Positions 1 to 64,000 of a DNA stretch of 64,000 nucleotides are shown here, piece by piece. Source of the DNA: Mytilus galloprovincialis (lineage: Eukaryota; Mollusca; Bivalvia; Mytilida; Mytilidae); contig NC_134846.1 in assembly GCF_965363235.1 (NCBI RefSeq), forward strand, positions 64,655,121-64,719,120, in the 5' to 3' direction. Below the pieces are notes generated by a model. That model saw nothing but the letters and a program-made list of their open reading frames with translations. It was not told the origin of the DNA and did not search any database. Position 1 is the stretch's first letter; every line of letters starts with the position of its first letter. The position numbers and the translations under genes are program-made.

Positions 1-918
1 TTTACACACTTTGACCATTTTAAAGAGTTAAACACCCCGTTTATTGAGAAAAGTAAATCTATTTTCATATTACTAAAAACAATACGGAGAAGTTTGTCCA
101 TGTGCACTTTAATTCAGAGTAGCGGTATATTGTACAAGACTTTATTCAGACTATTACATAATAAGTTTTCTTATTTTACTAAAGGTGTGTACTTGCTGCT
201 GTTTTGCTATGGAAATCAGGTTTTTACACAACGTCTTCAAACTGAAGTTTGCAAAGAAAACAAAAAAATGTACTTGATTAACAGGCAGTGCATTGCGCAT
301 TCACTTATTGGAACAAATGTCGACGCCATCGCTGGCTGGTTATTATTAGCTTCATATTTCTATGAAAAAGGCAAACCTCTATGCGTTCTTAAAATCATTG
401 ACGTGATTCTTGCGAAATCGATAGATGATAAAATGTTAATTGCTGACGGATACCATGAAGACGTTATGATGACTTATTTAGAACAAGTGGCTAGCACCAA
501 TTGGAATTATAAATTGTCAGTTCTGAATTACATGAAAATGCATTGTGTTGATATGATTTATGTTATACCTGGTTCTCCCCTGAACCCCGAAGAACTATTG
601 CCAAAATTTAAATTTAACTTTTATACAATTCCACCAGTCATATACGCGTATATTCTGCGGTTCGTGTGTTATAATACAAAGGACAAGATCTCTCTCAGGG
701 AAAAAGCGATTTGCGACATAATAAAACAGTGTCGCGAAAATTGTTTTCTTGGAGATTGGAAGGGAAGAGCTATTACATATGCAATATTAGCAAAGATTTA
801 TCAAGCTATGCATGATGATAAGTCTGCTTTATATTGGAATTCGCATTTATGCAGATATTGGAGAAAAAATAATGGTGGACCCATTACGCTGTTTTTACCA
901 ACATTTGAATTACAATAG
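1..918 (+). CDS. Mab-21-domain protein (gene A), C-terminal part, 5' end outside window
   Basis: The reading frame is open from base 1 to the TAG at 916-918, giving about 305 residues; the ATG at 94 is internal, not the start. The protein aligns along its whole visible length with the C-terminal ~295 residues of gene B (34829-38387); both share the motif FIE(K/R)SKSIFILLK and the block GWLLLASYFY. This region lies downstream of the nucleotidyltransferase fold. It looks all-helical and TPR-like, with segments around DAIAGWLLLASYFYEKGKPL and GRAITYAILAKIYQAM spaced like helical hairpins; that is inference from pattern only. No frameshift or stop is visible, so the gene may be functional. AATAAA at 921-926, immediately after the stop, and at 1099 are possible polyadenylation signals. 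Its catalytic region is outside the window, so enzymatic competence cannot be judged. Known of the family: bivalves carry very many such genes, and some cGLRs make cyclic-dinucleotide-type signals in innate immunity. Confidence 0.82.
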   Translation, partial: FTHFDHFKELNTPFIEKSKSIFILLKTIRRSLSMCTLIQSSGILYKTLFRLLHNKFSYFTKGVYLLLFCYGNQVFTQRLQTEVCKENKKMYLINRQCIAHSLIGTNVDAIAGWLLLASYFYEKGKPLCVLKIIDVILAKSIDDKMLIADGYHEDVMMTYLEQVASTNWNYKLSVLNYMKMHCVDMIYVIPGSPLNPEELLPKFKFNFYTIPPVIYAYILRFVCYNTKDKISLREKAICDIIKQCRENCFLGDWKGRAITYAILAKIYQAMHDDKSALYWNSHLCRYWRKNNGGPITLFLPTFELQ

Positions 919-1440
919 TTAATAAATGTTGACCGATTGTGAGTACATTAACTTTGTTTTGAATGTCATTTAAACTTCATTTATTCAGTGGGAGAATTGT
1001 TTTATCTGTAAGACTGTTATTTATTATTAATCAAATGTATGATAAAAAACGTTCGTCAAGAATCGTTTTGTTACTTTTATTCGGGCGGATACCTTGTTGA
1101 AATAAAACAAAGGAAATGAGACTCGTTATTAGTGAAGATCATAAAGATCTAGCCTGTTTTTATGGGCTTTAACGGTTTAATGGAGATGCATAGGTTAGGA
1201 TCTTCTGCATCTTATATACCTGTTTTTACTTAAATTAAAGTATTTTAATCAAAGACATATTTCTACAAAACAGTCGTTTGTGATAGTTGAAATTCATGTG
1301 AATCTTTTTAGTACATAAGCATACATTCCTCCCACAAAATCGACAAAAAATATGAAATATTAACATTTTTGAAACATTCATTTGCTTCCCTGTCCCCCAC
1401 AACAGTTTTGTTTTGAAAAAAATAAAAAAAAATAAACAGT
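919..1440. other. Intergenic, no gene seen
   Basis: This AT-rich stretch follows gene A and may hold its 3' UTR. The only ORF is a 74-codon reverse-strand frame rich in Phe, Lys and Asn, which looks like chance. Confidence 0.5.
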
Positions 1441-2110
1441 ATTTCAACGAAAAGAGCAAATCGAGTACTCCTTTATTTTTGCAGACGTGTTTAAGTTGAC
1501 TATTTTGTCTTAAAATAGTTTAAAGCAAAAATGTTCGATGCATTATCTCTCTTCAGATTCTATTATTTTTTATATATTTAGGCTAAAGGTTAGAAAAATA
1601 ACATTAAAAATTCACAATATTAAAAAAATGAATATATGGGTCAAGTTAAATACGTTTCTAAAGATTTATTAAAACAGAATAAATGTTTATTTAGTAACAC
1701 ATTTTTACTTGAAGTACTTGAATACAAAATGTATAAGTGGATTTTAAAAATGCACATGCGTCATTAGCAATCATTTCACATTTTCATATTTTATAATTCA
1801 CCAAAAAACTTTATGTGTGTGAGTGTGTGTGTTTGTTTTTATTTTTTATTTTTTTTTATTTTACGAGTTCTCCCTGAAAACTAACCAGACAATAGGTTTA
1901 AGTTGATTAAAGGTTTCAAATTACACTAAATGACGGTCAATAGCTAGTTTACACATTTGTCTTTTAAAACACAACTGACATATTAGGATCGTAATAATGC
2001 TATGTGTAAAAATATATATCTATTGTTTTTCAGGGGCTAAATTGAGAGCCCGTCTTCCCTACTATTGAAAATAATGAAAGTGTAATGGGGAGATACTTTT
2101 GACAAAGTTG
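1440..2110 (+). repeat. Dispersed noncoding repeat, copy 1 of 3
   Basis: Reading + strand, this segment shares ordered blocks with 7490-8160 and 10840-11500. Examples are 'TCGAGTACTCC...GTGTTTAAGTTGA', 'CTTCAGATTCTA', 'ATTCACAATATTAAAA', 'GGTCAAGTTAAATAC' and, near its end, 'CAACTGACATATTAGGATCGTAAT'. The copies are diverged with small indels, so they are old. There is no coding potential. It is probably a decayed transposon or a 3' part of one. Confidence 0.6.
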
Positions 2111-2269
2111 AATCCTGACCGTACATTTGTTATAACACTTCGATGTTATCATGTATATCTATTATATAGTCAGAATAATAAATCTACTGTTTGCAAAAGT
2201 ATGAATAATTCTAAATAATAATGATGTTCTTATCCCGGGCAAAAAAACATTAGCCGTATAATGCACACC

Positions 2270-2780
2270 TATTAGGAATTTTTAGTCCTCAATGCTCTTT
2301 AACTTTGTACTTGTTTTGGCTTTCGAACTTTTTTTATCTGAGGGTTACTGGTTAGTGTTGTGTGGACGAAATTCGCGTCTGGCGTATTAATTTATAAACC
2401 TAGTACCTTTTGATAGCTATTATGCGTGTGTTTCTCTGACCTATATGTTCTCCCAATATTTGTATTGTATTCCTGGCATGTAATATTGTCATTTCAATGT
2501 TATATTTAACATTGCCATAAAAGCGGGATGGTTCAACCAACTATTTTTTTCTTAAACGTCCTGTACCAAGTCAGTAAAATGGCCATTGTTATATTATAGT
2601 TCGTTTATGTGTGTGTTACATTTTAGTGTTGTGTTTCTGTTGTGTCGAAGTTCTTCTCTTATATTTGATGTGTTTCCCTCAGTTTTAGTTTGTAACCCGG
2701 ATTTGTTTTCTCTCAATCGATTTATGAATTTCGAACAGCGGTATACTACTTTTGCCTTTATTTATAAATAATTCAAACTT
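2270..2780 (+). repeat. Mussel dispersed repeat
   Basis: The segment starts with the 'TTAGTCCTCAATGCTCTT...GACGAAATTCGCGTCTGGCGT' block and continues to 'CAATCGATTTATGAATTTCG...GTATACTACTTTTGCC'. I recognise both as highly repeated mussel genomic sequence. The 61-codon ORF inside is part of the repeat and is not treated as a gene. Confidence 0.65.
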
Positions 2781-3445
2781 TTTTGGAGACCAATGCTTTT
2801 AAAGAACCACTTATTAAATCTATTTCATATTTTTGAAACCCCTCGTAGGTTTTTTGTTTGACATGAAGTGTGAGTGAACGATTGTTTCAACTCCCAATAT
2901 TTTGTCTAAAATTTGTAGTTCCATAAATCTTGGTCATATAAATCTCGTAATCCTTTTAGTTTTTACTGTTTTGTTAAGTCTGTTTGGTTTTGATGTCTCA
3001 AATTATTCTGTACATTTGACTTTCGAAATGTTTTACTCCATAATAATCACAAAATGGTTATGTTCTTAAATTAAAAGATGTTAAATTTTAGAGACAGCGG
3101 AAACGCAAAAGAAGCACTGGAACAGTTACTACTTCTTATTCATGTGTCGTGTGATACTGTATAATCATATGAACTATAAGAACGCTTTATTTATCTTGTT
3201 TACTCTAAAATTTATATATTATTGTACAAAAAGATTGGCTATCATCACATTTAAGAGTACATAACTGAATTGTATTTATTCATATTGTTATTTTTATTTA
3301 CATGTATCATTGACTCGCTTCATGAAGAAATATAGATCTACAAATTAATTGAAGTCTATAACTGATTGATGATAATAGTTTTTCCACATTTTTTCCGACC
3401 GACGCTAATTTATCCAAATGCGGAATGCTTTATTTGCTCCTAAAT
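2781..3445. other. Intergenic, nothing recognised
   Basis: AT-rich sequence without a convincing ORF, palindrome or repeat shared with the rest of the window. Confidence 0.4.
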
Positions 3446-3449
3446 TTGA

Positions 3450-3860
3450 CATTTTGACTTATCATGTCTGTTTGGTTGTCACACATTCTTATCATTATAA
3501 AAGAATGTTAATAGACTGTCATACGAGTGAGATTTATCTTAGCTATAACACTAGGTTTAATCCACAACTACGACAAAAGGAAATGCATGTACTTAGTCAG
3601 AAATATTGCAGTTGTTTTCCATTCATTTGCTGTGTTTGAGCATTTGATTTTGCCATTTGATACGGGACTTTCCGTTTTGAATTTTCTTTGCAGTTCTATA
3701 ATTCTTGTGACTTTACTTTTTACACATTTTGAAAATTTTTCAACCGTTCCTAAGAATCACTTTGATGTCAAACTGTGTAAAAAGTAAAATTACAAGAATA
3801 TAGAACTGCAAAGAAAATTCAAGATTCTTGGGAACAGTTGAAAAATTTTAAAACTTGGTA
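3450..3860 (+). repeat. Mussel dispersed repeat with rearranged inverted blocks
   Basis: The block from 'CATGTCTGTTTGGTTGTC' through 'TTGATTTTGCCATTTG...GACTTTCCGTTTTGAATTTTC' matches a common mussel repeat that is also present, diverged or inverted, at 33100-33210, 33580-33720, 42326-42400 and 20470-20540. Its end is followed by inverted copies of two of its own blocks: 3675-3725 pairs with 3774-3824, and 3728-3760 pairs with 3826-3858. Confidence 0.65.
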
Positions 3861-3915
3861 GCATATGCACTGTAACCTATCACGTATATACGCTATTAGA
3901 CCAGATTCAAAGAGT

Positions 3916-3985
3916 TAAATTGACATACGTTTCCCCTTCAAGATCACTCCATTCTGAAGGAAAATCTTCTTCCGAAATGACCATT
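3916..3985 (-). pseudogene. Relic of a C-type cGAS-like receptor gene
   Basis: About 70 bp on the + strand match the interior of gene C at about 45418-45485, including 'AGATCACTCCATTCTGAAGG' identically. Translated on the minus strand the relic reads SEEDFPSEWSDL against SQEGFPSEWSDL in gene C. The frame stops soon after, and no further exon-like homology is visible on either side, so this is a fragment of a dead copy rather than a gene. It lies 3 kb downstream of gene A in convergent orientation, mirroring the A-type pseudogene/gene C pair at 43-46 kb. Confidence 0.7.
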
Positions 3986-4149
3986 GCATATCAAAAACTG
4001 TTCAAAAACTTTTCACTTTTATATTTTTTGCCGACTACAAACAAGAATTTCCATATTTGAAAGTACTTCGCCAATTTTAATTTTTGGTGTGGATCTGAAT
4101 CTGATAATTGTAACATTCATCAAAATGTCTTCTTATTACCTGGAATAAG

Positions 4150-4690
4150 AAAGATCATCTGATAAATATTTGCATTTTTATTTTGTAGAAATGATCCATA
4201 GAAAGCCTTATCACGGTGGGTATGGTTGTCCTGCGAGAGAACGTTCTGTGCTGGTGATTTGGTCCTGACGGGTGCTGGTGATCAATGAAAAAATGTAAAC
4301 AAAGACGAAAATAATGATTTTTGACGTTTTCACTCATAAAAAATGGAAGAAAACGGTTGAGATTTTTCAATTTTGTTTCTTATGGGTTCATATGTAAACC
4401 ATTAAAAAGTTGACCCTCTAAACTTTTTCAGTAAGCGTAACACAGAAATGCTCATTTTCAGAAAATCTCGAACTGAAAAAATAAAACAAAAATGCTCATA
4501 GAGTCCGCTTTCTATACCGCAATCCACGCGACAAAACTATTTTGTGAAAAAACATTGCAATTTATTAACATTTAGCATTTTCTCAATTTATTCATGTTCT
4601 GATACTGTGCTGGTGGTTCCTGTCATTGTGCTGGTGGGTCCTGATACGGTGCTGGTGATTTTGGATAAGAAGTTGGTCATATTTGAAACA
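4150..4690 (+). repeat. Left member of an inverted repeat pair with GTGCTGGTG motifs
   Basis: Positions 4212-4290 are the reverse complement of about 9110-9201 ('CACGGTGGGTATGGTTGTCC' through 'GGTCCTGACGGGTGCTGGT'). A second cluster at 4600-4670 repeats TGTGCTGGTGG and TCCTGA units several times. The mate is at 8885-9215. Confidence 0.65.
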
Positions 4691-4699
4691 AATGTTACA

Positions 4700-5460
4700 A
4701 AATCAATAAAATTGGGCAGATAATTGTTGTCAATAGGATCTATGACTCCTATTTTAGCTCTTGTGCATCCATTTGGCTGTTTAATATGTGTTTTGAAATG
4801 ATCGTAACTTGTATTAAATAATTACATAAAAGGGCAACATCTTTCGTCCAATATCAGATAACAATATATAGTATCTAAAATAAGAATAGTTTTATTAAGA
4901 TATTTTAAATGCCCCTTACATTGATGCTTCAACAATGATCAAAGCCAATGCCGCATAGACATGTTTGTTAGCGCTCCGCATACCCCTCCCCACTTCCACC
5001 CAACCAACCCTCCTCATTTCCTCCTTCATTGTTACAGTGGTGTACCAAAACAACAATTTATTACATAAAATAATAACACAAAGACACACATTATTGAATA
5101 ACGAATGCTTGCAGGTACTGAAAGCTAGTTCAAAGCCGCATTTTCAACTAATAGATAAACCATGTTCTCATATACAAAAATCCCAATCGTGTAGATTAAA
5201 AAAGTCTCAAAACTTAAGTTCACATTTTAATGTTTGATGAAGCAGAACTTTAAAAGTGTGCAGGGAATCTTGTTCTCACAACAGTTATTGTCATAATTAT
5301 GTTTACATAAGACTCATAAAGGAATTAAGAAGGTACCAAGCAATATTTTACAGTTCAATTTAATGATCATGAATGGAAGGAAATGGTACGTAAGTTTACA
5401 TAGGACAAAAAGAAATTGATAGTATTTTTTGGCGAAAGACTTAAACGCTTCCTTGCATTA
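4700..5460. other. Intergenic, nothing recognised
   Basis: No convincing gene. The 90-codon ORF at 4965-5237 has no recognisable motif and biased composition. Confidence 0.4.
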
Positions 5461-5467
5461 TATAGTA

Positions 5468-5742
5468 CAGCTCTTCTATAAAAGCATGCAAAAAAAAATT
5501 TGATTGACTTGCTTGCTATGTTTGCTTGGATGTTTTCAAACAATAGGTAGGCGGAGTTTCAATACATACTGGGATTTGATTGGACAAATACAAACTGACA
5601 GGAATTGAAGTTAATGTTTATTTTCCAAATAAATTGTAGTATATAGTAAACAGACTACTTACCTGTCGTTTACAAACATCCAAACAATCATAGCAAGCAA
5701 TTTAATCAATGGTTTGCTTTGCATATATTTATAGAAGAGCTG
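5468..5742. mobile_element. Palindromic MITE with TA target duplication
   Basis: Terminal inverted repeats of about 75 bp start CAGCTCTTCTATAAA on the left and end with its complement on the right; the arms also share the TTGATT, TTGCTTGCTATG and GGATGTTT blocks. TA flanks both ends (5466-5467 and 5743-5744). Length is 275 bp with no coding capacity. A TA duplication fits a non-autonomous Tc1/mariner-like or PIF-like element; the superfamily is inferred. Confidence 0.75.
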
Positions 5743-5744
5743 TA

Positions 5745-6437
5745 AATTCTAAAAAAAAAAGAAATTTTGTTGTCGTAGATGGTTAAATCCTCAACAAAAT
5801 CACAATATCTTTGTTGGAACGAATAAAGGTTTTAAATCATATTTTCGTGGACGTTTTAGCTTCCACCCTGACGAGACATGTTAGCTGTTCGTATGCTGTT
5901 GCACCTGACGCACGGAAACGTTCACATTTCCATCTTCTTTACTGAAATATTTTACCCAGCTCATACTTGACAGGACTGTTATCCTAGTAAAAGGTGTAAC
6001 CAATGAATTGAACACAAGTTAAAAATTCCATAATACTATATAATTCATTTTATGTGTCAATTTGTTCGAAAAAAAGTCGAAAAGAAGAGAGTTTTTTTAA
6101 TGCCATGATTATCTGCCGCTTTCTAGATCTATGCTTAGCATTTATTTCAGATGACATGGACTCCTCACCCTGGTGACCCTGCTGCCTTTCATAACTTTAT
6201 CCGTATACATATATTAATAGATAAACAAAAGGCTGCAACTGGTATTTGATTCGTTGTAACGAGAATATTTGTGGTGAATGGAAACTGTGAGGGTCAAAAT
6301 CTTAAATTGCTTATAAATGTTGCTGGACCCAATTTCGTTATCTGATCTGAATTTTCTGAAATGTGCAAGGTGATAGACATTTTGATTTTTTTTACTCGGT
6401 AAGTTTTGCCCTAATTGCTTAAACATTTGCAATATTA
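5745..6437. other. Intergenic, nothing recognised
   Basis: No gene or clear repeat seen. The reverse-strand ORF at 6214-6465 runs into the next inverted repeat and is not supported. Confidence 0.35.
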
Positions 6438-6703
6438 AAGCCGATTTCAATGAGTGTGTAGACAAAGGGAATATCTTTGGTTATCTTGCTTGCTGAACAG
6501 AAAAGTCATTGTTAGGTTATGTAAACTACCCTACTTTAAGAGTAGACTAGTCCGACAAATGACACATCTTTCTGTCTGTAGGACCAGGCTAATTCGAAAG
6601 GAGGGTATAGACCTTACCTAACAATGACTTCACGGTTTAGCTAACAAGCAAGCTAACCAAAGATATAACATTTGCCTACATACTCAATGGAATCGGCTGT
6701 AAC
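6438..6703. mobile_element. Inverted-repeat MITE
   Basis: The left arm (6438-6530; AGCCGATTTCAATGAG...TATCTTTGGTTATC...GTCATTGTTAGGT) is matched by the right arm (about 6615-6703) in reverse complement, about 90 bp per arm with scattered mismatches. The unpaired centre is about 85 bp. No clear target duplication was found. Confidence 0.7.
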
Positions 6704-7489
6704 TAAAAACTCGAATACATTTTAACAGACAGTGGTCTGGTTTGTTGATGAATATTGTTTTTCCTAGATTCACTCTTGAAAAAATCATTTGGTAACATTT
6801 GGTCATTGTAATACGGACGCCAAGACAATAAATGAACCTCACACGATCCCTCGACACAGTTGAGCTTATATATGATCTTATAGCGATTCGGGTTGAAAAT
6901 CAGTTGAAATTAAGCCAGTTATTTGTGTGTGTAGATTTGTATTGTTTTAAACTGTAATTTAATCTAGGTGTTTAATCTAAGAGTTTCTTTTTTAAACTTA
7001 TTTACTTGTTTTATACTCAATTGGTAGTATGAAGTTACGAGATATTTTAATTTTTGAAATTGAAGGCACAATTAACAAAGCAAACGTTAGTTTCAAATAC
7101 TATTAAATAGATTTTTAAGGATAATGTACCCTTGTGTTGATCCGATCCCATGCTAAACATAACAAAAATTTCTGTACAAAGGTCTGTGAATTTTCTACAA
7201 AAATAGTGATTTTATTTTCACCAAATTCTCTTTTCTACTAAATACAATAATGAACTATAAATAATAATGCTTTGCCAGAAGTTTCCCCTTGATACATGTA
7301 TATGTACAAAATTATATCTCTATTATTCATTGTCTGTGCTGTTTTGATACTATTGCAGTTTGCACATTTTCGTAATTGACAGGCCACAGGAGGGGGTGAT
7401 AAACCATACACGAAAATATAAAATATTGATCTAAGTACTTAATTTGCATCTCTGAACCCCCACCCCGGCTTGTTTTTTAGGAGGGTGTC
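6704..7489. other. Intergenic, nothing recognised
   Basis: AT-rich, no supported ORF or structured repeat. Confidence 0.35.
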
Positions 7490-8160
7490 TAAAAATGGTC
7501 GATTACAGACAGCCGAGTACGCATTTTACTTTCCAGGCGTGTTTACGTTGATTGTTAAAGTCCTGAAAACGGATAGATAGAAACAAAAATGTTTGATTTA
7601 TCTGGCTTTAGATTCAGTTTTTTTAAATATAAATTAAGTCTACATTTTAATATAATAATACTAAGAATTCACAATATAAAAAAATGCAGAAAAAAAATGG
7701 AGATGTGAAATATCTTAATAAGGAGTCATTACTACAGAGATGGTGTGTTTGAAACACAAAACTTAAAAGCTTAGTGATATTACCAATATTAAAATAAAAA
7801 TGTATTTTAGTTTGGTAGTTTTTCCATTTACTCATTTTCAATCATAATTAAGGCACATTTGATTTTTTATTCATAAAAATATTTAAATATAGAAAAGTAG
7901 GACACATTGTTCACTTCCTCCCCTGTAATTCTTTATCAAAAATATTTATTTATTTTGGAATTTTGAAATGAAAAAGCTAAGAAATCTTAGTTTTGTTAAT
8001 GTTCTCTAGGTTATCACGTCTTTATTCTCTGACATATTCTCTGACATATTCTCTGACATATTCTAGTCTGCCCTTTCATAAAATAGTGATTTTTTTTAGT
8101 GTTCTATCGAACTTTCGAAAAAAATACCTGATAACCGTTCAGACAAAAAAAATATGTTGA
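7490..8160 (+). repeat. Dispersed noncoding repeat, copy 2 of 3
   Basis: A diverged copy of the segment at 1440-2110. Shared ordered blocks include GTGTTTACGTTGATTG, TTTAGATTCAG, AATTCACAATATAAAAAAATG and the ACCTGATAACCG...CAGACAA block. Three direct copies of the 14-mer ATTCTCTGACATAT lie inside it at about 8027-8068. Confidence 0.5.
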
Positions 8161-8302
8161 AAAAATCTTACAGATACAGCAAGTGATTCTTAATAGCTGT
8201 AAGATACATTTTTCTTTTAAAATACAGCTTTTAAATCTTACGGGAAACTATTCCAAGCTTAACACTTTCACTGTAACCTCGCTCTAACTTATCATCCCCC
8301 AT

Positions 8303-8330
8303 CCCCCCCCCCCCCCCCCAAAAAAAAAAA
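8303..8330 (+). repeat. Homopolymer junction C17-A11
   Basis: A run of 17 C is followed directly by 11 A. A similar C-A junction occurs at 41450-41470. Run lengths may be affected by sequencing error. Confidence 0.8.
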
Positions 8331-8884
8331 CCAAACAAACAAACCCGCAATACTATTGTCATTCTTATAGTCACCACTCAATTTTTCACAAACAAATGTG
8401 TTTTAAGCTGCTAAAGACATATGATTCAAACGCGCTCAGAAAGTCCTTTCTTCTATATTTTTGCTCTCCATTTTTATACAAAACCTTTTACATTTTTATT
8501 TTATGGGTTATTGTTGAAGGTCGTACAATGACGTATGGTTGTTAACACATACTTTCTTTGGTTTCTTATGGAAATTTGTCCATTGACAACAAACATACAA
8601 CATCATCTACTTTATATAAGTATTGTATAAATTACAACGTATTTTGGCGATCTTGCAAAATGATCGTAATCCCGAAAATCGTAAACATATTTTCTTATCT
8701 TAAAAGTGGGCAAGAAGGGTTCCATTAACAGATTATAAAAAGAATAAAAAATAGGGTTTTTTTTTCTCTCATAATAACAGTAAACAGATTCATAACAATG
8801 TCAATTTCAAGAGAGCAGACAACAGTTAATTACTAGTAGTCAATAACAGTACAGCATCAATGATCTTGACTGAATATTTGCCAC

Positions 8885-9215
8885 TTTTAACTAAAATATA
8901 AAGGCACAGAACCAGGACATAGGAGCACAGAACCAGGGCCGTTTTTCTTATCACCAGCACATCGTCAGGACAATTCCGTTTAACGAACTTGCACGACTTT
9001 TGCAATTTTATATTGTTGTAATATACTTTTCATGGTACTTATGACGCATCAGAGAAAAATTAAGCAACAAAACAGTCGTTTTATTGCCGTTCTGATACAA
9101 TGTAAACAAACCCACCAGCACAGAATCAGGACCAACCAGCACCCGTCAGGACCAAATCACCAGCACAGTACGTTCTCTCGCAGGACAACCATACCCACCG
9201 TGCTAATACCACGTT
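8885..9215 (-). repeat. Right member of the inverted GTGCTGGTG repeat pair
   Basis: This is the reverse complement of the outer and inner motif clusters at 4212-4290 and 4600-4670, in the same order from the outside in. The small ORF at 9032-9232 is translated repeat. Reading inward, the pair could be the termini of a ~5-kb element (about 4212-9201), but the flanks show no target duplication. Confidence 0.6.
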
Positions 9216-9239
9216 TTCGTTGCCATTCTTAATTCAAGA

Positions 9240-10235
9240 TATCCCCCCCAAAGAAAAACCAATAAAAAGAGTTTTCAATGGGACTAGGAGAAAAGATATA
9301 CAAGCTTTCTTCTCATAAATTGCCTCACATATAATAACACTATATTACGAAAAGATTCTACTCTAGTATTTGCTGCATTGTATGGTATCCTAATTTGAGA
9401 TATAACTACCACAGTGGAACAGGATAAAGACATACAAACAATATCGAAATACAGCTTTTCAAAAACTATAACACGTGTGAAAATCCACTAGGTGTTTCTA
9501 AACTTACTTTGAGTGCTTGTGCCTATCCGAAAACAAGCATTGTCACAGAGTTGAATATAAGTTTATTTTAACCTGTATTTGGCAAAGACTTTTCAGCTTT
9601 CGTGTTCTCTTAGCCCTCAAGCCTTCTTACTTAATTTTTTTTTTATTTAAGTGTCACTGATGAGTCTCTTTGTAGACCATCGCGCGAAAAGCGTATAAAA
9701 AGATAAGCGTGGTACATTGATTAGTATTTTAACAATGCATTTATTTTGTAAATTAATACAAATACAAAAACAAAGTTGTAGCTTTTAAAATCATTAACAT
9801 CATATACAAATATTGATTAATGACACTCACTGTTAACAGCTATTTAAATTTTCTTGACAATTATATAATGGCGTACAATTTGTAAAGAACTATATTGGTT
9901 TATTACCCGAATCTTGGTTATATAAAAAGCTATAAATTGTTTTATTTTCGTTTGAAATCAAGATACCATAAACCAAAACATTTCTATGGTCAAATATTTG
10001 TATAATATAGAAAAAAAATATATAAGATCTCAACGAATATTTTGCTATCCTTTTTGCGGAATCTATAAAACATAAGTTCTGATTATGCATGCTATTACAA
10101 TTTTTTTTTAAATTAACGAACATCATACGGAAGACGTGGTAACTTAATCAAAATGGTAAAAACATGTGTCGAATCAAGTCGTCCGTGGATCTTTTCTAAA
10201 GGAATTTTAAACAAAAAGATGCGAACGGGTTCACT
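9240..10235. other. Intergenic with a short mussel-repeat fragment
   Basis: Positions 9645-9720 hold a degraded 'GTCACTGATGAGTCTCTTTG' repeat fragment. Otherwise no gene is supported. The reverse ORF at 9890-10126 is Lys/Asn/Ile-rich and looks random. Confidence 0.45.
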
Positions 10236-10239
10236 GTGT

Positions 10240-11640
10240 ATTAGACATAACAACCCAGTAGGGCCATTGGTGAAGGGGCTTTATTTTGCTTTAGGGTTGA
10301 AATGGGAACATTAACACCGATGTTTCCTGAAGAATAGATTGCAACTCGACTGAACATTACTAAAAAGATTCGCCACAACTACTTGAGGGATACGTAAGTG
10401 ACTTGTATGGAAACAAAACTTCGGTCCCTTCCCAGCACTCTTCAGGCTAAACCAGGTTGAAACAGAACAAAAGAATCGAAGCTCTTTGTTAGAGAAGGCG
10501 ATAAATGCTTACTGTAATGTTTACTATAGTAACAAAACATTTAAAAGTTAATTGAAACAAATAAAATGACAATTTTCGTCTCAATTACGAAGTGTTCTAT
10601 TTTAAAAACACCATTTACATAAGGTTTCAATTTATCTATTACATAGTTAAGCAGAACAATTAGATATTAAGTCAACGACATGGGTATCTATCAAGTTGGA
10701 TGTAGAAAATGCATACCCTCCGATTTTTTTAAAGCACGGACGGAGAACATATTAATCTATTAGTTCAGTAATTTTCGTTTCTGCCCTTCAATTATGTGAT
10801 TCAAGAAAAAATTCTAAAAAATGGGTAACAATTGTATCGAAAAGAGAAAATCGAGTGCACCTTTTTATGTTAGGGTGTGTTTGAGTTGAATATTTTGTCT
10901 TGAAAACGTACAAAGCAAGAATATTTGATACATCATCTCGCTTCAGATTCTAATATTTTATATATTAAAGCTACAGGTTGACTTTATAACATAAAAAAAT
11001 CACAGTACTAAAAGATGAAATATATAGGTCAAGTGAAATACCTATCTAATGAGTCATAAAAACAGAGTAGGTGTGTTCGAATAGCTATTTTTTTACTAAA
11101 AGTACTTGACGACAGTCGTTCAAGTTGGATGATGAAAATGTTTGTCTTCGAAAAAAATCAATTTTTTGTGTGTGATAACTAAGGTTTATAGTCTTCAGCC
11201 ACTAAATAAATCTAGTCTGCCCTTCCACGAAATATTTAATTAGAATTTTTTTTAAATGTTTATGAATTTTTAAAAATTCCACCTGGCAACCGATTAGACA
11301 ATAGTTTTAAATTGAATCAATGCAGACAAGATCATTAACTGATGCTCATTAGCAAGTAGATAGAATTGTCTTTTATAATACAACTGACATATAAAGATCG
11401 TAATGGTGCTATGCGGATAAATTTATCGGTTTCCAAGAGCAAAATTGGCAGCGCGTCATCCCTACAATGGCTTCCATTTCTACGATTGTGAAAATTAACT
11501 GGCGTAATGACGAAGTAGATTCCTGACTGTCTTTTTCTAATTGCAGATCAAATTTTCTTCAACCGGAAATATAATCATTGTTGTTTGATGGTAATCCGGG
11601 ACATGAATGAAATATTTGCAACAGATAACACATAACCAAC
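10240..11640 (+). repeat. Dispersed noncoding repeat, copy 3 of 3, with extended tail
   Basis: Positions 10840-11500 repeat the blocks of 1440-2110. The tail (11547-11630, with TCAACCGGAAATATAAT and CCGGGACATGAATGAAATAT) also matches 47930-48010, and more weakly 41650-41690. This is the most complete copy in the window. No ORF. Confidence 0.55.
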
Positions 11641-11789
11641 AGGTTTATATAGAAGATTGCTACCAAGAGATTACATTTTCATTTTCAACCGAGTGATCAC
11701 ATTAACGGTATACTTCATTCCAAGTGGTGTTTTGATTAAAACAATTCCATTAAACATCAAAATAATCGTAACATCATCTCGTTGCATGT

Positions 11790-12065
11790 CGTAAAAGAGG
11801 GGTGAACGATACCAGAGGGACAGTCAAATTCATAGATCAGAAATAAACTGACAACGCCATGGCTAAAAAAGATAAAGACAGACGGACAAAAAATAGTACA
11901 TAGTTTTTACTAAAGACTTAGAAACACGAACCCCACCGAAAACTGGGGGTGAAATAAGATGCTTCAGAAGGATAAGCAGATCCTGCTCCACGTGTGGTAC
12001 CCGTCGTGTTGCTTGTGTTATTACGAACCCGGTAAATATTCTAATTCGGTAGGTCACATTCAGAA
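11790..12065 (-). repeat. Mussel dispersed repeat, reverse orientation
   Basis: The reverse complement matches 42720-43020 (blocks 'ACCGAATTAGA', 'CACGACGGGT', 'GGAGCAGGATCTG', 'CCATGG.GTTGTCAGTTT', 'GACTGTCCCTCTGGTATC'). A further diverged reverse copy is at 40690-40960. Confidence 0.75.
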
Positions 12066-12282
12066 AACGCTTGACGGTTTTTTCTCACTTCCAACTAGGT
12101 AAATGATTGATTATTATACCCAAAGATAACACGAAGTCGATTGCCATATGATCATATTAATTCATCAATGAATCATAATTGTTCAATCAGTTTAATTGAG
12201 GTCTGGATATGGCATATCAGTATCTGTTTTTTATTTAAGACGTTACGCACGGTATTGCGTTGCAAGACGTAACATGTATAAT

Positions 12283-12875
12283 TGACAAAGGAGTAGCTCC
12301 GGTAAGGACCGATTTTGGCCTCAAATTTCAGTTTCATCTGACGAAAGATTTTGACCACTTTTTAAACACTTAAGTGTCTAATTCATATGATGCAGTTAAT
12401 TTATGTGAAAGATTTTAACTTATTTAGTCATTAAAAACGATCCGATCCAGGCTCAAATATGAGAAATCTACCAAATATGCGAAAAAATATCACTTTTCAG
12501 ATGGTTTTTGTCAAAAACGAAAGTGGCCGCATCCGTGTTCATCCTCAATCTTTATATATGTTATGTATTGTCATCAAATACAACTTCCATTTCAATATTT
12601 TGGATGAACACGAATGCGGCCACTTTCGTTTTACACGGAAACCGTCTAAAATTTAACTAAAATGCTGGAATTGTGAATATATCAGTAATTTAGTATGAAT
12701 TAATGGTGCTAGTTCTCAATATATGTGCATTGTATTGTCTAAAAGTGCCCATCTTTATGTAACAGAACCTTTCTACTATCCAATAAATGACTAAAAGTTT
12801 CCATTTTAACAATTTTTTAAAACTGCTATAGTTTGGGGCCAAAAAGGGGTCTTACTGGACCTACTCCTTTGACGC
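12283..12875. mobile_element. Inverted-repeat element with an inner hairpin
   Basis: Outer arms 12283-12325 and 12835-12875 are inverted copies (CAAAGGAGTAG.TCC.GTAAG and TTTTGGCC.CAAA blocks). Nested inside, 12492-12544 and 12602-12655 form a second inverted repeat of about 53 bp per arm (AACGAAAGTGGCCGCATCCG core). The ORF at 12459-12656 runs through the inner hairpin and is not a gene. Confidence 0.6.
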
Positions 12876-14106
12876 CATATACTAACTTTGACATTTTGTT
12901 ATCAAGAGCGGAGTACCTACTCGATCGACTTTTATCAAATAAATACCATAAGCTGAAGAAATGTTTCAAAATTTATCATGTATAAGGCAATTAATTACGT
13001 AAGGATAGTTTTTATTTTCTGATCTGTGATTAGATGAAAACAAATGCAAATTTTTCCTCTTTTTTTTTTGGATGGAATACATAGCAACCTTTACAAAAAA
13101 ATCTTGCTTCCGGAGGGACACATGAGAAGATAAATTTAGCCTGAACATTTTCTTGACAAATTGAACATACAAATTTATGGTATTTATTTCATAAAAATCG
13201 GTCATAAAATAATTCTGCAATATTTCTTTTTATAATGATTTTAGTTGAAATGATTTTTTTTTTAGATTGAACTCAATCATCCCGGAGTTTGTCCAATGTC
13301 TGTGCGAGTTTTCAGACTATTTCTCGATCTTTTAGCACTGATGGTTTAATTTTACCGTGAAATACGTATTTATATAGTTGTTTAAAATTTATAAGACCTT
13401 TGTAACTCGGATTCTAATCGGTTTCTAATCTATAAAGGTGTTTTAGATTTGCGTGAAAACTTTTGTCCATACGACAAATTATCCCTCGTCCCATACCCCT
13501 TTTTCCCCTGTGTCTATAAAGGGTTTATTCCTTATGTGTGTATGCTTTTCTAATCTGAATGTTATTTTGATTCAGCAGACAATTTTGAATGATCATTTCC
13601 CGGCATCATTTTAACTGCCTAAACAGTTCGTAAATAGTATTTGTATAAAAGACGCCACTGCGCAGAAACGTCAAAATGACACCCTTGGACATAATGGCTA
13701 GACATAGGGAATACTTTCCGAAAAAAAATTATAAGGTCATAATGTTAGTAAGAAGATCCGACTCATTTAACCATTTGTATGAACTTATAATTTGTATCCT
13801 ATAAATATGTTAGTTTTGTATTATAAATGCATATTTAGTATTTATACAACATGTTTCACCTAAGGAATGGACAAAAATAACGTTTGGACAAAGTGGCTAG
13901 ACATTCGATTTTTAAAAAATCTGCTTCAAGAAAAAGTTTTTTTTTACATTTGAAACTTTGAAAATGTTTATCTTTTTCTGAACTTTCTATTAAGTATAGT
14001 TTTAATATGATTTGATTATTTTATAGGGATAATAATAAAACTGAAATTTTGATAAACTTTCCTCAAAACTCATTAAGACAGGTTCCTCTGCTGAATATTT
14101 CGTTGA
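12876..14106. other. Intergenic, nothing recognised
   Basis: AT-rich sequence with no supported gene. The reverse ORF at 12966-13220 lacks any motif. Confidence 0.4.
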
Positions 14107-14967
14107 AGGCTTGCACTTGAATTTTTACTTGATAACATTTTTGTTCGCTTCGGAGATTCCGTATATCGTCAAGTTATTGGAATTCCAATGGGGACTAACT
14201 GTGCACCACTTATTGCGGACCTGTTTTTGTATTGTTATGAGTTACAATTTATGACTAAAATTAGCAAAGACCCATCAAAACAACATTTGATACAAAAATT
14301 TAACAATACTTTTAGATATTTGGATGATATATTGGCTCTAAATAATGACGACTTCAGTATGTATACTAAAGAAATTTATCCTGTAGAACTTACTTTAAAT
14401 AAAGCTAATGATAACAATGACCACTGCCCTTTCCTCGATCTTGATATCTATATCATAAACGGGAAGCTTAATACAAAAATTTATGATAAAAGAGATGATT
14501 TTTCATTTCCTATTGTTAATTATCCATTTTTAGATGGTGACGTTCCCTTGTCACCATCTTATGGTGTTTATATATCTCAACTTGTACGATTCGCTCGTGT
14601 ATGTAACAATGTATTAGATTTTAGCGAGAGAAATTTATGTATTACTGAAAAATTATTACACCAGGGTTTTCGATATCACAAACTGGTCAAAACATTTACT
14701 AAATTTTATCACCGGTATAAGGAAATAATTCGTAAATATAACTCAACATGCAGACATCTTATACGTTCAGGTATTTCACATCCAAAATTTTATGGAAATA
14801 TTCTTTATAAAGCACAAAAATGTCAGTATTCTCCTCAGAAACTAACAAAACCTTTAAATAGACTTATTAAAAGGGGATATAGTTACGATACTGTTGTCAG
14901 GTCATTAAAGATTGCATATTTTGGCTTTAACATTGATTCACTGATAGGGTCTTTGCATCGGAACTAA
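14107..14967 (+). pseudogene. Penelope-like reverse transcriptase, 5'-truncated
   Basis: The frame is open from just after a TGA at 14104 to the TAA at 14965-14967. It carries reverse-transcriptase motifs: IPMGTNCAPLIADLF (nucleotide-binding region), FRYLDDIL at 14314-14337 (the YLDD catalytic pair) and PFLDLDIYIINGKLNTKIYDKRD, which resembles the Penelope-like pattern FLD-x-I...T-x-Y-x-K. The palm's N-terminal half, including the first catalytic Asp, is missing, so this copy cannot be active. The ATG at 14188 is internal to the conserved motif and is not a real start. No GIY-YIG endonuclease follows. The Penelope-like assignment is from motif memory; the RT identity is solid. Confidence 0.75.
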
Positions 14968-15625
14968 ACACATTTATTTCTAAAAAAAACAGTTGTTGGC
15001 ATGACACGGGTTATGTTCTTCTCATATATTTTATGATAGTATGATACTAAACCCAAAACGGGAGGGATTGTACCTGATATTCATATGATGAAGACATAAT
15101 CTTTCAATCAGTTTAATTGAGGTCTGGAGCTGGCATGTCAGTTAACTGCTAGTAGTCTGTTGTTATTTATGTATTATTGTCATTTTATTTATTTTCTTTT
15201 GTTACATCTTTTGACATCAGACTCGGACTTCTCTTGAACTGAATTTTAATGTGCGTATTGTTATTGTTTTACTTTTCTACATTGGCTAGAGGTATAGGGG
15301 GAGGGTTGAGATCTCATAAACATGTTTAACCCCGCCGCAATTTTGCGCCTGTCCCAAGTCAGGAGCCTCTGGCCTTTGTTAGTCTTGTATGATTTTAAAT
15401 TTTAGTTTCTTGTGTATAATTCGGAGTTTAGTATGACGTCCATTATCACTGTACTATTATGCATATTTTAGGGGCCAGCTGAAGGACACCTACGGGTGCG
15501 GGAATTCTCGCTACATTGAAGACCCATTGGTTGCCTTCGGCTGTTGTTTGCTCTATGGTCGGGTGGTTGTCGCTTTGACATATTCACCATTTCCTTTCTC
15601 AATTTTATTGGTTCAAAGTTCAGCC
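14107..15625 (+). mobile_element. 5'-truncated retroelement including 3' noncoding tail
   Basis: The RT fragment is followed by about 650 bp that looks like the element's 3' region (blocks 'AATCAGTTTAATTGAGGTCTGG', 'CATGTTTAACCCCGCCGCA', 'CGGAGTTTAGTATGACGTCC', 'CATTGAAGACCCATTGG'). The same tail blocks recur at 15785-16060, and one of them at 12178-12215, confirming that it is repetitive. Truncation at the 5' side is typical of target-primed insertion. Confidence 0.7.
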
Positions 15626-15784
15626 AATTCCAAAAAAACGGGTATGATGTTATAATATAAATCTAGTAGGAAGCTGATATACTAAATTTCGAAGATTTTA
15701 TGTGCAAAATTACAACAGAACATAGAGAAATTCATTTAATTTAATCTGAAATGTTCGGCCTGACATGCAATTTTTAACGCAAAA

Positions 15785-16060
15785 GTAAGATTTGTGAGTT
15801 CAAAAAAATAGTCTGGTATGTTGGTTTTTTTTAGTTCTTTTATATATTTCGGAGTTTAGTATGACGTCCATTATCGCTGAACTAGTATATTTTTGTTTTG
15901 TTTAGGGACCAACTGAAGCACGCTTCAGGGTGCAGGCATTTATCGCTGCATTGAAGACCCATTGGTGGCATTCGGCGGTTGTCTGCTCTTTGGTCGGGTT
16001 GTTGTCTTTTTAACACGTTCCCCATTTCCATTTTTAATTTTTATTAAAACGGAAATCTAT
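15785..16060 (+). repeat. Second copy of the retroelement 3' tail
   Basis: 'CGGAGTTTAGTATGACGTCC', 'CATTGAAGACCCATTGGTGG' and 'GGTCGGGTTGTTGTC' repeat the tail at about 15420-15600, starting only 160 bp after the first copy ends. Confidence 0.75.
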
Positions 16061-17650
16061 GTATCATCGTCATCATAGATTTTTTAAAGATAAATCTAGG
16101 TATTAGAAGTTAAGATTTAATTATTTTAAGACAAATGTAAGACAGTTTTACGCCGATTGTATGCGCTTTCTATACAAATGTTCATCTATTTTAAAGAATT
16201 CTTACAGTAAAATTTCATATGAATTAAGAAATAAATGCGTTCCTTTGTCTTTTTGTCTAAGGTTGTATACAAAGTTTTAAGCAAAATATATGACATTGCT
16301 CATTTACTGTTCTTTAGCCCTTAGTTCCGTGCATTTGCTTTCCTATTATTTATTTTACAATTTCAATCATTTTTATTTCGTTTTTAAAAAGAGAGACGAA
16401 ATACACAAAATCTTGATTTTTTTGTGTAAATGAACAATAACTTTTATTACCAATATTTTTGTGATAATTTCTCTACTTTTTCAGTACTTCCATGAGGATT
16501 AAAAACAAACATAATATTAAAATGTATTGTAGTTGTTATATATTCGAGACTGGTTATTCTCAAAACAATGATAAATTGACTATGCGGACAAAAGGAGCAG
16601 TATATATGTTAGGAGAAGAATATGATAAGTATATACATATACCGGTATATGGAAACAAACATTATACACGGTATACAGTCTGTGAACCTGAACCTATTTT
16701 AAACAGGATAAGACATAAAATGAGTCGCAAGAATAATCCGTTACTGATCATCACGTGACATACCGGTTGCTTAATACTTTGAATATGCTGATACAGGTCT
16801 ATTTCCGAAATGAGGCACAACTAAAACTATTGACGACAATACTACAATTAAACAGACCTTGATAGCTCACAGAAAAAAAATAAAGTCCATCTTTTCCGTT
16901 GGGTACTATTATATCAGTATGTGTAAAAATCTTAGGAAATCCGGAAACACACTCTGAGGTATTGTTTCAAATGTGATGTATAATGCATATATTGGTGTTG
17001 TTAAAATGCTGCTAAAAATATAAAGATTTAGATGTTCGGGACATATAAGTGTTGAAAATATGCCACAAAGCCCTACATTGTTACCTTAAAAAAAATAGTA
17101 GTGCATATAAGGTTTCTATTCTAGGATGTACTTTTTTACGTTGCATACTTTTAGCAGTATGTAAAATTTCATTGTCCATATTTACAGAATTGCAACCTTG
17201 AAAGTGTTTACTAGTAAATTGTCTATCATCAGACCCATCACACTCATTTTAGTCGATATCTAGTATAAAGTTTTAAATCAATAATAATAACGTTTGATAT
17301 GAAGTTGATGGAGTGTATTAAATACTTAGTATAAGGAAGTGCACATCTTACTACTTAATACTTGTACTAAAATTCTGTACTCTCCCTCACTTAACTTTGG
17401 GTCTTCCACATACTTCAATTTGACCGCTACGCATGTAAATCTATACTGGTAACATTCCCAAGTTATATCTCTCTGAGATGAAACATAAAAATCATAGCTG
17501 AGAACTATTAGGTTCAGTAGGTAATCCAAGCAAAATATCTATGAACAGTAGAGAGAGGCGTTGTTTGTGAAACAGCTGTATTTAAAATGTGCAACCTCAA
17601 AAATGAAGAGGGCTCATGGATAAATGTACTCTAACAAGTCTTTAAAATTT
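16061..17650. other. Intergenic, nothing recognised
   Basis: Two ORFs (16492-16758 + and 17326-17529 -) have ATG starts and less biased composition than most, but I recognise no family and see no splice or repeat context. They are left unannotated. Confidence 0.35.
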
Positions 17651-17654
17651 GTTA

Positions 17655-18571
17655 ATGTTATGTCTGCTAACTAGTTATATAGTACACTTTAAGCCTCTTT
17701 CTGACTGCTGAGTATCTGCTGAACACAAACTAGCTTTTTAACAGTGATTTAATTTTATTTCAATTTAAATGGGAGTCAAATAAAGAAAGTCGAAACAGAT
17801 AAAAGCTTTAATTTAATAAACAAACATGATCAAACATGTTGTTATCTGCGTTGACTTGTGTTATACCGCGGAAGTGTTATTCCCAAATGAACACAAATTA
17901 AAAGTACAAATCAAATAATGGGTAGAAAAGTCATCTGTCAATTTCGAAACCGAAAGCAAGTTTTTTCTTCCTTTTAACGCTATTTAATTGAAATTTAAAA
18001 CTAAATTTAACTGTTAAAGTTATATACAGTTAATTGGTATTATGCTGAAACAGTTTCATATTTTGGATTTCAAACATTGTAATAGACTATTATCCGTGTT
18101 GAAGGCCGTACTTTAACCTATAATGGTTTAAATGTTATGTCTGCTAACTAGTTATATAGTACAATTCAAACCTCGTTCTGACTGCTGAGTACCTGCTGAA
18201 CACAAACTAGCTTTTTAAAAGTGATTTAATTTTATTTCAACTTTAAATGGGAGTCAAATAAAGAAAGTCGAAACAGATAAAAGCTTTAATTTAATAAACA
18301 AACATGATCAAACATGTTGTTGTCTGCGTTGACTTGTGTTATACAGCGGAAGTGTTATTCCCAAATAAACACAAATTAAAAGTACATATCAAATAAAGGG
18401 TAGAAAAGACATCTGTCAATTTCGAAACCGAAAGCAAGTTTTTTCTTCCTTTTAACGCTATTTAATTGAAATTTATAACTAAATTTAACTGTTAAAGTTA
18501 TATACAGTTAATTGGTATTATGCTGAAACAGTTTCATATTTTGCATTTCAAACATCGTGATTGACTATTAT
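17655..18571 (+). repeat. Tandem duplication, 477-bp period, two copies
   Basis: Copy 1 (17655-18102) and copy 2 (18132-18571) are very similar throughout, with scattered substitutions (for example TTATCTGCG versus TTGTCTGCG). Each contains the near-palindrome AACATGATCAAACATGTT. Noncoding; local unequal duplication. Confidence 0.9.
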
Positions 18572-18599
18572 AATCTCTAATGAATAATTATATTTGATC

Positions 18600-19100
18600 G
18601 AAAATCCAAGTCCTTAATGAATGTACATTTTAATTGTCCGTCCGAAAAGACCCTCATTGGTAGTCATAATCGTTAAAAAACACCCTCAACATCATTTTGA
18701 TTTAGTGTTTTTATAAATGTACACAGGTCCCATAATTTTATTTAACGTTTATAATTCCACATGAACTAAAACAACTTCAGTCTACAAGAAATGTAAAAAA
18801 TATGATATAACAAAAATGACTCAACAATAAATTCAAAATGGGGAATTCTATAAATAAAAATAACAATACCAAACGCTCGTCTATATCATCCAACGGTAGA
18901 AGCGGGAAAAAACTGTTATATTCCTGACTTAGTACATACATATTTTTAGGAAAAAAGGTAGGTTTAAACTGGTTTTCAATCTAGCTGAACCTCCAATTTG
19001 TATATTAAATTGTGTATCTTTGTGTAATTTTTGTTATTAAAGCATCAGCAGATTACTAATTTCCGTTTGCCATAAATACATTCAGCAGATACAATTCAAT
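18600..19100. other. Intergenic with degraded repeat fragments
   Basis: 18830-18970 resembles a decayed mussel repeat ('TTATATTCCTGACTTAGTAC'). No gene. Confidence 0.4.
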
Positions 19101-19107
19101 GTAAAAT

Positions 19108-19250
19108 TTAGGAATTTTGGTCTTCAATGCTCTTCAACTTCGTACTCTATTTGGTCTTATTAACATGTTTTGATTCGAGAGTCACTGCTGAGTCTTTTGT
19201 AGACGAAACGCGCGTCTGACGTAATTATAAAATTTTAATCCTGGTATCGA
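19108..19250 (+). repeat. Mussel GACGAAACGCGCGTCTG repeat
   Basis: 'GGTCTTCAATGCTCTTCAAC' through 'GTAGACGAAACGCGCGTCTG' matches the family seen at 2270-2400 and, inverted, at 41830-41960. Confidence 0.75.
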
Positions 19251-19446
19251 TGATGAGTTCATTATCATACAAGAATATGACGATTGTGTACTCGTATTGG
19301 ATATATGAAAGATATTATTCTCTGAAGAAATTTCAGATAACACAAAGGTATACGTTGATATCACACAACGGAATGTTAGAGAAGAAAACACGACTGAAGA
19401 ATAAGACAACACTTAGGAATAACCGTATATCATTGAAACACGACTG

Positions 19447-20425
19447 AATTGCTGTTTGTCATATTGTACTCCAGTTATCACCACTGAATGCAATGATTAT
19501 ATTGCTGTTTGTTATATTGTACGCCAGTTATCACCACTGAGCTGCAATGATTGTATTGATACTAGTCATATTGTACGCCAGTTATCACCACTAAGCTGCA
19601 ATGATTGTATTGCTGTTTGTCATATTGTACTCCAGTTATCACCACTGAGCTGCAACGATTGTATTGCTGTTTGTCATATTGCACTCCAGTTATCACCACT
19701 GAGCTGCAATGATTGTATTGCTGTTTGTCATATTGTACGACAGTTGTCACCACTGAGCTGCAATGATTGAATTGCTGTTTGTCATATTGTACGACAGATA
19801 TCACCACTGAGCTGAAATGATTGTTTTGCTGTTTGTCATATTGTACGGCAGTTATCACCACTGAGCTGCAATGATTGAATTGCAGTTTGTCATATTGTAC
19901 GACAGTTATCACCACTGAGCTTCAATGATTGAATTGCTGTTTGTCATATTGTACGCCAGTTATCACCAATGAGCTGCAATGATTGTATTGCTGTTTGTCA
20001 TATTGTACACCAGTTATCAATACTGAGCTGCAATGATTGTATTACTGTTTGTCATATTGTACGCCAGTTATCACCACTGAGCTGCAATGATTGTATTGCT
20101 GTTTGTCATATTGTACGCCAGTTATCACAACTGAGCTGTAATGATTGTATTGCTGTTTGTCATATTGTACGCCAGTTATCACCACTGAGCTGCAATGATT
20201 GTATTGCTGTTTGTCATATTTTACGCCACTTATTACCACTGAGCTGCAATGATTGAATTGCTGTTTTTCATATTGTACTCCAGTTATCACCACTGAGCTG
20301 CAATGATTGTATTGCTGTTTGTCATATTGTACGCCAGTTATCACCACTGAGCTGCAATGATTGTATTGCTGTTTGTCATATTGTACGCCAGTTATCACCA
20401 CTGAGCTGCAATGATTGTATTGCCA
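19447..20425 (+). repeat. 54-bp minisatellite, about 18 copies
   Basis: The unit is of the type CTGTTTGTCATATTGTACGC + CAGTTATCACCACTGAGCTG + CAATGATTGTATTG, with 54-bp period and mostly single-base variants. Because 54 is divisible by 3, the array stays open in one frame on each strand (about 18-residue repeats such as CNDCIAVCHIVRQLSPLS on + and DKQQYNHCSSVVITGVQY on -). No start context, splice signal or flanking exon supports translation, so I call it a minisatellite. Confidence 0.92.
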
Positions 20426-20469
20426 CATTTTATTACACATCAGTAACAGCATACACTTCAAAAACAAGG

Positions 20470-20540
20470 TTTTATCCACCATTTTCTACATAAATAAAAT
20501 GCCTGTACCAAATCAGGAATACGCCAGTTGTATTTTATTA
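20470..20540 (+). repeat. Fragment of mussel dispersed repeat
   Basis: 'ATCCACCATTTTCTACATAA...AATGCCTGTACCAAATCAGG' matches the family at 3450-3860. Confidence 0.6.
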
Positions 20541-20809
20541 TACCTTCGTTGTTATTGTACTATTCTGGACATTATAGACATTATATCCAGGATTATATTA
20601 GCATTAATCTTGAAACGTGGCACAATGTAAACACTAAACATGTATATATCATCGTAGGTTACAGAATTTTTACATTTGTTCTAATTCAGATTTATTGGCC
20701 ATAACAACAAGCATCGAACAGCAAAACGTTTGTTGATTATTTCCGCCAATCAATGAAGCGCGGTGCTCATGAAAACTGAATTTTAACATAAAAATGTCAT
20801 CATATCCAT

Positions 20810-23616
20810 AACAAAAAGAGTAAACAATGTGTCTAGCAGGCTATTTGAGTCTTTATGAAATTAGTGAAAACTGTTTACCCAAAAACACACCAAGTTTCCG
20901 TATATGTATAAAACTAAATCCGAGATATTCAAGAAAAATGTATTACCGATACAGAATGATATAAAGTCAACATAACCAATGTTCAATTTTTTTCGTTGTC
21001 AAGCAAATTAAAACAGGCATAAACATTTGATTCTAAGAAATCAAGAAGACCTTATTTATAAATCCAACCGTTGATACCCCCCTCCCCCCATTATCTATAC
21101 ACAAACAAATAAATTTAAGTCTTTATCGCTCATTTTGATCTTAAATTATCTGAAAATCTTAACTTAAAACGTTAAATCGTATGTAGAGTTGAAGTAATTT
21201 TTTTAGACATTTTGTGTTTTTTGTAAATTCAGTACCGTTCTGACATTTTACTTTCCGTAAATCCAATACGGACCATTAACTTTTTAATTTAGTATGATAG
21301 TGTTTCGACTTCTGGACAGATGGAAAACATTTTGAATAAATCTTAATCGAATGTAGTTTATTAGTTTGAAAAATAAATTAAGCACAAACATGTCTGAATA
21401 ATTCATGATTGTCCAGTGATGGTATATAAAAAACCAGAATCTAATAACGAGTATTCGTTTTGTAAAAAAAAACTGCCTTCCTATTTATCCCTGGAAAAAC
21501 TATTATTTTAAATTTGTGGCTAGCGGCTTATCGTAGTCAATCTATGCGCAACAGAATCTAAATAATTGTCTTTGTATCCATAAATGGTTTTTCTTCTTTT
21601 TTTTATTAAAAGTTTTGCTAGTTAATCAGCTCAATAGCTATATACCCTTTTTAGTTTTCGGTTCGGTGTGAGCCACGGCTCCATGTTGAAGACCGTACCT
21701 TGACCTATGATGATTCAATTTTATAAAATTGTGACTTGGATGCAGAGTTGTCTTATTGTCACTTATACCGCATCTTCCTATATCTAATAGTGCAGCAAAA
21801 TGAAGAGGGGGATTTGGATGAAAATTTATATAATTTATGTTATTAATGTAGTTAAATTATTTATCTGAATATTACTTTCTTGGAATATCACAGTACTAAC
21901 CGGATTGTATAAGGAAACTGGCAAAGGTTAATGACCGTACTGAGAACTCGAGGCAAAAACTAACATTATATCATAAAATATTCGAAATAGAAAACCAAAA
22001 ATTAGTGATATGTATCTCTAACTTGATGATAACAGATAAAATAGTAAAAGGAAACTGCCAAACTTTCAAGACCAGACATTCCTATCTAAGATTTTTATCA
22101 AGTCATTTCCGAAAACAGGAAGCCGCAACTTTTGTAAAATGAATTTAAATAAGGAACTTTAATTTTAATTTTCCCAAAAGATATACTAAGAAGTTGATTT
22201 ATTAAAACCTTCCATGACAATGAAATGTTATTTAAGATGAAGAGATTAGTTAAGTGTTTCATTTAAGGGGGATCATCCAAAATGGGAAGGCGTTGTCTCT
22301 TCTACAAACACGTGCACTTTCTGAATAATCGTATAGCTATGTCAATATTGATCTTGAGCTTTAAAATGAAAGGCAATTTTGAAACTGGTCACGTCGAGTT
22401 ATAGAAACCGTTTAAGTTTGGTTATTACGCAGATAATAATTGGCATATTCTGAACCAATGTATGGCATATATAATATCTTTAAGAACACCCTCTTCTCAT
22501 TCTAAATGTAAATGTGAATAAAAAGGAGAAGAGGCGTGTTTGGTGCGTGAGATAACTATCTTCTTAAGTCCAAATAAGTGTTACCAACAATAGATTATAT
22601 TCACATTTTTTACTTTTTGTTTTGGACAACTGCAAGACAAGATAACTAGTTTTTTGCCAAAGATTCAATTGGATTATTGTGAGAAATAATGCTGAAATTT
22701 TTTTTCATTTTGTCTTTTATGCATAGTTGTGTGACACTTTCGCAAATTTTCAGGATTACGGTTTATAAGTAAAATATTATGCTCTCTTTCAGAAAATGTA
22801 TTTTGAATTATTGTAATGAAGTTAGTTTATAATTTGGCAAAGAAAGTTTTTGATTATCCTTTTTTATAATATTTCTATTAACTTAAATTTATTATTGATG
22901 CCGCTACACCTCATATGATGCAAAGCGTAACAATTTATATATATTTGTTTACATATTAACATTTCATAGATGTATAAGAGGCTACGAATTTATTAGTATA
23001 AAAAAAACATGTGGTATCTATTGCCAATAAGACAACTCTCCACCAGAGACTAAATGACGTAGATGTAAACGAACTATAGGTCTATTTGTTTTATTCACTT
23101 TTAAAAGACCTACAACGACCTCCAATAATCATTTTATAAGAAATATTGAAATTGAATAGATATAGAAATGTCTAATATATATTTTACATTAGCCTTTAGA
23201 GAATAAAATTATTTTAGCGATGTCAAGTGCTGAACGTGAATATGTACACGAGTTGTTCATATTTCCAGGCATCTATTAAATATTCATATCTAAATATAGA
23301 TAATCATGTACTTTCTAAGTATCAGATAGTCTGAAGGATAGAAATACTTCACAGTCCATCAATGACCTAATATGGTTTAAACACGCTCTTACCCATACAA
23401 ATTAGCTAACTTTGTATATACAACTTACGAAATTGACGCCCCTTGTAATATAAATATAATGACAGTGTTCGTTGCTCGTGATTGTGGCTCAAAGGTTGTA
23501 AACGAAAAGCTTTTCCATGAGGAGGGCCGACCTGAAAGAAATTTATATGTTACACCTGCTAGTCATAGTAGTACACTGGAATTATTCCATTCAATATTAA
23601 GGTAGTAAAGTTTATA
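20810..23616 (+). repeat. 2.8-kb tandem duplication, copy 1 (uninterrupted)
   Basis: The unit begins AACAAAAAGAGTAAACAATG and ends GGTAGTAAAGTTTATA; copy 2 begins directly at 23617. The two copies are nearly identical, with few substitutions (for example ATGTAGAG/ATTTAGAG near 21181/23989). Copy 1 has about 66 bp at 22545-22610 that copy 2 lacks. A mussel 'CATGTGGTATCTATTGCCAA' repeat fragment lies at 23008-23060. No gene is recognised in the unit. Confidence 0.93.
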
Positions 23617-24209
23617 AACAAAAAGAGTAAACAATGTGTCTAGCAGGCTATTTGAGTCTTTATGAAATTAGTGAAAACTGTTTACCCAAAAACACACCAA
23701 GTTTCCGTATATGTATAAAACTAAATCCGAGATATTCAAGAAAAATGTATTACCGATACAGAATGATATAAAGTCAACATAACCAATGTTCAATTTTTTT
23801 CGTTGTCAAGCAAATTAAAACAGGCATAAACATTTGATTCTAAGAAATCAAGAAGACCTTATTTATAAATCCAACCGTTGATACCCCCCTCCCCCCATTA
23901 TCTATACACAAACAAATAAATTTAAGTCTTTATCGCTCATTTTGATCTTAAATTATCTGAAAATCTTAACTTAAAACGTTAAATCGTATTTAGAGTTGAA
24001 GTAAATTTTTTAGACATTTTGTGTTTTTTGTAAATTCAGTACCGTTCTGACATTTTACTTTCCGTAAATCCAATACGGATCATTAACTTTTTAATTTAGT
24101 ATGATAGTGTTTCGACTTCTGGACAGCTGGAAAACATTTTGAATAAATCTTAATCGAATGTAGTTTATTAGTTTGAAAAATAAATTAAGCACAAACATGT
24201 CTGAATAAT
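23617..24209 (+). repeat. 2.8-kb tandem duplication, copy 2, left part
   Basis: Matches 20810-21402 and is broken at ATAAT (24205-24209) by the 24210-30576 insertion. The remainder resumes after 30576. Confidence 0.93.
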
Positions 24210-24989
24210 AAGATTTATTCCTATGAAGAATAAATCCGGTTATCGGAGGAAAGTGGGCTTACGTTTTGGGAGTTGTCCCGCTTTGAACACGTGGTGGAAC
24301 TTGTTATGTATTATGAGTCACGTTAATTATTTTAACCTTGATAACTGTGACGTCATCATTCTTTCTTTACCACGTACGATACAGCAGAGGGAAGACGCAA
24401 AAAATTGGGTTCCGTATGAATTAACTAATGTTTGTTTCAAAAGTTACAAAAGTTAATAATATTTCTTTGATTTGGTATATGAAATGGATGTCTTTCAAAA
24501 AATCTTAATTTACTGAAAAGGTTCGGAAAGTTTGAAAGATAGGAAAAGCACATGGTTTTGATCCAGTATAAAATAGTGTTAAAGATTTTATATCTTTTGT
24601 TGTTTCTTCTGTAAAGAGTTTCTAAATATTTCATTGTAAATTTTTAATTGTTGGTTTAATTCAGTGGAAATCATGAATTATATTTCCAAAAATAGAAATT
24701 TTAACAGACCTGTAATTTCAGATAAAAACTGCGCACATGGTTTTACAGACACGTGTCGCATGGACGTCTGCGATTTTAAAACTATCGTTATATGAAATGT
24801 TTCATCTGCTACACAGCAAGCAATTTAAAGAGAAACCAATAATGAATAAATGTATGAAGTTTATAAAATATACAGATCTAACATTGTTGGGTTGATGTTT
24901 AGACGAGTTGTATAGATATTATAACTTTTCAACGGTCGTTTCACTAATATTATTGTAGTAATTTTTCAGTTTTAAAAACCAAACATCTT

Positions 24990-25530
24990 ATGGAAATCGG
25001 GAAAGCAGATCGTTTGTCACAAAGGCCCTCTAAAAGTCCTTATAAATGCAGCCAAAGGCAAAGGGTACAGCAGAGGGGCGTACCGACACCGTTGGGAAAC
25101 AGATCTAGCAATGTCGTTGGACAGCATACTTCCACGCAAGTTTTAGCTACATGTATGATGACTCCAGAACTTAGGAATGAAGTTGTTCAGATTGTCAATG
25201 GCAATGCCCTTATTCACTCTCCAGCTACTGTTAGTGTTACATCTCCTGACTCAGTCAAGGAAAGGCAACAATCGAATACAGGTATAACACAAAGTTCTAA
25301 TATTTGCCAATAACTAGTGCAAATGATAATCTATGTTTAAATGTTTCACAAAACTCGGAACAAAATAATTAATGGTGAATATGTAGATTTGGGTATATAG
25401 CTTTAATACAAATTCAGGCACAGAACAGTAGATACAAATGGACAGCTGATTATCCAAACTAAACTAAGTAAAAAGATTACTGATATTAACACATGGATAG
25501 ATGCTTTCCTTATTTACATAAGTAAATAAA
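24990..25530 (+). pseudogene. Decayed retroelement ORF (possibly tyrosine-recombinase type)
   Basis: A 107-residue frame (24990-25313) is rich in Ser, Gln and Pro. After its stop, the same frame continues with INGEYVDLGI (25368 onward) and then NGQLIIQTKLSKKITDINTW followed by IDAFLIY, interrupted by several stops. The pattern GEYVDL...W-x-DAFLIY is one I associate with ORFs of cnidarian and mollusc elements that encode tyrosine recombinases; this is memory, not a search. The copy is dead. Confidence 0.45.
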
Positions 25531-25631
25531 TATATATTTTATTATAGTGTCACATATTGATTGACAATATTTACAAATCACAATATACAATAAAACAATC
25601 AATACCCAGTCATAAACTTGATTATAAGTAT

Positions 25632-25976
25632 TTATGTTGGTGTACATTTAGAAGATGCACCTAACTTAACCGAATACATACATGTTAAAATATTTTGTGT
25701 ATCCGTGTTTCCAGTGCAAAATTTACAAAATCTCTCATTAGAGGGTATTGTTGGTCTTGCATACCTACCAGTTTCTATTGATAATGAGTGTGCACTTATT
25801 CTTAATTTAGTGAAAAATAAAAAGTTAACCACAGTTTCCATCTTTAATCTTAGATAGTTCAAATTTAATTTAATTTTGAAGAAATCTTCTAGTTTCTGTT
25901 TGAAATTACTATTACAATGCTTGTTAAAGGGTATTCCAATATATTTCATTAATTCAGATAATTTATTAGACCACAA
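25632..25976 (-). pseudogene. LINE polyprotein C-terminal fragment
   Basis: The minus-strand translation contains LRISAHSLSIETGRYARP followed by ERFCKFCTG, the R-x-S-x-H-x-L-x-I-E-x-GR...ER-x-C-x-x-C pattern seen at the C-terminus of many metazoan non-LTR retrotransposon ORF2 proteins after the RT domain. The usual downstream His is not clear, and no RT motif is present in the fragment. It is a dead 3' remnant inside E1. Confidence 0.6.
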
Positions 25977-25995
25977 ATTTTCTCTGTACTAAGTT

Positions 25996-26071
25996 GGTAT
26001 TTTAATAGGATTGATTGATTGTTGGTTGCTTAATGTCCAGTGGCAAATATTTCAGGCATATCTATCAGGAC
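25996..26071 (+). repeat. Bivalve repeat tail with ATTG microsatellite
   Basis: GATTGATTGATTGTTGGTTG then CCAGTGGCAAATATTTCA then CAGGACGA. The same tail is at 54595-54655, and inverted at about 41660-41715. It abuts the minisatellite. Confidence 0.65.
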
Positions 26072-28395
26072 GAATATTTACACAGTGTCTGTAAATTGTG
26101 TCATTTTAGGATAATTTAGTTTGTATCAAGCGGATACATTGTTATGACACAGTGTCTGTAAATTATGTCTTTTTAGAATAACTTAGTTTGTATCGAGGAG
26201 ATATTCTGGTAGGACACAGTGTCTGTAAATTGTGTCTTTTTAGGATAATCTAGTTTGTATCAATTAGATCCATTGATAGGACAAAGTGTCTGTAAATTGT
26301 GTCTTTTAAGGATAATATAGTTGTATCAAGTAGATACATTGATATGACACAGTGTCTGTAAATTGTGTCTTTTAAGGATAATATAGTTTGTATCAAGTAG
26401 ATATGTTGATAGGACAGTGTCTGTAAATTGTGTCTTTTTAGGATAATCTAGTTTGTATCAATTAGATCCATTGATAGGACAAAGTGTCTGTAAATTGTGT
26501 CTTTTAAGGATAATATAGTTGTATCAAGTAGATACATTGATATGACACAGTGTCTGTAAATTGTGTCTTTTAAGGATAATATAGTTTGTATCAAGTAGAT
26601 ATGTTGATAGGACAGTGTCTGTAAATTGTGTCTTTTAAGGATAATATAGTTTGTATCAAGTAAATATGTTGATAGGACAGTGTCTGTAAATTGTGTCTTT
26701 TAAGGATAATATAGTTTGTATCAAGTAGATATGTTGATAGGACATAGTGTGTTTAATTGTGTCTTTTAAGGATAATATAGTTTGTATCAAGTAGATATGT
26801 TGATAGGACACAGTGTCTGTAAATTGTGTCTTTTAAGGATAATATAGTTTGTATCAAGTAGATATGTTGATAGGACAGTGTCTGTAAATTGTGTCTTTTA
26901 AGGATAATATAGTTTGTATCAAGTAGATATGTTGATAGGACACAGTGTCTGTAAATTGTGTCTTTTTAGGATAATTTAGTTTGTATCAAGTAGATACATT
27001 GATATGACACAGTGTCTGTAAATTGTGTCTTTTTAGGATAATTTAGTTTGTATCAAGTAGATACATTGATAGGACAGTGTCTTTTAAGAATAATTTAGTT
27101 TGTATCAAGTAGATATGTTGATAGGACAGTGTCTGTAAAATGTGTTTTTTAAGGATAATTTAGTTTGTATCAAGTAGATATGTTGATAGGATACAGTGTC
27201 TGTAAATTGTGTCTTTTAAGGATAATATAGTTTGTATCAAGTAGATATGTTGATAGGACACAGTGTCTGTAAATTGTGTCTTTTAAGGATAATATAGTTT
27301 GTATCAAGTAGATATGTTGATAGGACACAGTGTCTGTAAATTGTGTCTTTTAAGGATATTTTAGTTTGTATCAAGTAGATACATTGATATGACACAGTGT
27401 CTGTAAATTGTGTCTTTTAAGGATAATTTAGTTTGTATCAAGTAGATATGTTGATAGGATACAGTGTGTGTAAATTGTGTCTTTTAAGGATAATTGAGTT
27501 TGTATCAAGTAGATACATTGATATGACACAGTGTCTGTAAATTGTGTCTTTTAAGGATATTTTAGTTTGTATCAAGTAGATACATTGATATGACACAGTG
27601 TCTGTAAATTGTGTCTTTTAAGGATAATTTAGTTTGTATCAAGTAGATACATTGATAGGACACAGTGTCTGTAAATTGTGTCGTTTAAGGATAATTTAGT
27701 TTGTATCAAGTAGATACATTGATATGACACAGTGTCTGTAAATTGTGTCTGATAAGGATAATTTAGTTTGTATCAAGTAGATACATTGATAGGACAAAGT
27801 GTCTGTAAATTGTGTCTTTTAAGGATAATTTAGTTTGTATCTAGTAGATACATTGATATGAAACAGTGTCTGTAAATTATGTCTTTTAAGGATAATTTAG
27901 TTTGTATCAAGTAGATACATTGTTAGGAAACAGTGTCTGTAAATTGTGTCTTATGAGAATAATTTAGTTTGTATCAAGTAGATACATTGATAGGACAAAG
28001 TGTCTGTAAATTGTGTCTTTTAAGGTTAATTGAGTGTGTATCAAGTAGATACATTGATAAGACACAGTGTCTGTAAATTGTGTCGTTTAAGGATGATTTA
28101 GTTTGTATCAAGTAGATACATTGATAGGACACAGTGTCTGTAAATTGTGTATTTTAAGGATAATTTAGTTTGTATCAAGTAGATACATCGATAGGACACA
28201 GTGTCTGTAAATTGTGTATTTTAAGGATAATTTAGTTTGTATCAAGTAGATACATTGACAGGACACGGTGTCTGTAAATTGTGTATTTTAAGGATAATTT
28301 AGTTTGTATCAAGTAGATACATTGATAGGACACAGTGTCTGTAAATTGTTCCTTTTTAGTATTTTTGATTTGTATCAAGTAGATACATCAGAAAC
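26072..28395 (+). repeat. 67-bp minisatellite, about 34 copies
   Basis: The unit contains GACACAGTGTCTGTAAATTG, then TGTCTTTTAAGGATAATTTA, then GTTTGTATCAAGTAGATACA and TTGATAG. Measured spacing is 67 bp (27391, 27458, 27525). Each unit carries two perfect short inverted repeats: GACAC-A-GTGTC and GTATC-AAGTA-GATAC. Variants alternate (TACATTGATATG versus TATGTTGATAGG), and a ~200-bp block (about 26220-26420) is repeated once, giving higher-order structure. Confidence 0.92.
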
Positions 28396-28990
28396 ATAGT
28401 GTACATGTCTAGTGGCTTTCGAAGCGTTCCGTAAATTGTATAATTATGATATCATTTGGCCACCACTTTTAGAATCACTTAAGGCATTTTTATTGCATGC
28501 AACTATATTTATTGCTTATATGTCACTTGAAACAAATTAAATGGGTTTATAGGACAGCTAACTGTTATCCGTAAAGAAAGATCACGTTGCAAAATTTTGC
28601 TATTATTGTTATCCCATTCTCAAAAACGGATCAATGTTGTCATGGTAACAGAAACTAAACTAGAATATTGTCTAATTTATTTGTTAAAAATATGAAACGC
28701 AAAGACCAAAGGTTAAAGTCCCCTTATTCTCTGACTTTGGTGACAAGTACCAGTGTTCATGTGTTCTAAGTTTTAAAAGTTTGAATACATGTAGGAATAA
28801 TGGATTCAGTTTCATTTTGAATCGGAGATATGGTAAAAACCAATAAGCATGAATAAAGCAGCCACAAGAATGTACACCTTTGCGGCTTAGCTATATATAC
28901 AATTGGGAGGTTGTTACATAAAATAGCCTGAAATATATAATAAGCCCGATATATTCACATCTGACGGCGTTACTTTATCTCATGTGGGCA
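28396..28990. other. E1 interior, nothing recognised
   Basis: AT-rich sequence between the minisatellite and the T tract; no ORF supported. Confidence 0.35.
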
Positions 28991-28993
28991 ATT

Positions 28994-28994
<1 letters not shown>

Positions 28995-29038
<44 letters not shown>
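28995..29038 (+). repeat. T44 homopolymer
   Basis: An uninterrupted run of 44 T; read on the minus strand it is a poly(A) tract. The exact length is assembly-dependent. An overlapping 108-codon ORF is an artefact. Confidence 0.85.
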
Positions 29039-29107
29039 CTTATTTCATTACAGGGTAATTTAAATATAAATATATGTGTGTGGTCATTTAAAAGTACGGT
29101 CACGGCG

Positions 29108-29212
29108 GGTGTGTTGTGTCGCTACCGCATTTGTGGCGGTGGTCGAACTCAGTGTCCAATAACTCTTGGCATAGCCACTGAATTCGACCATGTGGCGAAA
29201 ATAGCGACACAA
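29108..29212. repeat. Imperfect hairpin in E1
   Basis: GTGTTGTGTCGCTA...GGTCGAACTCAGTG pairs with CACTGAATTCGACC...TAGCGACACAACAT. The right arm is also present in E2 at about 30135. Confidence 0.65.
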
Positions 29213-29638
29213 CATCTACAAATATATTATGCTTCTTATAATGGAATTATGTATCCGCTGAGCTTCTGTTTCCCAGGGCCAGCATCCGATATATTTTGGA
29301 AGCAATAATGTTAATAAGGATATTATATTGATATATAAGGAAATGACATTATAAGGAATAACAATAAGGTGGAAATAAGGAATAAGAATAATGTGGAAAT
29401 AAGGAATAAGGAATGGACAATAATGTGGAAATAAGGAATAAGGAATGGACAATAATGTAGAAATAAGGAATAAGGAATGGACTATAAGGTTTAATTATAT
29501 ATACTAGGGACTTGCCAATTATGTTTCTCGGCAGTCCCATTCTTTGTCAAGCCGTGGCCGTACAATTTTGTACTTTTGCCAAATAAAATATTTCTTACTT
29601 TATATATTTGTATGTCATTTGGCCCCACGTTGTCTCAG
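29186..29638 (+). repeat. E right-end segment, copy in E1
   Basis: Identical or nearly so to 30127-30576. It contains a short purine-rich array (GGAAATAAGGAATAAGGAATGGACAATAATGT type, 29390-29480). The small reverse ORFs here are the translated array. Confidence 0.9.
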
Positions 29639-29643
29639 ATAAT

Positions 29644-30576
29644 AAGATTTATTCCTATGAAGAATAAATCCGGTTATCGGAGGAAAGTGGGCTTACGTTT
29701 TGGGAGTTGTCCCGCTTTGAACACGTGGTGGAACTTGTTATGTATTATGAGTCACGTTAATTATTTTAACCTTGATAACTGTGACGTCATCATTCTTTCT
29801 TTACCACGTACGATACAGCAGAGGGAAGACGCAAAAAATTGGGTTCCGTATGAATTAACTAATGTTTGTTTCAAAAGTTACCCACCCACCCACCACTTAG
29901 ATAAAAGACATACTCCTAAAATGTAGTTAATATACATGTGTTAAATGTTATATTATGTTATATCATGTTGTTCGTTTTTCTGCTGTTTTTGTTCTATTTT
30001 TCAGGTTGAAATGACTGGTAGCTTATTCCGATTGTAATCCCAATCCTTCGTCACGGCTTCAGACAAAGATTCCGACCATTGTAATCCCAATCCTTCGTCA
30101 CGGCTTCAGACAAAGACTCCGACCATTTAATGGCGAAAATAGCGACACAACATCTACAAATATATTATGCTTCTTATAATGGAATTATGTATCCGCTGAG
30201 CTTCTGTTTCCCAGGGCCAGCATCCGATATATTTTGGAAGCAATAATGTTAATAAGGATATTATATTGATATATAAGGAAATGACATTATAAGGAATAAC
30301 AATAAGGTGGAAATAAGGAATAAGAATAATGTGGAAATAAGGAATAAGGAATGGACAATAATGTGGAAATAAGGAATAAGGAATGGACAATAATGTAGAA
30401 ATAAGGAATAAGGAATGGACTATAAGGTTTAATTATATATACTAGGGACTTGCCAATTATGTTTCTCGGCAGTCCCATTCTTTGTCAAGCCGTGGCCGTA
30501 CAATTTTGTACTTTTGCCAAATAAAATATTTCTTACTTTATATATTTGTATGTCATTTGGCCCCACGTTGTCTCAG
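29644..30576. mobile_element. Inserted element E2 (933 bp), internally deleted copy of E1
   Basis: The left 235 bp match 24210-24447 and the right ~450 bp match 29186-29638. The middle 244 bp (29881-30124, with CCCACCCACCCACC and a 52-bp direct duplication at about 30035-30125) replaces 4.7 kb of E1. ATAAT precedes (29639-29643) and follows (30577-30581) it. Confidence 0.85.
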
Positions 30577-32732
30577 ATAATTCATGATTGTCCAGTGATG
30601 GTATATAAAAAACCAGAATCTAATAACGAGTATTCGTTTTGTAAAAAAAAACTGCCTTCCTATTTATCCCTGGAAAAACTATTATTTTAAATTTGTGGCT
30701 AGCGGCTTATCGTAGTCAATCTATGCGCAACAGAATCTAAATGAGTTGTCTTTGTATCCATAAATGTGTTTTCTTCTTTTTTTTATTAAAAGTTTTGCTA
30801 GTTAATCAGCTCAATAGCTTTATACCCTTTTTAGTTTTCGGTTCGGTGTGAGCCACGGCTCCATGTTGAAGACCGTACCTTGACCTATGATGATTCAATT
30901 TTATAAAATTGTGACTTGGATGCAGAGTTGTCTTATTGTCACTTATACCGCATCTTCCTATATCTAATAGTGCAGCAAAATGAAGAGGGGGATTTGGATG
31001 AAAATTTATATAATTTATGTTATTAATGTAGTTAAATTATTTATCTGAATATTACTTTCTTGGAATATCACAGTACTAACCGGATTGTATAAGGAAACTG
31101 GCAAAGGTTAATGACCGTACTGAGAACTCGAGGCAAAAACTAACATTATATCATAAAATATTCGAAATAGAAAACCAAAAATTAGTGATATGTATCTCTA
31201 ACTTGATGATAACAGATAAAATAGTAAAAGGAAACTGCCAAACTTTCAAGACCAGACATTCCTATCTAAGATTTTTATCAAGTCATTTCCGAAAACAGGA
31301 AGCCGCAACTTTTGTAAAATGAATTTAAATAAGGAACTTTAATTTTAATTTTCCCAAAAGATATACTAAGAAGTTGATTTATTAAAACCTTCCATGACAA
31401 TGAAATGTTATTTAAGATGAAGAGATTAGTTAAGTGTTTCATTTAAGGGGGATCATCCAAAATGGGAAGGCGTTGTCTCTTCTACAAACACGTGCACTTT
31501 CTGAATAATCGTATAGCTATGTCAATATTGATCTTGAGCTTTAAAATGAAAGACAATTTTGAAACTGGTCACGTCGAGTTATAGAAACCGCTTAAGTTTG
31601 GTTATTACGCAGATAATAATTGGCATATTCTGAACCAATGTATGGCATATATAATATCTTTAAGAACACCCTCTTCTCATTCTAAATGTAAATGTGAATA
31701 AAAAGGAGAAGAGGTGTGTTTTTTTTACTTTTTGTTTTGGACAACTGCAAGACAAGATAACTAGTTTTTTGCCAAAGATTCAATTGGATTATTGTGAGAA
31801 ATAATGCTGAAATTTTTTTTCATTTTGTCTTTTATGCATAGTTGTGTGACACTTTCGCAAATTTTCAGGATTACGGTTTATAAGTAAAATATTATGCTCT
31901 CTTTCAGAAAATGTATTTTGAATTATTGTAATGAAGTTAGTTTATAATTTGGCAAAGAAAGTTTTTGATTATCCTTTTTTATAATATTTCTATTAACTTA
32001 AATTTATTATTGATGCCGCTACACCTCATATGATGCAAAGCGTAACAATTTATATATATTTGTTTACATATTAACATTTCATAGATGTATAAGAGGCTAC
32101 GAATTTATTAGTATAAAAAAAACATGTGGTATCTATTGCCAATAAGACAACTCTCCACCAGAGACTAAATGACGTAGATGTAAACGAACTATAGGTCTAT
32201 TTTGTTTTATTCACTTTTAAAAGACCTACAACGACCTCCAATAATCATTTTATAAGAAATATTGAAATTGAATAGATATAGAAATGTCTAATATATATTT
32301 TACATTAGCCTTTAGAGAATAAAATTATTTTAGCGATGGCAAGTGCTGAACGTGAATATGTACACGAGTTGTTCATATTTCCAGGCATCTATTAAATATT
32401 CATATCTAAATATAGATAATCATGTACTTTCTAAGTATCAGATAGTCTGAAGGATAGAAATACTTCACAGTCCATCAATGACCTAATATGGTTTAAACAC
32501 GCTCTTACCCATACAAATTAGCTAACTTTGTATATACAACTTACGAAATTGACGCCCCTTGTAATATAAATATAATGACAGTGTTCGTTGCTCGTGATTG
32601 TGGCTCAAAGGTTGTAAACGAAAAGCTTTTCCATGAGGAGGGCCGACCTGAAAGAAATTTATATGTTACACCTGCTAGTCATAGTAGTACACTGGAATTA
32701 TTCCATTCAATATTAAGGTAGTAAAGTTTATA
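30577..32732 (+). repeat. 2.8-kb tandem duplication, copy 2, right part
   Basis: Matches 21398-23616 and completes the copy broken at 24209. It lacks the 66 bp found at 22545-22610. Confidence 0.93.
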
Positions 32733-33100
32733 TTCAATATTTCTTTTCTCTCTGAGTAGAAAGCCTAAATTTTAATACTTGTTTTTAAAAGGACATCGTC
32801 CAACCTTGTGGTAACATGAAATTCTAAATTCTGATTCCAAATCGTGATTGACTGTATCCCTTAACGATGTAAAGCTACAAGCATGTTAAGCTATTTTTGT
32901 CGACATTTAAATGAAGTTTTACGACCCCCCTCAATGCATGCAAATGCCATAAAAAAAATATACATCTTCAATATTGCCAGGATATGTTTATGTTGAAGTC
33001 ATTCTGTTCTTATGTAACTTAAATCGATCAATTCAAAACAAGCTTCCTTTTAAAATTGTTACACGATGATTACTGCTGTACCCATATTTTGACTATTTTA
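32733..33100. other. Intergenic, nothing recognised
   Basis: No gene or known repeat seen. Confidence 0.35.
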
Positions 33101-33199
33101 TTCATTATGTCTGTTTAGTTCACGTATCATTGTAAATATAACGGAATTAGATGAGACTGTCATCAAAGTGAGAGGTTTAGCGCTTTAAAACCATCGTTA

Positions 33200-33545
33200 A
33201 CAATTGAGATTTATTTTAATGTCCTAAGCGACAAAGATTTGTTTACATTCTGTAAATTCAGAATGGTCAATCATAAACAGCCAAAAGAATGTGGGAGGTG
33301 GTTTAATATCCCAAGAGAAAATCGGACCTGCTTTTTATGTCAAGATGGTGATATTGTTGATGTCTTCCATTTAATATACCCTGTACCTTTTTTACATGTA
33401 AACATATTCATGTATTTCTATTGTATTGTTTTTCCCCAACATAAGTACCTTTGTTATATTGTATAATATCTATGTTCCTCTGTGTACCATTTGTTTTTAC
33501 AGCGGTTTTTCAGAATAAAGTGTGTTTATATGAAAACAAAATAAT
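33200..33545 (+). pseudogene. LINE 3' fragment
   Basis: The frame at 33239-33390 reads RMVNHKQPKECGRW then NRTCFLCQDGDIVDVFHLIY, matching the R-x-x-NH-x-L-P-x-E-x-GRW...NR-x-C-x-x-C...D-x-FH pattern of LINE ORF2 C-termini. It then loses similarity. TTTTTCAGAATAAAGTGTG at about 33506-33526 resembles a retroelement 3' end. Upstream, 33100-33210 is a mussel repeat fragment. Confidence 0.6.
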
Positions 33546-33579
33546 AAATAAATTTTACTTTAATGTTTGCATTAAAAAG

Positions 33580-33720
33580 TAAAATCACAAAAATACTTAA
33601 CTCGTAGGAAAATTCAAAACGAAAAGTCCATATCAAATGGCAAAATCACATCAAATGAATGGATAACAACTATCAAGTTCCTGACTTAGTACAGGCATTT
33701 TCTTATGTAGTTAACCCTAA
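33580..33720 (-). repeat. Mussel dispersed repeat, inverted fragment
   Basis: 'AAAATTCAAAACGAAAAGTCC...CAAATGGCAAAATCA' is the reverse complement of the 3640-3700 block. Confidence 0.65.
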
Positions 33721-34828
33721 CTTACTATACTTCTCAAATTAATACTTATACATTTGACTTCATAGACTCCGTGTAATCAATATTTCCAGGATTTGTTTGT
33801 GTTGATGTCATTTTGTTCTTGTGTAACTGTAATCGATCAATTCAAAATAAGCTTGCATTTGAAATAAAGCTATTTTAAAAAAGAATATCACGCAAACAAT
33901 TTACTACAACCAGAAAAAAAATGTCTTATTAATTGAAATGTCTCATTCATAATAATTAGGCTTTTGTAGATGTTAATAAAAAAAAATCCAATGATGTTAA
34001 GATATCATTTATAAAATTTTTATGCACTTTAATGAATTTAGTATCGTCTATTATTCTCAAATGCTGATAAATAAGAAGAAAGTTTCGGTTCTCTGTAACT
34101 CCGTTTTAATCTTGTCCTGATTTCATTATTTTTTTATAACAAATTCGGTCAAATTCAAAAGGGGAAGTTTATACAAACCGGCAACATCAATTGTTAGACT
34201 TTATCAATCAACAAAACCAAGGGAAACAATTGCTATATTCTTGATTTGGTACTTGCTTTATAAAATTTGAACATAGGTTAACTACTATTTCCATAATTTA
34301 CCTCATTATAAAGCATCAATTCTATTCTACAGGATAATGACTTGAGAATGAAATTATGAAATGTGGAATTTTATCCCCATTGCAACTGAATTAGTACTGT
34401 TTACCTTCTCTTCAACCTTCATTGGGTCAGCTATTGGTATGACGTGTAAATTGAATATTGAATATTCAGTTTTCTGTGTATTATCTGATGTTATATTGTT
34501 TATTTCTTCGACTTTTTCGTCCGGTCTTTATGTTGTCTTCAGTTGACAAACTAAGTAATCGTTACAAAAAGAAGGTTCCAATTTCCTCAGGCAAAATTAG
34601 CCTTTGATTATATTATCTGTTCTTTCGGGTGGTTTTTTCATGATTCGAATGGAGTTTACTAACACTGGCTCAATACAGTAATTGTTGCTGCTGGGTTGGT
34701 AACTTTAGGTTTTTCACTTATACTTTGTCGCAGGGCATGTGAGCTTGCTTATTACAGGATACTAGTACTTTGTTTAATCAATTATTAAGATTATAGTGTG
34801 CAATATCTATCAACATAATATATTTCAG
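33721..34828. other. Upstream region of gene B
   Basis: No gene is supported. The coding exon at 34829 starts directly after an AG acceptor, so a noncoding 5' exon and the promoter should lie here or further upstream; I could not identify them. Confidence 0.4.
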
Positions 34829-37800
34829 ATGTCATTTGAAGAATTCATCAAGGGAGCAAGTGATGTCTGTTATCGACCTTTCAATCGGTACTATGTAGAG
34901 GAAGACTGGCCTGCAGAAAATTATTTTTCTAGAATACAGAATTTTTCTGGGAAAGTGAGGAACAAAACGTTCAAATCAAAGTCTACTTCTTATTTTGATG
35001 TATTTCTGAATAACCTGCCGAAACAATTTGAAGATCTTTGTCACGACTTGAGAAATGTTAAACGTGATATTAAAGGTATGAGTTTTGTATAACGTAAAGC
35101 ATACATTATTTGTATTGATAAAATTCAGCTTAAATAATTTAATATCATATTTGAGCTATATTTTCTGTAGCTAGGACTTTTATTTATCAAAATATATAAT
35201 GATTGAATAATAGCCAATGATAAATCTTATGGAACGATAGATCATTTAATTATGATACAGTACACTACAAAATATAATATATTTAAAGTCTAAAAGGGTA
35301 CAACATCACCAAAAAATAATAAAATGAACAAATGTCAAATATTATGGATAACAGATATCCTTCATCTGTATGATTATGATGTAAAATGAATCATATCAAT
35401 CTATTCTAATTTAACTATGACAATTTTGAAATTTATACAATAAAACGTCCCATAACAACATTAATTCAGTTATCATGATAAGTCCCAATGGAAGAATGAA
35501 ATCGATTGAACTGTTTACTTATTTTACTATTTATTTTATCAATATATACATCTGCACAAGTGATGTTTTGTAAGGCTATACATATATATAGACTATATAT
35601 ATATTGACATTTATCACATATTTGTTACGAATACGTCGGGTTTTGCATATGCAATAACCTCAAAATTTACCGGGGTAAAAAAGAGTATATTGATATTGTG
35701 CCCTGATTCTAAACGACGTGACGTCATTGCTTCCTTAACGACACGTTTGTGATAAACTGTTTAAGATTGACCTTTTATCATTCATTAAATTGTTATTATC
35801 ACATATTTGTTACGAATACGTCGGGTTTTGCATATGCAACAACCTCAAAATTTACCGGGGTAAAAAAGAGTATATTGATATTGTGCCCTGATTCTAAACG
35901 ACGTGACGTCATTGCTTCCTTAACGACACGTTTGTGATAAACTGTTTAAGATTGACCTTTTATCATTCATTAAATTGTTATTATCACATATTTGTTACGA
36001 ATACGTTGGGTTTTGCATATGCAATAACCTCAAAATTGCCCGGTGCAAAAAAGACGATATTGATATTGTGCCCTGATTCCAAATGACGTCACGTCATTGC
36101 GTCCTTTAAAACGACACTTTTGTGATACAAAATTTAAAATTTTACCTGTTATGTTTTATCAAATTGTAATAGTTGAACTTTGTGTCTCTATTCTGCAGAA
36201 CTTAGATATGTGATAAATAGATTATAACATGGCCTTTTCCATATTGGCCCTGGTATCATCCCTCGACCCATATCGGACCTCGGCTAATGCCTCGAGGCCG
36301 ATATGGGAGTCTCAGGATGATACCAGGGCCAATATGAAAAGGCCATGTTATAATCTATACTTATCAAACTATTTACATGAAAAATATATTGTTATGATAT
36401 ATTATACGTAGTGATTTTTTTTGTGTTTTTAGAGTCACAGACTTTTGACTTCAATCAATTGTATCGCCATTCAAGAAACATTTATGAATTCTTTATCATT
36501 GAATTTGGATCGGAGTATCGTGTTAAAGCAACCAGAACATTTTATAAAGTCTTAGATGATTCTACTAAAATATCGCCGGTGTATACAAATATAAGCAGTG
36601 GTAGTCAAGGTGAGGGTTTAAATGTTCCTGGTGGTGATTATGACTTAATGACAATTCTGGAGCAAATAAAAGTAAAACACGATAGTTCTACCATTGAGGA
36701 AGACAGTCCCATCCTATTATTTAATAATCAGAATTCATATCCAGGTTTTGCACACCTAAAAATAGGGCAAAACCGATTTTCGAAGGAACTATTTGCTTCA
36801 TGGGGAGAAAATACATTTTATGGACCTCTTATTTCAAACAATAGATTTAAGAATTATTTTGTATTGCGATATCGAGATAATGACTGTATGCTTCATGGTC
36901 CATGTATTTCCGACTCACGGGGTGCGGTTGATCATTTATTTTGCTTCCGTGCTATGTTATGGCCAGATGTTGCAGAGTCTTGGTTGATAAGAAATAGATC
37001 ATCAATGTGGCCACCAGCTGATGTTATATTGAACTCTGTCAGCCAAGGAATCTTGCTAGTACCGCTTGGCAGCAAATTCGGCTCAACTGAGGATTGTTCT
37101 TTCGAATGGCGAATATCATTCTCATTACAAGAAAGAGATCTGATTCATTCATTTAACTATGTACAGGTATTATGCTACAAAATATGTAAACACTTGAAAA
37201 AAGATTTTATAAGTGAGTCACGATTGTGCTCTTACTTTATCAAGACGGCTATATTTTGGTTAAGTGAAGAGTTGGGTAACAATTTCTGGATACCGGAAAA
37301 TTTCGTACTGTGCATTCATGAAATACAGCGTCGTCTAACGTATTGGTTTGTGTACGGATATTGTCCTCATTACTTTATAGTTGAAAACAATCTATTCGAG
37401 GGACTGCTTCCTGTAGAAAGAAAACTCGTAGAAGTTGCATTGCATACTAGTAACCTTTTTCCATTGGTATTGCAAAGCATTTTCTACCAAAAACCTAAGT
37501 TACGCTTCACAGCTCTAAATGATTTTAAAGAAATAAACACACCGTTTATTGAAAGAAGTAAATCTATTTTCATATTACTTAAAGTGGTCCGAGCAAGTTT
37601 GTCTTGGTGTACTTTGAAGCAGAGTAGAAGTATAGTGCACAAAGCTTTATTCAGACTTTTACATAATAAACCTTCATATTTTACTAAAGATTTATATAGA
37701 CTATTCTTTTGCTATGCAAACCAAGTTTTACCACAAAATCAACGCATTTCTTTTCATAAAGAAAACAAAAGGATGTACTCCAGTTACAAGCAATGTATGG

Positions 37801-38387
37801 CTCATTTTCTTATTGGAACCAAAGTTGACGCCATGAATGGCTGGTTATTGCTAGCTTCATACTTTTATAAAATGGACAAGCCTTTATACACCCTCAAGAT
37901 TACAGAAATTATTCTTGCGGAACCTAGAGAAGATAAAATGTTAATTGCTGATGGTTTTCACGAAGGCGTTATGCTGAAATATTTAGAACAAGTGGCTGCC
38001 AAAAAGTGGGATCAAAAGTTGTCATTCATGACCTGCATGAAAATTCACTGTGTTGACATGCTTTATATAATACCATGGTCAATACTGAATCTTGAAGATA
38101 TATTACCAGATTTTTATTTTATAGTTTGCACTATTCCGCCAGTTATATATGCACATCTTCTACGCTTTGTGTGTTATAATGCTGATGGCAACATCTCTCT
38201 ACGAGAAAGAGAAATAAGTGACATAATTAAAACGTGCTGCAATAATTGTTTTCTTGGAGATTGGAAGGGGAGAGCTACTGTATATGCAATGCTAGCAAAT
38301 CTTTATAAATCAATAAACAAAGATCGATCTGCGGATTATTGGAAATCGCATTTCCTCAGATTCTATAGGAAACACCCTAAATTCTAG
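34829..38387 (+). CDS. Mab-21-domain protein (gene B), two coding exons, 733 aa
   Basis: Exon 1 is 34829-35075 (82 codons + 1 base). The intron, 35076-36432, has donor AAAG|GTATGAG and acceptor TTTTTAG|AG. Exon 2 is 36433-38387, ending in TAG. The junction restores a Glu codon (phase 1). The ATG follows TTTCAG directly, so a 5' noncoding exon is likely. Residues ~84-370 form a Mab-21 nucleotidyltransferase-like fold: GS at 139-140, GGDYDLM with Asp151/Asp153, VDH with Asp249 as a candidate third acid, and SFEWRISFSLQERDLIHSF at 305-323, a family hallmark. Active cGLRs usually have E-x-D where B has D-Y-D, so catalysis is possible but uncertain. The C-terminal ~360 residues look helical and TPR-like (DAMNGWLLLASYFY; TVYAMLANLYKS). 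Cytosolic; no signal peptide or membrane segment seen. Gene A is a close paralogue. Confidence 0.85.
35617..36165 (+). repeat. 185-bp tandem repeat in gene B intron, about 3 copies
   Basis: ATTTGTTACGAATACG starts at 35620, 35805 and 35990 (period 185). Copies 1 and 2 are almost identical; copy 3 is diverged and partial. Each copy carries the palindromic octamer TGACGTCA (35719-35726, 35904-35911, 36084-36091), a CRE/ATF-type site. Confidence 0.92.
36218..36357. mobile_element. 140-bp palindromic MITE in gene B intron
   Basis: TAGATTATAACATGGCCTTT and following bases to GGTATCATCC are matched in reverse complement at the right end; the arms are about 45 bp, with further pairing around CCCATATCGG/CCGATATGGG towards the centre. 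It ends 75 bp before the exon 2 acceptor, so it is transcribed in the pre-mRNA as a strong hairpin. The ORF at 36229-36411 is the hairpin translated. Confidence 0.88.
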
Positions 38388-40010
38388 AAAGCTAGCCCTA
38401 GGAAACACTCGCCAATTTTAACTTATGTTCCTTCCGCGGATAAAAAGGTAATTGTTTTAAAATTCTTACTTGACGTTTGAGACGGAATTTCGTGTCTGTC
38501 TTTATATTTCTTAATATAAAGATAGAAAATATAAGTCAAATTGGTCGTCCTAAAAAAGATAAGTTACAAATAATATAATTAAATGAAAAGTATAATTCCA
38601 ACCTGTGTGTTTATTTTTACTTTGTTTTCACAAATATACTAAGACTCTATATATAATCTACATAAGGGAAAAAATAATATGTATCTCAAAGTCATTTTTT
38701 CTCAAGATTCCTATCATCTGTGGACAATCCATTTCGAACTAAAAGCGGAAGGAAGAACATTCTATGGCAGCGCATGTTTCTTCGTTAAATAAATGTACAC
38801 ACATTCACCTTTTAGTTTTTCTGGGTTCCAACTTCATCTTATTTAAAACAAAAAGGTGTGGTAATTCGTTTATGTATGTACGTGTCCTGTCCATGTACGT
38901 TTTTTTTAAATATTAGTTATTACCAATTTTATTACAAAACGAATACATTCAGCACAAGTGTGTTTTCTTCATAACTGCGTCTAATTCATACAATTACAAA
39001 TTCTTGGTATTTAAAGGACAACTCATAATTTAGAGACTTTTCTTAATTCACCATCAACCTCGTTGTTCTCGTGGTAGCATGTTAGCATATTGACCGGCCT
39101 ATCAACTGATTTATCTCTTGAATTTTTGTCTTACATTTCTGCATACCTCATATCTCCGCGTCAAAAATTACATTTTTTTTGTCAAATTGTAGATCTGATC
39201 AACATATTGATAATCTTAAAATATAATGGTGTGGCAGTAATGCCCTTTGATTTTGATGAGTAAAATATTTTTGCGTAATTGACTTTCGGTTTTGGATTTA
39301 CATGATGTTTATGTCGGAATGTTTACTGTTTGTACCAATGTGTGAAGGACTGTCGATGATCATAGGCAAAATTATGGAACAGCATACTTCATAAAACTTT
39401 CACTGAATTCATATTGTCATTTTAACACAATATTTATTAGTTATTAGTTATATTCGTTGCGACATTTTTAAATATGTGTCTTTTATCTTTTTCCTCTATT
39501 CTTTAAGAGCTGTATAAGAGAAAGGAAATGTTGTGGGATTGCTAATGAAGTTGGTTTTCTTCACGATTCCAAATGACGTGTATGTACACATTTTTAAAGT
39601 TAATTCCAAATAGAAATAACTCTTTATACTCTTTTTTATTTTTACGTTCAACCATTTGAAAAATGTTAGCATTCACTTTCATCTACATATCTGTAAATGC
39701 AATTAGCAATTATTGTACGCAAACATATATCGATCCCGATTCATTTTGTTTTGTTTACTTATTCAGATATTGCGTTCTTTCCAACGACGGGAGAATTGTA
39801 AATTATTTTGATTTAGCATTATCAGATGTAAAAAGGAGAAATAGACACCCTTTCTTCAGTATACACAAAAAAGGGGGAAAACTTAATGCAAAATTTAATT
39901 TTCCAGCCCTTCTTTTGTCATATTTATAAAAATTTATCGAATTCGCGAAATCATGAATAAAGTTATAAATCAGGTGTTTCTGGCTTTTCGTTTTTTATAT
40001 AGATTAGACT
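38388..40010. other. Intergenic downstream of gene B
   Basis: Contains the gene B 3' UTR. AATAAA occurs near 38788. No further gene is supported; the 88-codon ORF at 39663-39929 has no recognisable motif. Confidence 0.45.
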
Positions 40011-40019
40011 GTTGGTTTT

Positions 40020-40420
40020 CATGTTCGAATGGTTTTACACCAGTCTTTTTTGGTGCCCTTTATAGTTTTCTGTTCGGTGTGAGCCATGGCTCCGTGTTGA
40101 AGACCATACTTTGACCTATAATGGTTTACTTTTACAAATTGTGACATGGATAGAGTGTTGTTTCATTGTCAGTCATACCACATCTTCTTATATCTAATTA
40201 ATATAAAAATGAGAAGAAGCGGTATGAATGCAGATGAGACAACTATCCACAACATCAAGAACAAGAGTTGACGTGGATAAAAGCAGAAAAAGTAACAGCA
40301 CAGCCTTCAACAATTAACCAACCTATTCAATACAGTCAGTTTCAAATACCCCAACATGCGAAATTTGAAACAATTCTTACGAAAAAGGCAGCCTAATTTA
40401 TGACAACACACAGAAAGAGA
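40020..40420 (-). repeat. Mussel dispersed repeats
   Basis: 40050-40200 is the reverse complement of 47310-47450 (blocks GTGTGAGCCATGGCTCCGTG, TTGAAGACC, ACCTATAATGGTTTA). 40205-40420 holds a + strand relic of the 'GAGACAACTATCCAC' family seen at 53897. Confidence 0.7.
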
Positions 40421-40689
40421 ATAAATATGACCAACGGCATCATTACCGAATCGGAGAGTCATTTATTGGGACATGCACATACAGAACACAAAGTTAAATA
40501 TGTCGGTGAACATTCATTTTCATTGAACTTGGACAGTGATAAAACAGCATCACATAAACACATCTCTTATTTTTATCCTTTTTTTTTTTATTCTTATTCG
40601 TTTTACGGTATTTGCACATCAGTAATTTACTTACACTTTACAAACGTCTACATACACTATTAACCTAAGAGTATGCGCAGTTACTAGAA

Positions 40690-40970
40690 AAAAGAGACGG
40701 CAGATATCATATTGATAATCATAAGTTGAAAATGAAATGACAAGGCTATGGCAAAAAAAAAAACGACCCTAAGACATAATTCGAATAGAAGTCTACTAAA
40801 CACAACATAGAAAACTAAAGACAGAACTCTGCAAAACAGTATGCAGATCTTTGTCAACATGTGGCATCCGTCGTGTTATTTGTACAAGTACAAATCCGGT
40901 ATAAAGTCTTATTCAGGAGGTTACTTTTGTGGACAATATTCGTCATATTCGTCGTCACCTGTGATACAGA
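40690..40970 (-). repeat. Mussel dispersed repeat, diverged
   Basis: Blocks 'CATAGAAAACTAAAGACAGA', 'ACATGTGGCATCCGTCGTGT' and 'GGAGGTTAC' align with 11870-12060 and, inverted, with 42740-42910. Confidence 0.6.
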
Positions 40971-41600
40971 TATTCTATAACGGTTAACCAAGCTGTAATA
41001 GTTTAATTGTAACAAGGGAATCAAGCAAATACCAGCTATGGAATATCGTAATGATTGCGGGGTATGTTCTTAATATATGAAAGCTATTTCAAAGCTTATT
41101 AATTGGTGTTGGACTAATTCCCGATGGTATCTTCAGCTGAGTAGTCAGTACTTTGGTACTGACATGATATTTGATGAAAATGTCTAAAATTGCCCGTTGA
41201 AAAAAAATATATAAGAAACTCCCTCAGGCAAAGTTTATCTTAGATGGATTTGGCTTTTTTTTTAAGTTCATTTAGGTGATAGAGCTCTTCAACTGTCTCG
41301 GTTATTATACCTCCTTGGCTTTTAAATATTTGGCTTTGAGCGTTTCTGATGAAAGTTTATCAAGCAAGGCGCCGCGAACGCATGAGATTTATTACGTGTT
41401 GTTTTTATTACTATACAAAATATATGTAACACTCAGAAACGTGTGCATCCCCCCCCCCAAAAAAAAAAACGTGTCCATACGATTTTACTGAACAGCAAAA
41501 AGATGTCTAGTTGCAAAAGGGCGCCAACACGAGTCATTTCTATGAACACCTTATTGTGTCCGTTTCTCCGAGGTTCATTTCACTCCTTTTTGTTAAAGCT
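40971..41600. other. Intergenic, nothing recognised
   Basis: A C10-A11 homopolymer junction lies at 41450-41470. Two small ORFs overlap it and are not supported. Confidence 0.4.
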
Positions 41601-41644
41601 CAGTGTGGTTCATATCTTAAAAACACCAAAATTATTATTTTGTT

Positions 41645-41720
41645 GCAAATATGTTGCCCGAAACATGCATGAAATATTTGCCACTGGACGTTTAGCATTC
41701 AACAACCAATCAATCTTTTG
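41645..41720 (-). repeat. Bivalve repeat tail
   Basis: 'CATGCATGAAATATTTGCCA' then CTGGACGTT and CAACCAATCAATC; the reverse complement of the tails at 26010-26060 and 54595-54650. Confidence 0.65.
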
Positions 41721-41819
41721 TCATAAAGAAGCATGTAAAAAATTGCCACACAATTGTTAGCAAGTAAAATTCATTTAATCCATTATTTTCTGTTAATACC
41801 AAAATATGGAGAGTTGGAT

Positions 41820-42241
41820 AGTTATCAAAGGTACCAGGATTATAATTTAGTACGCCAGACGCGCGTTTCGTCTACATAAGACTCATCAGTGACGCTCATA
41901 TCGAAATATTTATAAAGCCAAACAAGTAAAAAGTTGAAGAGCATTGAGAATTCAAAATTCCAAAAAGTAGTGCCAAATACGGCTAAATAAACTCATCATA
42001 GAAACCAGGACTAAATTTAATATACGCCAGACGCGCTAAGGTAATCTATGCCTGGAATAAGAAAATCCTTATTTTTTCGAAAAATCAAAGTTTTGTAAAC
42101 ATGAAATTTATAAAAATAACCACATTATTGATATTCATGTCAACACCGAAATGTTGACTACTGGGCTGGTTATATCCTCAGGGACGGAACGTCAACCAGC
42201 AGTGGCATCGACCCAGTGGTTTAAATAGTTATCAAAGGTAT
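41820..42241 (-). repeat. Mussel CGCGTCTGGCGT repeat with terminal direct repeats
   Basis: Starts TAGTTATCAAAGGTACCAGG, contains CCAGACGCGCGTTTCGTCTA, and ends in 'GTGGCATCGACCCAGTGGTT' before a second TAGTTATCAAAGGTA at 42227-42241. The 15-bp repeat at both ends delimits the unit or its insertion site. Confidence 0.75.
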
Positions 42242-42325
42242 GATTGTCAATGAAACATTATTCATCAATGTTCAATGAAGTGGTAGTAATCAATTAGAAG
42301 CAACCGTGCGGACTAGACTCCGCGG

Positions 42326-42400
42326 CGGAAAATTCAAAACGGAAAGTCCCTAATCAAATGACAAAATCAAAAGATCAAACACATCCAACGAGTAGACAAC
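42326..42400 (-). repeat. Mussel dispersed repeat fragment
   Basis: 'AAAATTCAAAACGGAAAGTCC' and 'CAAATGACAAAATCAAAAGA'; inverted relative to 3640-3700. Confidence 0.65.
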
Positions 42401-42719
42401 AGTGAAATATTATTTACGTCGCTGGGGACATATTAGCGCTAAAAGTTTTGAGACGTTGGATACATTTTGGCGAAGAACCTTTATTGAACAAATTTGGAGA
42501 AGTGAAATCAGACACGTTTGAGTGATAAGGAATTTTGAGGACATGCTTGCATTTCATATCATGACTTTCTTGATAGAGGGTTGCTGCTCACAAGGAAGCT
42601 ATTAAAACAAGAGTTCCAAATGGTGACGTTGAAATCATCCTTTTGTAAATTTGGTTGACCGTTATTGAATAACCGTTTAACAAATGATATCGGATATGTT
42701 CCTTACGTCGTAACTACAA

Positions 42720-43028
42720 TCTCTTCCCTTTCATGAGTGTGACCTACCGAATTAGACTATTAACGGGATTTGTTATCACTTAATCAACACGACGGGTGCC
42801 ACATGTGGAGCAGGATCTGTTTTCCCTTCCGGAGCACCTGAGATCACCCCTAGTTTTTGGCGAAGTTCGTGTTGCTTATTCTTAAGTTTTCTATGTTGTG
42901 TCATGTGTACTATTGTTGGTCTGTCTGGTTGTTTTTTTTAATTTTTAGCCATGGAGTTGTCAGTTTATTTTCGATTTATATGAGTTTGACTGTCCCTCTG
43001 GTATCTTTCGTTCCTCTTTCATAGTATC
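42720..43028 (+). repeat. Mussel dispersed repeat
   Basis: 'GACCTACCGAATTAGACTAT' to 'GACTGTCCCTCTGGTATC'; inverted copies are at 11790-12065 and 40690-40970. It ends about 100 bp before the homology of the following pseudogene begins. Confidence 0.8.
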
Positions 43029-43149
43029 ATGTCAACACCGCATTTATACCTCGTAGTAATCATCATTGGAGCTCGTGCTAAATCAGTTCGAATGACGGAT
43101 ACATTTATTGTAAAATAACATTTCTATGATATGTTATACATGTTTTTGT

Positions 43150-44445
43150 ATGTTTTTAAAGTCACAAAATATTGACCGCACTCAATTCTATCGTTATTGA
43201 ATGGAAATTTATCGATTACTTTACACGATATTTGGATCGGAGAATCGTGTAAAAGCAACAAGAAAGCTTTATAAAGTCTAAGATGATTGTACGAAAATAT
43301 CATATGTGTATATCAATATTAGCAGTAGTGGTCAAGGTGAAGGTTCAAATATCCCAATGGAGACTATGACTTGATTACAATTCTGGAGCAAATAAAAGTT
43401 AAAAAAAACGATAGTTCTGTTATTGAGGAAGACCGTCCAATCATAGTCTTTGAAAGTCGGCAATCATACCCAGGTTTTGCACATCTAAGAATAAGACAAA
43501 ACCGATTTTCGAAGGAACTATTTACTTCTTGGGAAGAAAATACATGTTAGGGACCTCTTATTTCAACCAACAGATTTAAGAATTATTTTCTGTCACGATA
43601 TCGTGATAGTGACTGTTTGCTTCATTGTCCATGTTTTTTCTGACTCACGTGGAAAGGTTGACCATCTTATTTGCCTCCGAGCTAAGTTATGGGCAGATGT
43701 TGCAGACTTGAGGTTGATGAGAAATAGATCATCAATATGGCTACCAACTAATGTTATATTGAATTCTGTCAGCCAAGGAATCCTGCTAGTACCGATTGGC
43801 AGAAAATTCGGCTCATTTGAAGATTGTTCTTTCGTATGGCGAGTATCATTCTTATTACAAGAAAAAGATCTGATTCATTCATTAAACTCTGTACAACTAG
43901 TGTTCCTCATAGTGTTAAAGTACTTCAAAACAGACGGGTTTTTTTAAAAAAGCATAATATGTTCGTATTTGTTAACGACTACCTTATTTTGGTAACGTGA
44001 AGAGTAAGATAACAGTAGTTCCGACAATATTGTACTGTGCCTTCATGAAATTCATAGACGACTATCATAACGAGGGGTAAGATACGAGTAATGTCCCAAT
44101 TACGTTATAGAAGGATACAATCTATTCGATGATGTTCTAACTGACGGAAGGAAAATCATATTACAAACATTATTGCATAACTTAGTTCCATTATTATGCA
44201 AAATATTAACTATGGAAGTGTGTGTTCGTATTTCAACTTCATAGATTTTAACTATTTTAAAGAATTAAACACCCCGTCTATTGAGAAAAGTAAATCTATT
44301 TTTCATATTACTGAAAATAATTCGGAGGAGTTTGTTCATGTGTATTTTTCTCAGATTAGAGTTATATTGCAAAAGACTTTATTCAGACTATTACCATGAA
44401 GACGTTGTGATCAAATATTTCGAACTAGTAGCCAGCACTTAAATC
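43150..44445 (+). pseudogene. A-type Mab-21 pseudogene
   Basis: Aligns with gene B exon 2 from its first bases (TTTTAAAG|TCACA, and ~50 bp of intron sequence before it) through the Mab-21 fold to the helical C-terminal region, then jumps about 310 bases ahead and stops near the segment equivalent to 460-500 of gene A. Lesions include a stop in 'AAAGTCTAAGATG' (43276-43288), a frame loss at ATCCCAATGGAGAC, a stop at ACATGTTAGGG and later frame shifts. The longest intact stretch is 43603-43947 (114 codons). In the stretch shared by all three (44260-44400) it is closer to gene A than to gene B. Retention of intron sequence argues for DNA duplication, not retrocopying. Confidence 0.88.
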
Positions 44446-44559
44446 AATGCATTTAAATCATATTAACTAGGTGTATAATTTTCATTATACTGTTTATTTT
44501 TCATGTGATATATAACTGTTGTAAGAAAGACTAGCAATCATGACATTTGATAACTTAGA

Positions 44560-44605
44560 AATAAGAAGATGTGGTATGGGTGGCAATGAGACAACTCTTA
44601 ACTTG
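44560..44605 (+). repeat. Short mussel GATGTGGTATG repeat fragment
   Basis: 'AAGAAGATGTGGTATGGGTG' then CAATGAGACAACTCT; same family as 47310-47345. Confidence 0.6.
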
Positions 44606-44657
44606 TTTTCCCCTTTGTATTCTTATTAATTGAAATTCTAAAAATAAATTGAATTCT

Positions 44658-46166
44658 TTAGTTGCTTGACGTAATAGTATATATTTCTTCCGAAACCAAA
44701 TTACCAAGTTTGACATCAAATAATTCCTGTAAACGTTTGAAATAACGAGTAAAATGTGTATTCATTTCAGTTTCTGATATGCTTGTTGGCATTTTGCAGT
44801 CTTTTGAATCTGTCGGCATTTGAATAAAGTTAGTATGCTTACAATAGCATTCAATTAGGAGCATCATTGATTCTTTCATCATATAAAACTGTTCTTGGAT
44901 GGCCTGATCGTCATGGGTCTTTACCTCTCGAAGTAGACTCTGTACTTTAAGAACAACCCTGCACCATAACTCAAGCCAACAGACAGCATACCATTCAATG
45001 CCTAGTGTCCCTTCATCCAGAAAGGTATTTGGGTACCTACCGGATCTAGTTGCTAATGCTGGAAACTTTAAAACTGGACCCCATGTATCAATGTTTCTAG
45101 ACAAAAAGCAAGGCATTTTGCCTTGCCTGAAATTGTATGCTATATAATCTAGCACTGCATAAATACATGATTGTTCGTCTTTTGAACAATTTGTTTTACC
45201 ATAAACATGAAACATAAAAGCATTTTTTAACATGTATGATGATAAATTTGCACATTTTCCTGGAAACGCAACCTCCCTTATCATAAGGTACTTCAAAACT
45301 TGATAGCATTTTTTATGTTTTGCATCCATTTCCCTCATTAGACTTGATTCAGAGGTAGCTAGGGACACATGCCAACAGGTGGAGCATGGATTTAATGACT
45401 GGCAACTTTTGGCAACCAATTGACATCCTTTTTCTCTAATAAGATCACTCCATTCTGAAGGAAAACCTTCTTGCGAAAAGACATCTGCGATGTTTGGATA
45501 ATCTATCGCAATCATTAGATCTACTCCTATTTCCATGTAAGGTAAATGAACTAGTTCTTTGCTATCGGAAACTTGATTTTCATCGTAGTTCACTTCCAGT
45601 GTTTCCACTCTTTCATGCTTTATGTATTCTAACAGTAGTTTACGAGATTTGCATCCTTTTGTTCTTATTGTCCCATACTTAAACGTTTCGGAAATGACTT
45701 CATTTTGACATTGAACCAATAAACTTCCCCAAAATTTTCTGGTCAATAGTTCATTGCTTAATTTGTCCTCTGACTCCAAATAGTCTTTGTACTTATCTGC
45801 ATCGCTTGTGATGTGTATTTTCTTGTACCATGGTGTACATCCTTCCTCCAATTTGACTGCTCCTGGTAAAGATAAAAGTTGGACGATAACCATGTAATCA
45901 AATTCATCAGGGGCTCCAACTTTTGTTTGCTCATAGAAACTTCCACCACTTACGGTTTTGGAAATCTCAAGAACAGGTGTCTTCTTTGCAACTCGAGCCA
46001 AAACTTTATCCACTATACTTTGAACAGTTTTTTCTATCTCATTTACAACTTCTGAATGTTCGTCAAATTTACAATGCCTTCTGTAGATATACTTAAGAAA
46101 AGCTTTTTCCATTTCGTCTGAAAATTTAAAAGACATATCTATGAAGGAATCTTTATGAAAAATCAT
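44658..46166 (-). CDS. cGAS-like receptor, Mab-21-domain nucleotidyltransferase (gene C), 502 aa
   Basis: A single uninterrupted minus-strand frame. Residues ~65-230 hold the catalytic core: GGSFYEQTKV (74-83) with the GS motif, DEFDYM with Glu88/Asp90, and GVDLMIAID with Asp216 as third metal ligand. This is the complete GS...E-x-D...D set of active cGAS-like enzymes. Residues ~230-330 carry the Mab-21 C-lobe (WHVSLATSE; CYQVLKYLMIRE; LSSYMLKNAFMF). The last ~170 residues are helical and unrecognised. No obvious vertebrate-cGAS-type H-CC-C zinc ribbon was seen. A second ATG at codon 11 lies just after TTCCTTCATAG|AT, a possible splice acceptor, so translation may start there (492 aa) from a spliced transcript, as in genes B and D. 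Expected role: cytosolic sensor making a cyclic-nucleotide second messenger; ligand unknown. Faces the A-type pseudogene, with ends about 210 bp apart. Confidence 0.9.
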   Translation of the reverse strand: MIFHKDSFIDMSFKFSDEMEKAFLKYIYRRHCKFDEHSEVVNEIEKTVQSIVDKVLARVAKKTPVLEISKTVSGGSFYEQTKVGAPDEFDYMVIVQLLSLPGAVKLEEGCTPWYKKIHITSDADKYKDYLESEDKLSNELLTRKFWGSLLVQCQNEVISETFKYGTIRTKGCKSRKLLLEYIKHERVETLEVNYDENQVSDSKELVHLPYMEIGVDLMIAIDYPNIADVFSQEGFPSEWSDLIREKGCQLVAKSCQSLNPCSTCWHVSLATSESSLMREMDAKHKKCYQVLKYLMIREVAFPGKCANLSSYMLKNAFMFHVYGKTNCSKDEQSCIYAVLDYIAYNFRQGKMPCFLSRNIDTWGPVLKFPALATRSGRYPNTFLDEGTLGIEWYAVCWLELWCRVVLKVQSLLREVKTHDDQAIQEQFYMMKESMMLLIECYCKHTNFIQMPTDSKDCKMPTSISETEMNTHFTRYFKRLQELFDVKLGNLVSEEIYTITSSN

Positions 46167-47285
46167 ATTTTTCTATGCATGGGTATGTGTATGTTTATGC
46201 ATGTTATAGATTTAGTACATTCCTTAGTTGACCGATACAATTAGCCAACCAAAGTACTCTTTGAGATGTTAAATACATTTATTATTCTCTATTGAAAATT
46301 CTACATACATTAATCATTGAACGTTTATCATTGACTGATACAGACTACAAATCAAGCTGACACTACTTCAGTTAATGTATATCACTCTTTTTATAAAATA
46401 CCTAGAAAGGTCTTAAAATACATTTATACCATATATTGATAACTATATCAATAAATCACAAACTATTCAAGTGTCTACTTGAAGAATTGAACATACATGT
46501 ATATGGAAAATTGCAAGGATATGTAATGATCGACAATCAATAATTTAAAAAAAAACTGTTAGTGTAGTTCATTCATATATACCATGTCCTACTTTGTCGT
46601 ATATGCATATACATATAATGCTTCTTTTAAAGTTAAATGATGTAATAATGATATATGGATCTGTATTCACTATTTTTAAAGGTCACATATCTTACCTTTG
46701 AAGGAAAAAACAGCCCAATGTTGAAAGGTCTCAAACAAAAGGCGTAAACGTGTCTAATCACGTATTGTATTATACTTTTTGAGAAATTATGAATGGTTTT
46801 AAGTTCATACTTTTTATCAATCTCCCCCTACCCCGTCTTTTCCTCGTTAGGACTGGAAGAGGGCTCTACTAATCATTTGCTTCATACGATATATTTTTTT
46901 AATAGAAATAGATATTATACTATATAATAACCCAAAAAAACGGAGGTTATTATAAAAAGTTAACACTAGAAGTACAAAATAGTGAAATTATAGATTAAAA
47001 ATTGTGTTTTTCATTAAATAGTCTGTTATTCTGTTAAAAAATAGTGCCAATTAACTTAGAATATGAGAGAAATTGAAAAATCAACTTACAGGAAGGAGAT
47101 GTTAGATGAATACGCTATCGATATTTATGGCATGTTAAAAAACTTCCGGGTACAACACATAATTAAAATGCACACTTGATAGAATTTTGTATTGAATTAA
47201 CTTCAGTTATATAATCCAAAATTGATGGGTTTTTTTTATTCATCATATATTGTGTCGCGACAAAATGTATTTTAAAATAAAAAAT
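46167..47285. other. Upstream region of gene C
   Basis: AT-rich with no gene recognised. Any promoter or 5' exon of gene C would lie here on the minus strand. Confidence 0.4.
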
Positions 47286-47299
47286 CGAATTAATTTTTC

Positions 47300-47500
47300 A
47301 TAGATATAAGAAGATGTTGTATGAGTGCCAACGAGACAACTCTCCATCTAAGTCACAATTTATAAAATTAAACCATTATAGGTAAAAGTACGGTCTTCAA
47401 CACGGAGCCTTGGCTCACACCGAAAGCAATCTATAAAGGACCCCAAAAATTACTAGTGTAAAACCATTCAAACGGGAATACCAACGGGAAAAAACGAAGA
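47300..47500 (+). repeat. Mussel dispersed repeat
   Basis: 'ATATAAGAAGATGTTGTATG', 'ACGAGACAACTCTCCATC', 'CACGGAGCCTTGGCTCACAC'; its inverse is at 40050-40200. Confidence 0.8.
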
Positions 47501-47689
47501 AAAAGACATTTTAAGTAATAAAAGTTAAATTCATATCAAATAGAAAAAAGTCCTCTTAATGATCATACGCTTCAAAATTTCATTCATGCGTTTCATCTGC
47601 GAAATCTTTCTAAAACTCTAAATTTTGTTTAATTTTCGTTAGACTGTCGTTGAAATTTAAAAATAAGAAGCCACGAACATGTTAACAAT

Positions 47690-48060
47690 GAATGATTTTA
47701 AAATATCCTATCCCTCAGTAGGACCCATGTTGAAGGGGTGTGTTTTGGCTGTGCTGTGTGATCATAAGAGTGTCATTAATTCCGATTTTCCATGATGGGT
47801 GATTTTTACTCATTCTGTACATTACGAAACACCTTGCAACAGCTAACTAAGCGGTCCGTAGGTAGCATGTTCGAAGACAAAATTTCGATCCCTATCAAAC
47901 AATTTTGTTGCTACTGGCAGTCCAAATTTCCTGTTCTTCAATCCGGAAATATAATTTATTGTTGTAATATGATAGTCCGGAACATGAATAAAATATTGTC
48001 AATCCTATTTTCAGAAAAAAAACTATTTATGCTTCGGTAGAAATTGTCCCGTAATGACGC
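47690..48060 (+). repeat. Dispersed repeat tail related to 11547-11630
   Basis: 'CTTCAATCCGGAAATATAAT' and 'GTCCGGAACATGAATAAAAT' match the tail of the 10240-11640 repeat. The 82-codon ORF at 47792-48040 lies inside it. Confidence 0.5.
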
Positions 48061-48147
48061 GCTGTCATCGGTAAATCTTTGACATGCAAGTGTGTTCGAG
48101 GTCCCGAAACCTTATTGACACATAGAACCTATGGAAACACAAGGATC

Positions 48148-48572
48148 TATGGTGGCCGGATGTACCAGTTTCGCCTTTTCACGTTTTCGCGTTTCAAGTC
48201 TCCTTTCACTTTCACTCGAAATCAGGAAATCGAGAAAGAGAGAAATTGAGAAATCGAGAAATAGAGAAATAGAGAAAGCGAGAAAGCGAGAAATAGGAAA
48301 ATCGGGAAAACGAGAAATCGAGAAATCAAGAAAGCTAAAACGCGAAAACGCGAAGACAAATAAACGAAAACGGACAAAAGATTTCTAAATTTCGCGTTTT
48401 CGCTTTCCGTATTTCTTGATTTCCAGATTTTCCGATTTCTCGATTTCTCAATTTCTCGATTTCTCAATTTCTCAATTTCTTGATTTCCCGATTTCTCGAT
48501 TTCGCAATTTCACGTTTGCAAAGTGAAAGGAGAAAACTCGAAAAGGTGAAATGACTGCATCTGGTCACCATA
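48148..48572. mobile_element. Mini-foldback element (425 bp)
   Basis: Ends TATGGTGGCCGGATG (48148-48162) and CATCTGGTCACCATA (48558-48572) are inverted copies, followed inward by inverted CCTTTTCACG/AAAAGGTG and TCCTTTCACTTTC/GTGAAAGGA blocks. The left arm interior is a GAGAAATCGA-type tandem array; the right arm is its complement, TTTCTCGATTTCTCAA. The whole folds into one long hairpin. The only possible target duplication is TA, which is ambiguous. ORFs on both strands (48131-48388, 48222-48467) are translated repeat. Confidence 0.85.
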
Positions 48573-49188
48573 AAGAGCTGTATTATTTGAATATGACAAA
48601 ATTTGTCATCTCTCCTATGGTTTTATTATATGTTGGTGGCCATATTTCGTTTTGCTTTTATGGCCATCGAAAAAACAAAGCAAGACACATAAACCACATA
48701 TGAATACATAGGACGAAAAAGTATTTTGTTGACAGATATTAAAGTATTTCATTGAACTTGGAAATGTTTTCCTTACAACAGAGAATACATTTTCAATTGA
48801 AGCGGAGCAAAAGTAACAAAAGTGAAACAAGTCCTATTTTTAAACGTTGAAAAATACCAATGAGAGAAACGTCGAACTTGATACAAGTCTTAACAATTGT
48901 TGATGTAAATTCAATTCATTGACTTTTAAATGATCGCTACGTATGCCATGCATTGAATAAAATCAACGACCTCCATATAAAGGATACATGCCCCTATTGG
49001 ACATGTTTATAGTTAATATGTCAGTGCTTTTCGGAAATTTCCACGACATGTTGACTTCTGTTCCCTTGTATATGGTGTATAGACAGTTTTCTTAACTCTC
49101 TGTTTTATCCTTGCGTTTCAACCAAGTTCATACTCCAATCCCGTATGTTGCCCCTTGGCAGACTTTATAACGATTGCCTTGCTTCCTT
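48573..49188. other. Intergenic between the two foldbacks
   Basis: No gene or repeat recognised. Confidence 0.4.
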
Positions 49189-49197
49189 GTAGTTGAC
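49189..49197 (+). repeat. Target site duplication, left (GTAGTTGAC)
   Basis: Perfect 9-bp match to 62035-62043. A 7-bp duplication (TAGTTGA) with one more C in the terminal repeat is an equally valid reading, because the flanking base is C on both sides. Confidence 0.85.
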
Positions 49198-52100
49198 ACC
49201 AGACACAAGTTGGTTCCTTTTTCCTTTTTCCTTTTTCGATATTCAAATTTTGAAAAATATTACAAGTCCAAACTGAATTTTTTTTTTCTTAAAATTTTTT
49301 TTTCCTCAAAATTTTTTTTTCCTCAAAATTTTTTTTCCTCAAATTTTTTTTTTTCCTCAAAATTTTTTTTTCCTCAAAATTTTTTTTCCTCAAATTTTTT
49401 TTTTCCTCAATTTTTTTTCCTTCAAAAATTTTTTCCTCAATATTTTTCCTCAAAAAGTTTTTCTTCAAATTTTTTTTTCGTTTCCTTATTCGTTTTCCTT
49501 TTCATTTTTTGATTATCGTCCTTATTCGATTTCCATTTCCTTATTCGATTTTCATTTCCTTATTGGGTTTCTTCTTCCTTTTTCAATATTCATTTCCTTT
49601 TTTGATTTCTATTTCCTTATTCGGTTTCTATTTCCTTATTGAATTTTCATTTCCTTATTCGATTTCCATTTCCTTATTCGATTTTCATTTCCTTTTTTGG
49701 TTTCTATTTCCTTATTCGGTTTCTATTTCCTTATTCGGTTTCTATTTCCTTATTCGGTTTCTATTTCCTAATTGGATTTTTGTTTCCTTATTCGATTTCC
49801 ATTTCCTTATTCGATTTTCATTTCCTAATTCGGTTTTTTTTTCCTTTTTCAATATTCATTTCCTTATTCGGTTTCTATTTCCTTATTCAGTTTCTATTTC
49901 CTTATTGGATTTTCATTTCCTTATTCGGTTTCCATTTCCTTTTTCGGTATTCAAATTTTGAAAAATATTACAAGTCCAAACTGAATTTTTTTTTTCCTTC
50001 AAAATTTTTTTTCCTCAAAATTTTTTTTTCAACTAAATTTTTTTTCCTCAAATTTTTTTTTTCCTCAAAATTTTTTTTTCCTCAAATTTTGTTTTTCCTC
50101 AAATTTTTTTATTCCTCAATTTTTTTTCCTCAAAATTTTTTTTCCTCACAATATTTTTCCTGAAAGAGTTTTTCTTCAAATATTTTTTTCGTTTCCTTAT
50201 TCGTTTTTTTTTCCTTTTTTGATTATCATCCTTATTCGATTTCCATTTCCTTATTCGATTTTCATTTCCTTATTCGGTTTTTTCTTCCTTTTTCAATATT
50301 CATTTCCTTTTTCAATATTCATTTCCTTTTTCGATTTCTATTTCCTTTTTCGGTTTCTATTTCCTTATTGGATATTCATTTCCTTATTCGATTTCCATTT
50401 CCTTATTCGATTTTCATTTCCTTATTCGGTTTCTTTTTCCTTTTTCAATATTCATTTCCTTTTTCGGTTTCTATTTCCTTATTCAGTTTCTATTTCCTTA
50501 TTCGGTTTCTATTTCCTAATTGGATTTTTGTTTCCTTATTCGATTTCCATTTCCTTATTCGATTTTCATTTCCTAATTCGGTTTCTTTTTCCTTTTTCAA
50601 TATTCATTTCCTTATTCGGTTTCTATTTCCTTATTCAGTTTCTATTTCCTTATTGGATTTTCATTTCCTTATTCGGTTTCCATTTCCTTTTTCGGTATTC
50701 AAATTTTGAAAAATATTATGAGTCCAAACTGAATTTTTTTTTTCCTTCAAAATTTTTTTTCCTTCAAAATTTTTTTTTCCTCAAAATTTTTTTTCCTCAA
50801 ATTTTTTTTTTCCTCAAAATTTGTTTTTCCTCAAATTTTTTTTTTTCCTCAAAATTTTTTTTTCCTCACAATTTTTTTTTCCTCAAATTTTTTTATTCCT
50901 CAATTTTTTTTCCTCAATATTTTTTTTCCTCAATATTTTTCCTGAAAGTTTTTCTTCAAATATTTTTTTCGTTTCCTTATTCATTTTTTTTTCCTTTTTT
51001 GATTATCATCCTTATTCGATTTCCATTTCCTTATTCGATTTTCATTTCCTTATTCAGTTTTTTCTTCCTTTTTCAATATTCATTTCCTTTTTCGATTTCT
51101 TTTTCCTTTTTCGGTTTCTATTTCCTTATTGGATATTCATTTCCTTATTCGATTTCCATTTCCTTATTCGATTTTCATTTCCTAATTCGGTTTCTTTTTC
51201 CTTTTTCAATATTCATTTCCTTATTCGGTTTCTATTTCCTTATTCAGTTTCTATTTCCTTATTGGATTTTCATTTCCTTATTCGGTTTCCATTTCCTTTT
51301 TCGGTATTCAAATTTTGAAAAATATTATAAGTCCAAACTGAATTTTTTTTTTCCTTCAAAATTTTTTTTCCTCAAAATTTTTTTTTCCCCAAAATTTGTT
51401 TTCCTCAAATTTTTTTTCCCTCAAAATTTGTTTTTCCGCAAATTTTTTTTTTCCCTCAAAATTTTTTTTCCTCACAATTTTTTTTCCTCAAATTTTTTTA
51501 TTCCTCAATTTTTTTTCCTCAAAATTTTTTTTCCTCACAATATTTTTCCTGAAAGAGTTTTTCTTCAAATATTTTTTTCGTTTCCTTATTCGTTTTTTTT
51601 TCCTTTTTTGATTATCATCCTTATTCGATTTCAATTTCCTTATTCGATTTTCATTTCCTTATTCAGTTTTTTCTTCCTTTTTCAATATTCATTTCCTTTT
51701 TCGATTTCTATTTCCTTTTTCGGTTTCTATTTCCTTATTGGATATTCATTTCCTTATTCGATTTCCATTTCCTTATTCGATTTTCATTTCCTAATTCGGT
51801 TTCTTTTTCCTTTTTCAATATTCATTTCCTTATTCGGTTTCTTTATAGTATAACTAATCGCCGTATTTGAATATCAAAAATAAGACAACGCGTGACCGAA
51901 CGACGCATGGATTAAACGAGTGCGCAGCAAATGGCTTTTTTTTTTATGAAATTAAGAAAATGTAAGGAACTATATCTTTTTCCTACGCATTGACAATTTG
52001 TTTTGATCCGACGTTATCGACGTCTTGACAACGCCTATTGTTGTATGACGTCAGAGAGTGAAATAACCACGTTTATTTCACATGTGAAATTATCGGTTTT

Positions 52101-53890
52101 TATCTAACTGAGAAATCAATGTAATTCATTGCAACCAATGTAATAAATTTCCTTATTCAGTTTCTATTTCCTTATTGGATTTTCATTTCCTTATTCGGTT
52201 TCCATTTCCTTTTTAGGTATTCAAATTTTGAAAAATATTATAAGTCCAAACTGAATTTTTTTTTTCCTTCAAAATTTTTTTTCCAAAAATTTTTTTTTTC
52301 CTTCAAAATTTATTTTCCAAAAATTTTTTTTTTCCTCAAAATTTTTTTTCCTCAAATTTTTTTTCCCTCAAAATTTGTTTTTCCGCAAATTTTTTTTTTC
52401 CCTCAAAATTTTTTTTTCCTCAATTTTTTTTCCTCAAATTTTTTTATTCCTCAATTTTTTTTCCTCAAAATTTTTTTTCCTCAATATTTTTCCTGAAAGA
52501 GTTTTTCTTCAAATATTTTTTTCGTTTCCTTATTCGTTTTTTTTTCCTTTTTTGATTATCATCCTTATTCGATTTCAATTTCCTTATTCGATTTTCATTT
52601 CCTTATTCAGTTTTTTCTTCCTTTTTCAATATTCATTTCCTTTTTCGATTTCTATTTCCTTTTTCGGTTTCTATTTCCTTATTGGATATTCATTTCCTTA
52701 TTCAATTTCCATTTCCTTATTCGATTTTCATTTCCTTATTCGGTTTCTTTTTCCTTTTTCAATATTCATTTCCTTTTTCGGTTTCTATTTCCTTTTTCGG
52801 TTTCTATTTACTTATTGGATTTTCATTTCCTTATTCAATTTTCATTTCCTTATTCGATTTCTATTTCCTTATTCGGTTTCTTTTTCCTTTTTCAATATTC
52901 ATTTCCTTATTCGGTTTCTATTTCCTTATTCGGTTTCTATTTCCTTATTGGATTTTCGTTTCCTTATTCGATTTCCAGTTCCTTATTCGATTTTCATTTA
53001 CTAATTCGGTTTCTTTTTCCTTTTTCAATATTCATTTTCTTTTTCGGTTTCTATTTCCTTATTGGATTTTCATTTCCTTATTCAATTTCCATTTCCTTAT
53101 TTGATTTGTACTTCCTTATTCGGTTTCTTTTTCCTTTTTAATATTCATTTCCTTTTTCGGTTTCTATTTCCTTATTCGGTTTCTATTTCCTTATTGGATT
53201 TTCATTTCCTTATTCGATTTCCATTTCCTTATTCGATTTTCATTTCCTTATTCGTTTTTTTTTCCTTTTTCAATATTCATTTACTTTTTCGGTTTCTATT
53301 TCCTTATTCGGTTTCTATTTCCTTATTGGATTTTCATTTCCTTATTGGATTTTCGTTTCCTTATTCGATTTCCATTTCCTTATTCGATTTTCATTTCCTA
53401 ATTCGGTTTCTTTTTCCTTTTTCAATATTCATTTCCTTTTTCGGTTTCTATTTCCTTTTTCGGTTTCTATTTCCTTATTGGATTTTCATTTCCTTATTCA
53501 ATTTTCATTTCCTTATTCGATTTCTATTTCCTTATTCGGTTTCTTTTTCCTTTTTCAATATTCATTTCCTTTTTCGGTTTCTATTTCCTTATTCGGTTTC
53601 TATTTCCTTATTGGATTTTCGTTTCCTTATTCGATTTCCATTTCCTTATTCGATTTTCATTTCCTTATTCGGTTTCTTTTTCTTTTTTTCAATATTCATT
53701 TCCTTTTTCGGTTTCTATTTCCTTATTCAGTTTCTATTTCCTTATTGGATTTTCATTTCCTTATTCGATTTTCATTTCCTTATTCGGTTTCTTTTTTCTT
53801 TTCCAATATTCATTTCCTTTTTCGGTTTCTATTTCCTTTTTCGATTTTCATTTCCTTGTTCGGTTTCCATTTCCTTTTTTCGATATTCAA
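49198..53890 (+). repeat. Left arm of foldback, tandem pyrimidine repeats
   Basis: Higher-order units consist of three blocks: (1) TTCAAATTTTGAAAAATATT then ACAAGTCCAAACTGAA; (2) a TTTTTTTTCCTCAAAA array; (3) an array of ~18-bp TTTCCTTATTCGRTTTCYA units. Block 1 occurs near 49240, 49950, 50698, 51305 and 52219, with a partial copy at 53883. Long ORFs in all + frames (up to 544 codons, rich in Phe, Ile, Ser and Leu) are this array translated. Confidence 0.92.
51850..52150 (+). repeat. Internal module in left arm
   Basis: Non-satellite sequence from ATAGTATAACTAATCGCCG to CAACCAATGTAATAA interrupts the array. It contains the palindrome ATTTCACATGTGAAAT and TGACGTCA (52046-52053). An inverted relative is at 58970-59370. 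Confidence 0.88.
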
Positions 53891-53896
53891 ATTTTG

Positions 53897-54310
53897 AATG
53901 TGTTCTCCACATGAGACCAAATGACACAGAAATAAACAACTATAATAGATCACCGTGCGGCCTTCAACATTGAACAAAGCCCATCCCGCATAGTCCGCTT
54001 TAAAAATCTCCGAAATGTCAAGTGCTAACAAATTTCAAACAAGAAAACTGACGGCCTAATTTATGTACAAAATATGAACGAAAAACAAATATGTAACACA
54101 GCAACAAACGAGAACCACTGAATTAATTTACAGTTTCCTGACTTGGGATAGGCACATATACATACATAATGTGGCGGCGTTAAACATGTAACTTTGACAG
54201 TGGTGTAACAGTACAGCATAAGAGCGAACTATAAAAATCAGTTGAAAAAGACTTAAGCCTGACTTAACTCAGATCATGAGATACAAATAGAAATACACCT
54301 TGCTAAAACA
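53897..54310 (+). repeat. Mussel dispersed repeat in foldback loop
   Basis: 'CTCCACATGAGACCAAATGA', 'AATATGAACGAAAAACAAAT', 'CCTGACTTGGGATAGGCACA' and 'GTGGTGTAACAGTACAGCAT' are blocks I recognise as a very common mussel repeat. It begins right at the inner end of the left arm. Confidence 0.8.
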
Positions 54311-54594
54311 CAGAGTGTACGTGGCCTGGTACATATCTGAGAGTTTTTCCAGTTATTAACAGCTAGTTCAAAGCCAAAAACAAATAATAAACGAAATCAT
54401 GCATCCCAGACTAAATAATTAATCTTCATAGAATTAAAAAGACTACAATAATTATTAATTAAATTGTACTGACATTGTATTCTTTAAATATCTTATAAAC
54501 GATCTTTTAATTGAAGCTTTCCTTCCACTTTTATTGGTAAAATATCGCATACGTGTGTATTACGATTTATTTTGAAAATGCTGAAAATATATTG

Positions 54595-55035
54595 ATTGAT
54601 TGATTGTTGGTTTCTCAACGTTCAGTGGCAAATATTTCATGAATATTCAGGACGAGAACAATTTAACAATAAATACAATAGGTAGGTCTCGTAATAATTG
54701 AGGCCATCCGGGATGATGATCAGGGAAATTTTGACTGCCACAGGAAGATGAGGGTATATTGGATAGGTACATGAATTTTGCCTTGCATCAGGTAACCTAC
54801 GAATTCTCAAAGAGTTGTTGTAAGGGTTCTTAACGTACAAAGAGCATGACTTTCTCTTAACACGAGGCATCGGACTTAACTTCCCCATTCTGACCGGACA
54901 TGACTACATACTTGATACATCCCAAACAGCCAAACGGAAGCCCGAGTTTGGCAAGCATTTTACTGCCGGTCGAGAGAAGACCAAGTGGCCATATTTCTAT
55001 TCCCCAGTCACCCCTGGGGTCAGCAAATATTTGAA
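54595..55035 (-). repeat. Bivalve repeat with ATTG tail, reverse orientation
   Basis: On the minus strand it runs from 'TTTGCTGACCCCAGGGGTGA' to 'GCCACTGAACGTTGAGAAAC' and CAATCAATCAAT. It is GC-richer than its surroundings. Two overlapping minus ORFs (54637-54888, 54857-55057) show no known domain. The simple-repeat tail suggests a SINE- or LINE-like retroposon end. Confidence 0.65.
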
Positions 55036-55785
55036 AAGTAGACACAATGAACTTCAATTTTTAAATAACTTACAATATTAAATTAAATAAAAAAAGAATT
55101 GGAAGAATTGATACTCATAATGTAGTTAAAAGTTTGTTGATTACTGCTGCGGTATATGATTAATAGACATGCTATTACAGGTCTATATGGTTGAATATTT
55201 CTATCTTAAATATGTATTTGTTTCTAATAAAATGCATAGTTTCAGCTTTCGCGTATGCAGTACGCATATGTTGTACTATGTTGAAGATGAAACTCACAAT
55301 TGGTTAATTTAATAGACCTTCACAGGCCTTGTTTCACAGTTGTAATACAACAACTAGAAGTTTTTAACGACCTTGACTGGCTATTAAAACATCCAATTGT
55401 TGTATTAGTAATTGTGAATTTAAAACATCTTCACAGTCTTTGTTACACATTTGTATTAAAAAAGGTTTTGTATTTATGTTTATCATAATATACATTTTCA
55501 ATAAGGCCAATTTTATATGTTAAAATAGCTCTTATTCTATCATGGTTTTGAAAGCCTACCCCAAAAAATTGCCAACTTATTCAATTTAAACTGCTGTATC
55601 TGTATAACAGGCGATTATTTGAAAAAAATATGAAAATATTTTATTTTTAGCTTGTTTATGTCTGTGCAATTTCAAGGGAAATAAATCTTAATCACAAACC
55701 GTTCGTTGCAACGGTTACTACTTGCAACGGTTGTTTGAAAGCATAATCGAGTACACACCATGTCGTTTGTTATGAACGTTGCGAA
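55036..55785. other. Foldback loop, nothing recognised
   Basis: AT-rich. The small palindromic segment GCAACGG...CTTGCAACGGTTG is near 55710-55733. No gene. Confidence 0.4.
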
Positions 55786-55789
55786 ATAT

Positions 55790-56790
55790 ATTGATTATAT
55801 ACCTTTTGTTCCTCTCTTAATACGCTTTCGAATGAGGTATACAGTTTATCTGTAAATACGGGCTGAAGGGTCACAGCAGTCCATTCAAATATTCAAAATA
55901 TCCATTTCATTATTCAAAATTGGCTATTTCCTAATTTTCACGCGTGTTTTGGCATTAAGGTCCTCCGTAACCCCTCTAATGGTCATTGCCGCACATATTG
56001 TTTATTATCAGTGTATTTCTCTATCAATCAGCTTTTTATTGGTGTATAATTTTTATCGTAATTAGGAGCTGACGGGTTGCAGCAGTCCGTTTCATTATAC
56101 AAAATAAGCTATTTCTCAATGTTCACGCGTATTTCGATATTAAGTCCGGCGGAACTCCTCTAATATGCGTTGCGGAAAATATTGACTATATACCTTTTGC
56201 TCCTCTCTTAATAATCTTTTGAATGATCAGATATAAGGTTTATCTGTAATAACGGGTTGAGGGGGTACAGCAGTCCATTGAAATATTCAAAATGTCCATT
56301 TCATTATTCAAAATTGGCTATTTCCTAATTTTCACGCGTGTTTTGTCATTTAGGTCCTCCATAACCCCTCTAACGGTCATTGCGGCACATATTGTTTATT
56401 CTCAGTGTATTCCTCTATCAATAAGCTTTAAATTGGTGTATATTTTTTTCCGCAATAAGAGCTGACGGGTTGCAGCAGTCCGTTCCATTATTCAAAATAA
56501 GCTATTTCTCAATGTTCACGCGTATTTCGATATTAAGTCCGTCGGTACTCCTCTTATATGCGTTGCGGAACATATTGACTATATACCTTTTGCTCCTCTC
56601 TTAATAAGCTTACGAATGAGTTATGAGGTTTATCTATTATTCGGGGCTGAAGGGTAACAGCAGTCCATTCAATTATACAAAATATCCATTTCATTATTCA
56701 AAATTGGCTATTCCTTAATTTTCACGCGTGTTTTGTCATTTAGTTCCTCCGTAACCCCTCTAATGGTCATTGCTGCACAATCAACTTGTT
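55790..56790 (+). repeat. ~391-bp tandem repeat in foldback loop, about 2.5 copies
   Basis: ATACCTTTTG(T/C)TCCTCTCTTA recurs near 55799, 56190 and 56583. Each unit is a dimer of related halves (GGGCTGAAGGGTCACAGCAG versus GAGCTGACGGGTTGCAGCAG; TTTTCACGCGTGTTTTG versus TGTTCACGCGTATTTCG), so the ancestral period is about 195 bp. Confidence 0.88.
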
Positions 56791-58360
56791 ATATCTTTAA
56801 TCAGAGGATGAAGAATAGCAAAGGGCCAGAGAAAATAAAAAAGGACAACGTAGAGTATTTTAATTTTGATATATATATATATATATGTTTTGGTATTCAG
56901 GTTGTCCATACATGGAATTTTTTTTTTAAATAGTTAAGAAAAGCCATAAGTTTATATCCTCCGAAACTAAATAAATAAATGAAATTAAAGATTTACAGAT
57001 TGTTTTTTTATAATAATTTGAATGATCGTTTGATAACACTAAAATGACGAATTTAAAAATACGGAATTTAGCTACAGTGTCAGTTATTTTTATTTCACTA
57101 TTCACCGCTCCAACTTGAATAATGAAACCTAAACTATTTCATCATTCATTACTTAACATTGAATAGTGAACTAGTTCATTATTCATTATTGAATTTTGAA
57201 TAATGAATAATGAATAATGGACGTACTTCAGCGCGGTAAAAATGAGAAGTATGATGGATTTTTTTTCTGTGCCCGGTAAAAAGACCACCTACATAATGTA
57301 GTGTTCTAGTACTTCCCAGATCTATGGACAAACCGACAGGCAGGACGGAACACTCTTAGTTAATCATATGTACATACCACCTAAAACTTCATTTTTGAGG
57401 GATTATATATAAACATACAACCTATAGTAACTTACCCTGTATTTCACTTTAAATGTGTCTCGTTTTATACTAATGTATAGCTGAAATAGTCGGGCAATCC
57501 ATGACAGATTTTGCCAAGTAGCCTTTGCCAGCTGTTCATATTAAATTGTTCATATTGCCTCGCATATGTGTGTCTTCTATGCCACATACAACTGTGACGA
57601 TATTGACTTTAGCAAACAATTCTGCTCAAACCGGTGCTAGGGACTGTCTTTCAACTTTCATTGAAACGAGAATGATTTCTCTGTTTAAAAGATCTCGATG
57701 TATTTGTCAACAGAACAGCAATAAAGACGCTGTTTCTTTACTGCAAATGTATTGTGTATATGTCTTGATTTTGATGTCGGGCAAACTTATGAAAGAAAAC
57801 GGAAACACAAAAATCAGTATTTTTTTTTTAATTTGTTAAGGCGCATAACCCTAGAATGGTATAAATGACGTCACCAAAATTCAAATGTGATCTGTATTTT
57901 GTTGTAATACGGATTGTGTATAAGTTTCTTAACATTTTGTTGAGGCAAACTCAAGAACGGAAACTAATTTCTTGACGTACGGACATACACACAGACAAAG
58001 CTGGAAAAACTTAATGCCCCCTCCACTATAAGTCATATTTCATTGAATAACCCGATGTTTTCATCACTTAGTAACGATAATTGCTATCTATATCCTATTC
58101 TTTTTTATTTATATAAAGTTCCGGAAAACATTTCCCTAACCGATATTAATCAGAGTCTTTTAAATAACTAGAAGGAATTCCGATCTATATATAGAAAATT
58201 ATTGACCTGGCTACTGAGGTTGTCATTTGTCGCTTCTGTAAAAGGAGTAAAAAACGGGGCATGTAATATCAAAATCGGGAATACGCTGGCATTTCATAAT
58301 CTATCATGTATTGTTACGTAGGGACATTTGTTCTTACGAAACAGCTTATAAATGCACATC
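56791..58360. other. Foldback loop, nothing coding recognised
   Basis: 57125-57235 is an ATTATTCAAT/GAATAATGAA low-complexity palindromic tract. The 104-codon ORF at 57525-57839 has no recognisable motif, and no transposase signature was found in any frame. Confidence 0.4.
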
Positions 58361-58365
58361 TTATA

Positions 58366-58489
58366 CAGGGACAGATCCAGCCATTTTAAAAAGGGGGCGG
58401 GTTCCAACTATATGTCCCTATTCAAATGCATTGATCGGCCGAAAAAGGGAGGTTCCAGCCCCCGGAACCCCCTTCTGGATCCGCCACTG
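58366..58489. mobile_element. Short TIR MITE, hAT-like ends
   Basis: Ends CAGGGACAGATCCAGCC and CTGGATCCGCCACTG are inverted, resembling the widespread CAGTGGCGGATCCAG MITE family. The interior has AAAAAGGGGGCGGGTTCC and GGTTCCAGCCCCCGGAACC. The flanks TTATA/TTACA may be a decayed duplication; a clear 8-bp hAT duplication is not seen. Confidence 0.7.
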
Positions 58490-58594
58490 TTACAACATTT
58501 TGAAGTCTCATATAGACTTTCCAGTTCGTTTTTCATTGTATACTAGAAAGATCTCATTTTTGTCTGAATTGGTGAATCCTTTTTTAACGATAAA

Positions 58595-61500
58595 GAGTAA
58601 TAAGGAAATGAAAATTTAATAAGGAAATAGAAACTGAATAAAGAAATAGAAACCCAATAAGGAAATGGAAATCTAATATTATAACAATGAAATAAAAACC
58701 CAATAAGGAAATGGAAATCTAATATTATAACAATGAAATAAAAACCCAATAAGGAAATAGAAACCGAAAAAGGAATGAAAATCGAATAAGGAAAAAGTTA
58801 CCGAATAAGGAAATGAAAATTGAATTAGGAAATAGAAACCGAATAAGGAAATGAAAATTGAATAAAGAAATAGACACCAAATAAGGAAATAGAAACCGAA
58901 TAAGTAAAAAGTTACCGAATAAGAAAATGAAAATCGAATAAGGAAAAAGAAACCGAATAAGGAATGTTATTACATTGGTTGCAATGAATAACATTGATTT
59001 CCCAGTTAAATAAAAACCGATAATTTCACATGTGAAATAAACGTGGTTATTTCACTCTCTGACGTCATACAATAATAGGCGTTGTCAAGACGTCGATAAC
59101 GTCGGATCAAAACAAATTGTGAATGCGTAGGAAAAACATATTGTTCTTTACATTTCTAACATTAATTTCTTTTAAAAAAGCCATTAGCCAATGTAATAAA
59201 AAGTATAACTATTAATCACCGTATTTGAATATCAAAAATAAGACAACTTGTGACCGAACGCCGCTATGGATTAAACTCATGCTGCGCACTCGTTTAATCC
59301 ATGCGTCGTTCGGTCACGCGTTGTCTTATTTTTGATATACAAATACGGCGATTCGTTATACTATAAATAATCAAAAAAGGAAAAAGAAAACGAATAAGGA
59401 AACGAAAAAACCTTTTTGAGGAAAAAAAAAATTTGAGGAAAAAAAATTTTGAGGAAAAAAAAATTTTGGAAAAAAAATTTGAGGAAAAAAAAAATTTGAG
59501 GAAAAAAAAAAATCAGTTTGGACTTGTAATATTTTTCAAAATTTGAATATCGAAAAAGGAAATGGAAACTGAATAAGGAAATGAAAATCGAAAAAGGAAA
59601 TAGAAACCGAAAAAGGAAATGAATATTGGAAAAGGAAAAAGAAACCGAATAAGGAAATGAAAATCGAATAAGGAAATGAAAATCCTTTAAGGAAATAGAA
59701 ACTGAATAAGGAAATAGAAACCGAATAAGGAAATAGAAACCGAAAAAGGAAATGAATATTGAAAAAGGAAAAAGAAACCGAATTAGGAAATGAAAATCGA
59801 ATAAGGAAATGGAAATCGAATAAGGAAACGAAAATCATAGAAGGAAATAGAAACCGAATAAGGAAATAGAAACCGAAAAAGGAAATGAATATTGAAAAAG
59901 GAAAAAGAAACTGAATAAGGAAAAGCAAACCATTTAAGGAAATGGAAATTGAATAAGGAAATGAAAATCCAATAAGGAAATAGAAACCGAATAAGGAAAT
60001 AGAAACACAAAAAAGGAAATAGAAACATAAAAAAGGAAATGAATATTGAAAAAGGAAAAAGAAATTGAATTAGGAAATAGAAACCGAATAAGGAAATAGA
60101 AACCAAATAAGGAAATAGAAACCGAATAAGGAAATAGTAACCGAAAAAGGAAATGAATATTGAAAAAGGAAAAAGAAACCGAATAAGGAAATGAAATTCG
60201 AATAAGGAAATGGAAATTGAATAAGGAAATGAAAATCCAATAAGGAAATAGAAACTGAAAAGGAAATAGAAACCGAAAAAAGGAAATGAATATTGAAAAA
60301 GGAAAAAGAAACCGAATAAGGAAATGAAAATCTAATAAGGAAATAGAAACTGAAAAGGAAATGAATATTGGAAAAGGAAAAAGAAACCGAATAAGGAAAT
60401 GAAAATCAAATAAGGAAATGGAAATCGAATAAGGAAATGAAAATCCAATAAGGAAATAGAAACCGAATCAGGAAATAGAAACCGAAAAAGGAAATGAATA
60501 TTGAAAAAGGAAAAAGAAACCGAATAAGGAAATAAAATTCGAATAAGGAAATGAAAATCCAATAAGGAAATAGAAACCGAATAAGGAAATAGAAACCGAA
60601 AAAAGGAAATGAATATTGAAAAAGGAAAAAGAAACTGAATAAGGAAATGAAAATCGAATAAGGAAAAAGAAACCGAATAAGGAATGATAATCGAAAAAGG
60701 AAAAAGAAAACGAATAAGGAAAAGAAAAAAAATTTTGAAGAAAAACTTTTTGAGGAAAAAGAAAATTTGAGGAAAAAAAAATTTGAGGAAAAAAAATTTG
60801 AGGAAAAAAAAAAATTTGAGGAAAAAAAATTTTGAGGGAAAAAAAATTTTGAGGAAAAAAAAAATTTGAGGAAAAAAAATTTTGAGGAAAAAAATATTTG
60901 AGGAAAAAAATTTTTAGGAAAAAAAAATTTGAGGAAAAAAAATTTTGAAGTAAAAAAAAAATTCAATTTGGACTTGTAATATTTTTCAAAATTTGAATAT
61001 CGAAAAAGGAAATGGAAACCGAATAAGGAAATAGAAACCAAATAAGGAAATAGAAACCGAAAAAGGAAATGAATATTGAAAAAGGAAAAAGAAACCGAAT
61101 TAGGAAATGAAAATCGAATAAGGAAATGGAAATCGAATAAGGAAACGAAAATCCAATTAGGAAATAGAAACGGAATAAGGAAATAGAAACTGAAAAAGGA
61201 AATGAATATTGAAAAAGGAAAAAGAAACTGAATAAGGAAATGAAAATCGAATAAGGAAATGGAAATCGAATAAGGAAATGAAAATCCAATAAGGAAATAG
61301 AAACTGAATAAGGAAATAGAAACCGAATAAGGATATGAATATTGAAAAAGGAAAAAGAAACCAAATTAGGAAATGAAAATCGAATAAGGAAACGAAAATC
61401 CAATTAGGAAATAGAAACCGAATAAGGAAATAGAAACCGAATAAGGAAATAGAAACCGACAAAAGGAAATGAATAATGAAAAAGGAAAAAGAAACCGAAT

Positions 61501-62034
61501 AAGGAAATGAAAATCGAATAAGGAAATGGAAATCCAATAAGGAAATGAAAATCCAATAAGGAAATAGAAACCGAATAAGGAAATAGAAACTGAAAAAGGA
61601 AATGAATATTGAAAAAGGAAGAAGAAACCGAATAAGGAAATGAAAATCGAATAAGGAAATGAAAATCGAATAAGGAAATAGAAATCGAATAAGGATGATA
61701 ATCGAAAAAGAAAAAAGAAAACGAATAAGGAAATGAAAAAAAATTTGAAGAAAAACTTTTTGAGGAAAAATATTTTGAGGAAAAAAAAAATTTGAGGAAA
61801 AAAATTTTTGATGAAAAACAAATTGAGGAAAAAAAATTTTGAGAAAAAAAAAAAATTTGAGGAAAAAAAATTTTGAGGAAAAAAAAAAAATTTGAGGAAA
61901 AAAATTTTAAGGAAAAAAAATTTTGAGGAAAAAAAAATTTGAAGGAAAAAAAAATTCAGTTTGGACTTGTAATATTTTTCAAAATTTGAATATCGAAAAA
62001 GGAAAAAGGAAAAAGGAACCAACTTGTGTCTGGT
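58595..62034 (-). repeat. Right arm of foldback, tandem purine repeats
   Basis: Reverse complement of the left-arm arrays: GGAAATAGAAACCGAATAA-type units, AATTTTGAGGAAAAAAAA arrays, and the conserved block TTTTTCAAAATTTGAATATC near 59532, 60978 and 61977. It is shorter than the left arm (3.4 versus 4.7 kb). Minus-strand ORFs (58543-62073) are the array translated. Confidence 0.92.
58970..59370 (-). repeat. Internal module in right arm, with long palindrome
   Basis: The inverted relative of 51850-52150, from TTACATTGGTTGCAATGAAT to GTTATACTATAAATAA. It contains a full palindrome (59206-59365) whose arms run from AGTATAAC through AAAAATAAGACAAC and GACCGAACG to TGGATTAAAC. The left-arm module keeps only half of this palindrome. 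TGACGTCA at 59060-59067. Confidence 0.88.
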
Positions 62035-62043
62035 GTAGTTGAC
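62035..62043 (+). repeat. Target site duplication, right (GTAGTTGAC)
   Basis: Perfect match to 49189-49197. Joining the flanks gives CTTGTAGTTGACAAG, an inverted-repeat target. Confidence 0.85.
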
Positions 62044-63106
62044 AAGTAAATGAATGGTTGAGTACGAAAACACAATAACATGAAAGTAAATCTATGAAAC
62101 TTGATTTAAATATGAATGCAAAAAAGACATCGTTATATTTTTTTGTCACACGAATGACTGTTATTTTTAATACTTTTCCATTTATAATATTTTGGACGCA
62201 AAAAAACAGTTCATTATTGAAAAGTAAGTAAAATTAAACAGCTCTTCATATTTTTAATAAGCTTTGGATTTTCAAATATTTCGGCCTCGAGCATCACTGG
62301 AGAGATACTGATTGTCGAAATGCTCATCTTGTACAGAAAAATTAGTACTGTTTAAATGTATGTTGTTACTACTAGTATATCAAGTTTATAGATAGATTCT
62401 TAGGAGAGATACGCGCATTACAGAAATAACTTTTTAAAAGAAAATTAAAGGGTCTAATTTTAATTTTTCTAGAATTTAATAAAACTATTCAGGATGTATA
62501 TATACTATACCTGATTTCTTTCTTTCAAATCATCCTATCTTCAAATAGTTAATGTAAAACATATTCAACTGTGTATTTTTGTGCTTTTAAAAGCTAAGTA
62601 AACAAATATAAAGATATATTGTATAAATAAAGGCAACAGTAGTATACCGCTGTTCGAAATTCATAAAGTGATTGAGAAAAACACAAAGTTATGATTCCGC
62701 TTAAAAGCATTCGACTGAAAATGATATCGTGCATTCAACTTTTCACTGTAATGTTATCACATAAAAAACCGGCCTAGTTCATATTTTACCAATTAACGTA
62801 AGATATCAACTGTATAAAACGTTCCATGCTTGAGAAAGGCACAAAATAAATATGGTGTGGTTAAACATGTTTGCGAGAACTCAACTCGTCAGTGTGGTAC
62901 AAAACATACACTCACAAATTCAGGTACATTATCAGTAATTGTCTTAAGTCACATGTTAGTTTTGTTAGTTGAATCATTGTATATTAAGGCGGATCTTTCT
63001 TTGTTTTAATTCAAATGCATTCACAACTTTTTAAGACGATTGAGAGTAAGACATATTGTATAGACACATGTCTATTTCTAAGGACTTGTTTATTTATTTT
63101 ATTCAG
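62044..63106. other. Intergenic, upstream of gene D
   Basis: No gene recognised. The 3' end of the region should include a noncoding exon or intron of gene D, since its ATG follows a splice acceptor. Confidence 0.4.
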
Positions 63107-63377
63107 ATGTCACTCAATGCATATATCAACGAAGCCAGCGATGTGCTTTTTCGTTTTGATCTGTTTACCATTCCACATTCCTCTTCAAATTTTAACATTT
63201 GTGCGGATGAACGTACTCGACAAAAAATGTTTGAATACCTTGGTGAATTCGAAGAGACGGACGAAAGAGGGAATGTTACTTTGTTATCTGTCTTAGAACA
63301 TAAACTATCAGAAGAAAGGCATGTTTGTTCACAACAGCTACGCCTACAATCAAGTCAAATGCTGAAATTTCTCACAG
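63107..63377 (+). CDS. Mab-21-type gene D, first coding exon (partial gene)
   Basis: The ATG follows TTTATTTTATTCAG directly, exactly as in gene B (TATTTCAG|ATGTC). The exon encodes 90 codons plus one base and ends CACAG|GTACGT, a strong donor in phase 1, again as in gene B (247-nt exon 1, phase 1). The N-terminus MSLNAYINEASDVLFR resembles MSFEEFIKGASDVCYR of gene B; the rest is diverged, charged and probably helical. The nucleotidyltransferase exon would lie beyond base 64000, so function is inferred from exon architecture and the short similarity only. The 149-codon frame reported through the donor to 63505 is read-through into the intron. Confidence 0.72.
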
Positions 63378-64000
63378 GTACGTCTAAAACCGGGTGCGAA
63401 AACCAACGTCGTTTGAAGTGTTTCGTTTGCACAAAACTGGCGAGTGAAATACATACGCTTTTGTTAAAAGCTGCTTTAAGGTATAACCAAAAACTGATTT
63501 TTTGAAACAGAACCAAAACAATTAAGAAATCTTTAAAATTCGAAATTGGAATACATCCGCAATTAAACATCGACTTGGGCTTTCTCTGACGAGGAACCAG
63601 CATCACAATCCCGTTTATTTTAACTCCTAACAAATGGATTTTTTTTATGAAAAAGCAAAAGCACTATTTAAAATTACCCTGCTGCGACGATATAAATGTA
63701 AATGTAAAACTAAAGAACTGAATTCGAAGGTGATCTTGGTCTATCAGTTTTACCCGTTTAAAACTAATTCATTAGTTAGTTTTTATAAGATTTCAAAACC
63801 ACGATTTTAGGAATATATATGTAAGCACTTTAAATAGTTAGAAATTTCAAAAAGACATACCATTTAAAAAGGAACGAAGAAACTATTACATTATTATGCA
63901 GTTCCCCAGTGCGGAATCAGGATTTTGAAATTAGGGTCACGTGCCAAACTATCATTGGTAGTGGTACTTGTACAAAGTGTATGCATTTATCATATTTTAA
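63378..64000. other. Probable intron of gene D
   Basis: Begins GTACGTCTAAA; no acceptor with downstream Mab-21 similarity is seen before the window ends. The minus ORF at 63355-63633 has no support. Confidence 0.5.

What the first reader, a model, noticed from the sequence alone, without database searches (positions are those of the whole stretch)
49189..62043. A 12.8-kb foldback transposon with satellite arms and an intact target duplication
Seen: identical inverted tips (ACCAGACACAAGTTGG...), arms of 4.7 and 3.4 kb that are inverted tandem arrays, a 4.7-kb loop and perfect 9-bp flanking repeats GTAGTTGAC. Known: Drosophila FB elements have long inverted repeats made of short tandem repeats and make 9-bp duplications; Galileo (P superfamily) is similar with 7 bp. 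Inference: a large, fairly recent bivalve foldback family, possibly undescribed. The complete tips and duplication show it moved as a unit rather than arising in place as satellite.
Basis: partly seen in the sequence, partly recalled or inferred. Interest (0 to 1): 0.9.

Follow-up and report, generated by a model that had tools for sequence, protein, structure and literature searches.

The report
Large foldback transposon with satellite arms
This is a 12.8-kb jumping-DNA element, probably from a bivalve, whose two inward-facing arms are built from repeated satellite modules; it looks like a new member of a known kind (foldback elements) that cannot move without a partner's enzyme.

Summary
A 12,837-bp element (49198-62034) has inverted tips identical over 89 bp and flanks repeating GTAGTTGAC perfectly. 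The target duplication is ambiguous: 7, 9 and 11 bp all fit with symmetric tips. Composition disfavours 7, so a P/Galileo reading is weaker than a Mutator/FB-like one. The arms are trains of modules, not plain arrays: five plus a cut-off sixth on the left, three on the right. A module is a 62-bp head, a 16-17-bp array and a 19-bp array. All nine heads hold the palindrome TTCAAATTTTGAA, found nowhere else in the window. Left modules 2-5 are 96.4-98.5% identical to one another but 87.3-92.7% to right modules, so the arms changed independently; such unequal arms argue against an assembly mirror. The 4.7-kb loop gave no Pfam match at the curated cut-off in 22 of 26 listed ORFs (the other four lie wholly or mostly in the arms). 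Best reading: a non-autonomous foldback element, probably moved by a Mutator-type transposase acting in trans. No second copy could be sought: the search of the window's own genome was unanswered in 15 of 15 tries. Family status, superfamily and host are inferred.

The parts
49189..49197 (.). left target-site duplication GTAGTTGAC (could also be 7 or 11 bp)
49198..49286 (+). left terminal tip, 89 bp identical to the right tip; its outer 29 bp do not recur whole inside the arms
49198..53898 (+). left arm: modules starting 49227, 49935, 50683, 51292, 52205 and a cut-off sixth head at 53870
51842..52147 (+). non-satellite insert inside left module 4 (limits read by eye); related to the right-arm insert, 91% and 93% in two stretches
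53899..58597 (.). loop, about 4.7 kb; no Pfam match at the curated cut-off
55770..56798 (.). another tandem repeat inside the loop (shift about 392 bp at 88-89% identity, about 200 bp at 63-64%)
58598..62034 (-). right arm: modules starting (reading inward) 62005, 61012, 59562
58966..59367 (-). right-arm copy of the non-satellite insert (limits read by eye), with an extra inverted segment that makes a hairpin
61946..62034 (-). right terminal tip, 89 bp
62035..62043 (.). right target-site duplication GTAGTTGAC
49242..49254 (+). 13-bp palindrome TTCAAATTTTGAA; also at 49950, 50698, 51307, 52220, 53886, 59535, 60985, 61978: one per module head, none elsewhere in the window

Best explanation
A non-autonomous foldback DNA transposon that was inserted here as one unit by cut-and-paste. 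A transposase made elsewhere, most likely of the Mutator (MULE) superfamily, recognises the 89-bp tips and possibly the repeated module heads with their 13-bp palindrome, and inserts the element with a staggered cut of 9 (or 11) bp. The arms lengthen, shorten and homogenise independently by unequal exchange, slippage or conversion among modules. The loop is host-like DNA lying between the arms. Shown: tips, flank duplication, module anatomy, independent change of the two arms. Inferred: the transposase, its superfamily, the role of the heads, the origin of the loop.
For: Tips and duplication. Tips are 89/89 identical although the first modules of the two arms are 90.9% identical; 0 differences in 89 has probability 3e-4 at 8.7% divergence and 4e-6 at 13%. 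Heads more alike than junctions in the same seven modules: mean 96.0% against 91.8% over the first 72 junction columns, 21 pairs each; across arms 95.7% (15 pairs) against 90.4% (10 pairs). Palindrome in 9 of 9 heads, none elsewhere, shuffle mean 0.10. Left modules 2-5 group together, 96.4-98.5% identical (6 pairs), ultrafast bootstrap 87 or 90. No transposase domain in 22 of 26 listed ORFs. [quoted passage not shown] MULE duplications are given as 8-11 bp (PMC6446971, passage).
Against: Only one copy was seen, so mobility rests on one insertion. No transposase. Duplication length not fixed. No published tip or transposase sequence was compared. Head similarity may be homogenisation and not function; the nine palindromes come from copying of modules, so the shuffle control overstates them, and as only 5 of 50 head columns vary an invariant run of 13 is not remarkable (about 0.2 by my arithmetic). 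Bootstraps of 87-90 are moderate, and the tree sets left modules 2-5 nearer right module 1 than left module 1, weakly (71 or 50).
Confidence: 0.75

Rival explanations
1. The same kind of foldback element, but mobilised by a P-superfamily transposase, as Galileo is, with a 7-bp duplication TAGTTGA and tips CACCAG.
For: 7 bp fits with symmetric tips. Galileo has TIRs up to 4.2 and 4.7 kb with tandem repeats, and mostly 7-bp duplications (passages).
Against: Four extra flanking bases would have to match by chance; posterior 0.02-0.06 under three priors of mine. TAGTTGA does not fit the Galileo consensus GTANTAC or GTATTAC.
Confidence: 0.08
2. Two satellite arrays that became inverted in place (local inversion or break repair), with no transposition.
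For: The arms are mostly tandem repeats, and other inverted structures occur in this window.
Against: Identical unique tips at both outer ends and a perfect flanking repeat, together improbable by chance.
Confidence: 0.05
3. Assembly artefact: one array mirrored or wrongly joined.
For: Reads were not available.
Against: Arms differ in length (4.7 and 3.4 kb), module number (5 and 3), sequence (L-R module pairs 87.3-92.7%) and internal insert; a mirror artefact would give near-identical arms.
Confidence: 0.04
4. A foldback element of another superfamily with duplications near 8-9 bp, such as Merlin, or of an undescribed one.
For: No transposase seen, and duplication length alone does not assign a superfamily. 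An ORF-based survey found at least one element of every superfamily it sought in bivalves (PMC10294476, passage).
Against: Most foldback elements are said to belong to Mutator. In the mollusc survey MULE is among the commoner DNA transposons; Merlin is rare, and almost restricted to cephalopods in its automatic library.
Confidence: 0.08

Closest known systems
Drosophila FB (foldback) elements
   Same: FB4 TIRs are called repetitive, with frequent rearrangements (PMC8277862, passages).
   Different: Repeat units and module layout; no FB sequence was compared.
Tm1, Mutator/foldback family of root-knot nematodes (PMC3169594, passages)
   Same: Composite TIRs with tandem repeats; 45 of 53 complete elements with 8-10-bp duplications, most often 9; non-autonomous forms.
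   Different: The two sizes seen are 1,080 and 2,593 bp; units 13-15 bp; terminal motifs CGGTTAA and CCTACCC, while the tip here is ACCAGAC.
Tetris of Drosophila virilis (PMC4079207, passages)
   Same: Non-autonomous foldback, tandem repeats inside TIRs, no conserved ORF, 8-10-bp duplications.
   Different: Tetris repeats are about 220 bp; here two short satellites alternate in modules.
Rehavkus-1_TC (PMC10218199 and PMC6446971, passages)
   Same: [quoted passage not shown] group duplications 9 bp.
   Different: 164-bp unit; the group is defined by a PHD-finger transposase, absent here.
Galileo copy 112 of D. willistoni (PMC4168063, passages)
   Same: 9,021 bp, no transposase segment, TIRs of 4,246 and 4,680 bp with unequal tandem arrays and an inserted element, identical duplications.
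   Different: P superfamily; species consensus duplication GTATTAC, 7 bp (that of copy 112 itself not seen).
MULEs with multiple tandem TIRs in plants (PMC3310237, passages)
   Same: Terminal units repeated in tandem.
   Different: Whole TIRs, two or three; here internal modules lack the outer tip.
Muta1 of Aedes aegypti (PMC5225508, passages)
   Same: Classed by its authors as a type 2 foldback; subterminal tandem repeats and 8- or 9-bp duplications, with many non-autonomous derivatives.
   Different: TIRs of 145 bp with 12-bp repeats; 3,198-bp element that encodes its transposase.

Membership tests
Foldback elements (structural class) | Long inverted arms with internal tandem repeats | tested here: met
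Foldback elements (structural class) | Target-site duplication flanking matched tips | tested here: met
Foldback elements (structural class) | Dispersed copies with different loops | not tested
   The genome search unanswered in 15 of 15 tries; the other collections scanned hold viral or prokaryotic sequence
Mutator (MULE) superfamily | Duplication of 8-11 bp | tested here: inconclusive
   9 or 11 bp fit; 7 also fits but is disfavoured
Mutator (MULE) superfamily | MULE-type transposase | not testable with these tools
   none in the ORFs scanned; an autonomous partner could not be searched for
Drosophila FB family | Sequence similarity to FB tips and repeats | not tested
   no FB sequence was at hand
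Galileo (P superfamily) | 7-bp duplication with consensus GTANTAC | tested here: not met
   the 7-bp reading is TAGTTGA
Galileo (P superfamily) | P-type transposase with THAP domain | not testable with these tools
   no coding region in this copy
Tm1 | Terminal motifs CGGTTAA and CCTACCC | tested here: not met
   both tips read ACCAGACACAAG
Rehavkus | PHD-finger transposase | not testable with these tools
   no coding region in this copy; the 9-bp duplication of the group is possible here

The most novel reading that the evidence does not exclude
A foldback family with an 11-bp duplication whose module heads, each with the 13-bp palindrome, act as an array of transposase-binding enhancers. The element would gain mobility by multiplying internal half-ends, and so would make two-part satellites as a by-product of selection on transposition.
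Probability: 0.12. Interest if true: 0.65.

Novelty: new member of a known kind. Interest (0 to 1): 0.4.

Why it matters
It is a complete foldback element, dissected to its module unit, in a probable mollusc. It shows how such arms change: four modules of one arm are nearly alike while the other arm differs and the tips stay identical. That bears on how transposons seed satellite DNA. The repeated head with its palindrome is a concrete binding-site candidate to test.

Tried and rejected
Other copies. A 15-base piece of the tip had 36 matches in viral contigs; none of the 36 agrees with the tip for more than two further bases, so I take them as chance. Core, array and insert patterns gave 0 in viral contigs; core and array patterns gave 0 in genome contigs. 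Those collections are viral and prokaryotic, so the zeros say little. A translated stretch of the left arm gave no protein hit among the 8,000 candidates scored. Rfam at gathering threshold: 0.

The related insert in both arms was considered as proof that one arm was copied from the other. Not accepted: the 5' junctions differ, and independent insertions of one repeat family are possible.

Similarity of the arms to arrays at 29.3-29.5 and 30.3-30.4 kb (64-67%, E 1.7e-6 to 6e-4) I judge to be composition; a distant kinship is not excluded. The palindrome at 48.1 kb was examined as a relative; its tips and unit differ.

One loop ORF (56658-56933) has a sub-threshold Pfam match, TMEM127, 18.2 bits against a cut-off of 25.3; not taken as a gene.

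Rows dropped. The cut-off sixth left head was left out of head and module comparisons; R3 was left out of the junction comparison (its motif is missing) and of the tree, and shortened to 215 bp in the matrix. The full junction alignment (187 columns, mean 91.3%) includes array units where R1 is out of register; one search repeats it on shorter spans. The 26 ORFs are those of at least 50 aa; the 4 not scanned lie wholly or mostly in the arms.

Papers. Nine searches. Fifteen papers were opened, each for passages only. Of the 10 papers that hold 'foldback', 'transposon' and 'bivalve', 5 were opened and 5 seen only in the listing (PMC12628747, PMC12692304, PMC5139131, PMC10048060, PMC5615363). The tip string is in 0 held papers. 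Repbase and subscription journals were not searched. FB repeat anatomy is recalled.
Full report
Observation. The element lies at 49198-62034 (12,837 bp). GTAGTTGAC flanks it at 49189-49197 and 62035-62043 and occurs nowhere else in the window on either strand. The two outer ends are identical over 89 bp; bases 2-20 of the tip have only these two matches even at three mismatches. Random background 9-mers agree in 38 of 2,000,000 pairs. The arms are 4,695 and 3,437 bp and the loop 4,705 bp if the left arm is ended at 53892; the cut-off head carries it to 53898.

Duplication length. Three symmetric readings fit: 7 bp TAGTTGA, 9 bp GTAGTTGAC, 11 bp TGTAGTTGACA. A composition-only likelihood gives 0.003, 0.032 and 0.079. 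Under three sets of priors of my own the 7-bp reading gets 0.02-0.06, the 9-bp 0.28-0.73 and the 11-bp 0.26-0.69. So 7 is disfavoured, and 9 and 11 cannot be told apart without a second copy. MULE duplications are given as 8-11 bp (PMC6446971, passage).

Arms. Each arm is a train of modules. Left modules start at 49227, 49935, 50683, 51292 and 52205, with a sixth head cut off at the loop (53870). Right modules, reading inward, start at 62005, 61012 and 59562. A module has a 62-bp head, an array of 16-17-bp units (TTTTTTTTCCTCAAAA), a junction, and an array of 19-bp units (TTTCCTTATTCGATTTCTA) that also shows a 133-bp period of seven units, about as strong as 19. The full outer tip is found only at the two ends. 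TTCAAATTTTGAA occurs nine times in the window, once in each head and nowhere else. Two cautions: the heads are copies of one another, so the shuffle control (mean 0.10) overstates the case; and 5 of the first 50 head columns vary, so 13 unchanged columns could well be chance.

How the arms changed. Over about 560 bp, left modules 2-5 are 96.4-98.5% identical to one another, 91.8-93.1% to left module 1 and 87.3-92.7% to right modules (R3 compared over 215 bp only). In a tree of seven modules they group together with ultrafast bootstrap 87 (all columns) or 90 (441 gap-free columns), which is moderate; the same tree sets them nearer right module 1 than left module 1, with weak support, 71 or 50. 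I read this as multiplication or homogenisation inside the left arm after the arms had parted. The first modules of the two arms are 90.9% identical but the tips 100%. In the same seven modules heads average 96.0% and the first 72 junction columns 91.8% (21 pairs each); across arms 95.7% (15 pairs) and 90.4% (10 pairs). Constraint on tips and heads, or local gene conversion, would explain this; I favour constraint, as inference. The unequal arms speak against a mirrored assembly.

Inserts and loop. Each arm carries a related non-satellite insert (about 51842-52147 and 58966-59367; 215 of 235 and 98 of 105 positions identical in two stretches), the right one with an extra inverted segment. The junctions differ, so shared ancestry is not shown. 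Of 26 ORFs of at least 50 aa listed for the loop and its edges, 22 were scanned: none reached a Pfam cut-off, one had a sub-threshold TMEM127 match. The loop holds a tandem repeat at 55770-56798 and three short matches (68-86%) to other places in the window. It reads as host-like DNA.

Age. No difference in 98 aligned pairs bounds divergence since insertion at 3% (95%). This fits a recent insertion but does not date it, and exchange between tips could lower it.

Mechanism and kinship. [quoted passage not shown] Tm1 and Muta1 join tandem-repeat TIRs, duplications of 8-10 bp and a Mutator assignment. In Galileo the transposase's THAP domain binds near the end and at two sites in the TIR tandem repeats (PMC3688188, passages). 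By analogy the heads may be secondary binding sites. Galileo itself is disfavoured by duplication length and consensus. Architecture and size are matched by Galileo copy 112 and Rehavkus-1_TC, so this is a new member of a known kind. In nine searches of the held papers I saw no bivalve foldback of this design. In three oyster satellite papers 'foldback' appears only in connection with Tetris (passages), and in a mollusc transposon survey not at all; five listed papers that hold the words were not opened.

Host. An ORF (44658-46172, minus strand) has a Mab-21 domain and 17 protein relatives, the best an unnamed 99% hit; the four with names are Mytilus edulis, M. trossulus (two) and Magallana gigas at 31-34%. 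A bivalve is likely, Mytilus unproven.

Limits. The decisive test, other genomic copies, was not possible: the genome search was unanswered in 15 of 15 tries.

Noticed in passing
48148-48572: A separate small palindromic element 0.6 kb upstream: arms of 8-bp repeats (GAAATCGA-like), ends TATGGTGGCC / TATGGTGACC, no duplication of 6 bp or more found within 40 bp of its ends.
   Followed up: partly
20810-24447 and 29193-32732: Rearranged segments 99.1-99.8% identical between the two regions, with a 593-bp (99.3%) and a 451-bp (100%) direct repeat inside: a recent duplication or mobile element.
   Followed up: partly
19448-20423 and 26080-28388: Tandem arrays of 54-bp and 67/134-bp units.
   Followed up: no
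36381-38387 and 44658-46172: Two ORFs with Mab-21 domains; stretches of the first recur at 43103-43895 (83%) and 17-801 (76%), suggesting a local gene cluster.
   Followed up: partly
3677-3822, 5466-5744, 6435-6702, 12286-12871, 36203-36375: Other palindromic, MITE-like stretches without convincing duplications.
   Followed up: partly
56658-56933: Loop ORF with a weak, sub-threshold Pfam match to TMEM127.
   Followed up: no
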